In this document: positions 1-64,000 of the stretch, piece by piece
How the letters are laid out: every line of letters begins with the position of its first letter
Position numbering within the stretch: the stretch's first letter is position 1
From: Syntrophobacterales bacterium
GTDB taxonomy: Bacteria > Desulfobacterota > Syntrophobacteria > Syntrophobacterales > Thermodesulforhabdaceae
Direction of reading: 5' to 3'
Length of the DNA: 64,000 nt
NCBI GenBank assembly: GCA_026417655.1
Contig: JAOACS010000008.1
Span: 62,001-126,000 of the forward strand
Translations under genes and position numbers: made by a program
The notes under the pieces: model-generated
What the model was told of the DNA's origin: nothing
The model's database searches: none
What the model saw: only the letters and a program-made list of their open reading frames with translations

Positions 1-1107
1 CGCCTAAAGGTCGAAGTGCAGTCTAGAGGGATTGATGTAATTGATTTGGGAGTTGGAGATCCTGATCTACCAACGCCGTCCCACATTGTGGAAGCACTTC
101 GAGAGGCGGTGAAGGATCCCTCCACCCATCGTTATCCATCCTATTCGGGTATGAATGACTTTAGAGATTGTGTAGCGAGGTGGTATGAAAAACGCTTTGG
201 TGTCCAGCTTAATCCTTCTAAAGAAGTAATTACCCTTATTGGTTCAAAGGAAGGGATTGCCCATATCCATCTTGCCTTCGTAAATCCTGGCGATGTGGTA
301 CTTGTTCCGTCACCTGCCTATCCGGTCTACCATTCAGGGACTGTGCTGGCAGGTGGAAAGTCCTATTTTATGCCTCTTAAGGCCGAGAACAACTTTTTGC
401 CTGACCTTGACTCTATCCCACCATCGGTTGCTAGTCAGGCAAAGATGATGTTCATAAATTACCCTAACAATCCAACAGGGGCGACAGCAGAAGGGGATTT
501 CTTCGAGAAGGTGGTAGCCTTTGCCAAGAAGTATGAGATTATTGTTTGCCATGATGCTGCCTATTCGGAGATGAGCTTTGATGGTTATCGTCCCATGAGT
601 TTTCTTGAGATAAAGGGAGCGAAGGATGTAGGGATTGAATTTCATTCCCTTTCCAAAACCTATAATATGACCGGCTGGCGTATTGGCTTCGCCGTGGGGC
701 ATTCGGAAGTGATAGGTGGTCTTGGGCAGGTTAAGAGTAATATAGACTCGGGTGCCTTCAATGCCATCCAAAGGGCCGCAATTGTAGCTCTCGAAGGTGA
801 TCAATCCTGTGTGAAAGAAATGCAGTACATTTACCAGGAACGTCGCGATGTACTGGTAGAGGGTCTTAAATCTGTTGGGTTAAATCCCTATGTTCCAAAG
901 GCAACATTTTACGTATGGTGTCCTGTTCCGGAAGGGACAACATCGACGGGCTTCGCAATGACACTTCTTAGGGAAGCTGGTATTGTAACGACGCCTGGAA
1001 ATGGTTTTGGGGAGCCGGGAGAGGGTTATATCCGTATGGCCCTTACCGTTTCTAAGGAAAGGGTTGCTGAGGCGGTCGAGCGTATTAGAAGGTTGTTCCG
1101 AAATTAG
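1..1107 (+). CDS. dapL: LL-diaminopimelate aminotransferase, 5' end missing
   Basis: PLP-dependent class I/II aminotransferase converting tetrahydrodipicolinate directly to LL-diaminopimelate for lysine and peptidoglycan synthesis. The frame is open to base 1 ([17 protein letters not shown]) and matches the family N-terminus, so the true start lies upstream; the GTG at 16 is internal. Visible motifs are [12 protein letters not shown] near the N-terminus, NYPNNPTGA in the middle and [15 protein letters not shown] around bases 643-687, which carries the PLP-binding lysine. It ends 9 bases before folK and heads the first operon. A related MalY/AlaC-type aminotransferase cannot be fully excluded, but the N-terminal motif favours DapL. 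This route is common in Desulfobacterota. Confidence 0.85.
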
Positions 1108-1116
1108 GAGAGGAAG

Positions 1117-1626
1117 TTGGTTTTGGAAGAGGTAATTCTAGGTCTTGGAAGCAACATGGGAGACGGGGTGGCCAATTGCGAAGAAGCCGTTAGACTTTTG
1201 AGTGAACGTTGTGTTGTGACTATTACGGCCCTATCGTCTTGGTATGCGACGGAGCCCCAGGGGTATAGGGATCAGAACTGGTTCATAAATGGGGCACTCT
1301 GCGGTAAAACCTCCCTTTCACCAGAGGGACTTCTTTTCGAAGTGAAAAAGATAGAGTCCTATATGGGACGGGAGGAGACCTTCCGCTGGGGTCCCAGGAT
1401 TATAGATATTGACATTTTGTTCTACGGCCATAACGGCGAGACCTGTGTTTGGGGAGAGGATTTGCAAATCCCCCACAAAATGCTTCATAGGAGGCGTTTT
1501 GTCCTGATTCCCCTAGTAGAAATAGCCCCCTCTCTCGTCCACCCTGTTTATCGCCAGAACGTAAAGACATTATTGAGAGGGCTTCCCAGGGATGGTCAGA
1601 TAGTAAAAAGGGTAAAAAAGCAATGA
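1117..1626 (+). CDS. folK: 2-amino-4-hydroxy-6-hydroxymethyldihydropteridine pyrophosphokinase
   Basis: Transfers pyrophosphate from ATP to 6-hydroxymethyl-7,8-dihydropterin in folate synthesis (cytosolic). At 169 residues it has the usual family length. Motifs seen are LGLGSNMGD at the N-terminus, the loop around WYATEPQGYRDQNWFIN, and the signature RWGPRIIDIDILFYG followed by IPHKMLHRRRFVLIPL. Translation probably starts at TTG 1117, since a GGAGAGG Shine-Dalgarno lies just upstream and no ATG precedes the first conserved motif. Its last four bases overlap the next gene (ATGA), implying coupled translation. Confidence 0.93.
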   Translation: MVLEEVILGLGSNMGDGVANCEEAVRLLSERCVVTITALSSWYATEPQGYRDQNWFINGALCGKTSLSPEGLLFEVKKIESYMGREETFRWGPRIIDIDILFYGHNGETCVWGEDLQIPHKMLHRRRFVLIPLVEIAPSLVHPVYRQNVKTLLRGLPRDGQIVKRVKKQ

Positions 1627-1901
1627 CACGTTTTATTCTCTTTCTACTACTTATCTACTGTGGATATCTTTTGTGGCGATACGTTAAGAAAAAATTTCTG
1701 ATGCTCGATCGAAGCGACGATACCACTTTTCGTAAGGAACCTTCATCAATTGCTGAGCTGGTGCAGGATCCTCAGTGTGGTGTTTATATAGTTAAGGATA
1801 AGGCTATAAAGGTCAATATTGATGGAAGGGAGGTTTATTTCTGTAGTGAAGCATGCAGGGGTAAATATCTTGAGAGAAAGGAAGGGGAGCGAAAGTCATG
1901 A
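1623..1901 (+). CDS. Small membrane-anchored YHS/TRASH-like metal-site protein
   Basis: A 92-residue protein with one N-terminal membrane segment (about residues 4-20, [14 protein letters not shown]) followed by a basic stretch and a C-terminal cysteine region: QCGVYI near residue 58 and [13 protein letters not shown] near residue 76. The FCSxxC pattern resembles YHS/TRASH metal-binding domains and the PP0621-type small proteins. The start overlaps folK by 4 bases and the stop overlaps transaldolase by 4 bases. The function is unknown; a membrane-tethered metal sensor or carrier facing the cytoplasm is an inference. Confidence 0.75.
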
Positions 1902-2551
1902 AGTTTTTTATAGACACTGCTAACTTGAATGAGATTAGGGCTGCCTATGAACTTGGAATCCTCGATGGTGTAACTACAAATCCTTCTCTGATAGCAAAGG
2001 AAGGGATTAAGGGTAGGGAGGCCTTCCGAAACCATATAAAGACAATCTGCGAGATTGTTCAGGGACCAGTGAGTGCGGAAGCTATAAGCACTAGGATGGA
2101 GGAGATAGTTACAGAGGCTCGAGATCTTGCATCAATCGATCCCAATGTGGTGGTAAAGATTCCCATGACGAGGGAAGGACTAAGGGCCGTTAAGGTGTTG
2201 GCTGAAGAAAATATCAAGACCAATGTGACTCTTATCTTTACACCTATTCAGGCTATTATCGCGGCGAAGGCAGGGGCGACCTACGTTAGTCCCTTCGTTG
2301 GAAGGCTTGACGATATCTCTTCCCATGGTATGGCAGTTATAAAGGACATAGTTGAGATCTTTGCAAACTACATGTTCGATACAGAGGTTATAGTTGCTAG
2401 TATAAGACATCCCATGCATGTCTTGGAAGCTGCTCGTTTAGGCGCCGATATTGCAACGATTCCCTTTGGTGTTATCGAGAAACTTATCCAGCATCCTCTT
2501 ACGGATGTAGGACTGAAGAACTTTCTTGAGGACTGGAAGAAGGTTGAGTAA
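1898..2551 (+). CDS. tal: Transaldolase, short (FSA/TalC-like) class
   Basis: Schiff-base class I aldolase fold that moves a dihydroxyacetone unit between sugar phosphates in the non-oxidative pentose phosphate pathway. It has 217 residues, typical of the MipB/TalC group. The catalytic lysine is Lys87 in [15 protein letters not shown] near residue 6 and TTNPSL near residue 26 are family signatures. Residue 133 is Phe in SPFVGRLDD; fructose-6-phosphate aldolases carry Tyr there, so transaldolase rather than aldolase activity is favoured. The ATG overlaps the previous gene by 4 bases. Confidence 0.93.
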
Positions 2552-2578
2552 TTAAGCATAGGAAAGGGAGGAAAAGCG

Positions 2579-3328
2579 GTGAGAGTGGGCGAACCGTTTA
2601 AGTTTTTTACACTTGAATGGTTGTTTACCACCCTGATTGTTATGATCGCTTTCTCTCCTGTAGGTGCTCAGATTTATACCTATGTCGATGAAAAGGGAAT
2701 AATCCACTTTACTAATGTTCCAGCCAAGCAGACGAACGCCAAGGTAACACCTCAGGCCCTGACCGTTCTGAAGAAGGAGTTACAGAAGAATAGGCCAAAA
2801 TTCTTTATGAGTGCTTATCCTAGCGGTTATAGATCCTTTATTTACGCTTCGTCTGTACCCTATTCATCCTATGTCTCTTCTGGCTCTATGAGGCTAGAGG
2901 CTATGAAGCCGGTAAGTGCATCACCAACCCCCTACGAGAAGGCTCTTGACCCATACATTAATGCCTTGTCTTCCGCCTACGGATTGGATCCTAAACTTGT
3001 TAAGGCTGTTATTAAGGCTGAATCAGCCTTTAATCCATCGGCTACATCCCCTAAAGGAGCAATGGGACTTATGCAGCTTATGCCAGGAACCGCAATGGAT
3101 ATGGGGGTTAGTGATCCTTACCATCCAATACAGAATCTCAAAGGGGGCATAGGTTACCTTAAGGAGATGCTTCGACTCTTCGATAATAACCTAGTGCTCG
3201 CCTTAGCAGCCTATAACGCTGGCCCAAACGCTGTAAAGCAGTACGGAGGGGTTCCTCCATACGAAGAAACTCGCCAATATATTCAGCGAGTACTTCAGTA
3301 TTATTCACATTACAAGGCTACGCCTTAG
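2579..3328 (+). CDS. Lytic transglycosylase with N-terminal DUF4124-like domain
   Basis: Probable periplasmic or lipid-linked murein hydrolase cleaving the MurNAc-GlcNAc bond. Residues 11-30 form a signal or anchor segment, followed by a DUF4124-like motif (QIYTYVDEKGIIHFTN, residues 31-46), a low-complexity linker, and a C-terminal SLT domain from about residue 122. Catalytic Glu148 lies in KAESAFNPSA, followed by GLMQLMPGTA and ALAAYNAGPNAV. The GTG start at 2579 has GGGAGG upstream. The gene sits 27 bases after tal, probably in the same operon. Confidence 0.92.
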   Translation: MRVGEPFKFFTLEWLFTTLIVMIAFSPVGAQIYTYVDEKGIIHFTNVPAKQTNAKVTPQALTVLKKELQKNRPKFFMSAYPSGYRSFIYASSVPYSSYVSSGSMRLEAMKPVSASPTPYEKALDPYINALSSAYGLDPKLVKAVIKAESAFNPSATSPKGAMGLMQLMPGTAMDMGVSDPYHPIQNLKGGIGYLKEMLRLFDNNLVLALAAYNAGPNAVKQYGGVPPYEETRQYIQRVLQYYSHYKATP

Positions 3329-3345
3329 GAGTTAGTGTTATCCCG

Positions 3346-3918
3346 ATGATTAAAAGGGGAGGTAGGCGAGACTTTCTGAATATTCCAAATATCCTCACCT
3401 ACTTTCGTATTGCTGCCGTTCCCGTTGTTCTTGTCGCCCTAAATCCGCCGGTAACGCCCACCGCCTTTCATATAGCCTTTTTTACCTGCCTCGCGGCTCT
3501 AATTACAGATTATCTTGATGGAATCCTTGCTAGGCGAAAGCATATGGAAACCCCCATTGGGAAGCTCCTCGATCCCCTGGCCGATAAGCTCCTTGTGTTG
3601 GCCGTCTTTATCATGCTCATCCCCCTTAAAAAGATTGCATCCTGGATAGTTTTTCTCGTTGTTGGAAGGGAACTTATTATAACCGGTTTAAGATCGATCG
3701 CTGCATCCCAGGGGATTATCCTAAAGGCAAGTCTACTAGGTAAAAATAAGATGATCTCCCAATCCTTAGCAATGCTTTGCTTTGTGGCCTTTGTTCCTAG
3801 TTTTCAGCGAGTACTTGACATACTCGGAAATTTATTCCTTTGGATATCGCTTATCCTAGGGTATATTTCAGCCGGTTTTTATTTCGTTCAATTCCTAAAT
3901 CAAATGAGGCGATTTTAA
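3346..3918 (+). CDS. pgsA: CDP-diacylglycerol-glycerol-3-phosphate 3-phosphatidyltransferase
   Basis: Integral membrane CDP-alcohol phosphatidyltransferase making phosphatidylglycerol phosphate. The full family motif DG-x2-AR-x8-G-x3-D-x3-D is present, beginning at Asp58, and is followed by hydrophobic helices. Its 190 residues are normal for the family. The Shine-Dalgarno is weak (an AGGAG about 17 bases upstream), so the exact start is uncertain, but the first membrane helix starts at about residue 14. It is the last gene of the first operon; its stop lies 2 bases from the stop of the convergent gene and no terminator is visible. Confidence 0.92.
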   Translation: MIKRGGRRDFLNIPNILTYFRIAAVPVVLVALNPPVTPTAFHIAFFTCLAALITDYLDGILARRKHMETPIGKLLDPLADKLLVLAVFIMLIPLKKIASWIVFLVVGRELIITGLRSIAASQGIILKASLLGKNKMISQSLAMLCFVAFVPSFQRVLDILGNLFLWISLILGYISAGFYFVQFLNQMRRF

Positions 3919-3920
3919 AT

Positions 3921-6503
3921 TTAAAGGTCAGACTCTGTAATATCGTAGATTCCTTGAATGAAGGCCCTGGCCACAACCTCTATCATTCCTTCGGAAGACA
4001 TTAACATATCCATCTGTCTTGTAAATTGAAGAAGGCGACCTAGCTGATCAAGGGTTGACTCTATTACGGAGGGTTCATATTTTTGAAGTCTTCCTTCAAC
4101 TCTGTCAGCGATCACTTCAACGTGGAAATTAAGAAGACTTAGGATTTTTGCTATAGCTCGGGCTCTACGATTTTTCCTTACATCGTCGGCCGCTCCTCCT
4201 TTGAAGGCAAAGGTTATGTAATTTTTGTTAATCGTCTGACCACAATAGCTATCGAGTAGGGCAAAATGGTAGCCAACTCGGGAGCTAAAGTGGAGATACT
4301 TATCCGATACGATAGCGTAGCTCTTATCACCGAATCTTTCCATGAGATGGGGATTCGAAAGTATCTGTTCGCTTAGGACTGAAAAAAAACCTCCAAGTTC
4401 AACAGGCTTAGGAGCTGGTTTAAGAAAGGCCTCGTGGAGCATTCCCTTTAGGAGAGAACGAAATGGAACAGATGTTACAGCATCGACGGGGACCTTATTT
4501 CCCTTTACTTTTTCAAGCAGTAATCCACCTCCTAGGTCTATCACATAAAGATTTAATGGTATTGGCGCATCTAGCCGATAGGCGTTCCCTTCCTCGTCAC
4601 TTAATGAGTCGCTAAGTCTAAACATCTCGCTGTAGGATTTTTCGTGGACAAATCTCATAATATCGTGAAGGGTTTTACAACCTTCGGGAGAGAAATTGGG
4701 GGCCTGAGGATCAATAAGGTTGAGGGGCACAATAAACCTTGCGAGCTTTTCTAGAGTCCTGTAAACAGGGGTTCCCTTCATGGGTGTAGCCTCTCTAGAG
4801 GCCTCCACAATAAGATTCCGAAGGCTTTCTGGGAGTGCTCCTTTGTAGACTTTCCCATGAAAGGCATCTACCGTAATCTCTTCGCCCTCTGGGATGATTT
4901 TTGTGGCCTCCTTTGTATCGAGCAGGGTGGGAATTTTAAACTCTCTGGCCACCGAGGCCATGTGTCCCGTTATACTACCTGCATCGGTTACAATGGCACT
5001 TATGCGATCCATAACGAGCACAAACCTTGGTGACGAGTGGTGAGCAACTAGCACGGCTCCATGGGGGATCCTATGAAGATCATCATTGGAACGGACATGA
5101 AAGGCTGGACCATTTCCAATACCAGGACAGGCTATGGCACCGTTATGGATTAGAACAGGATAGTCTTCAGGGACAATGATCTCCATGATACTTCTGGCCG
5201 ATATGATCTTTAGTGGTCTTGTCTGAAGTAGTACTATGTTATTTTCTGGAGTAAGGGCCCATTCAATATCCTGGGGACAGTTGTAATGGTTTTCTAGCTC
5301 CAATGCATATCTAGCGAGAAGGCGAATATGTTCTTCCTGAAGGCATGGAACCTTTCTTAGATGGTCTTCTACCCTTACTTCGGAGAGACCTCCATCGGGG
5401 TTCAATATGAGTTTTACTGATTTGTCCGAGACATTTATATCGAGAATCTCAAGGTCTTTTCTAACTCGGTAGGTATCAGGTGAGACTACTCCATCTACCA
5501 CATAGGATCCAAGCCCCCAAGAGGCATTTATTACGATGTCACCAGAAGAGGGATTGGAGGGATCTCTCGAATAACATACACCACTTGCTACCGATGGTAT
5601 CATTTCCAAACACCCAACACTCATAGCGCAATACTGGTCATCTATTCCCATTCGGAACCTGTAGGCGATAGCCCTTGGGGTGTAAAGACTAGCTAGCACA
5701 TAACGGTATGATCTAAGGATCTGCTCTCTCGGAACATTGAGGACAGAAACGTATTGCCCCGCAAAGGATATGTCCCCATCTTCTCCTATAGCACTGCTTC
5801 TTAAAGCAACATTTATGTTAGATCCTATGGACTTAGCCAAATTATCATAGGCTTCAAGAATTGCTTGGGCCAAGCCATCGGGGATTTTCCCAGATATGAT
5901 TTTTCCTTGGATGATCTCACTCGATTCTTCAATAGCCTGGAGATTTTGAAAATCGGTTTCCATGAGAATCTTATTTATCTCGTTTCTTAAGTCATTTGCT
6001 TCCATGAATAGGTGAAAGGCATCTACTGTAATGGCAAATCCCCTGGGGATAGGCAGTCCAAGTTTAGTATACATTTCACCTAGGTTAGCGTTCTTCCCGC
6101 CAACTTTCTCTATCATCTCCTGAGAGATATTATTGTATTGAAGAATCCATGCAGCCTCCGATGCCTCTCGGTGTTCCTCTAGGATATTCTTTATTTGGGT
6201 TTGGATATGGTGGTGCACATCGTAAAGCTCTAAGTAACCTTTATTAGAAAGACTATTTAGCCTCTCAATCATCCTGAAGCTGTGAAAGATCGACCTTGTC
6301 GCCATCGATCGAACGTGGCTCATACCAAACATAGTTTTTCCTTGAAGCTTATCCTCTATTTCGGAAATGACCTTCGCCATTTCCGTATTAGAATCCAAAA
6401 GCTCCTTGAAGTGCTGGTATTTGAGACGAAATAATTCCGACTGCCTAGTTGGTGGGTGTTCACGGTTTTTAAAAATCTTACGTAGCCACGAAATTATGGA
6501 CAT
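3921..6503 (-). CDS. PEP-synthase-like ATP-grasp/phosphohistidine protein (paralogue A)
   Basis: 860 residues. Residues 1-125 are a charged helical region found also in the paralogue at 9114. About 130-440 match the PEP/pyruvate-binding ATP-grasp domain (GGKNANLGEM, ALRSSAIGEDG, PQDIEWALT, LLQTRPL). About 455-555 form the swivelling phosphohistidine domain, with His514 in ITGHMASVAREFKIP; PEP synthases usually have S-H where this has G-H. The PEP/pyruvate TIM barrel is absent and replaced by about 300 residues I do not recognise. This argues against a normal PEP synthase; autophosphorylation on His514 and transfer to another partner is inferred. A GAGGA Shine-Dalgarno precedes the ATG, and a sigma-54 promoter lies 58 bases upstream. 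Confidence 0.8.
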   Translation of the reverse strand: MSIISWLRKIFKNREHPPTRQSELFRLKYQHFKELLDSNTEMAKVISEIEDKLQGKTMFGMSHVRSMATRSIFHSFRMIERLNSLSNKGYLELYDVHHHIQTQIKNILEEHREASEAAWILQYNNISQEMIEKVGGKNANLGEMYTKLGLPIPRGFAITVDAFHLFMEANDLRNEINKILMETDFQNLQAIEESSEIIQGKIISGKIPDGLAQAILEAYDNLAKSIGSNINVALRSSAIGEDGDISFAGQYVSVLNVPREQILRSYRYVLASLYTPRAIAYRFRMGIDDQYCAMSVGCLEMIPSVASGVCYSRDPSNPSSGDIVINASWGLGSYVVDGVVSPDTYRVRKDLEILDINVSDKSVKLILNPDGGLSEVRVEDHLRKVPCLQEEHIRLLARYALELENHYNCPQDIEWALTPENNIVLLQTRPLKIISARSIMEIIVPEDYPVLIHNGAIACPGIGNGPAFHVRSNDDLHRIPHGAVLVAHHSSPRFVLVMDRISAIVTDAGSITGHMASVAREFKIPTLLDTKEATKIIPEGEEITVDAFHGKVYKGALPESLRNLIVEASREATPMKGTPVYRTLEKLARFIVPLNLIDPQAPNFSPEGCKTLHDIMRFVHEKSYSEMFRLSDSLSDEEGNAYRLDAPIPLNLYVIDLGGGLLLEKVKGNKVPVDAVTSVPFRSLLKGMLHEAFLKPAPKPVELGGFFSVLSEQILSNPHLMERFGDKSYAIVSDKYLHFSSRVGYHFALLDSYCGQTINKNYITFAFKGGAADDVRKNRRARAIAKILSLLNFHVEVIADRVEGRLQKYEPSVIESTLDQLGRLLQFTRQMDMLMSSEGMIEVVARAFIQGIYDITESDL

Positions 6504-6560
6504 GATGAAATTCCTCGATAAAAGGTTGTAAGAGGGTGTGTTATCCTCTTTTGTGGATTA

Positions 6561-6575
6561 GCAAAGGTTATGCCA
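6561..6575 (-). promoter_or_regulatory. Sigma-54 promoter for PEP-like paralogue A
   Basis: On the minus strand the sequence reads TGGCATAACCTTTGC. The -24 GG and -12 GC are exactly 10 bases apart and both boxes (TGGCA, TTTGC) fit the consensus. The predicted start is near 6549, about 47 bases before the ATG at 6503. Confidence 0.82.
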
Positions 6576-6587
6576 TAGATTAATCTA
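6576..6587. promoter_or_regulatory. Perfect 12-base palindrome
   Basis: TAGATTAATCTA equals its own reverse complement. It abuts the -24 side of the leftward sigma-54 promoter. It could be a regulator site, but its AT-rich content makes chance possible. Confidence 0.4.
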
Positions 6588-6605
6588 ATCACCTCGACTC
6601 TTCTC

Positions 6606-6623
6606 CAAGGTAGAAAAACCTTG
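6606..6623. promoter_or_regulatory. Inverted repeat CAAGGT-N6-ACCTTG
   Basis: Two perfect 6-base arms around a 6-base spacer, lying between the divergent sigma-54 promoters. It is a candidate dimeric activator site. Its right half overlaps a 15-base string that recurs before the DUF2760/Hsp70 operon. Confidence 0.45.
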
Positions 6624-6744
6624 TCATTATTAAAGATTTTTGCATACTGTAAAAATACTGGACATAGAGAAGATACTGGTCTGAAAGTAAAGTTGGCTAG
6701 AAAGGCTTTTTCCTCATCGAGTAGGGTAGGGTGAGATAGGTAGA

Positions 6745-6759
6745 TGGCATAAGTGTTGC
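6745..6759 (+). promoter_or_regulatory. Sigma-54 promoter for the Cache kinase operon
   Basis: TGGCATAAGTGTTGC has the -24 GG and -12 GC exactly 10 bases apart and consensus TGGCA and TTGC boxes. The predicted start is near 6771, giving a leader of about 49 bases to the ATG at 6820. It probably drives the kinase, receiver and second PEP-like protein together. Confidence 0.85.
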
Positions 6760-6819
6760 CACGTGAAATAGAGAACCTTTTAACTCGGACTAGATCTTAC
6801 GGTAGGCTGTGGAGATATT

Positions 6820-8643
6820 ATGCATGAACCTAGATACTACACTCAATTGCGAAACAGAATATTTCTTATTATTGTAAGCACATCTCTTATTCCAGTTATC
6901 TTTATAGCCATGGTTACCGGTTACATGTTCCACACCTCCTATAAAGCCAAGATCGTTGGCTATCTTTCAGAGCTAATTCAAAAACATGCCCAAAGTATAG
7001 ATTCCTTCCTAGCTAACAGTGTCTCAACCGTTACCATGATAACACTCTCAAATGACGCTAAAAAACTTCAGGATCCCGATCATCTCTCGAACATTATTTC
7101 AGTGCTTCAGACTTCCCACGGTGGTGTCTTTGTTGATATTGGCTTTATTAGAGAGGATGGGATTCAGGTTGCCTACGCAGGTCCATTCAAGCTAGGTATG
7201 GCCTTTTACGGCAATTCGGAATGGTTTAGGGAGGCTATAAAGAACCCTTACTCTATAAGTGATGTATTCTTGGGTCTCAGAGGCCTTCCTCATTTTGTAA
7301 TAGCGGTAAGGCTTGAAGATGAGGACCGAATATGGGTGCTTCGATCGACCATAGATTTTGCTTATTTTACCAAAATTGTTGAAAATATAAAAATAGGGGA
7401 GACGGGAGAGGCTTTTATCCTAAGTAAAGACGGTAATCTCCAAACGTCGCTAAATTCTCCCTATTCTAAAGACTTACTTAAATCGATAGCAACGGTTGTT
7501 TTTTCTGATTCTTTAGGGAGAGAAAGAGAAGGATACCCCATTGGTGATATTTACCACACCAACCCGAAGCACTCCTACGACAAGCCTGTTACACTTGAAA
7601 CAAGGAAGACGACCTATGTGTTTAAAAAAGAGGATGCTAGTGGAAGATCTATAATTTATGTAGCCGTTCCACTCAGGATGAACAATTGGGCTCTTGTTTA
7701 TCGCCAGTGGGATTCCGAGGTTTTTATGGACATTTACAAAGCCAGGTCCATTGTATTCAGTGTAATTGTCATTAGTATCTTTCTATTGACCGGTTTAGGA
7801 TGGAGGCTTTCCAATCGAGTTGTCGAGAGAATAAAGCAGGTTGACAGGGAAAAGGATGCTATGAATGACCAGATTATTGAGGCAGGAAAACTTGCTGCCT
7901 TGGGGGAACTAGCAGCCGGCATTGCCCATGAGATTAATAATCCTGTTGCGATTATGGTCGAGGAAGCAGGATGGATTGAAGACTGTCTTAGAGATTTACC
8001 CGATAAGGAAATGGAGATCTATAAAGAGATAGCTAAGTCCGCAAAGCAGATCAAAACCCAAGGGGCTAGATGTAGGGAAATTACCCATAAGCTTCTTACC
8101 TTTGCTAGACGCAGTGATACCCTAGAAAGGCGAGTCTTTCTTAATACCCTTCTTAACGAGATCGCAATCCTATGCGAACAGAGGGCCCGATATGCTAAGG
8201 TTAAGATAGAGAAAAAGTTTGATGAGGAGATCCCTGCGGTTGCCATATCTCCAACGGAGATGCAACAGGTTATTCTTAATCTTATAAATAATGCAATCGA
8301 TGCTATGGAAACTCAGTGCGGAGGAGTGCTAACCCTATCTACCAAGTTTATCAATGATTGGGTTGTGCTAGAAGTGAGCGATACGGGACCTGGCATTCCC
8401 AAGTCAATTCTTCCAAGAATTTTTGACCCCTTCTTCACGACCAAACCTGTCGGTAAAGGAACCGGTTTAGGGCTTTCTATCTGCTACGGCATTATAAAGA
8501 AAGCTGGGGGCAATATAGAAGTGGAAAGTGAAGTAGGTAAAGGGACCACATTCAGAATATGGTTACCTCCCGTGCAACCTCCTAATAGTCTTATTGTAGG
8601 GGCTTCTCCTGAGGATTTGTCATCTATCAAAATGAGGAACTAG
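6820..8643 (+). CDS. Cache-domain sensor histidine kinase
   Basis: 607-residue membrane kinase. A transmembrane segment at about residues 13-33 and a second near 309-327 bracket a periplasmic Cache-type sensor region (about 35-300). Next come a short coiled linker without an obvious HAMP domain, a HisKA H-box with His370 in AAGIAHEINNPV, and an ATPase domain with NLINNAIDAM, DTGPGIP and GKGTGLGLSIC. The ATG has GGAG 7 bases upstream. The receiver gene starts 23 bases downstream, so the two are a likely cognate pair. The ligand is unknown. Confidence 0.93.
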   Translation: MHEPRYYTQLRNRIFLIIVSTSLIPVIFIAMVTGYMFHTSYKAKIVGYLSELIQKHAQSIDSFLANSVSTVTMITLSNDAKKLQDPDHLSNIISVLQTSHGGVFVDIGFIREDGIQVAYAGPFKLGMAFYGNSEWFREAIKNPYSISDVFLGLRGLPHFVIAVRLEDEDRIWVLRSTIDFAYFTKIVENIKIGETGEAFILSKDGNLQTSLNSPYSKDLLKSIATVVFSDSLGREREGYPIGDIYHTNPKHSYDKPVTLETRKTTYVFKKEDASGRSIIYVAVPLRMNNWALVYRQWDSEVFMDIYKARSIVFSVIVISIFLLTGLGWRLSNRVVERIKQVDREKDAMNDQIIEAGKLAALGELAAGIAHEINNPVAIMVEEAGWIEDCLRDLPDKEMEIYKEIAKSAKQIKTQGARCREITHKLLTFARRSDTLERRVFLNTLLNEIAILCEQRARYAKVKIEKKFDEEIPAVAISPTEMQQVILNLINNAIDAMETQCGGVLTLSTKFINDWVVLEVSDTGPGIPKSILPRIFDPFFTTKPVGKGTGLGLSICYGIIKKAGGNIEVESEVGKGTTFRIWLPPVQPPNSLIVGASPEDLSSIKMRN

Positions 8644-8666
8644 AATCTATGGAGGAATAATCCGAG

Positions 8667-9068
8667 ATGCAGCCACAGGAAACAAAATATCCCCAGAGAA
8701 CACTTAAGGTACTAATTGTAGATGATGAGGTGGCCTATGTGGATGTGCTTCGAAGGCGCATGCAAAAAAGAAATGTTATAGTTGAAACCGCCAATAGTGG
8801 CAGTGAAGCTATAAGAAAACTTAGAGAGTCGTCCTTTGATATTGCGATCATAGATCTAAAAATGGAAGATATGAGCGGAATTGAGGTCCTTAAAATCTTT
8901 AAAAAGATGGATCCCGATATGCCCGTTATTATGATAACTGGTCATGGTTCTGAAGAGGCAGCCCAAAATGGTATAACCTGTGGTGCCTATGATTATCTTA
9001 TGAAACCCTGTGATTTTGAAACTCTTATGGAAAAGATCAACAAGGCGGTATTAAACAAAAGGGGTTGA
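8667..9068 (+). CDS. Stand-alone response regulator receiver
   Basis: 133-residue CheY-like receiver with no output domain. The acidic pair is in LIVDDE (residues 17-21), the phosphoacceptor is Asp63 in IIDLKMEDMSG, and Thr/Lys switch residues are in MITGHGS and LMKPCDF. It lies between a histidine kinase and a PEP-synthase-like gene. Lacking an output domain, it probably acts by protein contact or as a phosphorelay intermediate; the neighbouring PEP-like protein or the GAF kinase are possible partners (inference). Confidence 0.92.
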   Translation: MQPQETKYPQRTLKVLIVDDEVAYVDVLRRRMQKRNVIVETANSGSEAIRKLRESSFDIAIIDLKMEDMSGIEVLKIFKKMDPDMPVIMITGHGSEEAAQNGITCGAYDYLMKPCDFETLMEKINKAVLNKRG

Positions 9069-9113
9069 TGTTTTTTTATTAAAAACAATTTATTCGAGAG
9101 GTAAGGACTGGCT

Positions 9114-11738
9114 GTGCAATTCTTAAAAAAATGGTTAAAATACATAGGAAAACGGGAAGAAAAATCCTTAGATTCGAACGAGTTAAGGCTTATTTTTCAA
9201 AATAGATACCATAACTTTAAACTTCTTCTTAACGCGAACAACCGATCCCTTGAGGTTATGACAGAGATTGAAGAGAGGTTAAGAGGCCGTGAACCCTTTG
9301 GTATGACCTTTATCCGTTCTCGGGTAACTAGAGTAAGTGCCAGCGTATTTCAAATGATACAGTACTTAAACAATCTCTCATCTCAACGTTATCTCAAGCT
9401 TTATTCTAGATTTCGGGATATAGAAGAATCTATAAGGCAAATCCTGGAAACAAAGATCACCACAACCAATGCTCCTCTTGTAATCCCAATGGATGAGCTC
9501 AGCCGAGATTCGATAAATCTTGCTGGTTCCAAAATGGCGACCCTTGGAGAACTCAAGCACGCCCTTGGCATAAAAGTCCCAGACGGTTTTGTTATCACTT
9601 CAGAGGCCTATAGAAGGTTTTTGATGCATAACGATCTTATTTCCGAAATTAACCGGCTCATTCAGAAAACTGCCGCTGAGACTATAGATAATTTTTTTGC
9701 TCTGAGTTCCTCTATCCAACAACTCATATTAAATTCTCGGATCCCAGAAGAGGTTGAAGATGCCATCATATGTCAGACGAATGAGATGCTAAAAAAACAC
9801 GGTCCATCCCTTACCTTTGCCTTAAGAAGCAGTGCCCTTGGAGAAGATACCCTTGGGCATTCTTTTGCGGGTCAATACCGATCAATACTTAACGTTAATC
9901 CTGACCACATCCTCCAGTCCTACAAAGAAGTAGTTGCAAGTATGTATGGCCTTCCGGCCATGACTTACCGCTTCCGGCACGGTATTCGTGATGAAGATGT
10001 AGCCATGTGCGTAGGTTGTCTTGCCATGATTGATCCGATAGCGTCAGGTGTGGTTTACACAAAAAGTCCCTTTGAGTCGGGCGAGGAAGATAACATTTTA
10101 ATTCATTCAGTATGGGGACTTCCAAAACCCGTGGTAGATGGTTCTCTTGAGGCAGATCTCTTTGTAGTGTCTCGTCGAGAGCCCTTCGATATAACATCCG
10201 TTAACCTAGCTATTAAAGATGTTGCCTATATTTCACTCCCAGAGGAAGGTGTAGCACGGGTGGAAATGCCCCCTCATCAGTGGGATATACCGTCTCTTAC
10301 CGAAGATCAGATGAAGGAGCTCGCGGGAATAGCTCTTTCCATTGAGCGTTACTATGGAAGGCCCCAGGACATAGAGTGGGCGCTGGATGGGATGGGAAAC
10401 TTTATTATTCTCCAAAGCCGGCCTTTACAGGTTCGAGGACATGAAAAAAGTCAGGATGACCAGAAAATTCGCAAGCCTTTTAATCCCGAGCATGTTATCC
10501 TTAAGGGTGGAGTGACGGCGAGTCCAGGGGTAGCTTCTGGAAAGGCCTTTGTGGTAAAGCGAGATGCGGATGCTTTAAGGTTTCCAGATGGTGCTATTCT
10601 TGTGACTGAACTCGCCCTTCCTAGATGGGCATCTCTTTTAGGAAGGGCTTCGGCGGTGATAACAGAGGTGGGAAACGTGGCTGGACATTTGGCAAATGTG
10701 GCAAGAGAGTTCAAAATTCCGGCAATATTTGGGCTTTCAGGAGCTACTCGTTTACTTAGAGAGGGCGATGAGATTACGATAGACGCTGACGAAAGGGTTG
10801 TCTTGAAAGGGCTTGATGCGATCCCTCTGTCGGAGCGTGAGACTGAAAAGGGCATGATGATTGGAACCCCGGTTTATAAGGTTCTTTACGATGTTTCTCG
10901 GCTTATCGTTCCCCTTTACCTTACTGACCCGGATTCTATAGATTTTAAACCAGACAAGTGCTCCACCTATCATGATATTACTCGATTCTGCCACGAGATG
11001 TCTGTTCGAGAAATGTTTCGTTTTGGTAGCGAATTCAAATTTGCCGAAAAAGCAGCAAAACGGCTCGTAACTGAGAAGAAAATGCAGTTCTGGATATTGG
11101 ATCTAAATGACGGGTTTCATCAGGGAGCGGTCTCTCCTGATGCTCAGTATGTCCGAATTGAGGATATAGCCTCCATACCGATGATAGCTTTATGGGAGGG
11201 CATGATGTCTGTGCCCTGGGGTGGACCTCCACCAATTAAAGCTAAGGGGTTTTTGTCTGTATTGGCTGAGTCCACTATTAATCCCAGTCTTGATCCAGCG
11301 GTTGCTAACAATATGGCGATTAAAAACTACTTTATGATATCCAAAAATTTCTGTTCCCTTCAGTCACGTTTCGGATATCACTTCTCTGAAGTAGAGGCCT
11401 TGGTTAGTGAGCGGACAAGAGAAAACTATGCTAGTTTCCATTTCAAGGGAGGAGCGGCAAATTTAGATAGGCGAGTCCTTAGAGCGAAGTTTATAGCTTC
11501 TCTTTTGGATCTATGGCGCTTTCGCTGTACCGTAAATGGTGATGCCTTATCTGCGAGAATAGAGGGAAGGGATATTGAAGAGATGAAGGATGCTCTTCGA
11601 GTGCTTGGTTATTTGATTATCCACACACGACAGCTTGATATGGTTATGACTGATCCTCAATCGGTTACATTTTATCGGGAAAAGATGCTCGCCGACCTCC
11701 AGAAACTTTGCAATGTGCTAATGCCGGTTCTAGATTAA
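9114..11738 (+). CDS. PEP-synthase-like ATP-grasp/phosphohistidine protein (paralogue B)
   Basis: 874 residues with the same order of parts as the divergent gene at 3921: N-terminal helical region, ATP-grasp (GSKMATLGEL, ALRSSALGED, PQDIEWALDG, ILQSRPLQV), swivelling domain with His525 in VAGHLANVAREFKIP, and a C-terminal region of about 300 residues replacing the PEP/pyruvate barrel. Shared C-terminal strings include FHFKGGAA here versus FAFKGGAA in paralogue A, and SRFGYHF versus SRVGYHF. The GTG start at 9114 follows a GAGAGG/TAAGGA stretch. The pair arose by duplication and has diverged well. ATP-dependent autophosphorylation is plausible; the acceptor is unknown. Confidence 0.8.
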   Translation: MQFLKKWLKYIGKREEKSLDSNELRLIFQNRYHNFKLLLNANNRSLEVMTEIEERLRGREPFGMTFIRSRVTRVSASVFQMIQYLNNLSSQRYLKLYSRFRDIEESIRQILETKITTTNAPLVIPMDELSRDSINLAGSKMATLGELKHALGIKVPDGFVITSEAYRRFLMHNDLISEINRLIQKTAAETIDNFFALSSSIQQLILNSRIPEEVEDAIICQTNEMLKKHGPSLTFALRSSALGEDTLGHSFAGQYRSILNVNPDHILQSYKEVVASMYGLPAMTYRFRHGIRDEDVAMCVGCLAMIDPIASGVVYTKSPFESGEEDNILIHSVWGLPKPVVDGSLEADLFVVSRREPFDITSVNLAIKDVAYISLPEEGVARVEMPPHQWDIPSLTEDQMKELAGIALSIERYYGRPQDIEWALDGMGNFIILQSRPLQVRGHEKSQDDQKIRKPFNPEHVILKGGVTASPGVASGKAFVVKRDADALRFPDGAILVTELALPRWASLLGRASAVITEVGNVAGHLANVAREFKIPAIFGLSGATRLLREGDEITIDADERVVLKGLDAIPLSERETEKGMMIGTPVYKVLYDVSRLIVPLYLTDPDSIDFKPDKCSTYHDITRFCHEMSVREMFRFGSEFKFAEKAAKRLVTEKKMQFWILDLNDGFHQGAVSPDAQYVRIEDIASIPMIALWEGMMSVPWGGPPPIKAKGFLSVLAESTINPSLDPAVANNMAIKNYFMISKNFCSLQSRFGYHFSEVEALVSERTRENYASFHFKGGAANLDRRVLRAKFIASLLDLWRFRCTVNGDALSARIEGRDIEEMKDALRVLGYLIIHTRQLDMVMTDPQSVTFYREKMLADLQKLCNVLMPVLD

Positions 11739-11768
11739 CCCATGGAGACATCGACCAGGGGGTCTAAT

Positions 11769-13037
11769 ATGACCGAGAATCGGGTAGTTCTTTGCTTTGA
11801 TCAAATTCTTGTCAATGATAGGATATTTAGACCTTTGATAAATCTTAGTAACTTCCTTTCTCAGGCTAGTAGCCTTAAAGAGATACTTAATGGAAGTATT
11901 CAACTGATTCTTCAGGAATTTAACATTGATGCTGGACGAATCTACCTCATGGATCAAAGTAGAGGCGATCTTTACTTAGCCGCCTATCAGGGGATTGAGA
12001 TTTCCGGTCTTGAAAGGATTCAGATCGGACAGGGGTTTACGGGGAAGGCAGTAGAACTTCGCTCCTTTATAGCCTTTAGAGTAGAGGAGCTGGAAGATAA
12101 GGAGAGAGTGAAGCTACTTCTCAGTAAGGGTTTGAATATTATATATTGTGTTCCCTTTGTAGTTATGGGAAAAGTAGAGGGAGTAATGAACCTTGGATCG
12201 AAGAGGGATACCATGATCTCCCATCAAGATATGCAAATTCTTTTTCTAATGGGACATCATATCGGTGTTGCCATAGCCCATGCGAAACTCTGCGAGGCCC
12301 TTAATGAGAAGATCCGGCTTCTTGAAGAGCGTAAAGAAACAATAAAATTTTTTGCCTATTCGGTAAGCCATGATCTCAAAAGCCCTGCTATAGGCCTTTA
12401 TGGTCTTTCAAAAAGGCTTATGGAAAAACACGGTAGCGATCTTCCAGAGAAGGCTCAGCTCTACTGTAGGCAGATCATGAAGGCTGCAGAAGAGATAGTG
12501 GCCCTTGTAGAATGTATAAATAACTACATTTCTGCTAGAGAAACCCTGGAAGAACCTCAGTCATTTCCCGTCTCTGAACTTATTGAAACTATAAAGTCCG
12601 AGTTCAAAGGCAGGCTGGAGAAGCAGGGTGTAACGCTCGTTGTTCAAAACAGTTTGCCATCTATAGTTGGATACCCTCACCTGCTTCTAAGAGCCCTGAG
12701 AAATCTTGTAGACAACGCTCTTAAACATGGTGGTAGCGACCTTTCCCGTATCCAGATAGAGGTCGAGGAAACTCCCGATTTTTGGATTATAGCCGTTAAG
12801 GACAACGGTGTTGGCATTCCACCTGACATGGTTGATAAGATATTCGAACCCTTCAGAAGGGGTGTGACCAAAACAGAGGGATCAGGACTTGGATTGGCGA
12901 TAATATCGGAAGTGGCTAATAGGCATAATGGCAGGGTGTGGGTAGAATCCTCTCAAGAAAAGCGTAGCACAACCTTTTATCTTACAATCAGTAAACACTT
13001 AGGTGGTAAAGAATGCAAACCTCCAACTTTACAGTGA
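11769..13037 (+). CDS. GAF-domain cytosolic sensor histidine kinase
   Basis: Soluble kinase of about 422 residues with no membrane segment. A GAF domain (about residues 35-175) is followed by HisKA with His201 in SVSHDLKSP and an ATPase domain with LVDNALKHG, DNGVGIP and GSGLGLAI. I place the start at ATG 11769, which has AGGGGG 6 bases upstream, rather than the in-frame ATG at 11742, which has no Shine-Dalgarno. It follows PEP-like paralogue B by 30 bases and precedes the acyl-CoA synthetase by 11. The H-box resembles phytochrome-like kinases. It may sense a cytosolic small molecule through GAF (inference). Confidence 0.9.
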   Translation: MTENRVVLCFDQILVNDRIFRPLINLSNFLSQASSLKEILNGSIQLILQEFNIDAGRIYLMDQSRGDLYLAAYQGIEISGLERIQIGQGFTGKAVELRSFIAFRVEELEDKERVKLLLSKGLNIIYCVPFVVMGKVEGVMNLGSKRDTMISHQDMQILFLMGHHIGVAIAHAKLCEALNEKIRLLEERKETIKFFAYSVSHDLKSPAIGLYGLSKRLMEKHGSDLPEKAQLYCRQIMKAAEEIVALVECINNYISARETLEEPQSFPVSELIETIKSEFKGRLEKQGVTLVVQNSLPSIVGYPHLLLRALRNLVDNALKHGGSDLSRIQIEVEETPDFWIIAVKDNGVGIPPDMVDKIFEPFRRGVTKTEGSGLGLAIISEVANRHNGRVWVESSQEKRSTTFYLTISKHLGGKECKPPTLQ

Positions 13038-13048
13038 GGTAGGAGATT

Positions 13049-15760
13049 ATGGGACTCCGAGGACTTGATGCTATCTTTAAGCCCCAGAGCATAGCAGTGG
13101 TGGGTGCTACGGAACGGGAGGGCTCTGTGGGACGGGCTGTAATGAAAAACCTTTTGGAAGCACAATTCCCTGGTCTCATCTATCCGGTCAATAAAAATAG
13201 GAAAGAGGTGTGGGGCAAAAGGGCTTTTCCCTCCGTTAGGGCTATAGAGAATCAGGTTGATCTTGCAATAATAGCCACACCGATAGAAGAAGTTCCTCAG
13301 GTGTTGGAGGATTGCAGCTTTGTGGGGACTAGAGGAGCCATTATTCTTTCGGCAGGAGGTAGGGAGACCGGAGAAGAGGGACGTATTATTGAGGAGCGAA
13401 TAGAGGAAGTGGCTCGTTCCAAGGAAATTCGGTTAATAGGACCTAATTGTCTTGGGATAATTTGTCCCGATCGCCATCTTAACGCGAGCTTTGCTTCCCA
13501 TATGCCTTCTTCTGGACGACTCGCCTTTATCTCCCAGAGTGGAGCCCTGTGTACCGCTATTCTTGACCTCGCTGTAGAGGAGAAGATCGGTTTTAGCTAT
13601 TTCGTGAGTATAGGATCCATGCTGGATGTGGATTTTGGAGATCTCATTGATTACTTTGGTAACGATACAAAGGTAAGTAGCATTATTGTCTATATGGAAG
13701 GACTTACAAATCTTAGAAAATTCATGAGTGCTGCCCGTTCCGTGTCACAGGTAAAGCCTATCGTTGTTTTAAAGGCTGGCAGAAGTCAAGCGGGGGCTCA
13801 GGCAGCTTCATCTCACACTGGAGCTATGACGGGAGAAGATGTGCTATACGACGCCGCCTTCGAGAGGGCGGGTATTGTCAGGGTAAGGGAGATCAGAGAA
13901 CTTTTTGACTGTGCTGAACTCCTTGCAAAGCAATCGAGACCGTCGGGACCAAAGCTTGTTGTTATAACTAACGCTGGGGGACCTGGGGTTATGGCGGCGG
14001 ATGCAGTTTCCGATGCAGGCCTTGAACTGTCAAATCTTGGGACCGAAATTACGAATGAACTAGATAGCTTCCTACCTCGTTGTTGGAGTCGAGGAAATCC
14101 TATAGACATCTTAGGAGATGCTACCCCAGATCGTTACAGCAAAACGATTCAAACCTGTTTAGGATCCTCCGATGTGAACGGCATCCTTGTAATTTTAACC
14201 CCACAAGCGATGACGGATCCAACGGCCGTTGCCGAGACATTGTCAAAGATGGTCATCCGTAGACCTATGCCTGTTCTCGCATGCTGGATGGGAGGCCACG
14301 ATGTGCTTCCAGGGAGAGCAATCCTAAATAAGGCTGGTATTCCCACCTATGAAACCCCCGAGGAAGCGGTAAGGGCCTTTAAATATCTTTATGATTACTC
14401 GAAGACTCTTGAAGCTATTCAACAAATTCCTCCAAGATTTTCTAAATTCATCACCTCTGATAGAGCGGAGACGGCTAGGTTAATAGAAGAAGGGTTAGAA
14501 AAATATTGGGGAATACTAGGAGAGTGGCAATCGATGGCTATTCTACGGGCCTATGGGTTTCCTGTAAATAGCATAGAGCTTGCGAAAACGAAAGAAGAGG
14601 TCTGCCAACTAGCTAAAACAATGGAACCACCCTTTGTAATGAAGATAGCCTCACCCGATATCCTTCACAAGACAGAGGCTCGAGGTGTCAGGTTAAATCT
14701 CACAACGGAGGATGACATTGCAAAGGCCTACGATGCCATAATGGCTGCCGCCAAGGAATACAAACCCGATGCGCGAATAGATGGTGTAACCCTCCAGACA
14801 ATGATAAAGGACCATGATTATGAATTACTTATAGGTGCGAAACAGGATCCGCTTTTCGGACCAGTCATTCTGTTCGGTTGGGGCGGGATTTTTACAGAGA
14901 TTTTAAAGGATCGGGCCATAGGGATACCACCTCTGAATCGAGCCCTTGCTAAGCTCATGATAGATAAGACCAAGGTATCTAAACTACTGAAAGGTTACCG
15001 AGGACGTCCCCCTGCGGATTTTGAACTTCTCGAGGAATTTCTTGTGCGATTGGCTAATCTTGTGACTGATTTCCCTCAAATTCAGGAACTCGATATGAAT
15101 CCAGTCCTCATAAAGAATGGTAAACCAATAGTGGCCGATGCTAGAATGATTCTTAAACCATCCAAGGTGGAAGCTCCAATGCATCTTATAATAAGCCCCT
15201 ATCCAGATCAATATGAATGGCACGTGGAGACTTCTGGGGGCATGAAGTTGTTTGTGAGACCAGTAAGACCTGAGGATGCACCGCTTTTTGAGGATCTTTT
15301 TAAGGTTCTTTCTCCTACAAGTGTCTATTTCAGATTCTTCAGACCAATGAAGGCTCTTCCCCATTCACTCCTTATCCGTTTTACTCAGATTGATTACGAT
15401 CGAGAAATAGCTCTGGTTGCCATTGATAAAGAATCACAACAGGAGCGGATGCTGGGAGTGGCAAGGGTTATAACGGGAGCGGATAAGGATGAAGCTGAGT
15501 TTGCAGTGCTAGTAGGGGATCCATGGCATGGGAAAGGTATTGGAGCAACTCTTTTAAGGAAGTGCCTTGCGATTGCAAAGGAGCGAGGAATAAAGAGCGT
15601 ATTTGGTATAGTGCTTCCTGAAAATACCCAGATGTTAGCTCTGGGGAGAAAGCTAGGCTTTACTATATGCAAGGCTGTAGGGGGAGAATGTGAGTTAAGG
15701 ATAGACCTTGAGAAGATGTCCTTTGAAGAGTTAGAGGGTTCCATAAACGATGGAGGTTAA
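13049..15760 (+). CDS. ADP-forming acyl-CoA synthetase fused to GNAT acetyltransferase (Pat/AcdAB-like)
   Basis: 903 residues: CoA-binding domain (VVGATEREGSVGR, residue 17 on), succinyl-CoA-synthetase-like domains, an ATP-grasp domain (about 475-700) and a C-terminal GNAT domain (about 725-895) with acetyl-CoA loop WHGKGIGATLL. The phosphorylatable histidine of ADP-forming acetyl-CoA synthetases is retained as His256 in SSHTGAM; as I recall, this is lost in the enterobacterial Pat enzymes. It may therefore be both an ATP-yielding acyl-CoA synthetase and a protein lysine acetyltransferase. ATG at 13049 has GGAG upstream. The stop overlaps the first in-frame ATG of the next gene. Confidence 0.88.
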   Translation: MGLRGLDAIFKPQSIAVVGATEREGSVGRAVMKNLLEAQFPGLIYPVNKNRKEVWGKRAFPSVRAIENQVDLAIIATPIEEVPQVLEDCSFVGTRGAIILSAGGRETGEEGRIIEERIEEVARSKEIRLIGPNCLGIICPDRHLNASFASHMPSSGRLAFISQSGALCTAILDLAVEEKIGFSYFVSIGSMLDVDFGDLIDYFGNDTKVSSIIVYMEGLTNLRKFMSAARSVSQVKPIVVLKAGRSQAGAQAASSHTGAMTGEDVLYDAAFERAGIVRVREIRELFDCAELLAKQSRPSGPKLVVITNAGGPGVMAADAVSDAGLELSNLGTEITNELDSFLPRCWSRGNPIDILGDATPDRYSKTIQTCLGSSDVNGILVILTPQAMTDPTAVAETLSKMVIRRPMPVLACWMGGHDVLPGRAILNKAGIPTYETPEEAVRAFKYLYDYSKTLEAIQQIPPRFSKFITSDRAETARLIEEGLEKYWGILGEWQSMAILRAYGFPVNSIELAKTKEEVCQLAKTMEPPFVMKIASPDILHKTEARGVRLNLTTEDDIAKAYDAIMAAAKEYKPDARIDGVTLQTMIKDHDYELLIGAKQDPLFGPVILFGWGGIFTEILKDRAIGIPPLNRALAKLMIDKTKVSKLLKGYRGRPPADFELLEEFLVRLANLVTDFPQIQELDMNPVLIKNGKPIVADARMILKPSKVEAPMHLIISPYPDQYEWHVETSGGMKLFVRPVRPEDAPLFEDLFKVLSPTSVYFRFFRPMKALPHSLLIRFTQIDYDREIALVAIDKESQQERMLGVARVITGADKDEAEFAVLVGDPWHGKGIGATLLRKCLAIAKERGIKSVFGIVLPENTQMLALGRKLGFTICKAVGGECELRIDLEKMSFEELEGSINDGG

Positions 15761-15764
15761 GGTA

Positions 15765-16736
15765 ATGAATGGAAGGGGAATTCTCGTAGCAGTCGATGTA
15801 TCCGAGTGGGCCTATAGGGTTGTTGAATATGCGGGAATAGTCTTAGGGGCTGAAAGTGATATACCGATTACGATTTTGCATGTGATGAGCCCTCTTCCTG
15901 AGAGCTTTTGGGATGTGGAGAGTAGCCCTCTTGTCACTTACAGACCGGAAGCTATGCTGGCATGGGATGTGGCTCAGAGAAAGGCTGTGGAAGCCGAGAT
16001 GGAAAAGCTTGCAAATATTTTAGTGGGTCAAGGTATCTCACGGGATCGAATTAACATTATGGTTCAGCAGCGTCAGGTGGGTATAGCACGAGACATTGTC
16101 TTTGAAGCTCAGAAAGGTTATAAGGCCCTGGTGGTAGGAAGAAGAGGAGCAAGTAGATTAAAGGAGCTTATTATTGGAAGTATCGCATCAAAGGTTCTTT
16201 CAAGACTTACCACCGTTCCCCTGTGGGTTGTTGGAGAGAAACCCCAAGACAAGGGTATCGTTATAGGATTAGATCCCTCAGAAGAGGCCATGAAGGCCGT
16301 AAAATACGTAGCCTCTATTTTGGGAGGAAAAGACCGACCCGATTGGACAATTCATCTGATCCATGTGGCGAGAGCTCTCGAACTTCTTACAGTAAATTAC
16401 GATCCCTTTTTTACCCCCGACGAACGGGTTGAATGGATGAGACGAGTAGAGCAGCAGCATATGGAAGAGATTAGGGCAAAAATGGGGGATGTCTTCGAGG
16501 AGGCGAGAAAGATATTAGAAGAGGCTGGTATAAGGAGGAAAAGGATCCAAGAAGATATCATCTCTGGAGCTTATAGTAGAGCCGCTACACTTATAGAAGA
16601 AGCCCGAAAGCGTAACTGTGGAACTATAGTTGTTGGCCGTCGGGGACTTTCAAAGATTGAAGAATTTTTCCTAGGTCGGGTAAGCAGTAAAACACTTCAG
16701 ATGGCTTCAGATAAGACCGTGTGGATTGTAGGATAA
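15765..16736 (+). CDS. Tandem universal stress protein (two UspA domains)
   Basis: About 323 residues with two UspA domains: the first from ILVAVDVSEWA to VGRRGASRLKELIIGSIASKVL, the second from GIVIGLDPSEEAMKAV to VVGRRGLSKIEEFFLGRVSSKTL. Both keep the ATP-binding G-x2-G-x9-G-S/T-type tail in recognisable form. The ATG at 15765 is preferred over 15750 because GGAGG lies 8 bases before it. It closes the signalling island and is likely co-transcribed with the acyl-CoA synthetase/GNAT gene. Nucleotide sensing and partner regulation are family-level expectations. Confidence 0.9.
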   Translation: MNGRGILVAVDVSEWAYRVVEYAGIVLGAESDIPITILHVMSPLPESFWDVESSPLVTYRPEAMLAWDVAQRKAVEAEMEKLANILVGQGISRDRINIMVQQRQVGIARDIVFEAQKGYKALVVGRRGASRLKELIIGSIASKVLSRLTTVPLWVVGEKPQDKGIVIGLDPSEEAMKAVKYVASILGGKDRPDWTIHLIHVARALELLTVNYDPFFTPDERVEWMRRVEQQHMEEIRAKMGDVFEEARKILEEAGIRRKRIQEDIISGAYSRAATLIEEARKRNCGTIVVGRRGLSKIEEFFLGRVSSKTLQMASDKTVWIVG

Positions 16737-16737
16737 T

Positions 16738-17043
16738 TTATGAACGAGAGTTTAGTTTCTTATCGGACCATCTGCGAATGAAACCCATTATACCTTTTAC
16801 CAATTCCCTTTCTCTAAATGGTGGACTGAGGATACCCTCTTTCTGTAGAGCTTCTCTAAGACAGAGGGAAACGCTTTTACAATTTACACACTCAGTATCC
16901 GGCTCTATAAATCCCTGGTTATTCCTTTTTGCAACCTTACCTGGGTTTCCAAAACATGACAGTCTATCTACGGGCTCCTCATCTGAATGGGGCTTTAGGG
17001 GATGAGGAGCCAAAGGATCCATAACCTTATTGGTGCGAATCAT
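16738..17043 (-). CDS. Small hypothetical protein with Cys cluster, coupled to KhpA
   Basis: 101 residues. I do not recognise the family. Visible features are a cysteine near residue 30 (RLSCFGNPG), then [10 protein letters not shown] around residues 53-62, giving C-x2-C-x5-C, and a basic C-terminus ([14 protein letters not shown]). Its ATG overlaps the khpA stop as ATGA, which is the main evidence that it is real rather than the opposite-strand frame at 16721-17005. A zinc or Fe-S binding role is possible. The stop lies 2 bases from the convergent usp gene. Confidence 0.65.
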
Positions 17044-17279
17044 TCTATAATCTCTAGAACCGCACGCTTCTTAAGCTTGGTTGCTGCTGCATTTAAAATA
17101 GTACGTATAGCATGAGCATTTCGGCCTTCTCGTCCTATAATTTTTCCTAAGTCTTCCTTAGCAGCTCTTAATTCGATGACACAGGTATTTTGTCCTTCAA
17201 TCTCCCTTACATCTACTTTCTCGGGATGTTCAGCTAAGGCTTTGGCAATAACGGCTACCAAGTCTTTCAACTCTCTCAT
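17040..17279 (-). CDS. khpA: KH-domain RNA-binding protein (KhpA/YlqC family)
   Basis: 79-residue single KH domain protein. It contains the RNA-binding GxxG loop [16 protein letters not shown] and the usual N-terminal [19 protein letters not shown]. The family binds small RNAs and mRNAs and affects division and cell-wall control in Gram-positives. KhpA-family genes are often beside rpsP or rimM; here that context is missing and the gene is instead coupled to a small Cys protein. The ATG has AGGAG-like purines upstream (GGAGAAGAGAC). Confidence 0.93.
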
Positions 17280-17572
17280 GTCTCTTCTCCGTTTCTTAAT
17301 GGTTTAGAGAACTTATGATACCTTCATACCAAAAGAATAAGACTTTGAAAAAATGCTTCCTAAAAAAGATAAAATTGCAACCCTTTACCTTAGTTCCTAA
17401 TAAAGTCCGAACTCCCAAAGTTTAGTATGACTTAGCGCAATAGGATCAAAATATTTGGTAGTTCCCATTTACACAAAATCGCAATTACATTAGGAAAAAT
17501 TGAGCAGTTGTGTCAAGAAGAAAGATATTTTTATCAATGAGCTTAAACACACCATAAAAAGAAGGGGCCTTT
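17280..17572. other. 293-base AT-rich intergenic region
   Basis: Spacer between divergent khpA (-) and the YkgJ-like gene (+). A minus-strand sigma-70-like promoter is visible (17487-17516). A plus-strand candidate TTGAAA-N17-GATAAA lies at about 17344-17372. No further ORF or structured RNA was recognised. Confidence 0.5.
17487..17516 (-). promoter_or_regulatory. Sigma-70-type promoter for khpA
   Basis: On the minus strand an exact TTGACA (-35, bases 17511-17516) is followed after 18 bases by TAATGT (-10, bases 17487-17492). It would give a leader of about 200 bases before khpA. Confidence 0.5.
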
Positions 17573-18310
17573 ATGGATGAATGGGAGCTAGAAAGGCTTC
17601 AGGAGAAATTAGTTAACGTATTGATGAAACTAAGAAATACTTACGGAGGAGCCCTTTCTACGCTCCATATTAAAAGGAGCCTTCCCATTGAAGTGAAGAG
17701 ACTTATTACCAAATTCTTTAATCTATTCGATGAATCATGCCGAGCCTACATCGCCTATCGCCATCGTGTTTTGGGTGATTTGGATAAGGTAAGATGCAAG
17801 ATAGGTTGTTCCTTTTGCTGTTATCAAATACCCTATGGCGCCTCTTATCTTGAATATTTATACCTCTATCATGGCATAACCGAAGTAGCTCCAGGGAGAT
17901 TATTTCTTCCGGCCCTTCTTGATCGAAATGAAGTGCTTTCGCTGATAGTTTATGATCTGGGAGAGACAGGGAATAGGTCCTCTTACACAGAGGCCTTAAT
18001 AAGCTATTCAAAAAGGATGATTCCCTGTCCTTTCTTAGATAAAAGGTCGGCGCTATGTCTACTCTATTTTTTTCGTCCTCTAAGTTGTAGAATGCATGTA
18101 AGTTTTGCTCCTCCTAGATTTTGTGATCCTCTAAACCATGAACCATGGCGCTGTGGTGGGGTCAACATAGAGCCTTCTGATATGTTAAAGGAAGCACTAA
18201 ATAGGGTTGATGAGGTATTTCCATACTCGCTTTCGCGCTTTCTCACTATCGGTGTCGTCGAGTTTATGGTAAACATTATGGGATGTCGCCCCATTCGTTG
18301 GGAGATGTAG
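17573..18310 (+). CDS. YkgJ-family cysteine cluster protein
   Basis: 245 residues. It carries the YkgJ-type metal-chelating cluster: CKIGCSFCCYQIP near residue 80 (C-x3-C-x2-CC), then CPFLDKRSALCLLYFFRPLSCR near residue 150 and a final CDPLNHEPWRCGG. These match the CxxCxxCC family predicted to bind zinc or iron. The biochemical role is unknown. ATG 17573 has a GAAGGGG Shine-Dalgarno. It starts a rightward cluster with the ASKHA, FtsB-like and DUF362 genes. Confidence 0.82.
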   Translation: MDEWELERLQEKLVNVLMKLRNTYGGALSTLHIKRSLPIEVKRLITKFFNLFDESCRAYIAYRHRVLGDLDKVRCKIGCSFCCYQIPYGASYLEYLYLYHGITEVAPGRLFLPALLDRNEVLSLIVYDLGETGNRSSYTEALISYSKRMIPCPFLDKRSALCLLYFFRPLSCRMHVSFAPPRFCDPLNHEPWRCGGVNIEPSDMLKEALNRVDEVFPYSLSRFLTIGVVEFMVNIMGCRPIRWEM

Positions 18311-18340
18311 CTCATTGGAAATAACAGGGGAGATTTGGTG

Positions 18341-19912
18341 ATGAGTGGTGAGACTAAATATCTGCCTCTGGTAGTGGGTGAATCTTTTGAGCTGGAAAGA
18401 CCAAGCCTTAAAGACAATTCAGCCGACTGGGATCGTTTGATAAAGCACCTGAATAGAAGGGGTTTTGATCCTATATCTTCCCAGGGGATACCCTTAGATA
18501 GAATTAAAAGTATCTCTAGCACTGTTAGAAAAAGGGGATTTTCGGGCAGGGCAATTCTCGCCTATGTTATTGATGCGTGGGATATTATCGAAATTGGAGA
18601 TTCTAAAAGTAGTATTCTGGGAGCAGCCTTCGATCTTGGCACAACGAGGATAGCCTTTTACCTTGTAGATCTTTTAGGGGCTAAAATTCTTTATGAAACT
18701 TCTATTTCTAATCCCCAGATCCCCTTCGGCGAGGACATTCTCACCCGTATAAATTATGCGACAACACCTGAAAAACTGAGGCAGTTACAGCTACTTCTCA
18801 TTGACGCATTTAATAGCCTCATGGTAAGGGTTGCGGAGGAGCTTCAATTTGATACAAATTCCATTTATGCGATGGCCGTCGCGGGAAATACTACAATGAG
18901 CCATTTTTTCCTTGGGCTTGATCCATCCCACATCTGTAGAGAGCCTTACATTCCGGTGGTAAATAACTTTCCTATCTTGCGCGCTAAAGATCTAGGGCTT
19001 AAGATGAATCCCGAGGGTATAGTTTATGTGTTTCCCAATGTTGGCTCCTATTTTGGAGGAGATGCTGTAGCGGGCATTCTGGCCTCTGGTATGCATCGTC
19101 AGGAGAATGTATCGGTCTTTGTTGATGTTGGAACAAATGCAGAAGTGGTCCTTGGAAATAGAGATTGGATGATCGCCTGTGCTGGGGCAGCAGGTCCTGC
19201 TTTGGAAGGAGGTGTTGTAGAACGTGGTATGATGGCTATGCCAGGGGCAATAGACCGGATAAGGATCGATCCTGAGACACTGGAATTAACCTATCACACT
19301 ATAGGTGACCAAAAACCCCTTGGTATATGTGGCTCTGGTCTTATCGATCTAATAGCCGAAATGTTTCAGGCTGGTATTTTAACTATTCAGGGAAAAATAA
19401 ATACTAGGATAGAGCATCCTCGGATTGTAGCCACACCTGATGGAATGGGTTTTGTCGTTGCCTTCTCCCATGAGACAGCGGACGGTAGGGATCTAATTAT
19501 ATCCGACATAGATATAGGAATTCTTCTCAAGTCCAAGGCGGCTATGTATACCATCTTAAATATTATAGCCCGTAAGGTTGGACTTGATATTCACGATATA
19601 GATAGGTTCTACGTTGCTGGAACTTTTGGAAATCATATTGATCCTCAGATGGCCATTCGCATAGGCATGCTACCTGATATTCCCATAGAAAAATTCGTCC
19701 CCCTTGGTAACACCTCAGGTCAGGGTGCTTCAATGCTTCTGCTTAATCGGAATATGTTTCAGGAGATTAGGGAAATATGTGCTAAGTTGACCTACGTTGA
19801 ATTAAATGTCAATGTTGAACTTATCCATGAATTCAGAGGTGCCCTATTTCTACCTCATACGGATCCGTCACTTTTTCCCTCTGTAAAGATTCCACAAATA
19901 GCGAAGGGATGA
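18341..19912 (+). CDS. RACE-like ASKHA (DUF4445) corrinoid-activator protein lacking the ferredoxin domain
   Basis: About 523 residues. From residue about 95 it follows the ASKHA part of reductive activators of corrinoid proteins: AFDLGTTRIAFYLVD, AVAGNTTMSHFFLG, FVDVGTNAEVVLG, CAGAAGPALEGG, GICGSGLIDLIAEM, YVAGTFGNHIDP. Residues 1-90 resemble the linker/middle region, but the usual N-terminal [2Fe-2S] domain with its cysteines is absent, so electrons would come from another protein. The DUF362 ferredoxin two genes downstream is a candidate. ATG 18341 is preferred over TTG 18335 by its spacing to AGGGGAG. Confidence 0.85.
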   Translation: MSGETKYLPLVVGESFELERPSLKDNSADWDRLIKHLNRRGFDPISSQGIPLDRIKSISSTVRKRGFSGRAILAYVIDAWDIIEIGDSKSSILGAAFDLGTTRIAFYLVDLLGAKILYETSISNPQIPFGEDILTRINYATTPEKLRQLQLLLIDAFNSLMVRVAEELQFDTNSIYAMAVAGNTTMSHFFLGLDPSHICREPYIPVVNNFPILRAKDLGLKMNPEGIVYVFPNVGSYFGGDAVAGILASGMHRQENVSVFVDVGTNAEVVLGNRDWMIACAGAAGPALEGGVVERGMMAMPGAIDRIRIDPETLELTYHTIGDQKPLGICGSGLIDLIAEMFQAGILTIQGKINTRIEHPRIVATPDGMGFVVAFSHETADGRDLIISDIDIGILLKSKAAMYTILNIIARKVGLDIHDIDRFYVAGTFGNHIDPQMAIRIGMLPDIPIEKFVPLGNTSGQGASMLLLNRNMFQEIREICAKLTYVELNVNVELIHEFRGALFLPHTDPSLFPSVKIPQIAKG

Positions 19913-19915
19913 GCA

Positions 19916-20227
19916 GTGAAAGGGTGGTTTAATGCCCGGATCCTTTTTTGGGGAAGTGCTTTGGTTGTTTTTGTCTTCTTCTTTTATGGTATCTTTTTCT
20001 CTCCCACGGGTATAAAGGGTTATCTTAACAAGAAAAGTCAACTAATGATTTTGAACCAGCATGTAGAAACTACAACAAAGGAAAATGAGAAACTTTATGG
20101 GTCCATAAAACAGTTTAGAAGTGATCCTAAATGTCGGGTTAAAGTTATCCGGGAGAAACTCGGATGGGTTCATGAAGGCGAACGTCGTATCACCTTTGTG
20201 CCACAAACTATAAATCAAACTCCATGA
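19916..20227 (+). CDS. FtsB/DivIC-like septum formation initiator
   Basis: 103 residues: one membrane helix (about residues 8-30) followed by a coiled coil (about 38-72) and a C-terminal segment with CRVKVIREKLGWVHEGE that resembles the FtsB/DivIC tail (REKLGWV). A bitopic periplasmic coiled-coil protein of the divisome FtsQ-B-L complex is the best fit. The GTG start at 19916 lies 3 bases after the previous stop, so translation is likely coupled. Confidence 0.8.
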   Translation: MKGWFNARILFWGSALVVFVFFFYGIFFSPTGIKGYLNKKSQLMILNQHVETTTKENEKLYGSIKQFRSDPKCRVKVIREKLGWVHEGERRITFVPQTINQTP

Positions 20228-20239
20228 AGGAGGGCAAAG

Positions 20240-21280
20240 ATGGATTACAACAAAGTGTTTATGGTAAAATGGAACCCCTTTTCGAATATGTTGAGCAAAG
20301 CCAGAAAGCTTTATAGAGAGTCGGGAATTTTTGATGTAGTGGAAAAGGGCGATCTAGTGGCTATAAAACTTCACGTTGGCGAATTGGGAAACCCCAACTA
20401 TATCCGTCCCTTTTTTGTTAAACAGATCTTTGATGCTGTGAAGGAACGAGGCGGAAAACCCTTTTTGACAGATACAACAACATATTATCCTGAGATGAGG
20501 GAAAATGGTTATGATCATTATGAAACGGCTTTAGCCAACGGTTTTGGATTTGGTCACTTTATCAGTGCGGACGGCCTAAAGGGCGGTTATGTCATCCCTG
20601 TTCCAACAGGTTCAGACCTCATTAAGGAGATCGAGATTGCAGGTGGTCTCTATGAAGCCGATGCTATGATAGTGGTGACTCATGTCAAAGGACACCCCCT
20701 GGCTGGCATTGGAGGAGCAATAAAGAATTTAGCAATGGGAGGAGTTTCTAAGAAGTCTAAGCTCGATCAACACAAACTTGTGGATATGGAGATTAATGTT
20801 GAGAAATGCCAAGGTTGTGGAGCCTGCCGTGAAGCCTGTAGAATGAAGATACCCGTCATTGATCCCGAAAGGAATGTTGTAATAATAGATGATCCAAGAT
20901 GTATGAGATGCCCCATTTGTGGCCAAGCCTGTCCTGAAGGGGTGATTACTCTTCATAACAAGGCAAGACTCTGTCAGGGGCTTGCTGTGGCAGCGAATGC
21001 GATTTTAAAAGCCTTTAAACCTGGGAAAGTTGCCTTTGTAAATTTTGCGGTTTCCCTTAGCACAATTTGTGATTGCGGACCTATTCAGGCAGAGTTTATA
21101 GGGCCCGATGTAGGCATATTTGCTGGTTATTCAGCCCTTTCAGTGGATGCGGCAAGTTTTTCCTTGATAGACCATAGGCGTCTGAACGAGCTCCACAATA
21201 CCGACGCTTGGGAGCAGGTTAGATACCTGAAGGTTCTTGGTTATCCAGGATCCGAAAACCCGGAGATTATTCAAGTTTGA
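20240..21280 (+). CDS. DUF362 protein with two 4Fe-4S clusters
   Basis: 346 residues. DUF362 features include the N-terminal KLHVGELGNPNYIRP, GGKPFLTDTTTYY and VVTHVKGHPLAGIGGAIKNLAMGG. Two ferredoxin motifs are inserted near residues 193-235: CQGCGACREACRM and CMRCPICGQACPEG. The family function is not established; it occurs widely in anaerobes. It follows the FtsB-like gene by 12 bases with AGGAGG upstream. A redox link to the upstream RACE-like protein is an inference from proximity. Confidence 0.88.
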   Translation: MDYNKVFMVKWNPFSNMLSKARKLYRESGIFDVVEKGDLVAIKLHVGELGNPNYIRPFFVKQIFDAVKERGGKPFLTDTTTYYPEMRENGYDHYETALANGFGFGHFISADGLKGGYVIPVPTGSDLIKEIEIAGGLYEADAMIVVTHVKGHPLAGIGGAIKNLAMGGVSKKSKLDQHKLVDMEINVEKCQGCGACREACRMKIPVIDPERNVVIIDDPRCMRCPICGQACPEGVITLHNKARLCQGLAVAANAILKAFKPGKVAFVNFAVSLSTICDCGPIQAEFIGPDVGIFAGYSALSVDAASFSLIDHRRLNELHNTDAWEQVRYLKVLGYPGSENPEIIQV

Positions 21281-21309
21281 TTGACAGAGGGTGATTTTTC
21301 TTCTACAGT
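21281..21309 (+). promoter_or_regulatory. Sigma-70-type promoter for the ilv-leu operon
   Basis: Exact TTGACA (21281-21286), 17-base spacer, TACAGT (21304-21309). It directly follows the DUF362 stop and gives a leader of about 118 bases before ilvB. Confidence 0.6.
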
Positions 21310-21376
21310 TCAAAAACCCACTTGGAGGGATTTTTTTCCTTTGAAGATAATGGTTTAGACTAGTTAAAATTTATTG

Positions 21377-21394
21377 ATCGAGGGTAAACTCGAT
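21377..21394 (+). promoter_or_regulatory. Inverted repeat in the ilvB leader
   Basis: ATCGAG-GGTAAA-CTCGAT, perfect 6-base arms, lies in the transcribed leader 40 bases before the ilvB ATG. It is not followed directly by a T-run, so it is not an intrinsic terminator; an operator or small leader hairpin is possible. No T-box or leader peptide rich in Ile, Leu or Val was recognised. Confidence 0.4.
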
Positions 21395-21434
21395 AAAAAA
21401 TTTAGTATTGTCTTTTTGAGAGGTTTAGGATGCC

Positions 21435-23147
21435 ATGAAACTTACAGGGGCCCAGATATTTTTTGAGTGCTTGAAGCGCGAGGGAGTGGATGTAATCTTT
21501 GGGTACCCAGGCGGAGCGGTACTTGACATCTATCATGAGATGTCTAACCACAACATCAAGCACATCCTCGTGCGCCATGAGCAGGGGGCTGCTCATGCGG
21601 CAGATGGCTATGCGAGAGCTTCCGGTAAAGTGGGCGTATGCCTTGTCACTTCAGGGCCTGGAGCTACTAATACTGTAACTGGTATTGCTACCGCTTACAT
21701 GGATTCTGTCCCCATGGTTGTATTTACGGGACAGGTTCCTACGCACCTTATCGGAAATGATGCATTTCAAGAGGTAGATATAACGGGCATAACTCGTCCA
21801 TGCACTAAACATAATTATCTAGTAAAGGATGTAAGAGACCTTGCCAGAGTTATTAGGGAGGCCTTTTACCTTGCAAGGTCGGGACGACCTGGTCCTGTTC
21901 TTGTAGATCTTCCAAAGAACGTGATTCAAGCGGTAACCAATTTCGTCTATCCTGAGACGGTAAACCTTAGAGGCTACCGTCCGACCATTGAGCCCCATAA
22001 GGGGCAGGTTAAAAGGGCAGCTCAGGCTATTCGTAAGGCAAAACGACCTGTAATCTATGCCGGGGGAGGTGTAATTCATTCTGGAGCCTCAGAAGAACTC
22101 AGAAAGCTTGCTGAAATCCTTCAGATTCCCGTAACAACAACCCTAATGGGGCTTGGTGGGTTTCCAGCAACGTTAAAGAAGGGCACAAAGGAGTTTCATC
22201 CGCTCTGGATGGGTATGCTTGGAATGCACGGCACCTACTGTGCTAATATGGCGGTAAGCAACTGCGATTTGCTTTTTGCTATAGGAGCTCGTTTTGATGA
22301 TCGTGTTACGGGCAAAGTGGAAGCCTTCGCTCCCAATGCCACCATAATCCATATTGATGTTGACCCCACCAGCATTAGCAAAAACGTTATAGTCGATATC
22401 CCCATAGTGGGAGATTGTAAACGAACTCTCCAATATCTTATTTCCCTATTTGAGGAAGAACCGATTCATGAGCTTAAAGAAAAGAGACGTTCTTGGCTTG
22501 AACAGATTGACGAATGGAAAAGAGCTCATCCTCTTACTTACAAGCAAGAGGGAAATGTAATTAAGCCTCAATTTGTGGTTGAAAAGCTTTATGAACTCTC
22601 CAAAGGGGATGCCGTGATTACTACTGAAGTTGGGCAAAATCAAATGTGGACCGCCCAGTTTTATCATTTTAACGAGCCTAGAACCCTTATCACTTCTGGT
22701 GGATTGGGGACAATGGGTTATGGTTTCCCGGCCGCCATTGGAGCTCAGGTGGCAAGGCCCGATAAGTTGGTCATTGACATAGCTGGTGATGGCAGTATCC
22801 AGATGAATATCCAGGAGCTTGTCACGGCCGTCTGTAATGAACTTCCCGTAAAAATAGCTATACTGAATAACGGATATCTCGGTATGGTCCGTCAATGGCA
22901 GGAACTATTTTATAACAAAAATTATTGTCAGACTTGCCTGAGCGCTTCTCCAGATTTTGTAAAACTTGCCGAGGCTTATGGTGCCGTGGGACTTAAAGCA
23001 GTTACTCCCGAGGAGGTAGAACCTGTAATCAAAAGGGCCCTCGAAACACCGAAAACGGTTATCATGGAATTTGTAGTGGATAAAGAAGAGGGTGTCTATC
23101 CCATGGTGCCAGCAGGAAAACCTATAAATGAGATGTTATTGGTATAG
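21435..23147 (+). CDS. ilvB: Acetolactate synthase large subunit
   Basis: ThDP-dependent enzyme forming acetolactate or acetohydroxybutyrate, first committed step to Val/Leu/Ile. 570 residues, normal length. Seen: [14 protein letters not shown], catalytic Glu region [31 protein letters not shown], and the ThDP/Mg motif [15 protein letters not shown] through [15 protein letters not shown]. The first ATG (21430) is out of frame; 21435 has AGGTTTAGGA just upstream. ilvN follows after 8 bases. Confidence 0.97.
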
Positions 23148-23155
23148 GTGGCGAT

Positions 23156-23728
23156 ATGAGCTCTAATGGACCTAATGAAAACAATCAGCGTCATACTATT
23201 GGAGTGTTGGTGGAGAACCAGCCTGGTGTTCTTGCCAGAGTAGCTGGGCTCTTCAGTGGACGTGGTTTCAATATAGAGAGTCTCACTGTTGCGGAGACCA
23301 ACGAGCCTGGTATGTCCAGAATTACGCTTGTAACGACTGGTGACCAGCATATTGTTGAGCAGATAATAAAGCAGCTTAACAAGCTGATAAACGTCATTAA
23401 GGTTATAGAATTTCGCAACATGGAGTTTGTCGAGAGGGAAATGGCCCTCATCAAGGTAAAGGCGGAAAAACAGAGCAGGGCAGAGATTCTTAGAATTGTC
23501 GATATATTTCGGGCTAAAGTTGTTGATGTGAGCCCCTATTCTTACATCATAGAGGTTACGGGGGATGAGGGAAAGATTTCGGCAATTCTGGAGCTTCTCA
23601 ACCAGTTTGGCATCTTAGAGCTAGCTAGGACTGGAAAGGCCGCTATGGCCAGGGGTAAGAAGGAGTATGGCAAAAAAGGTTTACCACACAAGATTGTGAC
23701 CAGAGAGCAGGAAACCGTCGATGAATGA
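23156..23728 (+). CDS. ilvN: Acetolactate synthase small (regulatory) subunit
   Basis: 190 residues. The N-terminal ACT domain (TIGVLVENQPGVLARVAGLF, residues about 14-33) binds valine in the family and gives feedback control; the C-terminal ALS small-subunit domain follows (about 88-165). It ends with a charged tail. It lies between ilvB and ilvC with short spacings, so the holoenzyme and reductoisomerase are co-expressed. Confidence 0.96.
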   Translation: MSSNGPNENNQRHTIGVLVENQPGVLARVAGLFSGRGFNIESLTVAETNEPGMSRITLVTTGDQHIVEQIIKQLNKLINVIKVIEFRNMEFVEREMALIKVKAEKQSRAEILRIVDIFRAKVVDVSPYSYIIEVTGDEGKISAILELLNQFGILELARTGKAAMARGKKEYGKKGLPHKIVTREQETVDE

Positions 23729-23754
23729 GTGATAGATAAGATAGGAGGATCCTA

Positions 23755-24765
23755 ATGCGTTTATTTTACGAGGCCGATGCCAACTTGGGACTTCTTCAGG
23801 GTAAGAAGGTTGCAATTGTTGGATACGGTAGTCAGGGACATGCACAGGCACAGAATTTAAGAGACAGCGGTATTCAAGTTATAGTGGCCCAAAGACCTGG
23901 ATCCTATAACTATAACCTTGCTGTGGAACATGGTTTTAGACCAGTTTCCGTAGAGGAGGCTACCCAACAGGCCGATATAATCCAGATTCTTATACCGGAT
24001 CACATTCAGGCAAGTGTTTATCGAAACTCAATAGCTCCTTACTTAAAACCCGGAAAGATGCTCATGTTTTCCCATGGCTTTAATATTCACTTTGGCCAGA
24101 TAGTTCCTCCCAAAGAGGTTGATGTTACGATGGTTGCGCCGAAGGGGCCTGGTCACCTTGTAAGAAGCGAGTATGTTAGAGGAGCTGGGGTTCCTGCTCT
24201 GGTTGCCGTTCAACAGAATGCTACAGGGCAGGCCCTTGACCTGGCTTTGGCTTATGCGAAGGGGATTGGGGCTACAAGGGCAGGGGTGATGGAGACCACA
24301 TTTCAAGAAGAGACGGAAACGGATCTTTTCGGCGAGCAGTGTGTGCTCTGTGGAGGCGTTACGGCCCTAATAAAGGCGGGTTTTGAAACCCTCGTTGAAG
24401 CTGGGTATCAGCCCGAGGTAGCCTACTTCGAGTGTCTTCACGAACTAAAACTAATAGTTGACCTCATTTATCAAGGCGGTTTTTCTTACATGAGATACTC
24501 CATAAGCGACACGGCCGAATACGGTGATCTTACAAGGGGACCTCGTATTATAACCGATGAGACAAAGCAGGTTATGAAAACTATTCTTAGGGAGATTCAA
24601 TCGGGAACTTTTGCTAAGGAATGGATTCTCGAAAATCAGGCGGGAAGACCCTCCTTTCAGGCCTTGAGAAGGCGGGCAAGGAATCACCTTATTGAGGAAG
24701 TAGGAAAGAAACTTAGAGCTATGATGCCATTTCTTCAGGCTAAGGAAGTTCCAGAGGGTTATTAA
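23755..24765 (+). CDS. ilvC: Ketol-acid reductoisomerase, class I
   Basis: 336 residues, the short class I form. Rossmann motif [17 protein letters not shown] at about residue 24; catalytic regions [32 protein letters not shown] and [10 protein letters not shown]. It converts acetolactate to 2,3-dihydroxyisovalerate with Mg2+ and NAD(P)H. The loop QRPGSYNYN that sets cofactor choice differs from the usual RxGS pattern, so cofactor preference is not called. AGGAGG precedes the ATG. Confidence 0.97.
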
Positions 24766-24775
24766 GGGGAAGTAA

Positions 24776-25456
24776 GTGAAGGCCCAATATCACATCTTCG
24801 ATAATGAAAGAGATCGTATTCCCGTTACCAAAGAAGGTTATCCCTTCATATTTCTGGGAGTGCTTTTTACCGTTACCATGGCGCTACTTGATATGGCGAT
24901 TTGCTCAATTCTCGGTTTTGTCTTGACGGCTTTTATACTTTACTTTTTCCGTGATCCCCAAAGGATTGTCCCTGCTGATCCGAAACTTATTGTCGCACCA
25001 GCCGATGGATTTATAATCGATATAAAGGAGGTCTCGCCACCTGAGATAGAATCTTCCAACAATGTACCCTATCGTAGAATTAGCATTTTCATGACGGTAT
25101 TCGATGTTCATGTAAATAGAGCGCCCTGTTCTGGAAAAATTTTAAGGGTCCATCACGAAAGTGGAAAGTTCATGGCGGCTCAAAAACCTAATGCCCCCCT
25201 TCAAAACGAGAGAAACACGGTAGTGATGGAAACAGCTCAGGGCGAAAGGATTGTTATTGTCCAAGTTGCCGGCCTTATAGCTAGAAGAATTGTATTTTGG
25301 CACCAAGAGGGAAGTGTGGTCCACAAGGGGGAACGGATTGGTATGATACGTTTTGGATCCCGCGTTGATCTTTATATTCCCACTTATTGGGAAATTAAAA
25401 TATCTCGCGGACAAAGAGTTAGAGCAGGGGAGACAGTGGTATGTATAACGACATGA
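24776..25456 (+). CDS. psd: Phosphatidylserine decarboxylase (archaeal-type, short)
   Basis: 226-residue pyruvoyl enzyme making phosphatidylethanolamine. Two N-terminal membrane helices (about residues 18-55) are followed by YFFRDPQR and APADGFI. The C-terminal MIRFGSRVDLY carries the Gly-Ser self-cleavage site that generates the pyruvoyl group; VFDVHVNRAPCSG and HHESGKF are family motifs. GTG start with GGGGAAG upstream. It overlaps pssA by 16 bases, the next earlier step, a common arrangement. Confidence 0.95.
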   Translation: MKAQYHIFDNERDRIPVTKEGYPFIFLGVLFTVTMALLDMAICSILGFVLTAFILYFFRDPQRIVPADPKLIVAPADGFIIDIKEVSPPEIESSNNVPYRRISIFMTVFDVHVNRAPCSGKILRVHHESGKFMAAQKPNAPLQNERNTVVMETAQGERIVIVQVAGLIARRIVFWHQEGSVVHKGERIGMIRFGSRVDLYIPTYWEIKISRGQRVRAGETVVCITT

Positions 25457-26241
25457 CCTATCACAAGAAAAATAAATGGCGAAGAGGGGAAGAGGGTAAA
25501 ATCCGACGAGGGATTTACATTCTTCCTAATTTGTTAACAACGGGGAACCTATTTGCTGGTTTCGTGTCAATTATTAGCACCATAGAGGGGGATTACGAAA
25601 AGGCGGCCATTGCTATTCTTATATCATGGGTTTTAGATATTCTTGATGGGAAGGTAGCACGGCTTGCAAAGGCGACGAGCCGGTTTGGTATTGAGTATGA
25701 TTCACTTGCGGATTTAGTAGCCTTTGGGGTAGCCCCTGGACTTCTAGTGTATATGTGGGGACTTACGGATTTGGAAAGGTTAGGTTGGCTTGTAGCTTTT
25801 GCCTTTGTAGCTTGTGGAGCCCTACGACTTGCTCGGTTCAATACAATGGCTACAACTGAGGCTAAACAGTATTTTCTCGGACTCCCAATACCTGGTGCTG
25901 CAGGTATGGTAGCTACCCTTGTTTTGTTCCTTCATCCCCATTATCCTCAACCACAAGGGTTTCTTCAGATTATGCTTTTACTCGTAGTGTTTATCCTTTC
26001 ACTCCTTATGGTTAGCAATATACATTATAGCGCCTTTAAGGAGTTGGAGTTTATAAAGACCAGGCCTATCCAAGCCACTTTGATTATAGTGCTTCTTATA
26101 GTGGTGGTTGCTGCAAGACCTAGGATGATACTTTTTGCTGGACTCCTTTCGTATGTTCTTTCTGGTCCTTCTCTGTGGCTTGGGAAGAAACTAAGGAGAA
26201 GCCGTGAAGTTTCAGAAGAAAAGGTGCGTTCTGAGAAGTAA
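25441..26241 (+). CDS. pssA: CDP-diacylglycerol-serine O-phosphatidyltransferase
   Basis: 266 residues with many membrane helices. The CDP-alcohol phosphatidyltransferase signature DG-x2-AR-x8-G-x3-D-x3-D is seen at about residue 69 (LDGKVAR through EYDSLAD). YILPNLLTTGNLFAGF near residue 24 is typical of PssA. It makes phosphatidylserine, the substrate of the psd product just upstream. The tail after residue 245 is charged and cytosolic. The position inside an amino-acid operon, between ilvC and leuC, recurs in several bacterial groups. Confidence 0.95.
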   Translation: MYNDMTYHKKNKWRRGEEGKIRRGIYILPNLLTTGNLFAGFVSIISTIEGDYEKAAIAILISWVLDILDGKVARLAKATSRFGIEYDSLADLVAFGVAPGLLVYMWGLTDLERLGWLVAFAFVACGALRLARFNTMATTEAKQYFLGLPIPGAAGMVATLVLFLHPHYPQPQGFLQIMLLLVVFILSLLMVSNIHYSAFKELEFIKTRPIQATLIIVLLIVVVAARPRMILFAGLLSYVLSGPSLWLGKKLRRSREVSEEKVRSEK

Positions 26242-26270
26242 ACTCTAAAGGATATATATTAAGGGAGACC

Positions 26271-27575
26271 ATGGCTGGGAAAACACTTGCTGAAAAGATT
26301 CTAGCTGCCCACGCCGACTCAAGTGATGTCAGAGCCGGGCAAATTGTTGAAGTATCAGTTGATTTTTGCTTTGGTAACGATATTACAGCCCCTTTGGCTA
26401 TAAAAACCTTTAAGGAAGCTGGCTTTTCTAAGGTTTTCGATCCCTATCGGATCGCCCTAATCCCTGACCACTTCACGCCCAACAAAGATATAGCTTCAGC
26501 TATGCAGGTAAAGGCTATGCGGGATTTTGCTAGGGAGCAGGGCATTCCCTATTTCTACGAGGTTGGACGAGTGGGGATCGAGCATGCACTACTTCCTGAA
26601 GAGGGTCTTGTGCTTCCGGGGGAGGTTATAGTCGGAGCTGATAGTCATACCTGCACTTACGGAGCTCTTGGAGCTTTCGCCACCGGTGTAGGAAGCACCG
26701 ATCTTGCTGCTATTATGGCTACAGGGAGGACCTGGTTTAAAGTACCTTCTTCAATAAAGGTTATCTTTAAGGGAAAATTGGGGCCCTGGCTTGGTGGCAA
26801 AGATCTGATACTTTACACGATCGGAAAACTTGGTGTTGAAGGAGCTCGTTACAGGGCTTTGGAATTCGCCGGCGAAGTTATAGAAAATCTTTCTATGGCC
26901 GATAGGTTTTCTCTTTGCAATATGGCCATTGAAGCCGGGGCTAAGGTTGGATTGATTGCTCCCGATGAGATTACGAAGGAATATGTAAAGGGAATAGCGA
27001 AACGTCCTTACTATTTTTATCAGAGCGATCCCGATGCGGGATATGAAGCTATCTATGAATGGGATGTATCTTCATTGGAGCCGCTTGTTGCCTTTCCCCA
27101 TATTCCAGAAAATGTTCATCCCGTAAGCGAAGCTCGAAATGTAGTGATTGATCAGGTGGTAATAGGATCCTGCACTAATGGAAGGATAGAGGATCTAAGA
27201 ATTGCTGCGATGCTTTTTAAAGGTAGAAGGGTTCATCCTAGAGTCCGATGTCTTATCTTCCCTGCTACACCTCGGATATATCGTCAGGCATTGGAGGAGG
27301 GACTTTTACAGATATTCGTCAAGGCTGAAGCGGTCGTGAGTCCACCAACCTGTGGCCCCTGCCTCGGTGGGCATATGGGCATCTTAGCTAAGGGGGAACG
27401 AGCTATCGCAACAACAAATAGGAACTTTGTCGGTCGTATGGGACATCCAGAGAGTGAAGTGTTTCTTAGTAATCCAGCGGTGGCAGCAGCATCGGCGATC
27501 ACAGGTCAAATAACTCATCCTGGAGAAATAATGGATCATCCCACAGTTGGAGGAGAACATGCGTTTTCGCGGTAG
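26271..27575 (+). CDS. leuC: 3-isopropylmalate dehydratase large subunit
   Basis: 434-residue aconitase-family 4Fe-4S enzyme. Cluster cysteines lie in [26 protein letters not shown] and [10 protein letters not shown]. Its length and the two-subunit layout with leuD match the shorter LeuC/HacA branch seen in archaea and many anaerobes, which can also accept homoaconitate or citramalate. leuB and leuD beside it favour leucine synthesis. It overlaps leuD by 17 bases. Confidence 0.95.
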
Positions 27576-28056
27576 AGCCTGGCTATTTGGTGACAATATT
27601 GATACCGATGCCATAATTCCTGCAAGGTATCTCAATACAAGTGATCCTCAGGAGCTAGCAAAACATTGCATGGAAGATGCCGATTCGAACTTTGTCCATC
27701 GAATGCGCCCTGGGGATATAATCGTGGCAGGAAAAAATTTCGGCTGTGGTTCATCCCGTGAGCACGCTCCAATAGCGATAAAGGCCGCGGGTATAAGCTG
27801 TGTTATAGCGGAGAGCTTTGCAAGGATCTTTTATAGAAATGCGTTCAATATGGGACTTCCTATTTTAGAGTGTCCAGGAATCAATGGACGGATAAAAGAA
27901 GGTGATGAGATAAGTGTTGATCTTGCAAAGGGGCTTATAGAAAATCACTCTACTGGAGAGATCTTTTGTGCCGAACCTATACCCACTTTTATGCAGGAAC
28001 TGATCGAGGCCGGAGGACTTATTCCCTACATCAAGAAAAGGATGAAGGCAGAGTAA
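27559..28056 (+). CDS. leuD: 3-isopropylmalate dehydratase small subunit
   Basis: About 165 residues, aconitase swivel domain. Motifs: [21 protein letters not shown] at the N-terminus and [15 protein letters not shown] near residue 60. ATG 27559 has GGAGGA 6 bases upstream and matches the usual LeuD beginning; the in-frame TTG at 27547 is unlikely. It works with LeuC to isomerise 2-isopropylmalate. Confidence 0.95.
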
Positions 28057-28075
28057 TGTCTTGGAGGGAGAATTC

Positions 28076-29152
28076 ATGAATCAACGACATTATCGAATTG
28101 CAACCATTCCTGGAGATGGAACAGGGCCTGAAGTCGTAAGAGAAGCTGTCAAGGTTTTAGACGAGGTCGCCCTAAAGGAAGGTTTTACTATTGAATGGAT
28201 TCCTTACGATCTAGGAGGTGACAGGTATCTTAAGACGGGAGAGATTCTTCCCGAAAGCGTTGTTGAAGAACTTAGGGAGGTTGATGCTATTCTTCTGGGG
28301 GCTATTGGACATCCCGATGTGAGGCCGGGAATACTCGAGCGGGGACTCCTTCTAGAGCTACGCTTTAGACTTGACCAGTATATAAATCTTCGACCTGTTG
28401 TGCTTTATCCCGGCGTAGAAACGCCCCTTAAGGATAAAAAACCGGAGGACATAGATTTCATCGTTATCAGGGAAAACACTGAGGGGCTTTATTCAGGAGC
28501 TGGTGGAATTCTTCGGCAAGGCACACCCTATGAGATAGCCGTTCAGGAGTCTATAAACACTCGCATGGGAGTAGAACGCTGCATTCGATATGCCTTTGAA
28601 TACACGAGGAAGCGAAATAAGAAGAAAAAGCTTACCCTTTGTGGAAAGACCAACGTTCTTATCTACGCCTTTGGACTTTGGGAACGGGTCTTTTATGAGG
28701 TTGCCAAGGAGTATCCTGATATTGAAACGGATTATGCCCACGTGGATGCTACATGCATGTGGATGGTTAAGAACCCCGAGTGGTTTGACGTCATAGTTAC
28801 TGACAATATGTTTGGAGATATTATTACAGATCTTGGAGCTATCATCCAGGGAGGAATGGGGATTGCCGCTGGAGGCAATATAAACCCCGAAGGAGTTTCT
28901 ATGTTTGAACCCATTGGTGGATCTGCTCCAAAGTATACTGGAAAAAATGTTATCAATCCCCTTGCGGCTATTTGTGCTGGGCAGATGCTCCTTGAAAATA
29001 TAGGTGAGGAAAGAGCTGCTCGTATTGTTATTGAAGCAGTGAAAAAGGTAGTGTCTCGAGATCTTAAGAGCCTTGCTGCTGGAAAAATGGGGATGACAAC
29101 CACAGAGGTTGGAGATAAAGTGTGTGCCTATGTGAGAGATTATGAAGGATAA
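28076..29152 (+). CDS. leuB: 3-isopropylmalate dehydrogenase
   Basis: About 358 residues, isocitrate/isopropylmalate dehydrogenase family. It has TIPGDGTGPEVV, RENTEGLYSGAGG, the metal/substrate helix MFGDIITDLGAIIQGG and the dinucleotide site GSAPKYTGKNVINPLA. ATG 28076 with GAGGGAG upstream is preferred to the TTG at 28061. A broader beta-decarboxylating specificity cannot be ruled out, but the leuCD context is strong. Confidence 0.94.
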   Translation: MNQRHYRIATIPGDGTGPEVVREAVKVLDEVALKEGFTIEWIPYDLGGDRYLKTGEILPESVVEELREVDAILLGAIGHPDVRPGILERGLLLELRFRLDQYINLRPVVLYPGVETPLKDKKPEDIDFIVIRENTEGLYSGAGGILRQGTPYEIAVQESINTRMGVERCIRYAFEYTRKRNKKKKLTLCGKTNVLIYAFGLWERVFYEVAKEYPDIETDYAHVDATCMWMVKNPEWFDVIVTDNMFGDIITDLGAIIQGGMGIAAGGNINPEGVSMFEPIGGSAPKYTGKNVINPLAAICAGQMLLENIGEERAARIVIEAVKKVVSRDLKSLAAGKMGMTTTEVGDKVCAYVRDYEG

Positions 29153-29170
29153 TGAAGAGAGGAAGAAAAC

Positions 29171-30190
29171 ATGAGTTCAGAAGGTTACCATGTCGCAGTG
29201 GTAGGGGCTACGGGAGCTGTCGGAACAATGATGATAAGGATTCTGGAGGAGCGAAACTTTCCCGTAAGATCGCTAAGGCTGTTTGCCTCTTCAAGATCTG
29301 CTGGTAAGAGACTTAAGTTCAAGGATACAGAAATCCCTGTAGAAGAATTGAAGGAGTCTTCATTGCGAGGTGTGGAGATCGCTCTTTTTTCAGCGGGTGC
29401 TTCTGTAAGTCGCACCTTTGGTCCCGTAGCAGTGTCCTCCGGTTGCGTGGTGGTAGACAATTCAAGCGCTTTCAGAATGAATCCTGAAATTCCCCTTGTG
29501 GTTCCAGAGGTAAACCCCCACTCTCTCAAAAACCATAGGGGTCTTATCTCCAACCCTAACTGTTCCACTATCCAGATGGTGGTCGCTTTAAAACCTATTC
29601 GAGACGTTGCAGGTATAAAACGTATTGTGGTCACGACTTTTCAGGCTGTTTCGGGAACAGGTCAGCGAGCAGTGGTAGAGTTGGAGCAACAGGTCAAAGC
29701 ATGGGTTAAGGGGGAATCGATGGAGAGGTCTGTCTATCCTCATCAAATCGCCTTCAACTGCCTACCCCATATCGGATCCTTCTTAGATAATGGCTATACC
29801 GAAGAAGAGATGAAGATGGTGAATGAAACCAGAAAGATTTTTGAGGATCCCTCTATAGCCGTGTCAGCCACCACCGTTCGGGTTCCTGTATTTTACGGCC
29901 ATTCTGAATCGGTCAATGTGGAACTGAAATCCCCCCTCTCCCCAGAAGAGGCGAGGAATCTTCTTGCAAAGGCCGAAGGGGTGACGGTTATAGATGACCC
30001 TAAGAATAATCTTTATCCCATGCCTATTCATGCTGCTGGTCAAGATAAAACGATGGTCGGAAGGATTCGCAAGGATCTTTCAGTAGAACATGGTCTTTCG
30101 ATGTGGATTGTGGCGGATAACGTCAGAAAGGGTGCCGCCACAAATGCTGTACAGATTGCGGAGATTCTTGTTCGAGATGGCATGATTTGA
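29171..30190 (+). CDS. asd: Aspartate-semialdehyde dehydrogenase
   Basis: 339 residues. N-terminal NADP motif VVGATGAVGTMMIRILEER; active-site Cys in SNPNCSTIQM; QAVSGTGQRAVVELE; HQIAFNCLPHIG; VRVPVFYGHSESV. It makes the semialdehyde used for lysine (through dapL) and for Thr/Met. The same semialdehyde is the substrate reported for DUF39-dependent homocysteine synthesis in some anaerobes, and a DUF39 gene lies at 62374. Confidence 0.96.
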   Translation: MSSEGYHVAVVGATGAVGTMMIRILEERNFPVRSLRLFASSRSAGKRLKFKDTEIPVEELKESSLRGVEIALFSAGASVSRTFGPVAVSSGCVVVDNSSAFRMNPEIPLVVPEVNPHSLKNHRGLISNPNCSTIQMVVALKPIRDVAGIKRIVVTTFQAVSGTGQRAVVELEQQVKAWVKGESMERSVYPHQIAFNCLPHIGSFLDNGYTEEEMKMVNETRKIFEDPSIAVSATTVRVPVFYGHSESVNVELKSPLSPEEARNLLAKAEGVTVIDDPKNNLYPMPIHAAGQDKTMVGRIRKDLSVEHGLSMWIVADNVRKGAATNAVQIAEILVRDGMI

Positions 30191-30191
30191 T

Positions 30192-30743
30192 GTGATACGC
30201 ATTACCGGCGGAAGTCTGAAGGGAAAGAAGTTGTTGGTTCCAAAGGTAGCCAATCTTAGACCGACGACCGATCGAGTTCGGGAGTCGGTTTTCAATATTT
30301 TGGGATCTCTCGTAGAAGAGGCCCGAGTGCTCGATTTATTTGCTGGGACGGGTGCTTTGGGGATAGAGGCTTTAAGTCGTGGTGCCCTTGAGGCTATCTT
30401 TGTAGAAAAGGACAGGAAGACAATAGAGGCTCTGAGGAAAAATATTTCTTCCTGTGAGCTTCAAAATAAAAGTACTATTTTCCCAATGTCGGCAGAAAAG
30501 GCTATACCCCTTCTTAAGAAGCGATCAGGAAAATTTAATCTGATTTTTCTTGATCCACCTTACCATTCTTCCTTGACCTCCAAGGTTCTTCCCTCCTTAA
30601 GTCCTCTTTTGTTTAGTGAAGGAATGATTGTGGTGGAATATGACATTTACGAGAAACCATTAATTGATGAATCCGTATGGGTGGTCGAGGATATTCGACG
30701 CTTTGGAACAACGGCCGTTTGTTTTCTTAGTGCCTTAAAGTGA
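30192..30743 (+). CDS. rsmD: 16S rRNA (guanine(966)-N2)-methyltransferase
   Basis: 183 residues. RITGGSLKGKKL at the N-terminus, RPTTDRVRESVFNIL, SAM-binding LDLFAGTGALGIEALSRG, and catalytic FLDPPYHSS. GTG start directly after the asd stop, with no good Shine-Dalgarno of its own, so it probably relies on coupling to asd. Followed by coaD, a classic rsmD-coaD pairing. Confidence 0.94.
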   Translation: MIRITGGSLKGKKLLVPKVANLRPTTDRVRESVFNILGSLVEEARVLDLFAGTGALGIEALSRGALEAIFVEKDRKTIEALRKNISSCELQNKSTIFPMSAEKAIPLLKKRSGKFNLIFLDPPYHSSLTSKVLPSLSPLLFSEGMIVVEYDIYEKPLIDESVWVVEDIRRFGTTAVCFLSALK

Positions 30744-30765
30744 CTGTTAATAACCGGAGGTCTCC

Positions 30766-31266
30766 ATGAACCATTGCACCTTTGCTGTCTATCCTGGATC
30801 TTTCGATCCTATAACCAATGGACATCTAGATTTACTTACAAGGGGTCTTAAACTCTTTGATAGGATAATTATAGCGGTAGCGGTAAATCCTGCAAAGATC
30901 CCTTTGTTTACTATAGAGGAGAGGCTTGAGCTTATTAGGGAGTCCCTCAAGGATTTTCCATTAAAAGAAAGGGTTGATGTGGATGCCTTCGATGGGCTTC
31001 TCATGGATTACGTGAAGAAGGTTGGAGCCAAAGCAATCCTTCGGGGACTGAGAGCAGTTAGTGATTTTGAATATGAGTTTCAAATGGCCCTTATGAACAG
31101 GCGACTTAATTCGGATGTGGAAACCTTCTTTCTAATGACTGGTATGCGGTGGATATACATAAGTTCTCGCATTATAAAGGAAGTCGCTATGGCGGGAGGA
31201 TGTGTTAAGGGATTGGTTCCAGATCCGGTAGAAAGAAAACTTATCGAAAAACTCGCCCGTCGCTAA
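30766..31266 (+). CDS. coaD: Pantetheine-phosphate adenylyltransferase
   Basis: 166 residues, nucleotidyltransferase fold. YPGSFDPITNGHLDLLTRG (T/HxGH motif), ILRGLRAVSDFEYEFQMALMNRRL and YISSRIIKEVAMAGG (ISSTxVRE-like) are all seen. Penultimate step of coenzyme A synthesis. AGGTCTCC precedes the ATG at 30766. Probably the last gene of the long ilv-leu operon. Confidence 0.96.
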   Translation: MNHCTFAVYPGSFDPITNGHLDLLTRGLKLFDRIIIAVAVNPAKIPLFTIEERLELIRESLKDFPLKERVDVDAFDGLLMDYVKKVGAKAILRGLRAVSDFEYEFQMALMNRRLNSDVETFFLMTGMRWIYISSRIIKEVAMAGGCVKGLVPDPVERKLIEKLARR

Positions 31267-31295
31267 TCTTCGGTCAAAAAAGCCAGACTGATTCA

Positions 31296-31330
31296 GGGAA
31301 GTATTACTTGGGGGAAGCCTCCAGGTTCCC
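31296..31330 (+). terminator. Two-tier stem-loop after coaD
   Basis: GGGAA (31296-31300) pairs with TTCCC (31326-31330), enclosing TGGGGG/CCTCCA (31309-31314 with 31318-31323, one G-U pair). It is followed by AT-rich TAATTTATTC rather than a clean T-run. A weak terminator for the ilv-leu operon, or a structured leader of the MATE gene. Confidence 0.4.
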
Positions 31331-31393
31331 TAATTTATTCTTCGAATTCTTAGCCAAGGGCTATCCACTAAAGTAGGGATCTAATAATCGAGT

Positions 31394-32743
31394 ATGGAGT
31401 GGAGATCTTTTGCTTTTTTCATAAACTACGAAGATATTCGAGCTATTTTTAGAAACAGTTGGCCTGTTCTAGGGGTAATGCTTTTTAATTTCATAGTTGG
31501 ATATACGGACATTTATGTTGCAGGGCTTATTGGCTACAGAGTTCAAGCAATAGTGGGATTAACTGGTCAGATATTTTTTCTCTCTATTATAATCGGAAAT
31601 GCCATGGCTGTTGGGACGGTTGCCCTTGTTTCTCGAGCCTTTGGAAGAGGTGATCTTGAGGAGGTAAAAAGCCTTATATCCCAAGGTGTTGTGCTTTCTG
31701 TTCTTATAGGGAGCACCCTTTTAGGTGGGGTAGGAATATTTTCTCACGAGATTGTCTCACTTTTTGGAATCTCAGAAAATCTGATCCCGGAGGCTGCCTT
31801 ATTTTTAAGGATATTTTCTATTGCGATCCTTCCTAATTACATCCTTATTGTGGGAAGTGCTGTTTTTAGAGCAACGGGTATGCCCCGAAGGGCCTTTACC
31901 ATTATGGGTATCTCTACCCTTATAAATGTTCCTGGAAATTTTATCCTAACCTTTGGCTTAGGTAGCTTTAATGGTCTTGGAGCTGCCGGAATAGCTTACT
32001 CAACAGTTATTGCCCTTTCGGTGGGGGCTGTATTAACCATCTGGTCCATCGCAAAAAGTTGGAAGGGGAATATAGTCCTTTCTAAGGAGCGCCTTAAACA
32101 AATAGTTCATATAAGTTGGCCATCTGCCGTATTACAGTTCGCCTTTCAAGGGGGGATTCTTGTGCTCTATAAATATCTAGCAGCGCTTGGTTCCTACAGC
32201 ACAATTGCCATGGCTGCCTATACTAATGGTATTCGCCTTGAATCCATCATATTCTTGCCTGCCTTTGCAGTAAACATGGCCGTTGGGGTCCTTGTAGGAC
32301 AATCCCTTGGACGGGGTTCTATAGAACAGGCTAGAAGAATCGCCAACACGGCCTTCTTATGGACTGTAATAGGCCTTGCCCCTATAGCCGTTTTCCTCTT
32401 TTGGCAGGCTCCCCTTGTGGTTGGATGGCTTTCTAACCATCCAGATGTATGCCTAGAGACTGTAAAGTATATCCGAATAAACACCGCCTTCTATCCCTTG
32501 CTTGTCATGAGCATTGTCTTTGGGGGAGCGATCCAGGGAGCAGGTGATACCAAAGGAGCTATGAAGATTATCCTCTTAGCCGTGTGGCTAGTAAGAGTTC
32601 CGCTAGCGGGGATCCTATCTATTTTACTTTCCTGGGGTGCAGAGGGGATATGGTGGGCAATGGGATTTTCCATGGCCCTTCAAGGGGTTTCAATGTTTCT
32701 TAGATTTAGAGGCTCCGCCTGGTATAGAGCTTTTAAAGGATAA
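31394..32743 (+). CDS. MATE family efflux transporter
   Basis: 449-residue inner membrane protein with about 12 hydrophobic helices in two halves, e.g. VMLFNFIVGYTDIYVAGLIG near residue 29, ALVSRAFGRGDLEEVKSLIS near 83 and, in the second half, VLVGQSLGRGSIEQARRIAN, the repeated MATE GRG signature. It exports drugs or metabolites with Na+ or H+. The substrate cannot be read from sequence. It stands apart from coaD by 127 bases. The Shine-Dalgarno is poor, so the start is approximate. Confidence 0.92.
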   Translation: MEWRSFAFFINYEDIRAIFRNSWPVLGVMLFNFIVGYTDIYVAGLIGYRVQAIVGLTGQIFFLSIIIGNAMAVGTVALVSRAFGRGDLEEVKSLISQGVVLSVLIGSTLLGGVGIFSHEIVSLFGISENLIPEAALFLRIFSIAILPNYILIVGSAVFRATGMPRRAFTIMGISTLINVPGNFILTFGLGSFNGLGAAGIAYSTVIALSVGAVLTIWSIAKSWKGNIVLSKERLKQIVHISWPSAVLQFAFQGGILVLYKYLAALGSYSTIAMAAYTNGIRLESIIFLPAFAVNMAVGVLVGQSLGRGSIEQARRIANTAFLWTVIGLAPIAVFLFWQAPLVVGWLSNHPDVCLETVKYIRINTAFYPLLVMSIVFGGAIQGAGDTKGAMKIILLAVWLVRVPLAGILSILLSWGAEGIWWAMGFSMALQGVSMFLRFRGSAWYRAFKG

Positions 32744-32760
32744 TCAGGTTAGTCTAAACC

Positions 32761-33282
32761 TCATTGGGAAAGCCTTTCTATAATAGCTCGACAGAAGGCA
32801 GGAAGATCATCAGGAGTGCGGGAGGTAATCAAGTTCTCATCTACCACTACCTCTGCATCTTCCCAATTGACGCCAGCATTTACCATATCGTCTTTTATAG
32901 CGAAGAAACTTGTTGCCCTTCGCCCCTTAAGTATCCCTGCGGAGATTGGAACCCATCCTGCATGGCATATTGCGGCCAAAATCTTACCTCTATAGAAGGC
33001 TTCTCTAACTAGCTTCAGAATAGACTCATACCGGCGTAGGATATCCGGGGCGTATCCGCCAGGAATGATAATAGCGTCAATCTCATCGGGGGATATTTGG
33101 TCGGCAGTGACATCGACGGTCACGGGATAGCCATATTTCCCCGTATAGGTTTTTGAACTACCCGTTCCTACAACCCTTACCTCAGCTCCCTCTTCTCTCA
33201 TCCTAAGGAGGGGATACCAAAGTTCCAAATCTTGATAGAGATTTTCAGCTAAAATAACTATCTTTTTACCAACAAGCTTCAT
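32761..33282 (-). CDS. DJ-1/PfpI family protein (YhbO/PfpI-like)
   Basis: 173 residues. Flavodoxin-like fold with nucleophile-elbow Cys106 in AAICHAGW, DAIIIPGGYAPD near residue 69, and a C-terminal EDAEVVVDENLITSRTPDDL. PfpI/YhbO proteins have been described as proteases or deglycases/stress proteins; the exact activity is debated. It lies 22 bases downstream of the small cytochrome gene and is probably co-transcribed from the promoter at 33623-33651. Confidence 0.92.
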   Translation of the reverse strand: MKLVGKKIVILAENLYQDLELWYPLLRMREEGAEVRVVGTGSSKTYTGKYGYPVTVDVTADQISPDEIDAIIIPGGYAPDILRRYESILKLVREAFYRGKILAAICHAGWVPISAGILKGRRATSFFAIKDDMVNAGVNWEDAEVVVDENLITSRTPDDLPAFCRAIIERLSQ

Positions 33283-33304
33283 ACCGAATTCCCTTCGCTA
33301 AGGG

Positions 33305-33574
33305 TTATTTTCCATAGTGCGTTGCCAAATAGTCCGTTATTATCTTTGCCTCTTCGTCCGATATGGATGCCTTAGGCTTTGCCTTCATCCTCACCACAGT
33401 TTTTTCCCACTCCTCTTTGGATTTTTTCTTAGAGGTCGGACGATCCAACTCATGACAGACACCACATTTTGCTTCAAAAAGAGCCTTTGCATCCATCTGT
33501 GGAATGACCAAAGGCGGTGTTATTAGGATCCATAGAAAGAAGGATACCACTGAAGCTAAAATATATCGTCCCAT
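33305..33574 (-). CDS. Small periplasmic monohaem cytochrome c-like protein
   Basis: About 89 residues from the ATG at 33574, which has AGGAGG upstream; an upstream in-frame start at 33610 lacks support. A signal peptide (about residues 1-27) precedes one CGVCH haem c site. A methionine in RMKAKPKASISDEEA and the TDYLATHYGK end match small class I/photosynthetic-type single-haem cytochromes. A soluble electron carrier or a haem sensor are both possible. Confidence 0.85.
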   Translation of the reverse strand: MGRYILASVVSFFLWILITPPLVIPQMDAKALFEAKCGVCHELDRPTSKKKSKEEWEKTVVRMKAKPKASISDEEAKIITDYLATHYGK

Positions 33575-33622
33575 CCTACTGCCTCCTTTTTTTCTGGAGA
33601 CTACAAACAAAATATGTTTAGA

Positions 33623-33651
33623 AATATCAATTCTTGGTCTTCCAGTGTCAA
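33623..33651 (-). promoter_or_regulatory. Sigma-70-type promoter for cytochrome c and DJ-1 genes
   Basis: Minus strand: exact TTGACA (33646-33651), 17-base spacer, GATATT (33623-33628). The predicted start near 33616 gives a leader of about 42 bases to the cytochrome ATG at 33574. Confidence 0.6.
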
Positions 33652-33675
33652 GTAATAAATGTTACCCCACTTATA

Positions 33676-33699
33676 GTTTTTGAGTGACCTCACAAAAAC
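33676..33699. promoter_or_regulatory. Inverted repeat upstream of the DUF2760/Hsp70 operon
   Basis: GTTTTTG (33676-33682) and CAAAAAC (33693-33699) are perfect inverted 7-base arms around AGTGACCTCA. It sits just before the 15-base string at 33694-33708 that is shared with the divergent spacer at 6614-6628. It is a candidate operator. Confidence 0.4.
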
Positions 33700-33700
33700 C

Positions 33701-33728
33701 TTGTCATTCTCAGTGTTCTCACTTACAT
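33701..33728 (+). promoter_or_regulatory. Possible sigma-70 promoter for the Hsp70 operon
   Basis: TTGTCA (33701-33706), 16-base spacer, TTACAT (33723-33728). Weak. No match to a sigma-32 heat-shock consensus was found. Confidence 0.3.
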
Positions 33729-33780
33729 CTCTCTAGGGTATTAGGACCTGGAGATAATCCATTCATAGGAGGATGGTATT

Positions 33781-34608
33781 ATGAAGCAAAAAACTATCTG
33801 GTCCTGGCAATCGCTGTTGCTCTGCCTGTTTTTTAATGGGCTATTGGGGCTTTCCATCTACGTTCCTTTTCAAAAGGAGCTCTCCACCATAAATCAGTAT
33901 GTACTTCCTGTGATGTCTAAGATTAAATCGGGAGAAACACTTCCTCCGGAGTTTGGACAGGTGGTTACCAACATTAAGGATCTTATAACGATAGCGGATC
34001 AATATGGCACGGTGATTATATGGGGGACGGTAGCGATCATAACGTGCGCTCTATGGCTCTCGCTTCTTCTTGTAGGAAGGAAGCGAATTGATAGGGCCCT
34101 TGAGGAAGCAAAAAAGGAATCTCTTAAGAATGTGACTGTTCCTCAAAGATCTAATGCTACTTCCACGCCTATAGAATCTGTCGTAAAGACAGGAGAAGAG
34201 GGTAGTATGATAGCCGCCTTTCAGTTACTTTCCGTATTCCAACGAGAAGGAAGGTTTATTGACTTTCTGCGGGAAGACCTCTCTCTCTACGACGATTCCC
34301 AAATAGGGGCTGCGGTGAGAAATCTTCAGGAAAGCTGGAAGAAGGTTTTCCAGGAATATATATCCATAGAGCCGGTATTCAGTGAACCTGAAGGTTCTCA
34401 AGTTACGATCTCTGCGGGATTCGATCCAAACAAGATAAAGCTTACGGGAGATGTTATAGGAGAACCACCCTTTGAGGGTGTTGTTATGCATCGAGGATGG
34501 AAATTGGTAAAGATCAATCTTCCCGCATTTACCGCGGCCCACCGAAGGGAGTGGATAATTGCACCCGCTGAGATAGAGGTTCACGTGAAGGGAACTTCGG
34601 AGACATAG
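33781..34608 (+). CDS. DUF2760 membrane protein of the Hsp70 cluster
   Basis: 275 residues. Two membrane helices (about residues 8-28 and 72-98) flank a short periplasmic loop. From about residue 140 a cytosolic domain (MIAAFQLLSVFQREGRFIDFL, DDSQIGAAVRNLQESWKK) and the C-terminal GVVMHRGWKLVKINLPAF match my memory of DUF2760. The family function is unknown; it is found next to atypical Hsp70 genes. ATG 33781 with AGGAGG upstream. It probably anchors or feeds the two Hsp70 proteins encoded downstream (inference). Confidence 0.8.
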   Translation: MKQKTIWSWQSLLLCLFFNGLLGLSIYVPFQKELSTINQYVLPVMSKIKSGETLPPEFGQVVTNIKDLITIADQYGTVIIWGTVAIITCALWLSLLLVGRKRIDRALEEAKKESLKNVTVPQRSNATSTPIESVVKTGEEGSMIAAFQLLSVFQREGRFIDFLREDLSLYDDSQIGAAVRNLQESWKKVFQEYISIEPVFSEPEGSQVTISAGFDPNKIKLTGDVIGEPPFEGVVMHRGWKLVKINLPAFTAAHRREWIIAPAEIEVHVKGTSET

Positions 34609-34625
34609 GAAAGGAGCATGGTAAC

Positions 34626-36440
34626 GTGAAGGAGGCTAAATATATCATTGGCATAGATCTCGGAACTACACATTGCGTTGTCGGTTATGCCCCTATAGGC
34701 AAAGATCTTCGCCCAGATATCCGCATTTTTAATATTCCCCAGGTTATCGCACCTTACGAGATAAAGCCTCTCCCCTTGCTTCCCTCCTTTTTACTCATGC
34801 CAACCTCCCACGATGTGCCTCCGGATAGCGTCCGAATGCCGTGGGAAACCACGATAGGAGATGAGGGCTATGTAGTGGGAGAGTTTGCAAGAAAGCGAGG
34901 AGCCGAAATCCCCCATAGACTTATCTCCTCTGCCAAATCCTGGCTATGCCATAGTGGTGTTGATAGGACTAAAGCGATCCTTCCGTGGGGAAGTTCAAGG
35001 GATGTAAAAAAGCTCTCCCCCGTCGAGGCTTTCTCCCTTTTACTTCATCATATCAAAGGGGCCTGGAATGCCGAAATGGCCAAAGATGACCCCTCTCTTC
35101 TTTTGGAACATCAGGATATCCTTATTACTGTTCCAGCATCCTTCGATGTTGTAGCGAGAGAGCTAACTGTTAAGGCGGTCCAGATGGCCGGGATAGAACA
35201 ATTTACCCTTCTTGAGGAACCCCAGGCAGCATTCTATGGCTGGATTTACGATAATGAAGAGAGGTGGCGGGAGCTAGTTAAGGTTGGAGAACTTATTCTT
35301 GTCTGCGACGTAGGGGGAGGAACAACCGATTTTAGCCTTATAGAGGTTTCTGAAGAGGATGGTTCCCTCGCCCTTAGACGTATCGCTGTAGGTGAGCACA
35401 TTCTTCTTGGAGGCGACAATATGGATCTTGCGCTGGCTTATCTTTTACGTCAGCGCCTTTCTTCTCGTTTAGATGATTGGCAGTTTAGGATGCTTTGGTA
35501 TCAGTGCCGTATTGCTAAGGAGAAACTTTTGTCCCACGAAACTCTTCAATCTGAGCCAGTAGTCGTCCTTGGTCGGGGAACCTCTCTTATTGGTGGAACC
35601 TTAAGAACTGAGCTATCCCGAGATGATATTAAAGGTGTTCTACTTGAAGGGTTCTTTCCCTACTGCTCACTTGACGATTCTCCCCAGAGAAAGCCCAAAA
35701 CGGGTGTCCGCGAAATGGGACTCCCCTATGAGGATGATCCTGCCATTACTCGTCACATGGCTTACTTTCTCAGACGACAAATGAGAAGTCTAGAGGAGAC
35801 TTTCCCTGTTGCAGTTCTCTTCAACGGAGGCGTTATGAAATCTTATCTATTTAGGCGCCGTGTCATTGATGTGATTGGATCCTGGGGAGGAGGAGCAGAG
35901 GTCAGAGAACTTGCTTCGAACGATCTTGACCTTGCAGTGGCTATAGGGGCTACCTACTATGGTTTTGTTCGTAGAGGAAGAGGTGTAAGAATCCGTGCGG
36001 GAGCCTCCAGAACCTACTATATTGGAGTAGAAAGCGCTATGCCCTCTGTCCCAGGAGTGCCAGCCCCGGTTAAGGCTCTCTGTGTTGTTCCCTTTGGCAT
36101 GGAAGAGGGCACTTCTGTTGACATAAAAGATCAGGAGTTTGGGTTAGTTGTTGGAGATCAAGCGGTATTTACCCTTATGGCTTCAACCACTCGGAAGGAG
36201 GATGAGGTCGGAGCGATTGTTGAGGATTGGGAGGGAGATATACAGCCGATAGCGACAATGGAGACCCTCTTGACCCTTGATAAAGCAGTGGAGGAAGATA
36301 CAACAGGAACTATTGTGCCGGTATGGCTTCAAAGCACCATGACGGAAATAGGCACCCTTGAACTTCACTGTGTAGATGCTACAGATCCTCAACGTAAGTG
36401 GAAGCTTACGTTCAATCTAAAAGAGAGGGAAACGGACTAG
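34626..36440 (+). CDS. Atypical Hsp70 family protein (short form)
   Basis: 604 residues. ATPase motifs: IGIDLGTTHCVVGYA, VPASFDVVARELTVKA, EEPQAAFYGW, CDVGGGTTDFSLIE, GEHILLGGDNMDLALA, LFNGGVMKS. The C-terminal part is a short beta-rich region (about 480-604), with no typical DnaK lid or EEVD end. GTG start with AAGGAG 9 bases upstream. It is clearly related to the next gene over its whole length (IPHRLISSAKSWLCH versus VPHRLVASAKSWLCH), so the pair arose by tandem duplication. No DnaJ or GrpE gene is nearby. Confidence 0.9.
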   Translation: MKEAKYIIGIDLGTTHCVVGYAPIGKDLRPDIRIFNIPQVIAPYEIKPLPLLPSFLLMPTSHDVPPDSVRMPWETTIGDEGYVVGEFARKRGAEIPHRLISSAKSWLCHSGVDRTKAILPWGSSRDVKKLSPVEAFSLLLHHIKGAWNAEMAKDDPSLLLEHQDILITVPASFDVVARELTVKAVQMAGIEQFTLLEEPQAAFYGWIYDNEERWRELVKVGELILVCDVGGGTTDFSLIEVSEEDGSLALRRIAVGEHILLGGDNMDLALAYLLRQRLSSRLDDWQFRMLWYQCRIAKEKLLSHETLQSEPVVVLGRGTSLIGGTLRTELSRDDIKGVLLEGFFPYCSLDDSPQRKPKTGVREMGLPYEDDPAITRHMAYFLRRQMRSLEETFPVAVLFNGGVMKSYLFRRRVIDVIGSWGGGAEVRELASNDLDLAVAIGATYYGFVRRGRGVRIRAGASRTYYIGVESAMPSVPGVPAPVKALCVVPFGMEEGTSVDIKDQEFGLVVGDQAVFTLMASTTRKEDEVGAIVEDWEGDIQPIATMETLLTLDKAVEEDTTGTIVPVWLQSTMTEIGTLELHCVDATDPQRKWKLTFNLKERETD

Positions 36441-36443
36441 CTC

Positions 36444-39296
36444 ATGAAACATCTTCGTCATGAACTTAGAGACTACAACTATATTATAGGGATTGATCTA
36501 GGAACGACTAACTCTGCTGTAGCCTATGTTGATCTAGCTGAAGACATAAAAGATATTCGGGTCTTTGAGATCCCCCAATACGTAGCCTTGGGTGAAGTCT
36601 TGCCCCGTCCTGTATTGCCCTCCTTTCTTTACCTTCCTGGGAAATATGATCTTCCGAGGGATTACCTAGGGCGTCTTCCTTGGGAAGGTCAAAGGGAAGG
36701 TAATATTGAAATAGTTGGGGAATTTGCCAGAGAGCAGGGTGCTTCAGTCCCCCATAGACTTGTTGCCTCAGCAAAATCATGGCTTTGCCATGGTCGTGTT
36801 AATCGAAGGGCGAATATCCTCCCCTGGGGTGTCAAAGAATCCGATGATCTCAAAAAGGTCTCTCCCGTAGAGGCTAGTGCACGGTATCTTTCTCACGTTA
36901 GAAATGCTTGGAATTTTTTCATGGCGAAGGGAGATCCTGAAAGAGCCTTTGAACAGCAGTTTATAGTTCTTACCGTTCCAGCATCCTTTGATGAGGTGGC
37001 TAGAGAGCTTACAGTGGAGGCATCTAGACTTGCTGGTATTCCAAAACTTGTCCTTATCGAAGAGCCCCTTGCAGCTTTCTACGCCTGGCTTTCCCTCCAT
37101 GAGAGAGATTGGTCAAATATTATAAGTCCTGGTCAGATTGTTCTGATCTGCGACGTTGGAGGAGGGACAACAGACCTTACTATTGTGGCTCTCAAAAGAT
37201 CGAGTGGAGTCGAAAGGGAACTTCATTTCGATAGACTAGCCGTAGGAGAACATCTCCTCCTTGGTGGTGATAATATGGATATTGCCATTGCCCGCTACGT
37301 GGAGGAAAAGATCACAGGAAAGATTGGATCCCTCGACCCTCGAAGGTGGCATCAACTTTGTTATCAGGCAAGAAGGGTTAAAGAGCAGGTCTTATCGGAT
37401 TCTTCGGTTGCAGAAGCAAAATTTACGGTTCTTGGGCATGGGACGAAGCTTATTGGAGAGACTCTTTCAACAAGAGTGGAAGCCGATGAAATAAGAAGAC
37501 TCATCCTCGATGGGTTTTTTCCATTTGTAGGTAAAAACGAGAGGCCTTCTCTGGTATCAAGAACCGGTATTGTCGAATGGGGGCTTCCCTATGTGCAGGA
37601 TCCTGCTATCACAAAACATATAGCATGGTTTTGGAATAGATTTGAAAAGTTAGTAACGAGGGAGATAGGGAGGGAGGATCCTAGACCAGATTTTGTTTTA
37701 TTCAACGGTGGAGCCCTTACGCCTTTAAGTATAAGGAGGAGGGTTCTTGATGTTATTTCCGACTGGTTCGGAGAACGACCTCAGGAGATTGCTCATCCTA
37801 GACTTGATCTTGCTGTAGGAATAGGAGCCGCCTACTACGCTTTGGTGCGATTTGGTCAAGGTGTCCGTGTAGGTGCTGGAAGTCCAAGATCTTATTATGT
37901 TGTTGTTGGGAGGAAGGAGGAGGCTGTTGGTGAATCGCATCGGGGTAAATATGATGCTGTCTGTATTGTTCCAAGGGGAACGGAGGAAGGTTTTGAGCAT
38001 AGGATTGAGGAAAGATCTTTTGAGGTAATTTCTAATCAGCCAGTTTCATTTCGCCTTCTCGCTTCAACCACAAGAGTTGAGGATAAACTAGGGGACCTGG
38101 TTACATTGAGCGAAGAGGATTCCCTTTTACTTCCTCCCATAAACACTGTTCTAAGATTTGGGAAGACCGGGGAAAAGCGGGCTATTCCTGTAACTCTTGG
38201 CGTAAAACTTACAGAGGTGGGCACCTTAGAACTTTGGTGTCAATCTCTCAAAACCCCCCACAAATGGCAACTTCAATTTGACGTTAGGGAGACTTCAGAG
38301 AGCGAACGAGAGGCGAAAGTTAGGGAACATTCTTTGGTAGAAGAGACGATAGAAGTGGAAACCATCGAGAAGGCACTGGAGCTTATATCGGCAACCTTCG
38401 ATCGTCGCGAAATCGATCCTCCCGATTTGCCTAAACTGATTGAAGAAACCTTTGAAGTAGCTAGAGAAAGATGGCCCCTTGGGGTTGTAAGAAAGATTGC
38501 AGACAAACTTTTGGAATACGAAAAAGCTCGATCCATCTCTTTCCATCATGAAGCCAGATGGTTCAACCTTCTTGGCTTTTGTTTAAGACCCGGCTTTGGT
38601 GATGTCTTAGATGAGTGGCGTATGAAGGAGGTATGGAAAATTTTCCCTCAGGATTTAATCTTTTCGCGGCAGATCCAGTGTAGACTTGAGTGGTGGATAT
38701 TCTGGCGAAGAGTCGCAGGAGGACTTACCTCGGGTCAGCAGTGGCGTATTTATCAGCAGGTTTCGTCATTCATTCAAGAGGTAGGCTATAAGAAGAAAAG
38801 ATCTAGGACTCTGTCACCCCAGGAGATTATAGAACTCTGGATGTGTCTTGCAAGCATGGAGCATCTTCCCGTTGAGACAAAGATTAGCCTAGGTAGATCC
38901 TTCCTCTCCAAGATTATAAAGGCAGGGAAACCTTCAACGAAGGAGCTATGGGTCATAGGACGATTGGGGGCTAGATCGCTTCTTTACGGGCCTGTTGACA
39001 AAGTTGTCCCGCCAGAGGAAGTTGTTGGCTGGGTGAACAAATTATTGGAAAAGGGCTTTTCAATGAATGAAGCCTTTGGGTATACTTTGTTAAGTATGGT
39101 TCGAGAGACAGGAGATCGGGCAAGAGATGTTCCCCCTGAGGTGCGAGAACGGACTTTGCGAGCCATTGAGAGGGTCCTTCCGGAGAGCAAGGTGCGATCC
39201 TTTATTGAAAGAACGGGATCCCCGGAGGGGAGAAAAGATAAAGAATGGGCATTTGGTGAGACCTTGCCTCCGGGGATTATTCTTAGCGATTTATAG
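36444..39296 (+). CDS. Hsp70 family protein with long C-terminal DUF3731-like extension
   Basis: 950 residues. Residues 1-620 repeat the layout of the previous gene (IGIDLGTTNSAVAYVD, CDVGGGTTDLTIVAL, HLLLGGDNMDIAIARY, LFNGGALTPLSIRRR). About 650-950 form an all-helical extension (LPKLIEETFEVARERWPLG, RLEWWIFWRRVAGGL, GRLGARSLLYGPVDKV) that matches my memory of DUF3731, a DnaK-related domain. The extension has no lid-like sequence and may be a client- or partner-binding scaffold. It starts 3 bases after the previous stop, so translation is coupled. The trio with DUF2760 recurs in proteobacteria without a known function. Confidence 0.9.
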   Translation: MKHLRHELRDYNYIIGIDLGTTNSAVAYVDLAEDIKDIRVFEIPQYVALGEVLPRPVLPSFLYLPGKYDLPRDYLGRLPWEGQREGNIEIVGEFAREQGASVPHRLVASAKSWLCHGRVNRRANILPWGVKESDDLKKVSPVEASARYLSHVRNAWNFFMAKGDPERAFEQQFIVLTVPASFDEVARELTVEASRLAGIPKLVLIEEPLAAFYAWLSLHERDWSNIISPGQIVLICDVGGGTTDLTIVALKRSSGVERELHFDRLAVGEHLLLGGDNMDIAIARYVEEKITGKIGSLDPRRWHQLCYQARRVKEQVLSDSSVAEAKFTVLGHGTKLIGETLSTRVEADEIRRLILDGFFPFVGKNERPSLVSRTGIVEWGLPYVQDPAITKHIAWFWNRFEKLVTREIGREDPRPDFVLFNGGALTPLSIRRRVLDVISDWFGERPQEIAHPRLDLAVGIGAAYYALVRFGQGVRVGAGSPRSYYVVVGRKEEAVGESHRGKYDAVCIVPRGTEEGFEHRIEERSFEVISNQPVSFRLLASTTRVEDKLGDLVTLSEEDSLLLPPINTVLRFGKTGEKRAIPVTLGVKLTEVGTLELWCQSLKTPHKWQLQFDVRETSESEREAKVREHSLVEETIEVETIEKALELISATFDRREIDPPDLPKLIEETFEVARERWPLGVVRKIADKLLEYEKARSISFHHEARWFNLLGFCLRPGFGDVLDEWRMKEVWKIFPQDLIFSRQIQCRLEWWIFWRRVAGGLTSGQQWRIYQQVSSFIQEVGYKKKRSRTLSPQEIIELWMCLASMEHLPVETKISLGRSFLSKIIKAGKPSTKELWVIGRLGARSLLYGPVDKVVPPEEVVGWVNKLLEKGFSMNEAFGYTLLSMVRETGDRARDVPPEVRERTLRAIERVLPESKVRSFIERTGSPEGRKDKEWAFGETLPPGIILSDL

Positions 39297-39316
39297 AGAT
39301 ATGGGAGGAGATAAAG

Positions 39317-39508
39317 ATGTGTGAAGCCAATGCATACCTTTTAAAGGGTGGGAATGAGGAATTGATAATGGAAGCTGTTGATACGATCGAGAACGAAAAC
39401 GGGGTATTAAAAATGAAAAGTATATTTGGAGATCAAAAGATGGTCCGGGGCGTAATACGCCGTATGGCTCTCGTGGATCATAAAATTATTATTGAGCCCA
39501 AGGAATAA
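39317..39508 (+). CDS. cooT: CooT-family nickel-binding protein
   Basis: 63-residue protein beginning MCEANAYLL, then IMEAVDTIENENGVLKM and RRMALVDHKIIIEPKE, the pattern of CooT, a small dimeric Ni(II) protein linked to carbon monoxide dehydrogenase maturation, with Cys2 as metal ligand. No cooS, cooC or cooJ is nearby. It lies 20 bases after the Hsp70 gene, may share its transcript, and is followed by a strong terminator. Its presence suggests Ni-CODH use elsewhere in the genome. Confidence 0.88.
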   Translation: MCEANAYLLKGGNEELIMEAVDTIENENGVLKMKSIFGDQKMVRGVIRRMALVDHKIIIEPKE

Positions 39509-39518
39509 AATCTTTTAA

Positions 39519-39545
39519 GGGGAGCAGGGCTCCCCCCCCTTTTTT
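39519..39545 (+). terminator. Intrinsic terminator after cooT
   Basis: GGGGAGC-AGG-GCTCCCC stem-loop (39519-39535) followed by a C-run and six Ts (39540-39545). It ends the DUF2760-Hsp70-cooT operon and overlaps the end of the convergent methyltransferase gene. Confidence 0.85.
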
Positions 39546-40614
39546 ATAAGCCAACAGAAAGAGTCATTACTTTGTGAGATTCCCCCATACCCCCAGGTAG
39601 AATGAGGGTCTTAAATTGAATTACCGATGAGGGATTGTGGTTGTAGAGTCTTTCTAGGAATTTCTCATCTACCAGAGAGAATAGGTAACGATACTGGGTG
39701 GTGTAATTTTCAACCTTAAAACCTGCCTCCTCTGCCCACTTCGCTACCGCGGTAAAGTTTACATGGGCGGTAATGTCCTGCTCACCGATGTGCACGTAAG
39801 GAACATCATTAGTGGTATGTTTGAAGTAACACATTAGGGTTCCACGGTTTCTCGATAAATCGTAGTACTCTTCAGAGAGATAGCCATAATCTATCAACAG
39901 AACAAGCCCCCCCTTTAACAATCCCCTAAGAGTTCTTAGCCAGTTTCTTATCCTAAGACATGCTTCGGAGCGGTAGTTGTCAAAATGTTGGACCCAAGGG
40001 GCGAACTCTTCCAGATAACTGATGAGTTCATTGTCGGCGGGATAAAAAGTTTCTACGAATTCACCATCTCTATCGGTGCCAACATAAACTTCCAAGATCC
40101 TACTGTCTCTTACTTCAAAAAGCCTAACTGGGAAAGCATCAAGGATTTCATTACAAATGATTACTCCAGAAAGATGTTCCAATTCGAAGATGTCCCTCCA
40201 CCAAAATACCTTAGAGAGAAAGTTTTCTAATCTCTTTTTCTGGAGTTTAACTAGGTGTGGATTCAACTCAACCAAATGATAGGAAAGGCATGATTCAATA
40301 GGATTACCTTGAAGGGCTGTAAGAATATCGTATGCAAGATGTCCCATACCAGGGCCTATTTCAACAATGTGAAAATCCTTAGGCTCTCCCATTCTTCGCC
40401 ACACTTCTTCAATGGGGCGGCTTAAAATCGAACCGAAGACATTCCCAAGATGAGATGCTGTAAAAAAATCTCCACCCCTTCCAATCGTAGATCCTTCTCT
40501 AAGGTAATAACCCATGTTGGGAGCATAAAGTGCAAGCTCCATGAAGCGTTCAAAGGGGATTGGTCCCTTTGAGCGGATTTCGGAAAGGATTAACTCGCGA
40601 AGGGTATTTTCCAT
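39544..40614 (-). CDS. SAM-dependent methyltransferase, MidA/NDUFAF7 family
   Basis: 356 residues. SAM motif HIVEIGPGMGHLAYDIL near residue 84, GDFFTASHLGNVFG near 47, VIICNEILDAFPVRLFE near 150 and LIDYGYLSEEYYD. NDUFAF7 methylates a complex I subunit arginine in mitochondria; the bacterial role is less defined. It ends the leftward metG operon and lies 2 bases from metG. Confidence 0.92.
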   Translation of the reverse strand: MENTLRELILSEIRSKGPIPFERFMELALYAPNMGYYLREGSTIGRGGDFFTASHLGNVFGSILSRPIEEVWRRMGEPKDFHIVEIGPGMGHLAYDILTALQGNPIESCLSYHLVELNPHLVKLQKKRLENFLSKVFWWRDIFELEHLSGVIICNEILDAFPVRLFEVRDSRILEVYVGTDRDGEFVETFYPADNELISYLEEFAPWVQHFDNYRSEACLRIRNWLRTLRGLLKGGLVLLIDYGYLSEEYYDLSRNRGTLMCYFKHTTNDVPYVHIGEQDITAHVNFTAVAKWAEEAGFKVENYTTQYRYLFSLVDEKFLERLYNHNPSSVIQFKTLILPGGMGESHKVMTLSVGL

Positions 40615-40616
40615 TG

Positions 40617-42524
40617 TTATTTTACAATAGCACCAACCGGTATCGGCCTTTCTGGGCTTACGAGTACTAGCCCTTCGGGACCTCCAGCAGCAAGGACCAT
40701 GCCGTAAGACTCTACTCCCATTAGCTTTACTGGCTTTAAGTTCGCCACAAGGACTACCTGTTTTCCTACGAGCTCCGAAGGATCGTAATATTCTGCTATA
40801 CCTGCCACGACCTGGCGGGTTTCACCGATATTGACCTTGAGTTTCACAAGTTTTTTCGATTTCTCAATCCGTTCAGCCTCGACGATCGTTCCGACGACGA
40901 GTTCTATCTTCTGGAACTCTTCAATGGAAATAAGCTTCCTTTCCTCCACCGTTTTTACCTCCTTTTCTTTTCTTCTACGCCAGGCTTCCAAATCGACCCT
41001 GGGGAATAGGGGTTCACCCTTCTCAATGGGCGATCCTTCTTTAAGGGCTGGAATGGTAGCGTCACGACTCCATAGAACATCGAAGGCCCTTTTCGGTGAC
41101 CCTAGCCGTCTAAATATCTCTTCCGCCGTGTCAGGCATGAAGGGAACTATAAGGACCGCTACAAGATGATTAACTTCCAAAAGGAGCCTTAAGACATGGG
41201 AAAGTCTTTCGGTATCTCCCTTTTTAGCAAGTTCCCAAGGAGCTACTTCATCGATGTATTTATTAGCTCGATTTATAAGCTCCCATAGGGCAATAAGGGC
41301 CTTGTGAAACTCCATACCCTCCATTGCCACCACATAGGCTTTCTTTGTTTCGTCGCACTTTTTCAACATATCTTCGTCATGGGCACTACCCTTTGGTGTT
41401 ATCCATTTGGGTGTAATCCCGCCGGAGAATTTCTGAACCATAGCAGAGGTTCTACTGAAAAGATTCCCTAGGTCGTTTGCAAGATCGGCGTTAAGTCGTT
41501 GAATAAGGGCCTCTTCGCTAAAGTTTGCATCGAGACCAAAGACCATCTCACGCATAAGGAAATAACGGAAGGCATCTAACCCATAGACACTTACAAGATC
41601 GAGGGGACGAACCACTGTGCCCTTGCTCTTACTCATCTTTCCTTCCTCTATTTTCCAGTATCCATGAACATGGAGGCTCTGATAAGGCTGGATACCGGCG
41701 GCCTTAAGCATTGTAGGCCAGTAGATGGCATGGGGTTTCAGAATGTCCTTAGCTATCAGATGGTGTGCGACCGGCCAGAATTTATGAAACAACTCGCCAT
41801 GGGGATAATCCAGGGCGGAGATATAGTTTATTAAGGCATCGAACCACACATAGGTAACGTAGCGATCATCGAAGGGTAGGGGGATTCCCCAGTCGAGCCT
41901 TTCCTTCGGCCTCGATATGCATAAATCTTCGAGGGGTTCTCTGAGAAATCCAAGGACCTCGTTACGATAGCGCTCAGGGGTTATAAAATTTTGATTTTGT
42001 TCAATGTATTCAATGAGCCATGATTGATATTTGCTCATGCTAAAGAAGTAATTATCTTCTTCTCTTACTATGGGAGGCTTATCATGATCGGGACATTTAC
42101 CGTCAACTAACTCCCGTTCCGTATAGAAACGCTCACAGCCTATGCAATAGAGCCCTCGATAGGAGCCAAAATAAATGTCTCCAGCCTCGTAAACCTTCTG
42201 GAGGACGTATTGGACAACCCTTTGGTGTTTAAGGGATGTGGTTCTTATGAAGTAGTCATAGGATATGTTGAGCCTAGGCCATGTTTTTTGAAACTGTTCA
42301 CTGATTTTGTCAGCATATTCCTTTGGACTGAGGCCAGCTTCTTGAGCAGCCTGAACTATTTTGTCACCATGCTCATCGGTTCCAGTCAGGAAAAAGGTTT
42401 CATACTCCATTAGTTTGTAGAAACGATTAAGGACATCGGCCACTATTGTTGTATAAGCATGGCCAATGTGGGGGGGTGCATTAACGTAGTAAATGGGGGT
42501 TGTAATGTAGAATTTCTTTGTCAT
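40617..42524 (-). CDS. metG: Methionine-tRNA ligase with C-terminal tRNA-binding domain
   Basis: 635 residues. TPIYYVNAPPHIGHAYTT holds the HIGH motif, CIGCERFYTERELVDGKCPDH the single zinc knuckle of the MetG2-type enzyme, KMSKSKG the catalytic loop, and residues about 530-635 form a Trbp111/EMAP-like OB domain (VVGTIVEAERIEKSKKL, SYGMVLAA). It charges tRNA-Met in the cytosol. It overlaps the ricT-like gene by 4 bases. Confidence 0.97.
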   Translation of the reverse strand: MTKKFYITTPIYYVNAPPHIGHAYTTIVADVLNRFYKLMEYETFFLTGTDEHGDKIVQAAQEAGLSPKEYADKISEQFQKTWPRLNISYDYFIRTTSLKHQRVVQYVLQKVYEAGDIYFGSYRGLYCIGCERFYTERELVDGKCPDHDKPPIVREEDNYFFSMSKYQSWLIEYIEQNQNFITPERYRNEVLGFLREPLEDLCISRPKERLDWGIPLPFDDRYVTYVWFDALINYISALDYPHGELFHKFWPVAHHLIAKDILKPHAIYWPTMLKAAGIQPYQSLHVHGYWKIEEGKMSKSKGTVVRPLDLVSVYGLDAFRYFLMREMVFGLDANFSEEALIQRLNADLANDLGNLFSRTSAMVQKFSGGITPKWITPKGSAHDEDMLKKCDETKKAYVVAMEGMEFHKALIALWELINRANKYIDEVAPWELAKKGDTERLSHVLRLLLEVNHLVAVLIVPFMPDTAEEIFRRLGSPKRAFDVLWSRDATIPALKEGSPIEKGEPLFPRVDLEAWRRRKEKEVKTVEERKLISIEEFQKIELVVGTIVEAERIEKSKKLVKLKVNIGETRQVVAGIAEYYDPSELVGKQVVLVANLKPVKLMGVESYGMVLAAGGPEGLVLVSPERPIPVGAIVK

Positions 42525-43432
42525 TCTTCTTCCTCTTCAGTTTCCATCATGTTCAGATTATCATCCGACAGAATGTCTTCTGTAGCCACCTGATTGAAGG
42601 TCTGGCTTTGAGTTCTAGCCAAAGCCTGACGGCATGCCTCCTCATCCAAAGGTGGGTATTGAATTTCCATCTGCCTACCGTCCTCTAGTTCTACCGTGAT
42701 ACTCCTTTCAAGAACATTTTGCCTTATGACTTTTCCCTTGCCTTCCGGAGTTTCAATCTTTCGTCCAACTTTGGGAAGTCCTTCTTTTAATACCGAATAA
42801 ACGGGATGTTCATACTGAAGACAACACATTAACCTCCCACAGGAGCCTGAGATTTTGAGGGGATTAAGACTTAAATTTTGGTCTTTTGCCATCTTAAGCG
42901 ATACGGGATGGAATCTTTTCAAGAATTGGGCGCAACACATGGGTCGGCCACATATACCAATTCCCCCTACCGCGGCAGCGTGATTTCTCACGCCGATTTG
43001 CCTAAGTTCGATCCTCATCTTAAGGTGCTTTACCAGGTCCTTTAGCAATTCTCTAAAATCAACCCGCCCTTCGGCGGTAAAGTAAAAGATGATTTTCGAT
43101 TCGTCAAAGAGAAGTTCCACATCAACAAGTTTCATGGGTAGATTGTGAGTCGAAATTCGCTGAAGGCAGTATTCCCTTGCAGCTTGTTCCCTGCTTCTAT
43201 GGCTAAAATACTTCTCGATCTCCTGTTCTGTTGCAGGCCTTTGAATCTCTCGGAGGTGGATTTCTCCTTCTTCCATCGCAAGATATAGGGGACCCTCCAC
43301 TACAACACCTACGGCAATACCCTCTGGAGATTCAGCAAGAACGTAGTCTCCAACCTTAACATCCCAGGGGCCTGGATCAAAATGCCAAATGAAACTTCTT
43401 TCTCTGAACCTCACACCAATTCGCTTACTCAT
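42521..43432 (-). CDS. ricT: PSP1-domain protein (RicT/YaaT family)
   Basis: 303 residues. The PSP1 signature is seen as GIGICGRPMCCAQFLKRFHP and GSCGRLMCCLQYEHPVY. In Bacillus RicT (YaaT) belongs to the RicAFT complex that carries 4Fe-4S clusters and aids RNase Y; ricA and ricF are not seen here. Operon partners holB and tmk match the Bacillus gene order tmk-holB-ricT, supporting orthology. The acidic tail (ETEEEEE) is a species-specific addition. Confidence 0.92.
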   Translation of the reverse strand: MSKRIGVRFRERSFIWHFDPGPWDVKVGDYVLAESPEGIAVGVVVEGPLYLAMEEGEIHLREIQRPATEQEIEKYFSHRSREQAAREYCLQRISTHNLPMKLVDVELLFDESKIIFYFTAEGRVDFRELLKDLVKHLKMRIELRQIGVRNHAAAVGGIGICGRPMCCAQFLKRFHPVSLKMAKDQNLSLNPLKISGSCGRLMCCLQYEHPVYSVLKEGLPKVGRKIETPEGKGKVIRQNVLERSITVELEDGRQMEIQYPPLDEEACRQALARTQSQTFNQVATEDILSDDNLNMMETEEEEE

Positions 43433-44366
43433 AGAGATCTTCCCTTATCCTCATTCCAATTTCTTCAAGAAGAAGTGTTTTGTTTACGTTGAATCTAAGC
43501 GATTGTTCCGCTTCTTCTATTGTTTCAAAGAAGTCAAGATATTTATCAATATGTCTAGGGGATGCCTCTTCATGTTTTCGGATAATTATCACTAACCAAC
43601 TCTTCAAGTACCTAAGTAAGGCTTCTAGATCTTGGTGTTCCTCAAGCCACCTTGTAATTTCTGTAAAAAACTTCCACATAGGCACCTCCCTAATAGTCTT
43701 TACTCGTAGTGAGACTGTGACCCAAGGAGAAGGAGTTCCTGCCTTTAGAAGTTCCATAAGCTTTGAATGACTGCCATTTGCAAGAAGAACATAAGAAAGG
43801 ATTTCCTCCTTAGAAAGTGTCAACCTCTCCTCGGCAACCCTTAGTAATTCATTTGTCGGAACCGGCTGGAGGGATATTTTACAGCACCTTGATCTAATGG
43901 TGGGAAGAAGCTGGTAATAACGGGATGAAGTGAGCAGAAAGATATTTCCTGTTGGAGGTTCCTCAAGAATCTTTAGAAGTGCGTTAGAGGCTTCATCGCT
44001 TAGTTTTTCCGCCTCTTCTATGATAATAACCCTGAAGTGGCCTCCTCTCACCCGGTATGATGTCTCTTCTATGATGGCCCTCACTTGATTGATTTTTATT
44101 ACGTTTCCTTCAGCTCTCACCATTATAAGGTCTGGATGTATTAGGGCTTCGACCTTGCGGCAGGATCCGCAGGTTCCACAGGCAAGGGCTGAATCTGATC
44201 TTTTTTCACAAAGAAGAACTTTGGCAACCTCTAGAGCGAAGGCGGTCTTCCCTATACCTTCCCTGCCTGTAAGTAAAATCGCGTGGGGAAGCCTATTTTT
44301 AGCCATGAGATTTCTTAATATTGCGAAGGCCCTGTCCTGGCCTCCTTCGGTATTCTGATGCCCCAT
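43425..44366 (-). CDS. holB: DNA polymerase III delta-prime subunit
   Basis: 313 residues. AAA+ clamp-loader fold: Walker A LTGREGIGKTAFALEVAK, zinc site CGTCGSCRKVEALIHPD, DEASNALLKILEEPP and SRYYQLLPTIRSRCC sensor region. Part of the clamp loader. The start overlaps the tmk 3' end by 52 bases; the first 15 residues correspond to the usual GQ..A..L region, so the early start seems right despite the long overlap. It overlaps ricT by 8. Confidence 0.92.
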   Translation of the reverse strand: MGHQNTEGGQDRAFAILRNLMAKNRLPHAILLTGREGIGKTAFALEVAKVLLCEKRSDSALACGTCGSCRKVEALIHPDLIMVRAEGNVIKINQVRAIIEETSYRVRGGHFRVIIIEEAEKLSDEASNALLKILEEPPTGNIFLLTSSRYYQLLPTIRSRCCKISLQPVPTNELLRVAEERLTLSKEEILSYVLLANGSHSKLMELLKAGTPSPWVTVSLRVKTIREVPMWKFFTEITRWLEEHQDLEALLRYLKSWLVIIIRKHEEASPRHIDKYLDFFETIEEAEQSLRFNVNKTLLLEEIGMRIREDLYE

Positions 44367-44986
44367 CCGTTTAATCTCTCAAGAAGTAGTTTTTCTACAC
44401 TCATACGAACTTCAGTCATTGATCTAGTGCCGTCGACAACAGTTATCCGATTACTGTATTTTTTCGCTAGCTCGAGATAGCCTTCCCTTACAAGCTCAAT
44501 AAATTCCTTTTGCTCCCATCTGGTTCTTACATGTTCACGATTTCGGAGCCTTTCCCAGGCTACATCGGGGGAACAGTCTAAAAGTATTGTCCAGTCTGGG
44601 GTAAACCCATCGGTTATTAAATTGTAGATGGCCTCCAACTTTTCAATATCTAACCCCTGACCATAGCCCTGGTAAGCAATAGTGGCATCCTGAAAGCGAT
44701 CAAGAAGGACCCACCTTCCGCTACGGATGGCAGGATAGATATTTCTATAAAGGTTTTCTACCCTTACAGCGTAAAATAGTAGTGCATCCGTCCATGGATA
44801 GGAGGCTTCATGGAAGTTTTGAAGTAAAAACTCCCTTAGCACTTCACCAAGCTTTGTCGAGCCGGGTTCACGTAAAAGCACTGTATTTAGGCCAAAGCCT
44901 TCTAGATGGCTCTTTAACCACTCCGCCAATGAGGATTTTCCGGATCCGTCTATCCCTTCTAAGCTAATGACCCGAGGCTTACTCAT
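44315..44986 (-). CDS. tmk: Thymidylate kinase
   Basis: 223 residues. P-loop SLEGIDGSGKSSLAEWL, catalytic DRFQDATIAYQGYGQGL and the LDCSPDVAWERLRNRE region with the lid. It makes dTDP from dTMP. The C-terminus is about 10-15 residues longer than usual and produces the 52-base overlap with holB. It begins inside the end of the HD-domain gene by 8 bases. Confidence 0.95.
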   Translation of the reverse strand: MSKPRVISLEGIDGSGKSSLAEWLKSHLEGFGLNTVLLREPGSTKLGEVLREFLLQNFHEASYPWTDALLFYAVRVENLYRNIYPAIRSGRWVLLDRFQDATIAYQGYGQGLDIEKLEAIYNLITDGFTPDWTILLDCSPDVAWERLRNREHVRTRWEQKEFIELVREGYLELAKKYSNRITVVDGTRSMTEVRMSVEKLLLERLNGWGIRIPKEARTGPSQY

Positions 44987-46049
44987 CTGGGCGTTCTATC
45001 CTCTGAAGGAGTTCGCCAAGAGTCTTTTGTCCTCTTATTAGGGGTTTTAATCTTATTGCCCCATCCTCTTCAGCTTTCTCCGTTTCGGGAGATGCAAGGA
45101 AGAAGCGTCTTGAATAGAAATTCTGGTAGGGTGTCCATCTTTCTTCTTGACTAAATTCTTCGTAGATTTGGTTGAGGCTTGCCATCTTTGCATCCAAATT
45201 ATCCGCTAGATGTAAAGCCATCGCCTCACGCGTCATGGGAAGTTGGACAGCCCCCGTCTCAATTTCCCCATGATGGCTTAAAATCATATGCTTCAGTATC
45301 ATAATCGTGTCGGAAGGAAGGGGCGAAGATGGGGGGACGAGCTCATCTATAATTTGGACTCCAAGCACCGAATGGCCTATAAGCCTACCTTCATCGGTGT
45401 AGTCCAATTTCCAGTCGTAGCGATATTCCCTGATCTTCCCTATGTCGTGGAAAAGAGCTCCCGTAAGAAGGGTTGGTCTATCGAGAAAGGGGTATAGGCT
45501 ACATAGGAGACTACAAAGTTTTACTACGCCTAGGGTATGTTCCAGAAGGCCACCAATGTAGGCGTGGTGGATCTTAACCGCTCCAGGAGCCCTTTTGAAG
45601 GCTTCAATGAAGGTTTTATTGTTAAAGAAGGATTCTAGAATAGCCTTGAACACGCTGGAAAAAGCTGGTTTAAGGATTTTTTGTAGTTCTCTGAGTAACT
45701 TTTCAGGATCCTTTTCGGAAGAGGGCACGAAATCCGACGGGTTGATATACCTAGTTTCTACCGGCTGGATCGTCTCTATTATGATTTGAATTGTGTTGTT
45801 AAAAGTTTCCGCTCGTCCCGACACGGATACTACACCATCGTCGGGAACACTATCAAAGGGGATTTTGGAATCGTCCCAGATTTTCGCCTTTATGGATCCT
45901 GTCTTGTCAAGGAGTGTGAGGTGAAGGTATGAGTCACCTTGCTTTGTGGTAAGACGTTTTTTTTCGCCCACCACAAATATTGAGTTTATCAATATGGGTT
46001 TATCCTCAATTCTTCGAGTTATTTCATCGACGAATAGGTTTTTTTTCAT
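44979..46049 (-). CDS. OB-fold/HD-domain phosphohydrolase, YhaM-like 3'-5' exoribonuclease
   Basis: About 356 residues. N-terminal OB fold (TTKQGDSYLHLTLLDKTGSI) followed by an HD domain (KIHHAYIGGLLEHTLGVVKL, GALFHDIGKIREYRYD, MILSHHGEIE, ALHLADNLDAKM) as in Bacillus YhaM. I prefer the ATG at 46049 because GAGGGG lies 9 bases before it; an in-frame start at 46100 has little support. YhaM activity is inferred from family. First gene of the leftward operon ending with midA. Confidence 0.88.
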   Translation of the reverse strand: MKKNLFVDEITRRIEDKPILINSIFVVGEKKRLTTKQGDSYLHLTLLDKTGSIKAKIWDDSKIPFDSVPDDGVVSVSGRAETFNNTIQIIIETIQPVETRYINPSDFVPSSEKDPEKLLRELQKILKPAFSSVFKAILESFFNNKTFIEAFKRAPGAVKIHHAYIGGLLEHTLGVVKLCSLLCSLYPFLDRPTLLTGALFHDIGKIREYRYDWKLDYTDEGRLIGHSVLGVQIIDELVPPSSPLPSDTIMILKHMILSHHGEIETGAVQLPMTREAMALHLADNLDAKMASLNQIYEEFSQEERWTPYQNFYSRRFFLASPETEKAEEDGAIRLKPLIRGQKTLGELLQRIERPDE

Positions 46050-46166
46050 AAAATGTAACCCCTCTAGGCCTAAAACCTTTATTATAATTCCTTCCCCCAC
46101 GATTCTATTAACACAAGTAGCGATTCTCGGAAACCGTTATGGATAAAATACTGGACAATTGTGAAG

Positions 46167-46193
46167 AAAAACAGCATGATTTTTACTGTTTTT
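46167..46193. promoter_or_regulatory. Inverted repeat between yhaM-like and NUDIX genes
   Basis: AAAAACAG (46167-46174) and CTGTTTTT (46186-46193), perfect 8-base arms around 11 bases, in the 171-base divergent spacer. Possibly an operator shared by both promoters. Confidence 0.35.
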
Positions 46194-46220
46194 GGCTTTG
46201 GAAAGATCTAGAGGGGTTAT

Positions 46221-46796
46221 TTGCTGGGATTTTGGAGTATGCCTATAAGACCGTGGCGCCTTGTATCGACAAAGTCTGAAAAGAAGTGGGGGCTTTTTCA
46301 GGTGAGGGTTGATGAAGTGGTAATGCCCTCCACAGGACGTTGTTACAGCGTTTATGCATTAGATTTTGCTCCTTGGGCAAACATCATCGCTATCACTCCT
46401 GATGATCAGGTAGTGCTTGTAAGGCAGTATCGACATGGGATAAGGGAGATCACTCTAGAACTTCCTGGGGGAGTTATCGATGGGCGTATTAACCCTGAGG
46501 TGGGAGCCCGGAGAGAACTATTGGAAGAGACGGGTTACGACGCCCAATCCTGGGAACTCGTGGGAAGGCTTCATCCTAACCCGGCTATTCAAACGAATGT
46601 ATGTTACACCTTTTTGGCAAGGAATGCCTATCCCGCTACCCAACAGCATCTCGATGAACTTGAGGAAATAGAGGTGGTTTTAAAGCCTATCCGTGAGATA
46701 CCAAGGCTCCTAAAGGAAGGCGTTATTTCCCATGCCCTGATAGTAGCAGCCTTTGGTATTTTTTTTCTAAGATATCCAGAGTATTGGAGAGCATGA
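46221..46796 (+). CDS. NUDIX hydrolase (ADP-ribose pyrophosphatase-like)
   Basis: 191 residues. NUDIX box near residues 90-112: GGVIDGRINPEVGARREL and LEETGY (spacing GX5EX7REUXEEXGX). WANIIAITPDDQVVLVRQYRHG and TLELPGG match ADP-ribose/ADP-sugar pyrophosphatases. TTG 46221 has AGAGGGG about 5 bases upstream; the ATG at 46239 lies too close to GGAG, so the start is uncertain by 6 codons. Single-gene unit. Confidence 0.9.
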   Translation: MLGFWSMPIRPWRLVSTKSEKKWGLFQVRVDEVVMPSTGRCYSVYALDFAPWANIIAITPDDQVVLVRQYRHGIREITLELPGGVIDGRINPEVGARRELLEETGYDAQSWELVGRLHPNPAIQTNVCYTFLARNAYPATQQHLDELEEIEVVLKPIREIPRLLKEGVISHALIVAAFGIFFLRYPEYWRA

Positions 46797-46845
46797 ATTT
46801 GTATCAAAGAAGGATAAAAAGCGGATTTTTCGGTTAAAGTTATTC

Positions 46846-46867
46846 GGGGCGAGCAAAGGCTCGCCCC
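46846..46867. terminator. Stem-loop between convergent NUDIX and icd genes
   Basis: GGGGCGAGC-AAAG-GCTCGCCCC has a perfect 9-base stem. No good T-run follows on either strand, so it is only a likely bidirectional terminator. Confidence 0.55.
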
Positions 46868-46895
46868 CCTTCTAGGATAATTAAACCCTTAAATT

Positions 46896-48128
46896 CTATC
46901 CCATCATTTCTACTATTATTTCGCCAAATCTAGAACAAGAGACCTCCTTGGCTCCTTCCATCTGTCGGGCAAGATCATAGGTTACTTGCTTAGATTGTAT
47001 GGCCTTCTCCAAAGCTCCTTCTATAAGATCGGCCTCCTCTTTCCATCCCATATAACGAAGCATCATAGCCCCAGAAAGAATTAAAGAGCTGGGATTGACC
47101 TTGTCTAGTCCGGCATATTTGGGAGCAGTGCCATGGGTTGCTTCAAAGAGGGCGCAACAGTCCCCAATATTAGCACCTGGAGCCATGCCTAATCCTCCCA
47201 CCTGTGCAGCAAGGGCATCGGAAAGGTAGTCACCATTGAGATTTGGAGTGGCGATAACCGAATATTCTTCGGGTCTAAGAAGCACCTGTTGAAACATGGC
47301 GTCGGCGATGCGGTCTTTTATAACGATTTTACCTTCTGGAGTCCTACCTCCGTAGGTTTTCCAGAGCTCATCCTCTGTAATGGTTTTATCGCCAAAGGTG
47401 GAACTTGCTAGTTCATATCCCCAGTTTCTAAAGGCTCCTTCAGTGTACTTCATTATGTTTCCTTTGTGCACCAATGTTACCGATGGGAGATTATTTTCTA
47501 TGGCATATTCTATGGCTTTTTTGACAAGTCTTGCAGTTCCATGGCGGCTTATTGGCTTAACTCCAATACCTGCATCTTCCGGTATGTGAATCGAGAATGC
47601 ATCCTTTAGGAAGGAGGCCACCTTCTTTGCCTCTTCCGATCCCGCGGGCCATTCTATTCCGGCGTAGACATCTTCGGTATTTTCCCGAAAGATTACCATA
47701 TTGACCTTTTCGGGATTTCTCATAGGGGAGGGAACCCCCTTTATGTATTTAACAGGTCTTACACAGGCATAAAGGTCAAGAACCTGCCGAAGGGTTACAT
47801 TGACGCTTCTAAAACCTCCCCCTACAGGTGTTGTGAGAGGTCCTTTTATGGCCACAACGAGGGAACGGATCCCATCTATGGTCTGACTTGGAAGCCAGCT
47901 TCCCGTTTCCCTGTAAGCCTTTTCTCCTGCGAGGAGTTCCTGCCAATAAATTTTTCTCCTTCCACCGGAGGCTTTTTCTACGGCGGCGTCAATAACCATT
48001 CGTGTAGCTCGCCAGATATCGGGTCCGGTCCCATCACCCTCGATAAATCCAACTATCGGGTAATCCGGCACAATAAGACCATCCTGTGAAACTTCAATTT
48101 TTTGAGATTCCTTTCCTGATTGAATCAT
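46896..48128 (-). CDS. icd: Isocitrate dehydrogenase (NADP-dependent type)
   Basis: 410 residues. [14 protein letters not shown] at the N-terminus, substrate-binding [21 protein letters not shown]-like [38 protein letters not shown], and cofactor region [18 protein letters not shown]. The last motif with K and Y in APKYAG fits NADP use. TCA cycle step, oxidative or reverse. It lies 25 bases after the c-di-AMP gene on the same strand. Confidence 0.95.
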
Positions 48129-48153
48129 TACTTCTATCCTCCTTTGTGAATCT

Positions 48154-49611
48154 TTAGGGTGAAACGATCTCCATTGTTCTGCGATCCTTAACCGTGTATT
48201 CTACTACAACCCTATCGGAATAGTTCGGCGCCAATTTGATAGATGGTGGCATTATAATTACCGGCACTGAAGTGCTCCCAGAGCCGCGAATATCTTCAAG
48301 GGATACAGGAGCTGTATATAGGGTGTTTAAATTACTGAGAATAGATTTTCCGCCAACAACAATGAGCTTAGAGGGTGATACCTTTACTTCGGTTATGATA
48401 AGCCTATCATCTAGGTGTCCTTTCCAATCAACCTGAATGCTGACCTCTTTGGAGGTAAGAGTATCCAAAATCACCTCGACAAAGCTTGGCTCTACACGAT
48501 TTATGAGTATACCCGGAGGAATAAAAATGTTTTCCTGGGTTATGGGGATAAGGTTTTTCCCTTCGGAGGCCTTTCTTAGATCAATTCTGACTTCTATCTG
48601 CTGGGGCTTTATAGACTTCATGAGAGCACTTGATCCCGCTAGGTTAAGGGTAACCTTAGGGGGATTGACCTCTATGATTTCATAATTCACCGGTCTATTT
48701 AAAAATTCTATAGGAACTTCAACTGACATGACAACATCTTTACTTCTCGTAAAAGAAAACCATGCACCGGAAATAATCACGAAGGATGCAAGGGCTGCGA
48801 AGGCCGTTTGTAAATTAGTTCTGTTCCACCACTTGGTCCGTTTTTCCGGTATAGGATTTACGTGTTCACGGATAGTTTTATGGAGAACTTCTGGATCTGA
48901 GACGGCCCCTATTGAGCCGTTCTTAGCTATAGACACTCGCCCCCTCTCTTCAGAAACTACTATAACGAGGGCATCACTCCTTTCAGCTAGCCCTAGGGCA
49001 GCTCTATGACGTGTGCCATAGAAGGTAGGAAGATCTGATCTCTGAGAAAGAGGAAGCAGCACGGCTACCTCCTTAATCTCATCACCATCTATTATGATAG
49101 CCCCATCATGGACAGGATTATTAGGCCAAAATATACTTATTATCATCTCCTGAGAGACTTTACCGTGCCAGGGTATACCACCATGGACAAGTTCTGAAAT
49201 GTCTTCCCTTCCGGGAATTACAATTATTGCTCCAATCCGTTTTTTGCCCATTTGCATAACGGTGTCTGTAATAACCTGAGCAGGAGTGTAGCTCTGCTTA
49301 GATACACCTCCCCAGAGAAAACTTCTAAGATTTTGCACCTGTAGAGCTAAACGGAGTTCATTTCTAAATACAACGATAATTATGATAGCAGCAAGGGCTA
49401 TAACAGCCTGAAGGATCCAACTAGTTATGACAAGCCCTAGGGAAGTAGCGATTTTTTGAAATACCCATAGAATGCCGATCCCAATTATTACCCTGAAGGC
49501 ATTGGTGTGTCGAAAGAGGATATAGACTCTAAACAGGATGTAGCTGTTTATTAAAACATCCAAGACATCTTGCCATCTTACTGTCTTAAGAAATGGTATA
49601 AGAGATTTCAT
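48154..49611 (-). CDS. Diadenylate cyclase CdaA fused to YbbR (CdaR-like) domains
   Basis: 485 residues. Three N-terminal membrane helices (about 22-82) and a DAC domain with catalytic DGA at 169-171 (VHDGAIII) and RHR at 201-203 (GTRHRAALG) make c-di-AMP from ATP. A fourth helix (about 270-287) then leads to an exported region with at least two YbbR repeats ([14 protein letters not shown] near 299, [11 protein letters not shown] near 399). In Firmicutes CdaA and the YbbR protein CdaR are separate neighbouring genes; here they are one chain. glmM is not visible. Confidence 0.92.
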
Positions 49612-49618
49612 TGTGTTA

Positions 49619-50080
49619 CTATTCCGTTATGCTAAATCTAAGAACACCATATACTCGACCCGTTTCGTCGACTACCTCAACCTGCCATGGACCCTTATCG
49701 GCCTCTCTAAGCTGTATTGAACTGTAAGTTGCCCATCTAGGGGGTTGAAGCCTAAGCCTAATTTGAGTGGTAAGTTCACCCCGGTGATACCATCTGTGAT
49801 AAATGATGCGGGGTGCGGTTATGTTTTCAAAAAGAGTATAGCAAAAAGCCTGCTTCCTTTCCACAGAAAGGACTACCGTTGGACGTTCGCAGTGGCCGTT
49901 TCTAACTGATTCGCAAATAAGGCCAGTCTTCATGAAGGGCAAATTATCCTCCGAGGTTGTTTCCTGAATCTGTTGGGGAGCTTCGTCTCCAGTTTGGGCA
50001 AAGGCGATGAAGGAGTAAATCAAGGAAAGACCTATTAAGAATATTTTAAGTCCTTGAAGGAAGCAAGCTTTTGTCTCCAT
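49619..50080 (-). CDS. Exported DUF2914 protein
   Basis: 153 residues. A signal peptide (about residues 10-28, cleaved after a AFAQ-type site) and a single C-terminal domain with YHRWYHRGELTTQIRL, WATYSSIQL, GPWQVEVVDETGRVYGVLRFSI match DUF2914, a small beta domain of unknown function thought to be outside the cytoplasm. Two cysteines (about 55 and 63) could form a disulfide. It lies 7 bases upstream of the CdaA-YbbR gene, whose YbbR part also faces outward. Confidence 0.82.
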   Translation of the reverse strand: METKACFLQGLKIFLIGLSLIYSFIAFAQTGDEAPQQIQETTSEDNLPFMKTGLICESVRNGHCERPTVVLSVERKQAFCYTLFENITAPRIIYHRWYHRGELTTQIRLRLQPPRWATYSSIQLREADKGPWQVEVVDETGRVYGVLRFSITE

Positions 50081-50344
50081 GTCCCATCTCCTGTCCTCTA
50101 AAGTGGATTATGATAAACCTACTCAGAGCCAGGATTATAATGTTTAGGTTGATTACTTGAAAGTGTCATTTTATGATTTGAGAAGATGTTTAAACATATC
50201 AAAATGTTATGCAATCGGACCTAATAATGGGTTCTTTATTACTTTGACAAATTGATGACTTCCAATATATATTAAAAAAAACGCTTTGCAAGAAGCAAGG
50301 CAAGAGAGCCACGAAGGTCTAAGTATTTAGGAAGGGGTGAATTC
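50081..50344. other. Divergent intergenic region with AT-rich promoter
   Basis: 264 bases between DUF2914 and the ABC permease. It has a plus-strand promoter (50244-50273), a weak hairpin GCTTTGC/GCAAGGC at about 50283-50301 and an AACAT-N6-ATGTT inverted repeat near 50193-50208 that could be a regulator site. No clear riboswitch was recognised. Confidence 0.45.
50244..50273 (+). promoter_or_regulatory. Sigma-70-type promoter for the metal-chelate ABC operon
   Basis: Exact TTGACA (50244-50249) followed by TATATA at 16 bases or TATATT at 18 bases. Leader about 65 bases before the GTG at 50345. Confidence 0.6.
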
Positions 50345-51418
50345 GTGGCATTTTTTTATTTTGAAAGAGGTTCCTTAGGGGTACAGGATAATGGTCTCTT
50401 AGATAAGAGGTCATCGTCGCTACGTTTCAAAAGATATGTTAGGTCGAAAAGGCGGCTTATTCTGTTATTATGCTTCTTAGGAAGCTTAGTTATTTTGGTG
50501 TCACTTTCGGTAGGTGCCTATCGCATACCCTATGGGGAATTGATAGAAGCTCTTTTGGGTATGTCTTCAGGAAAGCAAGCGATTCTTGTATGGAACATTC
50601 GCCTTCCACGCACTGTAGCATCTCTTGTGGTAGGAGCCGGCCTTGCCCTTGCTGGTCTTACCCTTCAGTCACTTCTTAGAAATCCCTTAGCATCCCCCTC
50701 AACTCTGGGAATTAGCCAGGGAGCTGCCTTTGGGGCGGCGGTCTCCGTTGTGGTTTTCAAGTTAAAATATCTTTCAATAACTATATTTGCTTTTGGGGGT
50801 TCCTTCCTTGCCACCATAATTATATTGTTTTTGGGAAAGCTAAAGCGGCTTACACCGGAGTCTATAATACTTTCTGGAGTTGCCCTTTCTTCCCTTTTTT
50901 CGGCGGCTACAGTTCTTATCCAGTATATTGCAAACGAAACTGAGCTTGCAACGATAGTTTTTTGGACCTTCGGTGATGTTTCTCGGTCTAATTGGCAGGA
51001 GATTGGGGTAACCGCTTTTGCAGTTTTTATCGCCCTAGGCTTTGTGTATTTTCGCTCCTGGGATTTTATGGCGATTGAATCCGGTGAGGAATCGGCCAAA
51101 GGTTTAGGAGTCTCTGTAGAACGATTAAGATGGCAAGGAATGGCTCTGGTGGCAATTGTTTCTTCCGTAGCTACAGCCTTTCACGGGGTTATAGCCTTTG
51201 TTGGTTTGATAGCTCCCCATGCAGCAAGACGGCTCTTCGGGTCAAATTATTCCCTTCTTGTTCCTGCTACATCCCTCCTGGGAGCCCTTCTACTCCTTGG
51301 AGCTGACACAGCTGGAAGGGCCATTATAGGATCGGGCGGGCTTCCTGTAGGAGTTATCACATCCTTTATGGGAGCACCTCTTTTTCTCTATCTTTTGATG
51401 AGAGGTTATAGGAGATGA
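50345..51418 (+). CDS. FecCD/BtuC-family metal-chelate ABC permease
   Basis: 357 residues, about 10 membrane helices after a charged N-terminus of about 40 residues. FecCD motifs: WNIRLPRTVASLVVGAGLALAG, NPLASPSTLGISQGA, GVIAFVGLIAPHAARRLFG and GRAIIGSGGLPVGVIT. It moves an iron-siderophore, haem, cobalamin or similar chelate inward. GTG start with AAGGGG. The stop overlaps the ATPase start by 4 bases. Confidence 0.92.
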   Translation: MAFFYFERGSLGVQDNGLLDKRSSSLRFKRYVRSKRRLILLLCFLGSLVILVSLSVGAYRIPYGELIEALLGMSSGKQAILVWNIRLPRTVASLVVGAGLALAGLTLQSLLRNPLASPSTLGISQGAAFGAAVSVVVFKLKYLSITIFAFGGSFLATIIILFLGKLKRLTPESIILSGVALSSLFSAATVLIQYIANETELATIVFWTFGDVSRSNWQEIGVTAFAVFIALGFVYFRSWDFMAIESGEESAKGLGVSVERLRWQGMALVAIVSSVATAFHGVIAFVGLIAPHAARRLFGSNYSLLVPATSLLGALLLLGADTAGRAIIGSGGLPVGVITSFMGAPLFLYLLMRGYRR

Positions 51419-52260
51419 TTATCAAGGTTGAAGACATTTATTTCAAATACCCTTCGGGAGGAACTGTTCTTAATGGTATTAGCTTTGAGATCAAAAAGGG
51501 TGAGTGTGTGGCTCTACTTGGCGTAAATGGTGCTGGGAAATCAACTCTACTTAAATGCATAAATGCTATACTTTCTCCATATAAGGGAGTGGTTTACATT
51601 AACGGCGAAGGTATATCTTCTTGGGGACGAAGACGTATAGCTCAACACATCGCCTATGTTCCTCAGAGATCTCAGGACTCGGATTTAACAGTATTTGAGA
51701 TGATAGCCCTTGGTAGAAAGCCTTATATAGACTGGGCTCTAAGTGAAGAGGACTACCAGATTATCGACGATGTAATAACCAGTCTTGGTTTGCAAAATTT
51801 TACTTTGAAAAGAGTAAGCGAACTTAGTGGGGGAGAGTTTCAAAAGGTAATGATAGGACGAGCCCTTGCTCAAACGCCCGATGTGTTTCTTATGGATGAA
51901 CCGACTAACCATCTCGATATAAAAAATCAACTCGATGTAATGAGAACTATCCGTAAAATAACCAAGAGTAGAATCCCCTCGGTTGCAACTATTGTTTGTC
52001 TTCACGATATAAATCTTGCCCTACGGTTTGCGGATAGGTTGCTTTTTTTAAAGGATGGCCTCATCTGGTCTATTGTTACACCTGAGGAGCTAGATCCTAA
52101 AATTGTCTTTAATGTCTATGGTGTTCCTGTGAGTATAGTTAAGTCTAAAGGCTACAACGTGGTAGTACCAGTCGACGAGGAGCATTATAATGAAGAAAGG
52201 AATTATCCTGCCCATACTTTGCGTAGCCATTATTTCCGTGGGACTGGACCTCGCCCATAG
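51415..52260 (+). CDS. Metal-chelate ABC transporter ATP-binding protein
   Basis: 281 residues. Walker A LLGVNGAGKSTLLKC, signature LSGGEFQKVMIGRALAQTP, Walker B VFLMDEPTNHLD, and switch histidine in CLHDINLALRFADR. Residues after 255 run 71 bases into the next gene, longer than usual for this family. Partner of the FecCD permease. Confidence 0.93.
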   Translation: MIIKVEDIYFKYPSGGTVLNGISFEIKKGECVALLGVNGAGKSTLLKCINAILSPYKGVVYINGEGISSWGRRRIAQHIAYVPQRSQDSDLTVFEMIALGRKPYIDWALSEEDYQIIDDVITSLGLQNFTLKRVSELSGGEFQKVMIGRALAQTPDVFLMDEPTNHLDIKNQLDVMRTIRKITKSRIPSVATIVCLHDINLALRFADRLLFLKDGLIWSIVTPEELDPKIVFNVYGVPVSIVKSKGYNVVVPVDEEHYNEERNYPAHTLRSHYFRGTGPRP

Positions 52261-53296
52261 CGAGACGGAAGATAAGATAGGGGCCATTGATGGTGTTGGA
52301 AGAAAGGTCGAAGTTAGTAAGGGCGGGGTAAAAAGGCTTATATGCCTTGGTCCTGGTTCGCTAAGGCTTATAAGCTATCTTGGTGTGGTAGATCGAGTTG
52401 TAGGGGTAGAAGATCTAGAAAAACGGTTTACTGGGGGAAGACCCTACCGGCTAGCTTATCCAGAACTTGCTAATCTTCCTTCCATAGGACCGGGAGGACC
52501 TGAAAGTATAAATAGAAAACCCAATATGGAGGCGATCTTAGCCGTTTCTCCGGACATAATTTTTGTTACCTATATGGATGCATCCCTTGCCGACGAGGTT
52601 CAGCGGCTTCTTAGTATTCCGGTTTTTGTTATTTCCTATGGCCGCTTCGCTACCTTTGATAATTCAATCTACAATTCTTTAAAGTCTGCAGGTAAAATTC
52701 TGGGTATGGAGAGGAGAGCAGAAGAAATAATTGAGTTTATCGAAAGTGTGAAGAGAGACCTGAATGGCCGCACAATAGATATACCCATCGATAAAAAACC
52801 AAGAGTCTATGTTGGTGGAATCGGTTATAGAGGATCCCACGGGATTGAAAGCACAGAACAGCACTATTTACCTCTTGAGTGGACAAACTCTATAAACTTA
52901 GCGAACGAAATAGAAGCGAAAATAGGCTCTCATGTCTTCAGTGATAAGGAAACAATTCTTAAACTGAATCCCGACGTTATTTTTATTGACGGAGGAGGAC
53001 TTGAATTGGTTCGTCGGGATTACCAGAAAAGACCGGATTTTTATAAAAACCTTAAGGCAGTTCAAGATGGCGCCATCTATGTCCTTTTCCCCTTTAATTT
53101 TTACGCTACCAATGTGGAAACTGTGCTGATTGATGCCTACGTTGTAGGAAAAATCCTTTACCCCGATAGGTTCAAGGATATAGACCTGGAATCAAAGGCC
53201 AAAGAGATTTATAGATTCTTTTTGGGAAAGGATGTCTATGGTGCCATGAAGGAACTTTATGGGGAGCCGGGAAGAAAGATAGATTTTGAAAAATAG
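52190..53296 (+). CDS. Metal-chelate ABC transporter substrate-binding protein
   Basis: 368 residues. Signal peptide (1-25, KKGIILPILCVAIISVGLDL) and a class III periplasmic binding fold. The chain carries YVGGIGYRGSHGIESTEQHY, typical of a branch seen in methanogens and Desulfobacterota, not of known siderophore binders. The ligand is unknown. GAGGAG lies 8 bases before ATG 52190. Confidence 0.9.
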   Translation: MKKGIILPILCVAIISVGLDLAHSETEDKIGAIDGVGRKVEVSKGGVKRLICLGPGSLRLISYLGVVDRVVGVEDLEKRFTGGRPYRLAYPELANLPSIGPGGPESINRKPNMEAILAVSPDIIFVTYMDASLADEVQRLLSIPVFVISYGRFATFDNSIYNSLKSAGKILGMERRAEEIIEFIESVKRDLNGRTIDIPIDKKPRVYVGGIGYRGSHGIESTEQHYLPLEWTNSINLANEIEAKIGSHVFSDKETILKLNPDVIFIDGGGLELVRRDYQKRPDFYKNLKAVQDGAIYVLFPFNFYATNVETVLIDAYVVGKILYPDRFKDIDLESKAKEIYRFFLGKDVYGAMKELYGEPGRKIDFEK

Positions 53297-53313
53297 TATT
53301 CATGGAGGTAGCC

Positions 53314-53931
53314 ATGGACCGTGAAGAACTAAGAAAATACGATAGACTGGAAGAGTGTGTTGCCTTTCATGGGCATATATGTCCTGGTTTGGTGATTGGT
53401 TACAGGGCATCCAAGCTAGGAATGGAAAAACTAAATGAAGTAAGGGCAGAGGACGAAGAGCTTGTCGCTATTGTGGAAAATGATGCCTGTTTTGTGGACG
53501 CTGTCCAAGTATTGACAGGGTGCACCTTTGGTAAAGGGAATCTGATTTACAAGGATTACGGTAAGATGGCCATGACTCTTGCAAGCAGAAGGACGGGAAA
53601 GGGCTTCAGGATAATTTTAAAGGAGAGAAGCTTTAGATCTAGTGACCATAAGGAGCATTTTGAACTTATTCATAAGGTGATAAACGACCAAGCCACGGAT
53701 GAGGAGAAAAGGCGATTTTGGAAACTTCATGAGGAACGTAGTAGACGACTTCTTGAGACCAAAACCGAGGAGCTTTTCGATGTGAAGGAATCCGATATAG
53801 AGCTTCCTCCCAAGGCCCGTATTTTTCCATCGGAGCCCTGCGCTGTGTGTGGAGAGGCAACAATGAAGACAAAAATGGTAGAAGTAGAGGGGAGGTTGAT
53901 TTGTAAAGCCTGTTTAGAAGCGAGTAAGTAG
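53314..53931 (+). CDS. FmdE-like protein with C-terminal zinc ribbon
   Basis: About 205 residues. FmdE domain (FHGHICPGLVIGYRASKLG, VENDACFVDAVQVLTGCTFGKGNL) near residues 18-110, then a helical linker and CAVCGEATMKTKMVEVEGRLICKACLEAS, a zinc-ribbon end. FmdE proteins in non-methanogens occur with molybdenum/tungsten or metal-chelate transport; their function is not settled. I choose ATG 53314 (GGAGG 5 bases upstream). It is the last gene of the ABC operon. Confidence 0.87.
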   Translation: MDREELRKYDRLEECVAFHGHICPGLVIGYRASKLGMEKLNEVRAEDEELVAIVENDACFVDAVQVLTGCTFGKGNLIYKDYGKMAMTLASRRTGKGFRIILKERSFRSSDHKEHFELIHKVINDQATDEEKRRFWKLHEERSRRLLETKTEELFDVKESDIELPPKARIFPSEPCAVCGEATMKTKMVEVEGRLICKACLEASK

Positions 53932-53957
53932 AAAACTCTTGGCTATGACTAGTTTTT

Positions 53958-53990
53958 ACTCTGGCGATTATGAAAATCGCCAGAGTTTTT
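53958..53990 (+). terminator. Strong intrinsic terminator after the FmdE gene
   Basis: 12-base perfect stem (ACTCTGGCGATT, 53958-53969, with 53975-53986), 5-base loop and a T-run (53986-53990). It ends the ABC-FmdE operon just before the convergent SLC13 gene. Confidence 0.93.
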
Positions 53991-54009
53991 ATAATTATAG
54001 GTTTATGGA

Positions 54010-55572
54010 CTAGGCTAATCCAACAATAGGAAGGATTATCATTAAACCTATCCAGATCAAAAATCCTCCAAGCAGATCGTATAATACCCCAGCCCTAATC
54101 ATTTTTATGATGGGAACCATCCCTGATCCGTATACAATAGCGTTTGGTGGGGTAGAGACTGGAAGCATAAATCCCCAGCTAGCACCAAGGGTAGCTCCTA
54201 TAGCAGGGGGCACGGGGTTTACACCTGCCGCCTGGGCAAGGGATATAATAACTGGAACTACCATGTTAGCCGATGCGGTATTAGATGATGTTTCACTCAC
54301 AAGAATACCTATAAATATCGCCCCAAGGGTTATTCCCCAAGTTGATGTAGCTCCAGTAAGATTTAAAAGCTTTGAGCCAATGACGTCTGCAAGTTTTAGC
54401 TCGAACATGAGATTTCCAAGAGTAATACCTCCACCAAAGAGGAGCAATGTACCCCAGTCAATATTTACAGCCTGTCGCCAAGTAATTGTAAACTCACGTT
54501 CTTTCCAGTTTACGGGCAATATGAAAAGAAGAACCGCTCCAATGAGGGCCGCTACACTCTCTGGAATGATCCTATTATAGGCTTTAGATATGGGAGCATC
54601 GGTTCCGTATAGGATGGCCAGCACTCCTGGAATGAGCCATAGACTTACTGTTACCAAAAAGGCTACCATCACGTTTTTTTGTCCTCTGGTCCATGGACCC
54701 AGTAAAGCCCTTTCTCGGGCAATATATTCCTGTCCGCCCTCAATTTTTGATACTTCAGGTTTATGTAGGAAATACATCAAGACGAAGAGAAGAATGGAAA
54801 GTAAGATGAGTAGTGGAACAGCGAAGCTCATCCATTTGAAAAACGGTATTTTTACGTTACAAAATTTCTCGATCATGGCAATGCCGATAAGATTTGGTGG
54901 AGTCCCCACAGGGGTCCCAATCCCTCCAGTGGAGGCACCGTAGGCAGCCATTAACATCATGGCTGTACCAAAACGGAGTTTTGTAGGTTCGACGACGCTT
55001 TTCGTCTTCTGTTGGACAATGTCTGCGGTGGCGTAGACTATACCCAAAGCAATAGGAAACATCATAGCAGTCGTCGCTGTATTACTTATCCACATCGATA
55101 TGAAGCCACATATTACACCAAAGGCAAGGAGGATTCTCCCAGTGCTATTTCCAATCCATCTCATGGACATGATGCCATAGGCGAAACGTTTGTCTAATCC
55201 ATGAATGGACATAGCTTCCGCTATTATAAATCCTCCGAAGAAGAGATAAATAATCGGGTCCGCAAAGGGTGCGAAAACCTTTTTAGCGTCTGCTACACCA
55301 AAGACCACACAAAGTATTGCTCCCATAACAGCGCTTATTGGTAAGGGGACCGGCTCGGTGATCCACCATATTGCTACCCAGGTGATGATTGAGGCGAGGA
55401 TATGGGCCTTTGGGCTAAGAGAGGGCATGGGAATTAAATATATGATGAGGGCTCCAAGGGGGCCTAAAAAAAGTCCTATAGTGTTTCTCCATCTTTCGAA
55501 ACGCTCTTCATGTTCTGATAAAACTTCCCTAATCTCCCTTTGTCCTTTCTGTAATACTTCGCTCGTTGCCAT
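54010..55572 (-). CDS. SLC13/DASS family Na+-coupled anion symporter
   Basis: About 520 residues, 11-12 membrane helices. Both SNT sodium/anion-site signatures are visible: WISNTATTAMMFPIAL in the first half and SETSSNTASANMVVPVII in the second, plus a TPPNAIVYGSG end region. Substrates of the family are dicarboxylates, citrate or sulfate. The ATG at 55572 with AAGGAG 5 bases upstream is preferred over an in-frame start at 55647 that would overlap the CBS gene. It lies 25 bases after the CBS gene, likely one operon with oadGB. Confidence 0.9.
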   Translation of the reverse strand: MATSEVLQKGQREIREVLSEHEERFERWRNTIGLFLGPLGALIIYLIPMPSLSPKAHILASIITWVAIWWITEPVPLPISAVMGAILCVVFGVADAKKVFAPFADPIIYLFFGGFIIAEAMSIHGLDKRFAYGIMSMRWIGNSTGRILLAFGVICGFISMWISNTATTAMMFPIALGIVYATADIVQQKTKSVVEPTKLRFGTAMMLMAAYGASTGGIGTPVGTPPNLIGIAMIEKFCNVKIPFFKWMSFAVPLLILLSILLFVLMYFLHKPEVSKIEGGQEYIARERALLGPWTRGQKNVMVAFLVTVSLWLIPGVLAILYGTDAPISKAYNRIIPESVAALIGAVLLFILPVNWKEREFTITWRQAVNIDWGTLLLFGGGITLGNLMFELKLADVIGSKLLNLTGATSTWGITLGAIFIGILVSETSSNTASANMVVPVIISLAQAAGVNPVPPAIGATLGASWGFMLPVSTPPNAIVYGSGMVPIIKMIRAGVLYDLLGGFLIWIGLMIILPIVGLA

Positions 55573-55597
55573 GGTTACTCCTTCCCTTGCACAAAAA

Positions 55598-56080
55598 TTA
55601 TCCGCTAAGGCGTTTGGCTTCCTTCCAAACAAGGCCAAAAAGATCACTCAGTCGAATGACACCTATAGTGGCCTCTCCTGAAGTGACAACCATGTGAAGG
55701 TATGAGCCAGAAATTATCCTAGAGAACACTTCTTCGAGGGGGGTATCTTCCGAAACATATTCTTTTTCTGAGAATCGATACATAATGTTCTTAGCCGGTA
55801 TTGCGTGTATCATTTCGGCTATCCGATACATCATATCTCTCCACGATGGATACGACTTTTCGGTGAAAGTTTCTCCACCTAGAGCGTTGACTACTTCGAT
55901 TGGGCGTATGCAGCCTACTACTTTGAATTTACTATCGTGGACGAATACAACTCGTGGTCTGTAATCAAGGGACGAACGTTGACGAGTTGCTTCTAGCATC
56001 ATTAGGGCATCGTAGATTGTTCTATCCTCCGCAATTTTTGCACACTTAGCCAGGGGTATCATTAGATCACTTGCCTTCAT
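55598..56080 (-). CDS. Paired CBS-domain protein
   Basis: 160 residues. Two CBS motifs: DLMIPLAKCAKIAEDRTI with VVFVHDSKFKVVGCI in the first, and MYRFSEKEYVSEDTPLEEV to SGEATIGVIRLSDLFG in the second. Usually binds adenine nucleotides and regulates transporters or enzymes. The placement between oadB and SLC13 suggests an energy-status switch on the uptake system (inference). Strong AAGGAG upstream. Confidence 0.88.
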   Translation of the reverse strand: MKASDLMIPLAKCAKIAEDRTIYDALMMLEATRQRSSLDYRPRVVFVHDSKFKVVGCIRPIEVVNALGGETFTEKSYPSWRDMMYRIAEMIHAIPAKNIMYRFSEKEYVSEDTPLEEVFSRIISGSYLHMVVTSGEATIGVIRLSDLFGLVWKEAKRLSG

Positions 56081-56125
56081 CTCTTTCTCCTTTTTTGATG
56101 ATGTTAGAATCTAGAAGGGGTAACC

Positions 56126-56144
56126 GACCCTTTGAATAAGGGTC
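56126..56144. other. Stem-loop between oadB and the CBS gene
   Basis: GACCCTT-TGAAT-AAGGGTC, perfect 7-base stem in the 99-base gap. No following T-run on the minus strand, so it may only stabilise or partly terminate the oadGB mRNA. Confidence 0.45.
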
Positions 56145-56179
56145 AGTTAAGAGCCGAACACAGCATAAGGCCCTGAGAG

Positions 56180-57322
56180 TTACCCTAAACCCATCCCCTT
56201 AAAAACTGAGAGCATAATAGCTGCGGCCATAACAGAACCGATCTGACCTCCTGTGTTTGCTCCCATAGCATGCATTAAAAGCCAATTGTTGGTGTCATAA
56301 CGCCTTCCCTCCGTCTGGACTACTCTTGCGGCCATGGGATAGGCTGAGATACCGGCGGCCCCAATCAGGGGATTGATTTTGCCTTTGGTAAGAAAACACA
56401 TTAGCTTCCCAAAGAGGACCCCCGTTACTGTGTCAAGGCAGATAGCTACCAGCCCCAGGGCGAGAACAAGCAGTGTTTGTGGTTTTAGGAAGGTGTTTCC
56501 TTCCATTGTGCCACCAATAGCTAATCCCAAAAGAAGGGTGACTATATTGGCGATTTCGTTTTCTGAGGCCTTTGTAAGTCGAGCTACCACACCGGATTCC
56601 CTCATAAGATTACCCAACATCAGCATCCCCATAAGAGGCGTTCCCATAGGAGCAATAAGACAACAGGCAAGGGTCACAACAATTGGAAAGAGAAGCTTGG
56701 TCCTTTTGGATACGCTCTTGTGGGATGGGTATTCCATTCTGATAAGCTTTTCCCGTTTGGTTGTAAGGATGCGCATAATGGGAGGTTGAATTAGAGGCAC
56801 GAGGGCCATGTAGGAGTAGGCAGCCACGGAAACAGCTCCAAGAAGATGGGGCGCATACTTAGATGTTACATAAATCGATGTAGGACCATCACATGCTCCT
56901 ATAATGCCTATAGAGAGGGCTTCCAGGAGATCAAACCCTAAAGCAATAGCGATAAGAAATGTTAGAAATATTCCAAACTGGCCTGCCGCACCCAAAAGAA
57001 GGATTCTTGGGTTTTCCAAAAGAGGGGTAAAGTCTGTCATAGCGCCGATCCCGATGAAAATAAGACAGGGGAAAACCTCGTTGGCGATCCCAAAATTGTA
57101 AAACTGCCTTAAAAGTCCCTCTTGACCCATAAGATCTGCCAAAGGGATGTTTACTAAAATGGCACCAAACCCAATAGGAACAAGAAGAAGAGGCTCGTAT
57201 CCCTTTTTTATACCTAGATAAAGTAGCAAACATCCAACCGCGATCATGACAGCGTTTTGAATAGTAAGGGCACCAATACCTGCGGTGAGAGCTGAGATGC
57301 TAGAAAGAATAATCTCTCCCAT
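56180..57322 (-). CDS. oadB: Sodium-pumping decarboxylase beta subunit (OadB/GcdB/MmdB-like)
   Basis: 380 residues, 9-10 membrane helices. Family motifs: IGACDGPTSIYVTS near residue 140, MLGNLMRESGVVARLT near 230, INPLIGAAGISAYPMAARVVQ near 318 and HAMGANTGGQIGSVMAA near 351. It couples biotin-carboxyl decarboxylation to Na+ export. No alpha (carboxyltransferase) or biotin carrier subunit lies in the window, so its carboxyl substrate (oxaloacetate, methylmalonyl-CoA or glutaconyl-CoA) is unassigned. The ATG overlaps the oadG stop (TAATG). Confidence 0.93.
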   Translation of the reverse strand: MGEIILSSISALTAGIGALTIQNAVMIAVGCLLLYLGIKKGYEPLLLVPIGFGAILVNIPLADLMGQEGLLRQFYNFGIANEVFPCLIFIGIGAMTDFTPLLENPRILLLGAAGQFGIFLTFLIAIALGFDLLEALSIGIIGACDGPTSIYVTSKYAPHLLGAVSVAAYSYMALVPLIQPPIMRILTTKREKLIRMEYPSHKSVSKRTKLLFPIVVTLACCLIAPMGTPLMGMLMLGNLMRESGVVARLTKASENEIANIVTLLLGLAIGGTMEGNTFLKPQTLLVLALGLVAICLDTVTGVLFGKLMCFLTKGKINPLIGAAGISAYPMAARVVQTEGRRYDTNNWLLMHAMGANTGGQIGSVMAAAIMLSVFKGMGLG

Positions 57323-57471
57323 TATGATCTCTCCTTTCTGTTTCCGCCCGACTCTTCCTCTTCACGGTAGGGAAATATTTTCTTTAAAATGTCCATGATT
57401 ATGGTGAGTATCCACAAGGTGAAAAGGGTACCCCCCATCCCTACAAGAGCGATTACAAGACCTTTTTCCAC
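57322..57471 (-). CDS. oadG: Sodium-pump decarboxylase gamma subunit, very short
   Basis: 49 residues, too short for most gene finders. GTG start at 57471 with AGGGGAGGG 5 bases upstream. The chain is EKGLVIALVGMGGTLFTLWI, one membrane helix, then ILKKIFPYREEEESGG and a charged tail. This matches the N-terminal helix of OadG. Its stop overlaps oadB by TAATG, so translation is coupled. The acidic/basic tail replaces the longer zinc-binding C-terminus of enterobacterial OadG. Confidence 0.82.
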   Translation of the reverse strand: MEKGLVIALVGMGGTLFTLWILTIIMDILKKIFPYREEEESGGNRKERS

Positions 57472-57531
57472 AAAGACCCTCCCCTGAGCTCAGTTGAATT
57501 TCCTAAAAAGACTGGCCGGGACATATTTTTA

Positions 57532-57546
57532 GCAAGAGCTATGCCT
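57532..57546 (-). promoter_or_regulatory. Sigma-54 promoter of oadGB
   Basis: On the minus strand AGGCATAGCTCTTGC: -24 GG and -12 GC exactly 10 bases apart, with GGCA and TTGC boxes. Predicted start near 57520, about 50 bases before the oadG GTG. Confidence 0.8.
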
Positions 57547-57644
57547 GACCCCGACTATATGGTATCCCTTCAATCTGTTACAAGAAGATATTGCAGGGGT
57601 TATAGTTAAGCTACAAGGGCTTTTAAGGTAATTTGCTGATTGGG

Positions 57645-57660
57645 TGGCGAAAATTCGCCA
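57645..57660. promoter_or_regulatory. Palindromic upstream activator site 1
   Basis: TGGCGAA-AA-TTCGCCA, perfect 7-base arms. It lies about 99 bases upstream of the oadG sigma-54 -24 element, at a distance typical of enhancer-binding proteins, and 26 bases after the regulator gene stop. Confidence 0.75.
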
Positions 57661-57664
57661 CTAG

Positions 57665-57680
57665 GGCGTCAAATTTCGCC
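57665..57680. promoter_or_regulatory. Palindromic upstream activator site 2
   Basis: GGCGTCAAATTTCGCC, an imperfect version of site 1, 20 bases centre to centre (about two helical turns). Tandem dimer sites on the same face are a classic sigma-54 activator arrangement. Confidence 0.7.
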
Positions 57681-57685
57681 AGTCC

Positions 57686-59104
57686 TTAAGGCTTTTTAGA
57701 AGGGGGTGGTACTATGGGGGATATGTTATACTTTTCAATCTTATATCGGAGCGTTCCCCTTGGGATTCCTAACAGTTTGGCTGCCTGAGAGATATTTCCC
57801 TGAACCATAGCTAATGCCTTTTCAATAATAACAGAAGTGAACCTGTCTATCATCTCCTCCAGATTAATCCCTTCGGGAGGTATGTTTATAGGAAATGATA
57901 GAGAATTGTCCGATAGGGTATCAATACCATGGGCTATCTCTAGGGGAAGATGGTGTTTTTCTACGATCCTATCATCATGCATTATGCAAATTCTCTCGAT
58001 GGTATGGGCCAACTCTCGGACATTTCCAGGCCATGGGTAGGTTAAAAGAAGGTGTTTTGCCTCGAGGGAAAATCCCTGAAAGTGCCGATTATATTTTTTA
58101 TTATATTCGGCAAGAAAATGCTTCGACAGGGCGATAATGTCCTCAGGACGCTCTCTAAGAGGTGGTATATGAATTGGAATAGCATTTAATCGAAAATAAA
58201 GATCTTCTCTGAAGTTCTTCTCCGCTACGGCCCTTTTAAGGTCACGATTGGTAGCGGCTATTATCCTCACTTCCACATCATGATAGTTGGTGCTCCCAAT
58301 TCTTCGGATGCGTTTATCCTCAATAACTCTTAAAAGCTTTGCTTGAAGTCCTAGGGCAAGTTCTCCTATTTCATCAAGGAATATAGTTCCACCATTGGCT
58401 GCTTCGAAGAGGCCAATCTTTCTTTCTCTAGCTCCAGTAAAGGCTCCCCTTTCATAACCAAACAGTTCGCTCTCCAGGAGTTGTTCTGGAAGGGCTGCGC
58501 AATTTACCTCTATGAAGGGTCTTTCGGAACGGGGGCTAAGAGCATGAATGGTTCTTGCGAAAAGATCCTTTCCAGTTCCGGTTTCTCCTGTTATTAGAAC
58601 AGTTGTGTCGGAGAGGGTAGCAACTTTTTTTAGCTTTACAAGAAGCTCTTGCATTGATGGACTTTCAGCTATTAGAGGTTTGCCCTTTAATATATCCTTG
58701 TAGTGTGATCTAAAGGCTTTAACTTCCTTCCTAAGCCGCTGTGTTTCAAGGGCAAGTTTTACAATAAGCTTTATTACATCGGCCTTGAAGGGCTTTTTAA
58801 TGTAATCGTAGGCACCTAGTTTAAGAGCTTCAACAGCGGACTCTACTGATGCATATCCGGTTATAATCACAACTATCAGATCTGGATCCTCTTCTTTAAG
58901 TTTTTTGAGAACCTCAATCCCCGGGATATCAGATAGCTTAAGATCTAGCAAAACCAGATCGACGGATGAAGACTTAACCGTTGCTATCGCTTCGCTCCCC
59001 GTTTTGGCCACAATACTTTCGTAACCCTCTTCCCTGATTATCCGTTGGAGGTTTTCACAGATAAAATCTTCGTCATCGACTATCAAAATAGTATCTCCAG
59101 TCAT
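57686..59104 (-). CDS. NtrC-family sigma-54-dependent response regulator
   Basis: 472 residues: receiver with phosphoacceptor Asp54 (VLLDLKLSDIPG), AAA+ domain with Walker A GETGTGKDLFARTIHAL, GAFTGARER sigma-54 contact loop and FLDEIGELALGLQAKLLRV, and a Fis-type HTH (ISQAAKLLGIPRGTLRYKIEKY). It should bind the palindromes at 57645-57680 and open the oadGB sigma-54 promoter. It overlaps the kinase gene stop by 4 bases, so the two are one operon and a cognate pair. Confidence 0.95.
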   Translation of the reverse strand: MTGDTILIVDDEDFICENLQRIIREEGYESIVAKTGSEAIATVKSSSVDLVLLDLKLSDIPGIEVLKKLKEEDPDLIVVIITGYASVESAVEALKLGAYDYIKKPFKADVIKLIVKLALETQRLRKEVKAFRSHYKDILKGKPLIAESPSMQELLVKLKKVATLSDTTVLITGETGTGKDLFARTIHALSPRSERPFIEVNCAALPEQLLESELFGYERGAFTGARERKIGLFEAANGGTIFLDEIGELALGLQAKLLRVIEDKRIRRIGSTNYHDVEVRIIAATNRDLKRAVAEKNFREDLYFRLNAIPIHIPPLRERPEDIIALSKHFLAEYNKKYNRHFQGFSLEAKHLLLTYPWPGNVRELAHTIERICIMHDDRIVEKHHLPLEIAHGIDTLSDNSLSFPINIPPEGINLEEMIDRFTSVIIEKALAMVQGNISQAAKLLGIPRGTLRYKIEKYNISPIVPPPSKKP

Positions 59105-62100
59105 AGGCTGTCACCTTCTTTAGCTATTTTGCTCTGTTGTGTAGGAAAATCTATGACGAAGGTCGTGCCCTTCCCTAGGTTACTAGATACAGCAACTCTT
59201 CCACCGTGTTCGACTACAATACTGTGGACTATAGCAAGTCCTAGCCCGGATCCACGAGGACGGCGACTAAAGAAGGGATCGAAAATGTAGGGAATATCTT
59301 CTGGAGAAATACCTTCTCCTGTGTCAGAAATTGTAACGCGAATGGATTCAGGAGCCTTTGAAACCCCTATCGTTAGAATTCCACCATTTGGCATAGCTTG
59401 GATAGCGTTTATAAAAAGGTTGAGAAATACCTGCTTCATTTTCTCTCGATCGGCCTGGATGGGGGGTATGTTATCATCTATCTCCGTTGTTATCCTTACG
59501 TGATGATTTTTTGCAAGTTTTCTCATAAAGAGTAAAGTGTCCGCAATAATAGAGGAAAGAGATGTTGGTTCAAGCCTAAGCTCCCTGGAGGGTGTAGCAA
59601 AGTCTAGGAGGCTGTTTATAAGGTTTTCTAGTCGCTCGATCTCTTCAAGAGCCCTTTGAATAAGTTCTCGTTCTTCACGATTGTCGTGAAGGTGATCATG
59701 GAGATCATCGAGCATAAGAGAAATTCCTGTAAGAGGATTTCTCATCTCGTGGGCTATACCAGCAGCCAGGACTCCGAGGCTTGCTAGTCTATCGGTTCTT
59801 CTCATGTGTTCTTCCATTTGTTTTCTCTTAGTGATATCACGGCAAGATATGAGAAAAAGTTTTTCATCCCCCTCGGTCTTATCAATGGAAGAGTAGGAAT
59901 ATTCGATTATTCTTTCCTTTCCATCTGGAAATATTAGATTATGTTCAACAACCGATCTAGCAAGGTGGATAGAATGGATGGCCTCTTCGATAATTTTCTT
60001 CCATGATGGGAAATTTATAAACACTTGGCTATACTGTTTCCCTTCGGCATCTTGAATTCCAAATAATTTTTCCGCATAGGGATTAAACCACTTTATTTTG
60101 CCGTCCTCTCCTAAGACAATGATACCTATGGGAACATGTAATAGAATGGATGATATAAAATTCTTCTCACCAATAAGCCCTCGATAAAGTTCAGAGCGTT
60201 CAATTGCACGGGCAGTGTCATTGGCTAAGATTTCCAGGGCTTCAACTTCTATTTTGCTAAAGGAAGAGTATCTTTCCAACCGCTCAGCCCCAATAACACC
60301 GATTACTTGGTTCCCTGTTCTTAGGGGTGTCCAGACGAAGCCCTTGCTTTCCCACTCTTTGACTATCCTTGTATCTAACTCTGTTACCTCTTCTAGGAAA
60401 ATCGTCTTCCCATGCCGGAAGGCTCTAGTAATACTACAATCCTCCCTATCAATATGAAATGATAAGGACTTAGCGCGCCTTTCATGCTCTTCGGAAAACC
60501 CAAATGTCCCATGACAGACCAATTGCCTACTCGAGGGATCAAAGAGATACAGTATAGCACGATCATATCCTAGGCCCTTTACAGAGGTTTTTAGCACCTC
60601 TTCCAGCACCCGATCCCTTTCATAAATAGTGCTAAGGAGCTGACTAAGATAGTGAATGTTTTTTATAATCCATACCTGCTTCTCAAGTTCATAGGAGTAT
60701 TGTTCGAGAGATTTTTTTGATGAGGCCAGCTCCTTCAAGGAGTTTTCTAAATGGTTGCGATATTGGTGGATCTCCTTTGCCATCTTAGCAAGGCTTGTTG
60801 AAAGAGTTTCTATCTCATTCCCTGTTTTTAATTCAATATCTTCTGGTACCTTACCTTCAGCAATCTCCATAGCCTTACGGGAAAGATGCAATATGGGTTT
60901 GGTTATTGCCCGGGCGAGTAGAAAGGCAAACAAAATAGATGCCAATATAGTTATACCCATAACTAAAAAGTTTTGAATCTTTGTGCGACGTATAATACTG
61001 GTTATGGCCTTTTCTGTTCTAGATATGGGCGCCTTAAAGGTAGTGGTGTCTACTCCAATGGTGATACCTCCAAATATACCGTAGCGATCGTAGGGTTTTT
61101 GATAGTAAAAGATAGGAGCATAGGCCATTACTCGGGGTATCCCTCCAACGTTAAATGTATTTGTTACACCTGAACGACCTTTTCTTACCTCGGAAGCTAT
61201 AAATGGATAATTGGGATTAATTATACCGGCGTAGTCAAGGTTAAATGGCACCTTTCCAAGGAGGAGATTTTCCCTGGTGTAATATGGAGCAGTAGGATCG
61301 AAGGGACTTCCATCCGGTCTAAGTCCTCTTATGTCGCAAAACTTGGGATGGGAGATAATCCACCCTTCATCATCAAACATAAAGGCATAATTACCGCTTT
61401 TGTAGGACGGGAAGACAACGAAGCGTTCCTCCGTTGGTAGGATATGCATTGTAAATTCCATAAGATGCCTATGATCGAGGGAAAGCACAATCACTCCTTC
61501 GGGAGAATCAGCCCCCCCTTCACATCGAATGGCGAAACGGACTATACCTTCGTATTTTTTACCTTCAACGGCCATCTCAAGCTCAGGAGCTCCCTGAAGC
61601 TGTTCTTCTAAAGAGACGAACCATCCTGTTACGTGGGATACGTAGATTTTACCTTTGGGTAATTTCATGACTTCGTTAAAGTAAGTCTCAGATTTATAGG
61701 TAGTGTTTTCCGGTTTACTCACGTCACGAAGAAGGTTTTGAGGAACCGGTTCGCCGTCAACTATCTTTATAAGTTCCTTTCCTGAGAGGTCGATGAAGGC
61801 TATTTCTCGGTATAGGGGTAGTTCTTTTCTTATTTCTATCGGGTGATCATTTGTACCATCTCTAGTCCATATGGTCTTTTTGTGAATTGAGTAGAATTTC
61901 TGAAGGACGTCTAAACGTTTTGGCATCATACAGAGTGTGTGGGCATCAACCTCTATGGATTGGAGAAATTCACTAACCCTGTTCGCAAGTTCTACAGCTC
62001 TTACCTCGAGAGATTCCCTACTCTTTTGTTCGAGCTGGATAGAGCTCTTTTCTACGGCTATCTTTTCTAGCTCATGAAGATTTGCAAGATGCATCATTCC

Positions 62101-62172
62101 AAGGACAATAGGTGGCATAAGAGAAAGTATTAGAAGGAATAGGGTGAATTTTTTGGCTATAGAAATACGCAT
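59101..62172 (-). CDS. Cache-HAMP-GAF-PAS sensor histidine kinase
   Basis: About 1023 residues. Helices near residues 7-30 and 388-410 bracket an extracytoplasmic Cache sensor of about 350 residues. Then HAMP (ARAITKPILHLSRKA), GAF (about 515-650), PAS (about 660-790), HisKA with His808 in GIAHEMRNPLTG, and ATPase motifs NLFINAIQAMP, DTGEGI, GSGLGLAIVHSIV. I choose ATG 62172, since the in-frame ATG at 62187 lies 1 base after its AGGAG. Coupled to the sigma-54 regulator gene. Confidence 0.92.
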   Translation of the reverse strand: MRISIAKKFTLFLLILSLMPPIVLGMMHLANLHELEKIAVEKSSIQLEQKSRESLEVRAVELANRVSEFLQSIEVDAHTLCMMPKRLDVLQKFYSIHKKTIWTRDGTNDHPIEIRKELPLYREIAFIDLSGKELIKIVDGEPVPQNLLRDVSKPENTTYKSETYFNEVMKLPKGKIYVSHVTGWFVSLEEQLQGAPELEMAVEGKKYEGIVRFAIRCEGGADSPEGVIVLSLDHRHLMEFTMHILPTEERFVVFPSYKSGNYAFMFDDEGWIISHPKFCDIRGLRPDGSPFDPTAPYYTRENLLLGKVPFNLDYAGIINPNYPFIASEVRKGRSGVTNTFNVGGIPRVMAYAPIFYYQKPYDRYGIFGGITIGVDTTTFKAPISRTEKAITSIIRRTKIQNFLVMGITILASILFAFLLARAITKPILHLSRKAMEIAEGKVPEDIELKTGNEIETLSTSLAKMAKEIHQYRNHLENSLKELASSKKSLEQYSYELEKQVWIIKNIHYLSQLLSTIYERDRVLEEVLKTSVKGLGYDRAILYLFDPSSRQLVCHGTFGFSEEHERRAKSLSFHIDREDCSITRAFRHGKTIFLEEVTELDTRIVKEWESKGFVWTPLRTGNQVIGVIGAERLERYSSFSKIEVEALEILANDTARAIERSELYRGLIGEKNFISSILLHVPIGIIVLGEDGKIKWFNPYAEKLFGIQDAEGKQYSQVFINFPSWKKIIEEAIHSIHLARSVVEHNLIFPDGKERIIEYSYSSIDKTEGDEKLFLISCRDITKRKQMEEHMRRTDRLASLGVLAAGIAHEMRNPLTGISLMLDDLHDHLHDNREERELIQRALEEIERLENLINSLLDFATPSRELRLEPTSLSSIIADTLLFMRKLAKNHHVRITTEIDDNIPPIQADREKMKQVFLNLFINAIQAMPNGGILTIGVSKAPESIRVTISDTGEGISPEDIPYIFDPFFSRRPRGSGLGLAIVHSIVVEHGGRVAVSSNLGKGTTFVIDFPTQQSKIAKEGDSL

Positions 62173-62271
62173 TCCTTCCCTCAGCATACTCCTTTTTGTT
62201 TTCTAGTCTAAATTAGCAACAGGGTCTTCATCATTCAAGGATAGATAGGGCTTTAAACTAGAGTTTCCACG

Positions 62272-62300
62272 TTGACATTAGATGCGAATTCATAGATAGA
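62272..62300 (+). promoter_or_regulatory. Possible sigma-70 promoter for the DUF39 gene
   Basis: Exact TTGACA (62272-62277), 17-base spacer, GATAGA (62295-62300). Leader about 65 bases. The -10 is a poor match. The spacer (62188-62355) shows no clear riboswitch. Confidence 0.4.
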
Positions 62301-62373
62301 AATTCCACTGATTCGGGGGAGGTTTCCAGGCTACCGGAGGGTTTTATTTTAGCGATTGAAGGGGGTTACCGGA

Positions 62374-63543
62374 ATGAGTAGAAAAAAAACCTATGAGGAA
62401 ATCAATGAAAAGATCCGGCAAGGTAAAGTTATTGTTGTTACAGCAGAGGAGATGACGGAGATAGTAAGAAAAAAGGGCGAAGCTGAAGCCTTCCGTATGG
62501 TTGATGTGGTGACCACGGGAACCTTTGGTATAATGTGTTCCTCCGGAGCTTTTATAAACTTTGGCCATACCAATCCCCCAATAAAGGCTCACAGGGTGTG
62601 GCTAAACGATGTTCCAGCCTATGCAGGTCTTGCGGCAGTTGATATTTACATTGGGGCAACCGAACCGACTGTAAATGATCCCCTGAATAAGGTTCATCCT
62701 GGTCTTTTCGAATACGGAGGGGGACATGTTATTCATGATCTTGTTAGCGGAAAGCCTGTAAGACTTAAGGCCGAAGCCTATGGGACCGATTGCTATCCAA
62801 ATAAGTTTATTGAAAAGACCGTCTATCTTAAAGATTTTGTCAATGCGATCCTATGTAACCCTCGAAATGCTTACCAGAACTATAATTGTGCCGTGAACTT
62901 ATCGTCTAAGACGCTCTATACCTACATGGGAGTTCTGAAGCCGAAACTTGGAAATGCTAATTACTCCACCTCTGGAGCCCTAAGCCCTCTTATCAACGAC
63001 CCTTACTATAGAACAATAGGGATAGGTACTAGAATTTTCCTTGGTGGAGCTCAAGGGTATGTAGTCTGGCATGGGACTCAGCATAACCCTAGGATTCCTA
63101 GAAACGAAAGGGGGATTCCTAGGGCGCCTGCAGGAACGTTAATGGTTGTGGGGGACTTAAAAAAAATGAGTCCCCGATGGCTTGTGGGAATCAGCATGTT
63201 AGGTTACGGCTGTTCACTGGCGGTGGGGATAGGGCTCGCAATACCAGTTCTCGACGAAGAGATGGCCTATTATACCGGTGTAGGGGATGAGGATATTATA
63301 GTCCCCGTTAGAGATTATAGCTTTACAGAGACCGAACCCCTTGGAGAGGTTTCATATGCTGAGCTCAAAGGGGGAGTGATAAAGATAAGGGGAAGAGAAG
63401 TCCCTACCGTCCCTCTATCAAGCTACGTAAGAGCTAAAGAAATAGCCGAGACTTTGAAGAAATGGATTAAGGAAGGGGAGTTTCTCCTTGGCAAGCCCCA
63501 GGAACTTCTCCCAGGAGCTCCTGTTGAGTCAAATGGAGATTAA
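62374..63543 (+). CDS. Homocysteine biosynthesis protein, DUF39 family
   Basis: About 389 residues. Conserved DUF39 strings: VVTTGTFGIMCSSGAFINFGH, LNDVPAYAGLAAVDIYIGATEP, GGHVIHDLVSGK, GALSPLINDPYYRTIGIGTRIFLGG. Genetic work in Methanosarcina links this family to homocysteine synthesis from aspartate semialdehyde. ATG 62374 has GGGGG 8 bases upstream. Here it precedes a LarE-like sulfur transferase rather than a NIL-domain ferredoxin, which I do not see in the window. Confidence 0.9.
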   Translation: MSRKKTYEEINEKIRQGKVIVVTAEEMTEIVRKKGEAEAFRMVDVVTTGTFGIMCSSGAFINFGHTNPPIKAHRVWLNDVPAYAGLAAVDIYIGATEPTVNDPLNKVHPGLFEYGGGHVIHDLVSGKPVRLKAEAYGTDCYPNKFIEKTVYLKDFVNAILCNPRNAYQNYNCAVNLSSKTLYTYMGVLKPKLGNANYSTSGALSPLINDPYYRTIGIGTRIFLGGAQGYVVWHGTQHNPRIPRNERGIPRAPAGTLMVVGDLKKMSPRWLVGISMLGYGCSLAVGIGLAIPVLDEEMAYYTGVGDEDIIVPVRDYSFTETEPLGEVSYAELKGGVIKIRGREVPTVPLSSYVRAKEIAETLKKWIKEGEFLLGKPQELLPGAPVESNGD

Positions 63544-64000
63544 TAAAAAGGAAAAAGCTCTTTCTGAATATATCACCCCCTTTTCCTTTCCAGCTATCGC
63601 CTTCTCAGGTGGAAGGGATAGTGGATTTCTTGCTTGGTTTGTCAGAAACAAGATGAAAAAGGGGGCCCTAATATTAAGTGCCGATCACGAGCTTACCCCT
63701 CCCGGTGAAAGCGAATACCGACTGAGGATTGCTAAGACCTATGGCTGGCTTGATATGGAGAATGTTTTTGTAAGCCTCCTAGACCTACCAGAAATTAACT
63801 TTAATACACAGGATAGATGCTATGCCTGTAAAAGGCGTCTCATGAGTGTCCTTATAGACGTGGCACGCTCAAGAGGTTGTGATGTTCTCTTTGACGGAAC
63901 AACTCTGGATGAATTAAAAAAATATCGCCCAGGACTGAGGGCCCTCGATGAGTTAGGCGTAAAAAGCCCCCTTATTAAGACAGGCTGGACAAAGGAGGAA
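63524..64000 (+). CDS. LarE-like ATP-dependent sulfur transferase, 3' end beyond window
   Basis: Open frame to the end of the window (about 159 residues). PP-loop AFSGGRDSGFLAWFV with the unusual R-D-S-G in place of V-D-S-S, RCYACKRRLM with the C-x2-C pair, LFDGTTLDELKKYRPGLRAL and SPLIKTGWTKEE match LarE and its sulfur-transferring relatives. Start is TTG 63524 (AGGAG 6 bases upstream) or ATG 63533. It overlaps the DUF39 stop, so coupled translation and a shared sulfur-transfer role are likely. Stop and C-terminal cysteines are not visible. Confidence 0.85.
   Translation, partial: MSQMEINKKEKALSEYITPFSFPAIAFSGGRDSGFLAWFVRNKMKKGALILSADHELTPPGESEYRLRIAKTYGWLDMENVFVSLLDLPEINFNTQDRCYACKRRLMSVLIDVARSRGCDVLFDGTTLDELKKYRPGLRALDELGVKSPLIKTGWTKEE

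Follow-up and report, generated by a model that had tools for sequence, protein, structure and literature searches.

The window, which is the whole stretch of 64,000 nucleotides analysed here, contains the genes of two PEP-synthase-like proteins, A and B, together with those of two histidine kinases (HK1 and HK2) and a lone receiver. The gene order is A (on the minus strand), HK1, lone receiver, B, HK2, an acyl-CoA synthetase-GNAT gene and a universal stress protein gene. The main genes, and the domains of A and B, are as follows:

3921-6503, minus strand: protein A, PEP-synthase-like, 860 aa, whole gene
6174-6452, minus strand: shared N-terminal helical region of A, residues 18-110, without Pfam match
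5193-6110, minus strand: ATP-grasp domain (PPDK_N) of A, residues 132-437, with K137, R235, E414, Q427 and R429 conserved
4854-5069, minus strand: swivelling phosphohistidine domain of A, residues 479-550
4962-4964, minus strand: codon of the catalytic His514 of A
3924-4790, minus strand: unannotated C-terminal domain of A, residues 572-860, with C609, H613, D614, R617, H620, E621, H746, N761, R780, D800, R829 and D832
6820-8643, plus strand: HK1, dCache histidine kinase with HisKA and HATPase
8667-9068, plus strand: lone receiver, 133 aa, Asp63 at 8853-8855
9114-11738, plus strand: protein B, PEP-synthase-like, 874 aa, whole gene, GTG start as called
9171-9467, plus strand: shared N-terminal helical region of B, residues 20-118
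9516-10469, plus strand: ATP-grasp domain (PPDK_N) of B, residues 135-452
10581-10793, plus strand: swivelling domain of B, residues 490-560, His525 at 10686-10688
10851-11735, plus strand: unannotated C-terminal domain of B, residues 580-874
11742-13037, plus strand: HK2, GAF histidine kinase, HATPase strong, HisKA weak

An earlier, sequence-only reading of this DNA had assigned the coordinates of A and B and the positions of His514, His525 and Asp63, all of which are correct. The two histidine kinases and the lone receiver that it described between and beside the two proteins are also present, with the HisKA match of HK2 (18.7 bits) falling below the Pfam cut-off of 26.9, whereas its HATPase match is strong. 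HK2 is directly followed by an ADP-forming acyl-CoA synthetase fused to GNAT in a PatZ-like layout (13049-15760, plus strand), and this by a double universal stress protein (15750-16736, plus strand). Further along lie the genes of a Cys-cluster protein with a weak CxxCxxCC match (17573-18310, plus strand) and, next to it, a RACo-type corrinoid-activation ATPase (18335-19912, plus strand). Neither a TSUP/TauE gene nor a dual-specificity phosphatase gene was found among the genes around A and B in the window.

Pfam analysis detected the PPDK_N domain in A and B (E 1e-96 and 2e-86, respectively) and the PEP-utilizers mobile domain (E 1e-19 and 8e-18), and gave no match above cut-off for the first ~115 and the last ~290 residues of either protein. 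In an alignment, His525 of B occupies the column of the catalytic His of the Neisseria PEP synthase 2OLS, and His514 of A falls in the same column. These results agree with the earlier claim that both proteins keep an ATP-grasp domain and a swivelling histidine. The proposed shared N-terminal region was likewise recovered, at 37% identity between A and B; the corresponding values are 39% for the ATP-grasp domain, 45% for the swivelling domain and 33% for the C-terminal domain, so all four regions are common to both proteins. The dikinase-derived family to which they belong is here called PEPSL (PEP-synthase-like). Residues K137, R235, E414, Q427, R429 and H514 (numbering of A) are kept in at least 144 of 149 family sequences. 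The G-H that had been pointed out in place of S-H in the swivelling domain of A and B is indeed there, and G precedes the His in 127 of the 149 sequences; it is thus the usual form in this family and no mark of a new mechanism, members of the nitrate cluster discussed below having S-H.

Like A and B, PEP synthase and PPDK have an ATP-grasp domain followed by a swivelling phosphohistidine domain, but A and B differ from them in having no PEP/pyruvate barrel, extra N-terminal helices and an unannotated C-terminal domain. Matches to the profiles PEP_synth and PRK06464 extend over the first 570 residues of A and B, as they might if the two were ordinary but diverged PEP synthases or PPDKs that obtain the acceptor half from another protein. 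However, the scores of 342-383 bits are far below the NCBIfam equivalog cut-offs (598 for PEP_synth and 740 for PRK06464), and neither protein has a Pfam match to the barrel domain PF02896 (PEP-utilizers_C). Alignment of the C-terminal region with the PpsA barrel gave an hhalign probability of 0.3%, and with the PPDK/EI barrels 0.2%, compared with 99.1% for the positive control, in which the two barrel sets were aligned with each other. The AlphaFold2 models (mean pLDDT 87) predict antiparallel hairpins and helices for the C-terminal part of A and B, and do not contain the eight alternating strands and helices of a barrel. A hidden barrel is excluded by the hhalign results and the models, and the earlier statement that the barrel is replaced by about 300 unrecognised residues, for which a profile and structure analysis of both C-terminal regions had been proposed, stands at ~290 residues. 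Moreover, the same genome encodes elsewhere a complete canonical PPDK and an enzyme I, which carry the only PEP/pyruvate barrels detected there; the organism can thus do without A and B in that reaction. We consider it very improbable that they are diverged PEP synthases. Two more PPDK_N proteins are encoded in this genome (G000:C19:12933-13748(-) and C17:77376-78443(+), in frames of 1436 and 971 aa), also without a match to the PEP/pyruvate barrel.

Loss of the barrel has a precedent in VadK (Rv1127c), which, like A and B, is PPDK-derived and barrel-less, autophosphorylates His422 and has been proposed to be a regulatory histidine kinase (PMC12636432). Unlike A and B, VadK is truncated, has no replacement domain and has not been reported with a two-component system. 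Judging from this precedent and from the intact ATP-grasp and swivel residues, ATP-dependent phosphorylation of His514 and His525 is likely.

The C-terminal domain is among the better conserved parts of the PEPSL family. Its signature consists of C-x3-H-D-x2-R-x2-H-E followed by H, N, GG, R, D, R and D; D614, H620, E621, H746, G770, R780, D800 and D832 are invariant in all 149 sequences, and C609, H613, R617, N761 and R829 differ in at most four of them. Conservation over 149 sequences is not a chance observation. Nevertheless, the domain as found in 79 members gave only scattered single chance matches in Pfam and NCBIfam, its best profile match to PDB sequences had an E of 0.36, and a fold search yielded no significant PDB match (Foldseek best E 0.027). 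The best VIA-align result (Z 6.0 over 64 residues) concerns a ferredoxin-like alpha/beta arrangement at residues 190-265, and kinship on this basis was rejected because the arrangement is common; a weak match to arginine kinase ranked 14th (Foldseek E 0.18). Given the limits of the fold-search tool, we do not claim a new fold. In whole-genome profile searches, the domain was mostly found in frames long enough to include the ATP-grasp and swivelling domains, and in a few shorter pieces.

Five PEPSL paralogues are degenerate: L088 6742-9270(-), L089 6228-8705(-), L114 (L114_1), L135 6390-9137(+) and L136 5963-8650(+). The copies at L088, L089, L135 and L136 adjoin other PEPSL paralogues. All five have lost ATP-grasp residues, and in two of them the swivelling His is also replaced by Arg, while the C-terminal invariants are kept, save for R617, which is His in three. 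The domain thus has a role independent of the protein's own ATP chemistry and His; in the degenerate paralogues it perhaps acts in a complex with an active sister protein.

Rifampin phosphotransferase (RPH), HpeI and related kinases resemble A and B in that they keep the ATP-grasp domain and the His swivel and have the acceptor part exchanged, and RPH 5HV1 and HpeI 9GOJ were among the best structure matches. Of the relatives whose acceptor domain has been replaced, the majority of those studied by experiment use a small molecule or a polymer as substrate, and the invariant polar set (C-x3-HD-x2-R-x2-HE ... H ... R ... D) resembles an active site. PEPSL proteins might likewise be metabolite kinases that phosphorylate a small molecule in the C-terminal domain, as rifampin phosphotransferase and phenylphosphate synthase do, with the two-component genes merely regulating them or with the product being a signal or an intermediate of sulfur metabolism. 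This is the main rival to a protein target, but the degenerate paralogues keep the polar set although they have no need of a phosphoacceptor site, and the output-less lone receivers that adjoin the gene suggest control at the protein level; we regard a metabolite target as possible, though doubtful. The acceptor domains of RPH and HpeI differ from those of A and B in sequence, and in the case of RPH also in place, and kinases of this type have no known link to receivers or TSUP transporters, unlike PEPSL. The C-terminal domain had no significant match to known folds, the RPH-type acceptor included, an absence that is not proof.

One scan of bacterial genomes identified 39 PEPSL loci, nearly all in Desulfobacterota and one in Riflebacteria. 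A match to B was present in 56 of 60 relatives of the window genome, the weakest of which may be ordinary dikinases. The C-terminal domain occurs in many paralogues across Desulfobacterota, including Desulfovibrionaceae, where it was detected in 54 of 79 genomes, often in several copies. A and B form separate clades in the tree, and in many genomes their genes share a contig, at a distance of 5 to 20 kb. A search of genomes for the gene order, as had been suggested, showed A-HK-receiver-B-HK in a genome of the same genus (L091).

The neighbourhoods of 40 non-redundant PEPSL members with 5 kb on both sides, whose loci are not phylogenetically independent, were compared with those of 13 canonical PEP-synthase genes from a single family (Desulfovibrionaceae): a histidine kinase was present within 5 kb at 37 of the 40 PEPSL loci and at none of the 13 controls (Fisher p 7e-10), a lone receiver at 34 versus none (p 3e-8) and a TauE/TSUP permease at 26 versus none (p 4e-5). 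Histidine kinase and lone receiver occurred together at 32 of the 40 loci. Receivers are encoded by separate genes at all loci seen, and the long frames inspected included no fusion of a receiver or a kinase to PEPSL; instead, they contain phosphatase fusions, lectin-like fusions, or unrecognised or doubtful N-terminal extensions (L143, L144). The PEPSL proteins of ~1030-1070 aa at L080 720-3911(-), L081, L083, L084, L085 and L097 have an extra C-terminal domain that is lectin-like or 3-keto-disaccharide-hydrolase-like according to weak Pfam matches.

The earlier reading had interpreted the locus as an ATP-driven phosphohistidine signalling module. The intact machinery residues, the replaced barrel and the association with histidine kinases and lone receivers, which is strong and statistically clear over many genomes, support this interpretation in part; phosphate exchange with Asp63 is its more speculative element. 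According to that proposal, PEPSL would be an alternative source of phosphate in a phosphorelay, with its His donating phosphate to Asp63 of the receiver or taking it back. Transfer from phospho-His to Asp is the usual chemistry of receivers, and the receiver gene directly adjoins PEPSL at many loci. On the other hand, a conventional histidine kinase is already available to the receiver at nearly every locus, the two proteins are separately encoded at the loci seen and were not fused in the long frames inspected, and the fold carrying the swivelling His is unrelated to HisKA or HPt. We rank this phosphate exchange next after a small-molecule target and consider it unlikely.

Two distinct TSUP proteins recur at PEPSL loci. 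One, of 351 aa, is accompanied by a small membrane protein and a DUF4881 protein, and the other, of 424 aa, by a membrane protein of 239 aa. The DUF4881 protein beside the 351-aa permease is conserved (L012 1882-2502(+) and homologues). Among the 79 Desulfovibrionaceae genomes, at least one of the two TSUP types is present in 50 of the 54 with PEPSL versus 1 of the 25 without (p 4e-15, in counts that treat related genomes as independent), and the difference is also seen within the genomes below 3 Mb and within those above 3 Mb. On contig C15 of the window genome lies an orthologue of the 351-aa protein (78% identity) together with both of its partners, and other contigs hold fragments of the 424-aa type. 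The gene of this second type seems to be split into two halves, on contigs C3 and C28 (L168/L169), with a receiver gene beside one of them; the split is probably an assembly break. Judged by its genes, among which is dsrA, this genome is that of a sulfate reducer. Sulfate reducers are rich in TSUP proteins, whose predicted cargo is sulfur-based molecules (PMC5840216). The A/B pair may therefore act on a transporter whose gene lies in another part of the genome. Because the family travels with sensor kinases, receivers and transporters of the sulfur-anion type, A and B are probably ATP-powered regulators and not PEP makers.

The sequence-only reading knew of no described system of this layout. 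In this it was mistaken, since the nitrate cluster DVU0251-DVU0245 of Desulfovibrio matches it and has mutant phenotypes (PMC4001038). Transposon insertions in this cluster of D. vulgaris, and in Dde_0597-Dde_0605 of D. alaskensis, result in nitrate resistance (Korte et al. 2014, PMC4001038). The cluster is annotated as encoding a TauE-like permease, a hypothetical protein, a PtxB-like binding protein, a histidine kinase, a receiver, a protein with PPDK_N and mobile domains, and a dual-specificity phosphatase. Mutants of the TauE, receiver and dikinase-like genes withstand 100 mM nitrate, and the fitness values in the two strains were +9.14 and +3.08 for the receiver, +2.18 and +3.41 for the dikinase-like gene, and -6.04 and +2.08 for the phosphatase (PMC4001038). 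Its authors proposed that the cluster lets nitrate leak in through a thiosulfate transporter (PMC4001038). That the dikinase-like gene shares its mutant phenotype with a transporter and a receiver (PMC4001038) also speaks, in our view, against a metabolite kinase.

As in the window, a histidine kinase, a lone receiver and a protein with PPDK_N and mobile domains are together in this cluster, in the same order. However, the cluster has one PEPSL gene, whereas the window has two, and none of the adjacent phosphatase, PtxB-like protein and TauE (L137, DvH) is found beside A and B. The full seven-gene order is present at L137, where TauE was identified by Pfam and the PEPSL protein carries the A/B-type C-terminal domain; L126, L129 and L132 have most of the order and dikinase-like proteins with the same domain. 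DVU0246 is linked to PEPSL by gene order, annotation and gene lengths: DVU0247 and the receivers of L126 and L137 are each 119 aa, and DVU0245 is 369 aa compared with 370 aa in L126, while DVU0246, annotated as 744 aa, is shorter than the proteins of about 820-850 aa that are probably homologous to it. The layout has thus already been described genetically; as far as the open-licence literature shows, the mechanism and the wide family have not, and no other paper in that literature gives DVU0246 or its neighbours a mechanism.

In the nitrate cluster, the neighbour of PEPSL is a dual-specificity phosphatase whose HCxxGxxRTG loop is intact and which also has a Cys-rich domain. At L079 3013-6792(+), L082 1480-5238(-) and L086 2070-5837(+), PEPSL is fused at its C-terminus to such a phosphatase/Cys-rich protein, giving a chain of ~1255 aa. 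Fused and separate versions are 41-44% identical over ~370 aa, and the three fusions group as a sister clade to the nitrate-cluster proteins (support 0.998). The presence of kinase and phosphatase on one chain suggests that they share a substrate. Because the mutant phenotypes of the phosphatase differ between the two strains, its role in reversal is put forward only with reserve.

We propose that PEPSL is a dikinase-derived phosphohistidine kinase, which serves as a two-component effector controlling the uptake of inorganic anions in sulfate reducers, and we give this reading a probability of about 0.5. The anion is probably a sulfur oxyanion. The histidine kinase would sense a signal and phosphorylate the lone receiver; the receiver, having no output domain, would bind PEPSL and switch it; PEPSL would spend ATP to phosphorylate the swivelling His514 or His525 and hand the phosphate to a target via the conserved C-terminal domain, which takes the place of the PEP/pyruvate barrel; and transport of the TSUP/TauE type would change, to be reversed by the dual-specificity phosphatase where present. 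The domain anatomy and its conservation, the barrel loss, the neighbourhoods, the TSUP co-occurrence and the phosphatase fusions are direct observations; as chemistry, these steps, the phosphate target among them, are what we infer.

A protein target, with the receiver as an allosteric switch, is favoured for three reasons: the receivers stand alone, a kinase is already present at nearly every locus, and the receiver, the dikinase-like gene and the transporter share one mutant phenotype. A receiver that acts by binding and an enzyme that acts on transport would fit the genetics and the neighbourhoods equally well as, or better than, phosphate exchange. Tentatively, the whole chain may run from the lone receiver to the dikinase-derived enzyme, which would pass the phosphate of ATP, via an undescribed domain, to a membrane transport system or to a protein that regulates it, and a tyrosine-phosphatase-type eraser, sometimes on the same chain, would undo this; the module may in this way set the uptake of sulfur anions, and hence the sensitivity to nitrate, in sulfate-reducing bacteria generally.

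If this mechanism is right, two-component signalling would gain a hitherto unrecognised type of effector, and many proteins of sulfate reducers that are annotated as PEP synthases would carry a misleading name. The analysis points to a conserved, unannotated domain and to the residues to test in it. It also ties the unexplained nitrate resistance of Desulfovibrio, which is of practical interest for the control of souring, to a large family of "PEP synthase-like" proteins.

Follow-up and report, generated by a model that had tools for sequence, protein, structure and literature searches.

The window analyzed here is a stretch of 64,000 nucleotides (G000:C19:62001-126000) from the 2.30-Mb host assembly G000. 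Within it, a 316-bp intergenic region separates the gene of a PEP-synthase-like protein, PPS1, from an operon read in the opposite direction, which begins with a dCache sensor histidine kinase and includes the PPS1 paralogue PPS2 (Table 1). The initial annotation described two paralogous phosphohistidine proteins together with a kinase/receiver pair, and this description agrees with what is found, being both PPS proteins paralogues with ATP-grasp and phosphohistidine swivel domains, and being the dCache histidine kinase and a stand-alone receiver located between the PPS genes.

Table 1. Features of the divergent region and its flanking genes, in window positions
Feature	Position	Strand	Remarks
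PPS1, PEP-synthase-like	3921..6503	-	PPDK_N ATP-grasp and phosphohistidine swivel domain; C-terminal domain without a named family
Sigma-54 promoter box TGGCATAACCTTTGCT	6560-6575	-	GG-N10-GC; among the 10 perfect genomic boxes
Candidate enhancer TGTCCAGTATTTTTACAGTATGCAAAA	6638..6664	-	Palindrome core 6638-6654
Sigma-54 promoter box TGGCATAAGTGTTGCC	6745-6760	+	GG-N10-GC; also kept in nine other genomes, the sister genome included
dCache sensor histidine kinase	6820..8643	+	First gene of the plus operon
Stand-alone response-regulator receiver	8667..9068	+	
PPS2	9114..11738	+	PPS1 paralogue
GAF-domain histidine kinase	11742..13037	+	Kept after PPS2 in several relatives
CoA-binding/ATP-grasp acyl-CoA synthetase-like protein with GNAT domain	13049..15760	+	Operon order conserved
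Universal-stress-protein-like gene	15750..16736	+	Conserved operon end, from gene order; named by sequence inspection

Sigma-54 boxes of the divergent region

Two sigma-54 boxes facing apart, with GG-N10-GC spacing and about 50 bases before their first genes, had been proposed for this region, and both points are borne out. Each box has a TGGCAY-like -24 element, a TTGC -12 element and the GG-N10-GC spacing, with the edge of the minus box 57 bp from the ATG of PPS1 (6503) and that of the plus box 60 bp from the ATG of the dCache kinase (6820). The boxes stand back to back, 185 bp apart, and give the top two scores within the window, 17.1 for the minus box and 14.6 for the plus box. In pattern searches, from which all genome-wide box counts derive, the exact pattern TGGCAYRN4TTGC has 10 sites in the 2.30-Mb genome, both boxes included, and with one mismatch it has 173 sites versus 58 for the backwards pattern. 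The other eight perfect boxes lie at amtB-glnK, fliD, three TauE/SafE loci and a heterodisulfide-reductase-type operon, plus two sites without assignment. Among these, the amtB and fliD sites, belonging to classical sigma-54 genes, provide the box model with positive controls. The presence of rpoN in the host genome would be only implied, by these two boxes and by the bEBPs encoded there.

Conservation of the boxes across homologous loci was also compared. The plus box is kept before orthologues of the kinase-PPS2 operon in nine genomes, namely that of the sister species and eight more from the order. The minus box is poorly conserved, being degenerate in the sister species (G037), where the homologous place holds only GGGTATAATTTTTGCC with a score of 6.5; because non-conserved boxes in close homologues had been named as a refuting observation, this counts in part against the original proposal. 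In this case, homology of the two minus boxes was judged by eye, because a MAFFT alignment of the intergenic regions of both species did not line them up. Moreover, a box scoring at least 12 is found in 11 of 103 PPS1 upstream regions from relatives, some of these loci duplicating one genome, versus 1.6 from shuffles, an enrichment of about seven-fold.

An extended -10 sequence, TGGTATAAT, is also observed upstream of PPS1 in L081, L087, L097, L101 and L108, and in L031 at 6141-6156, and in L101 it lies side by side with a sigma-54 box. The presence of TGGTATAAT before PPS1, at places where a sigma-54 box is found in other genomes, suggests promoter-type switching. Elsewhere in the window, a sigma-54-like box, AGGCATAGCTCTTGCT (57531-57546, minus strand), precedes a membrane-protein gene (56180-57322), and a different perfect palindrome, TGGCGAA-TT-TTCGCCA (57645-57660), is found about 100 bp further upstream. 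Both adjoin an HK/NtrC pair (57686-62187), and this locus is probably a separate regulon.

A candidate enhancer and its recurrence

Between the two outward-facing boxes lies a candidate enhancer with the consensus TGTC-N6-YTTTACA-N3-TGTAAAR, whose profile is TGTCagnaTTtTTTACAnnnTGTAAAa. Distances from its centre are 71 bp to the minus box and 99 bp to the plus box, which would place the candidate at enhancer distance (about 70-200 bp upstream) from both, being the 71 bp shorter than the usual element-box distance. A single palindrome is conserved between the divergent regions of the two species, TTTTGCA-TAC-TGTAAAA in the host and TTTTACA-CGG-TGTAAAA in G037. A 28-mer, TTTTTNCANNNTGTAAARRTAYYRGACA, was built from the divergent-region and TauEa-promoter sites of both species. 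With up to three mismatches it has exactly two matches in the host genome, one between the boxes and one 93 bp upstream of the box of TauEa, a TauE/SafE transporter gene, and the two best matches in G037 are the orthologous divergent promoter and the TauEa promoter, whereas the reversed pattern has zero matches in either genome. The element was not found at the amtB, fliD, heterodisulfide-reductase, TauEb, TauEc and NtrC57-neighbour promoters of the host. The element thus marks promoters of one gene set and is missing from these other sigma-54 promoters of the genome.

The TauEa promoter is of particular relevance, since the plus-side operon of relatives additionally contains extra receivers, TauEa and a small membrane protein. 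In the host assembly, one end of contig C28 carries a sigma-54 box followed by REC-REC-TauEa, and one end of contig C3 carries the remainder of TauEa plus the membrane protein; these ends are taken to belong together because in G037 REC-REC-TauEa and the membrane protein are found at one place. The TauEa operon is a portion of the ancestral plus-side operon that was relocated in the host genus. With the element present at the divergent region and at the TauEa promoter, both halves of the split operon have kept it.

In the loci fetched from relatives, YTTTACA-N3-TGTAAAR with at most one mismatch has 53 unique sites. A sigma-54 box lies 30-250 bp from 46 of them (median 113 bp; 1.7% expected), and the TGTC arm is present at the fixed offset in 48, whereas six control palindromes have 0-5 sites each in the same loci, none with a box. 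The paired promoters are those of TauE (25), kinase/receiver (17) and PPS1 (7), with 4 unassigned, a tally that is biased because the fetched loci centre on PPS1. A search of 39 whole genomes of the order, less affected by this bias, gives 17 exact palindromes versus 2 for the reversed pattern. A sigma-54 box is found at 70-128 bp from 15 of the 17, and 14 of these 15 precede TauEa-REC-PPS2, kinase/receiver or membrane-activator-PPS1 operons, one being without assignment. The two exact palindromes lacking a box, L158 7028 (G036) and L159 7307 (G037:C3), may have arisen by chance or may serve some other purpose. A variant of the element with a 4-bp spacer is found in G035 and G038. Moreover, in L093, L114 and L119 the TauE and PPS1 promoters diverge around one common element, which indicates that PPS1 can be a member of the regulon elsewhere. 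Also, the element-to-box distances show helical phasing (period 10.5, R 0.39, p ~4e-4), which is no more than suggestive, given that orthologous sites do not count as independent observations.

The candidate activator and alternative readings

The initial annotation tied both operons to one activator. A candidate for this role is found in the host genome, although its gene is encoded outside the window. In L227, L228, L229 and L040 an HK-regulator pair immediately precedes the element and the TauEa operon, and in G005 the regulator gene is beside the element-bearing kinase promoter. The best full-length host match to the G005 regulator is 69%, at C20:35723-37117, with other matches reaching at most 47% over the full length, or 54% for the AAA+ region alone. 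Orthologues at 62-85% are present in 23 of the 39 genomes, and they co-occur with PPS1: both are present in 22 genomes, a single one in 2 and 1, and neither in 14 (Fisher p ~1e-7, relatedness ignored). In G036 and G019, the latter 88% complete, the palindrome is present and a regulator orthologue was not found. Cultured relatives with both element and regulator include Desulfoferrobacter suflitae DRH4 and Desulfacinum infernum, the latter having one mismatch in its element. A GAFTGA loop is common to the orthologues, and their recognition helix reads SRPTL/SRPAL, being SRNTL the motif of NtrC-like paralogues; a bEBP with a GAFTGA loop is thus encoded in the host genome. The C20 regulator (G000:C20:35714-37117) shows the architecture of the NtrC family but is not labelled the NtrC orthologue, its score against the NtrC profile TIGR01818 being 507.5 bits, below the cut-off of 558.6. 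The proposed tie between element and C20 regulator rests on adjacency and co-distribution.

Both operons probably share activation by one NtrC-type regulator through the candidate enhancer. This reading is favored because one element lies between the boxes, recurs at the same module and has the regulator adjacent to it in relatives, with a clear orthologue in the host. From these observations we infer binding, activation and sigma-54 dependence as follows. The intergenic region would be a bidirectional sigma-54 control region, where one NtrC-family response regulator, putatively that of the HK-RR pair at G000:C20 (about 34.2-37.1 kb), would bind the palindromic element and activate sigma-54 polymerase at both outward-facing boxes. 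The output would be PPS1 in one direction and the kinase-REC-PPS2-GAF kinase-acyl-CoA synthetase-USP operon in the other, and the same regulator would drive the TauE/SafE operon at the C28/C3 contig ends.

It seems unlikely that the plus promoter alone belongs to the regulon, with a lineage-specific or fortuitous minus box and PPS1 normally under sigma-70. The degenerate minus box of the sister species would fit such a scenario, as would the extended -10 that several relatives carry before PPS1 and the restriction of high-scoring PPS1 boxes to 11 of the 103 upstream regions. However, the minus box of the host is a perfect match at the usual gene distance, placed on the opposite side of the common element, and both the enrichment of PPS1-side boxes over shuffles and the same layout in L093, L114 and L119 speak against this scenario.

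We also consider it quite improbable that both promoters are sigma-54-dependent and respond to another bEBP, for example, the in-window NtrC57 (57686-59104), or to a different one on each side. Such a reading would fit the 14 strong Sigma54_activat matches of the genome, the remote position of the C20 regulator relative to the targets proposed for it, and the membrane-anchored activator that adjoins PPS1 in many relatives. Nonetheless, the box neighboring NtrC57 has a different palindrome and not this element, a full-length orthologue of the membrane activator was not found in the host genome, and a single clear host orthologue exists for the regulator that accompanies the element in relatives; NtrC57 and the membrane activator were both rejected as candidates on these grounds. 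Finally, although box-like sites with up to three mismatches abound in the window (221 versus 199 expected), chance boxes at a region free of sigma-54 control can be dismissed as extremely improbable, since perfect sites are rare genome-wide, ten random sites would give 0.008 pairs within 200 bp and about 0.002 outward-facing pairs, and here two of the ten face outward at the right distance around a common conserved element, with the plus box conserved in nine genomes.

The activator adjoining PPS1 in relatives is a one-component sigma-54 activator of 846-920 aa with HAMP and Sigma54_activat domains, probably membrane-anchored (L047 3339-5879, L050 1936-4698). In many Desulfobacterota its gene immediately precedes PPS1 and diverges from TauE, and in L085, L089 and L044 this gene is itself downstream of a TTTACA/TGTAAA element.

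PPS proteins, TauE/SafE transporters and known systems

The PPS proteins match PF01326 and PF00391, with an invariant swivel-domain histidine (PPS1 His514), and the AlphaFold model shows that the first two domains match PEP synthase and rifampin phosphotransferase (PDB codes: 2ols, 5hv1), which likewise combine ATP-grasp and phosphohistidine swivel domains. However, likeness to PEP synthase ends near residue 577-587, and a profile search gave no match to its PEP-binding domain in the PPS proteins. Moreover, PPS1 scores 371-383 bits against the PEP synthase NCBIfam equivalogs, well under their curated cut-offs (740 and 598). An assignment of PPS1 and PPS2 as PEP synthases was rejected on these two grounds, and PEP-synthase-like should be the proper label. 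For the C-terminal ~290 residues (about 572-860), no clear match was found among solved structures, being the best Foldseek E value 0.018 and the best VIA-align Z score 6.3 over 64 residues; scores this weak do not allow naming a structural relative, and the absence of a match does not show a new fold.

Several traits of the system are known from Desulfovibrio vulgaris Hildenborough, where NtrC-type regulators use mostly palindromic sites upstream of -24/-12 promoters (PMC3333781, PMC4641369), nine sigma-54 operons encode TSUP or PSE transporters (PMC4641369), and divergent sigma-54 operons, such as those for type III secretion and orange protein, are under one activator (PMC3333781, PMC4641369). 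The host system resembles these regulons in regulator type, palindromic sites, transporter targets and divergent operons. However, the main texts of both papers do not mention a PEP-synthase-like gene, and the TTTACA/TGTAAA string does not occur in the main text of PMC3333781; as far as these texts go, the regulator and element look separate from the D. vulgaris regulons and are seen in Syntrophobacterales and related orders. In a literature search that misses most subscription journals, no paper was found that connects TauE and PEP-synthase-like genes with sigma-54. Judged from sequence, the system would be a new regulon whose parts, an NtrC-family regulator, an enhancer and divergent sigma-54 promoters, are each of known type. 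The promoter pair thereby leads to a regulon hypothesis with one element, one candidate two-component activator and fixed targets across much of Desulfobacterota.

As for function, a close known system is the Desulfovibrio 'nitrate cluster' (DVU0251-DVU0245/Dde_0597-0605; PMC4001038), which shares with the host module a TauE/SafE protein, a histidine kinase, a stand-alone receiver and a protein with PPDK_N and swivel domains. In D. vulgaris, transposon insertions in the TauE, receiver or PPS-like gene lead to nitrate resistance, and a leaky thiosulfate transporter was suggested in that study (PMC4001038). That insertions in the PPS-like and receiver genes give the same resistance as those in TauE is a genetic hint for a link between PPS proteins and the transporter. 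However, the nitrate cluster has a periplasmic PtxB-like protein, whereas the host locus has a dCache kinase and no PtxB-like gene; also, the host PPS proteins are of a different subfamily and the host TauE genes are on other contigs. By analogy, the window operon likely serves the control of a small-anion transporter. A more specific and rather doubtful proposal is that PPS-like proteins, together with the kinases and receivers, control or energize TauE/SafE through a PTS-like, ATP-driven phosphorylation, for transport of inorganic (sulfur oxy-) anions, with co-expression through the enhancer. In any case, an uncharacterized family of PEP-synthase-like phosphohistidine proteins is tied here to TauE/SafE, as the Desulfovibrio nitrate-resistance genetics already hinted.

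The Pseudodesulfovibrio locus L217 has the gene order of the nitrate cluster, namely TauE, a protein of about 200 aa, a PtxB-like protein, HK, a 119-aa receiver and a PPS-like protein with ~32% identity to PPS1. Finally, a second divergent sigma-54 pair is observed in the host genome (L056 9730/9934; G000:C2 about 99.7-99.9 kb), where a TauE/SafE gene (TauEc) faces a molybdopterin-oxidoreductase-like gene, an arrangement conserved in the sister species (L153). TauEc and the gene that follows it are similar to DVU0251-0250, and TauEc is found next to the HK-REC-PPS genes in Pseudodesulfovibrio (L217).

Follow-up and report, generated by a model that had tools for sequence, protein, structure and literature searches.

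A putative sigma-54 two-component module for organic-acid use preceding sodium-pumping decarboxylase and transporter genes in a Syntrophobacterales bacterium

The overall design of the locus described here is already known from the atoSC-atoDAEB and dctBD-dctA systems. In Escherichia coli, the AtoS kinase and the AtoC regulator are encoded in tandem and followed by a short gap, a -24/-12 element and the target operon atoDAEB, and two tandem inverted sites are located in the gap just after the regulator stop codon. Both the AtoC sites and the sigma-54 dependence have been experimentally proven in this organism (PMC3118216). The same layout is found in the window, that is, the whole 64-kb stretch of Syntrophobacterales DNA that was analysed, and AtoC is among the named regulators closest to the one encoded there (43% identity, compared with 42% for ZraR and 35.5% for Sinorhizobium meliloti DctD). 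However, the window regulator scores 467 bits against the AtoC equivalog NF008469, under its cut-off of 714, and the AtoC operator is TGCAGAAATTTGCACA-like and differs from that of the window. The targets are also different, since AtoC acts on genes for a CoA transferase and for short-chain fatty acids and the candidate targets in the window are oadG, oadB, CBS and DASS genes, and the AtoS model covers only the PAS-kinase half of the window kinase (residues 667-1020).

The rhizobial DctB-DctD/dctA system shares the design of a sigma-54 two-component activator with tandem sites, its target being a C4-dicarboxylate transporter. The DctD operator, quoted as TGTGCGgaaatCCGCACA in PMC11077940, resembles the window operator TGGCGaaaattCGCCA, although the window regulator is not a close homologue of DctD (its identity to DctD falls under the values for AtoC and ZraR) and the two systems have different transporter and decarboxylase genes. 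Geobacter sulfurreducens, whose fumarate/succinate exchanger gene dcuB is RpoN-dependent (PMC2725144), independently exemplifies sigma-54 control of C4-dicarboxylate transport. Among sulfate reducers, the enhancer-binding protein DVU2827 of Desulfovibrio vulgaris has been predicted to control a C4-dicarboxylate transporter that is replaced in relatives by an MHS-type MFS protein (PMC4641369). The DVU2827 target operon also has pyruvate formate-lyase, unlike that of the window. In Klebsiella, the two-component system CitA-CitB responds to citrate and controls citS-oadGAB. As is predicted for the window, a Na+-coupled carboxylate carrier and a Na+-pumping oxaloacetate decarboxylase are thereby placed under two-component control, but CitB is not known to be a sigma-54 activator and the Klebsiella operon includes OadA, which the window operon lacks. 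For the window, comparative evidence points, with a probability of about 0.85, to a kinase-regulator module that acts through sigma-54 in the use of organic acids and would control oadG-oadB-CBS-DASS.

All genes of the module are on the minus strand. Its sensor histidine kinase (59101-62187; 1028 aa) comprises, according to Pfam, a periplasmic dCache region (dCache_1, scoring below the Pfam cut-off), HAMP, GAF, PAS, HisKA and HATPase_c domains, and carries the H-box HEMRNPL at residue 813 (H813). Its gene overlaps by 4 bp (ATGA) that of an NtrC-type response regulator (472 aa; 57686-59104), in which Pfam identifies a receiver with D54, an AAA+ domain with the GAFTGA motif and a Fis-type HTH with the recognition helix PRGTLRYK, the set of domains of a group I (two-component) bEBP. 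The phosphorelay and GAFTGA motifs are complete in the pair. After a gap of 214 bases follows an OadG-related small subunit (49 aa; 57322-57471; NF040909, 3.2e-13), whose GTG start is preceded by the ribosome-binding site GGGGAGGG. This gamma subunit candidate is above the NF040909 cut-off and just under that of PF04277. Then come an OadB-type Na+-transporting decarboxylase beta subunit (380 aa; 56180-57322; PF03977, 4e-155; TIGR01109, 4.5e-135), a CBS-domain protein (160 aa; 55598-56080; PF00571) and a DASS-family sodium-coupled anion symporter of at most 545 aa (54010-55647; TIGR00785, 1.1e-84; PF00939), whose true start is probably an ATG within that frame. On one side of the module, divergent from the kinase, 62356-64000 holds two genes, one for homocysteine biosynthesis (HcyBio) and one that is ATP-pyrophosphatase-like. 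On the other, 50345-53931 holds ABC permease, ATPase and binding-protein genes and then a gene for a zinc-finger protein with an FmdE domain, which looks like an operon for metal or metal-cofactor uptake.

In the direction of oadG, the gap contains site 2 (57681-57666), site 1 (57660-57645) and a -24/-12 element (57546-57531). Predicted operator site 1 (57645-57660, minus strand) is the perfect 16-bp palindrome TGGCGAAAATTCGCCA (strand reading TGGCGAATTTTCGCCA), made of the core GGCGAAAATTCGCC at 57646-57659 extended by a flanking T and A. Predicted site 2 (57666-57681, minus strand), GCGTCAAATTTCGCCA, is degenerate, with one good half-site and a poor second half, and its matrix score of 6.5 ranks 17 in the window. 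With zero mismatches, GGCGAANNTTCGCC has a single match in the 64-kb window and likewise a single one in the complete genome of 2.3 Mb, and the consensus TGGCGRNWWNYCGCCA has one perfect genome match, site 1, versus none when the consensus is reversed as a control. If up to two mismatches are allowed, the consensus gives 36 genome matches versus 38 for the reversed control, which makes the weaker sites uninformative. A wide regulon in the genome was consequently rejected and the claim limited to the present locus. A matrix built solely from the sites of relatives and applied to the 64-kb window gives site 1 a score of 25.5 of a maximum of 25.8, the next best place reaching 9.6, a result to be taken as support and not as an independent test because the training sites were chosen by a consensus derived partly from the window. 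Matches to TGGCGGTAATCCGCCA that fall within the oadB paralogues found in other genera seem to reflect conservation of the coding sequence and were not counted as operators.

The predicted sigma-54 promoter element (57531-57546, minus strand) is AGGCATAGCTCTTGCT, or AGGCAT-N5-TTGCT, with the -24 GG at 57545-57544 and the -12 GC at 57533-57532. It lies about 60 bases before the oadG GTG start, with transcription predicted to begin near 57520. The -24 part reads AGGCAT where the consensus is TGGCAC. Such a pattern is not unusual alone (22 matches in the window at up to two mismatches versus 21 expected), and the window element is the best in the tested 219-bp stretch, being equalled by about 0.003 of shuffles when scored with matrix weights taken from general knowledge of the consensus. 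The genome also has an rpoN gene. The first-pass annotation had described a sigma-54 promoter and two palindromes 20 bases apart, about 100 bases upstream, next to a matching kinase and NtrC-type regulator. Place and order of these elements are confirmed; the two sites are 21 bp apart, and the distance from site 1 down to the -24 element is 98 bp, which bears out the figure of about 100 bases.

Gene order, operator conservation, the tie between operator and recognition helix, and promoter position were all computed from the comparison with relatives. The six-gene order kinase-regulator-gap-oadG-oadB-CBS-DASS is kept in G001, from the same genus, and in G034 and G037, from another family of the same order; the DASS symporter is 77-80% identical in these genomes and the OadG-like subunit shares 74% identity with its G001 counterpart. 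In G001 (L138:4960-8080 and L138:9947-11088), the kinase gene and oadB are each split into two overlapping frames, through either frameshift errors in the assembly or gene decay. The CBS-DASS genes of G010 are transcribed divergently from the kinase gene, and the palindromes are found in the gap between them. The position of the CBS gene is kept in G001, G034, G037 and G010. Two to three palindrome copies, imperfect ones included, are present in five of five gaps (window, G001, G034, G037 and G010), and the sequence around them displays no obvious similarity by eye among the five. Site pairs are separated by 20-22 bp (two helical turns) or, in Seleniivibrio, by 41 bp (four turns), the second site being poor in the window genome (G000) and in G001.

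The operator also follows the DNA-binding part of the regulator. Regulators 50-71% identical to that of the window share the recognition helix (I/V/L)PR(G/E/T)TLRYK, and those at about 40-45% identity mostly carry VERSNLHRKI or a similar helix. When palindromes with up to one mismatch were counted in the 700-base flanks of the kinase-regulator pair, with expectations from shuffles, the 34 loci with a TLRYK-type helix had 23 palindromes versus 1.88 expected and the 37 other-helix loci had 5 versus 1.78 expected, none of them with the A/T core; these counts are not fully independent, as some loci come from the same genus. Removal of the window and the four motif-defining loci from the TLRYK-type group leaves 15 versus about 1.6 expected. 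In L141, the two one-mismatch sites of this count fall in the CBS gene, and the plausible intergenic pair has two mismatches in each site. By this comparison, the tandem upstream sites appear to be specific for the regulator.

In most of the loci, sigma-54-like elements are likewise found beyond the operators. They read TTGCACATATTTTGCT in G001, TTGCACGCTGCTTGCA in G037 and TCGCACGCGGCTTGCA in G034, the first G of the -24 GG being T or C in all three. An element located about 94-250 bp past the operator and before transporter or decarboxylase genes occurs in G000, G001, G034, G037, G021 and G016, and further loci with this spacing are G023, G005, L006, L008, L024 and L025. The promoter is weak in G010 (GTGTACGGTATTTGCA; 0.25 of shuffles as good) and in G032 (0.11), and a sigma-54 element was looked for and not found in the G004, L020, L022 and L023 loci. 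Conserved gene order, palindromes kept in diverged gaps, a recognition helix that tracks them, downstream sigma-54 elements and the presence of rpoN together support the mechanism put forward in the first-pass annotation. Its candidate operator GGCGAA-N2-TTCGCC matches perfectly only once in the genome and appears to recur with the recognition helix of the regulator in distant taxa, across genus and phylum borders. Control of oadGB gains support from the comparison, with the amendment that the operon is larger (oadG-oadB-CBS-DASS) and does not include oadA. The genome scan it had suggested for defining the regulon returned one perfect match, the present locus, with weaker matches at control level.

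The palindromes start 5 bases past the regulator stop codon and an RNA hairpin is possible (z -2.6), features that would suit a terminator ending the kinase-regulator operon instead of an operator. Nevertheless, any perfect short palindrome can form a hairpin, the gap has neither a T-run nor a terminator-like site, and in G032, G021, G016, G023 and G004 the palindromes are upstream of the kinase, in divergent gaps without gene ends. The lack of a T-run and the same palindromes preceding divergent kinase genes led to the rejection of a terminator, which is extremely improbable. Only marginally less improbable is binding of the palindromes by some other regulator, for instance a repressor of the operon, with the NtrC-type protein acting elsewhere. 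One-component repressors often use perfect palindromes as well, but no further regulator gene is conserved in the module and the palindrome follows the NtrC-type recognition helix across many genera as the downstream genes change. In addition, enhancer-binding proteins typically have paired sites, separated by two helical turns, that precede a sigma-54 element.

A survey of the targets in relatives reveals that the transporter families change and that kinase, regulator and operator remain constant. In the clear cases of G021 and G016, operator and sigma-54 element precede an MHS-like MFS gene and then a gene for malic enzyme. An operator-preceded MFS gene is also found in G023, where one more gene follows before the contig ends, and the operator of G032 stands before an MHS-like MFS gene. 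The MFS protein appears to belong to the MHS subfamily by our own reading of its sequence, the profile search giving MFS_1. In G005 and G019, an operator with one mismatch and a sigma-54 element lie before a cNMP-domain gene, past which OadB and TRAP-TAXI genes are encoded; in L025 they precede porin genes and then TRAP-TAXI, and in L006 and L008 they precede DASS genes. OadB also adjoins the kinase-regulator pair in L007, L148 and L149. In Melioribacteraceae, close relatives of the kinase-regulator pair are followed by a porin gene and then a LIV-ABC operon (L024:9371-15962) or by a branched-chain-type (LIV) ABC uptake operon (L026); in L024 these genes are preceded by paired operators together with a good sigma-54 element. 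The common theme of the controlled genes is carboxylate uptake.

This association with unrelated transporters (DASS, an MHS-type MFS next to malic enzyme, TRAP-TAXI alongside OadB) argues for a C4-dicarboxylate signal, most likely malate, fumarate or succinate, as judged from gene context; malic enzyme and oxaloacetate decarboxylase are both routes from C4 acids to pyruvate. The ligand, which the first-pass annotation had left unspecified, is in this way narrowed to a probable class. An alignment of the sensor region from 30 homologues contains long, nearly invariant stretches, which suggests one well-defined ligand. The predicted model of the sensor (pLDDT 89) has a dCache fold, with histidine kinase and chemoreceptor dCache domains as nearest structures (Z about 19), and since this fold is general and its members in the comparison library bind ligands as varied as amino acids, amines and lactate, among others, it leaves the choice of ligand undecided. 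The module and operator could thus be as described and the signal be another, such as lactate, acetate or a tricarboxylate. The breadth of ligands accepted by the dCache fold, lactate among them, and the LIV-ABC and porin genes next to the pair in Melioribacteraceae would agree with this, the LIV-type genes of L024 and L026 giving no clear pointer to dicarboxylates. We consider a signal of this kind rather unlikely, as malic enzyme, OadB with the genomic OadA-mdh, and the DASS, MHS and TRAP-TAXI transporters best share C4-dicarboxylate chemistry.

With a C4-dicarboxylate as the favoured signal, the dCache kinase would sense an external carboxylate and phosphorylate the NtrC-type regulator, which would bind the operator pair at 57645-57681, one strong and one weak site two helical turns apart. 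The regulator would then form a ring and, through DNA looping, open the sigma-54 RNA polymerase at 57531-57546, allowing transcription of oadG-oadB-CBS-DASS. The DASS protein may import the acid together with Na+, malate would be oxidised to oxaloacetate, and OadA (encoded beside mdh), OadG and OadB would decarboxylate oxaloacetate and pump Na+ back out. We infer binding, phosphotransfer, activation, ligand and enzyme partnership from these comparisons. Sodium-pumping decarboxylase and organic-acid transporter are very probably switched on by the regulator via the predicted sites and promoter.

The alpha subunit gene oadA was looked for in the operon and is absent from it. Elsewhere in the genome (G000:C11), a gene for an OadA-like protein of 669 aa with the biotin motif EAMKMEN directly precedes a malate dehydrogenase-like gene (mdh). 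Both parts of an OAD-type Na+-transporting decarboxylase are accordingly encoded, a beta subunit recognised by PF03977 and TIGR01109 and an alpha subunit with carboxyltransferase and biotin carrier. We infer that this OadA partners OadG-OadB of the operon, a partnership that would close a sodium cycle with the DASS symporter. As OadB paralogues also serve other decarboxylases, 'oad' is the likeliest, unproven label. A second OadB in the same genome (L156:3817-10096, G000:C2) adjoins a Carboxyl_trans (GcdA/MmdA-like) gene and others resembling those for acyl-CoA dehydrogenase and CoA transferase. It probably belongs to another enzyme, glutaconyl-CoA or a similar Na+-pumping decarboxylase.

The regulator family, its binding site and the likely C4-dicarboxylic acid signal seem undescribed. 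The literature search returned no paper with the exact operator string, and none in the literature searched dealt with control of the oxaloacetate decarboxylase of sulfate reducers by a two-component system acting through sigma-54. It is an evenly balanced question whether the pair founds an undescribed two-component family, with a highly conserved dCache sensor, the PR(G/E/T)TLRYK helix and the operator TGGCG-N6-CGCCA, in which operator and probably a C4-dicarboxylate signal have been kept across several phyla and unrelated transporters swapped. The analysis provides an uncharacterised enhancer-binding protein, whose family occurs in many sulfate reducers and relatives, with an operator, a promoter, a target operon and a ligand class that can be tested. 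The locus suggests how such anaerobes may link organic-acid uptake to a closed sodium cycle, and a common operator would let annotators assign a substrate class to unrelated transporters.

Other arrangements exist among the relatives. In Seleniivibrio (L020:7914-15007 and L022:7912-15000), the operator pair 41 bp apart stands before genes for a second histidine kinase and a phosphonate-type binding protein, and the kinase preceding the regulator is without dCache similarity. In the Desulfuromonadales loci (L009-L021), a variant palindrome, about TGGCCAWWWTNGGCCA or TGGCGAAAATTCACCA, is located between the kinase and regulator genes.
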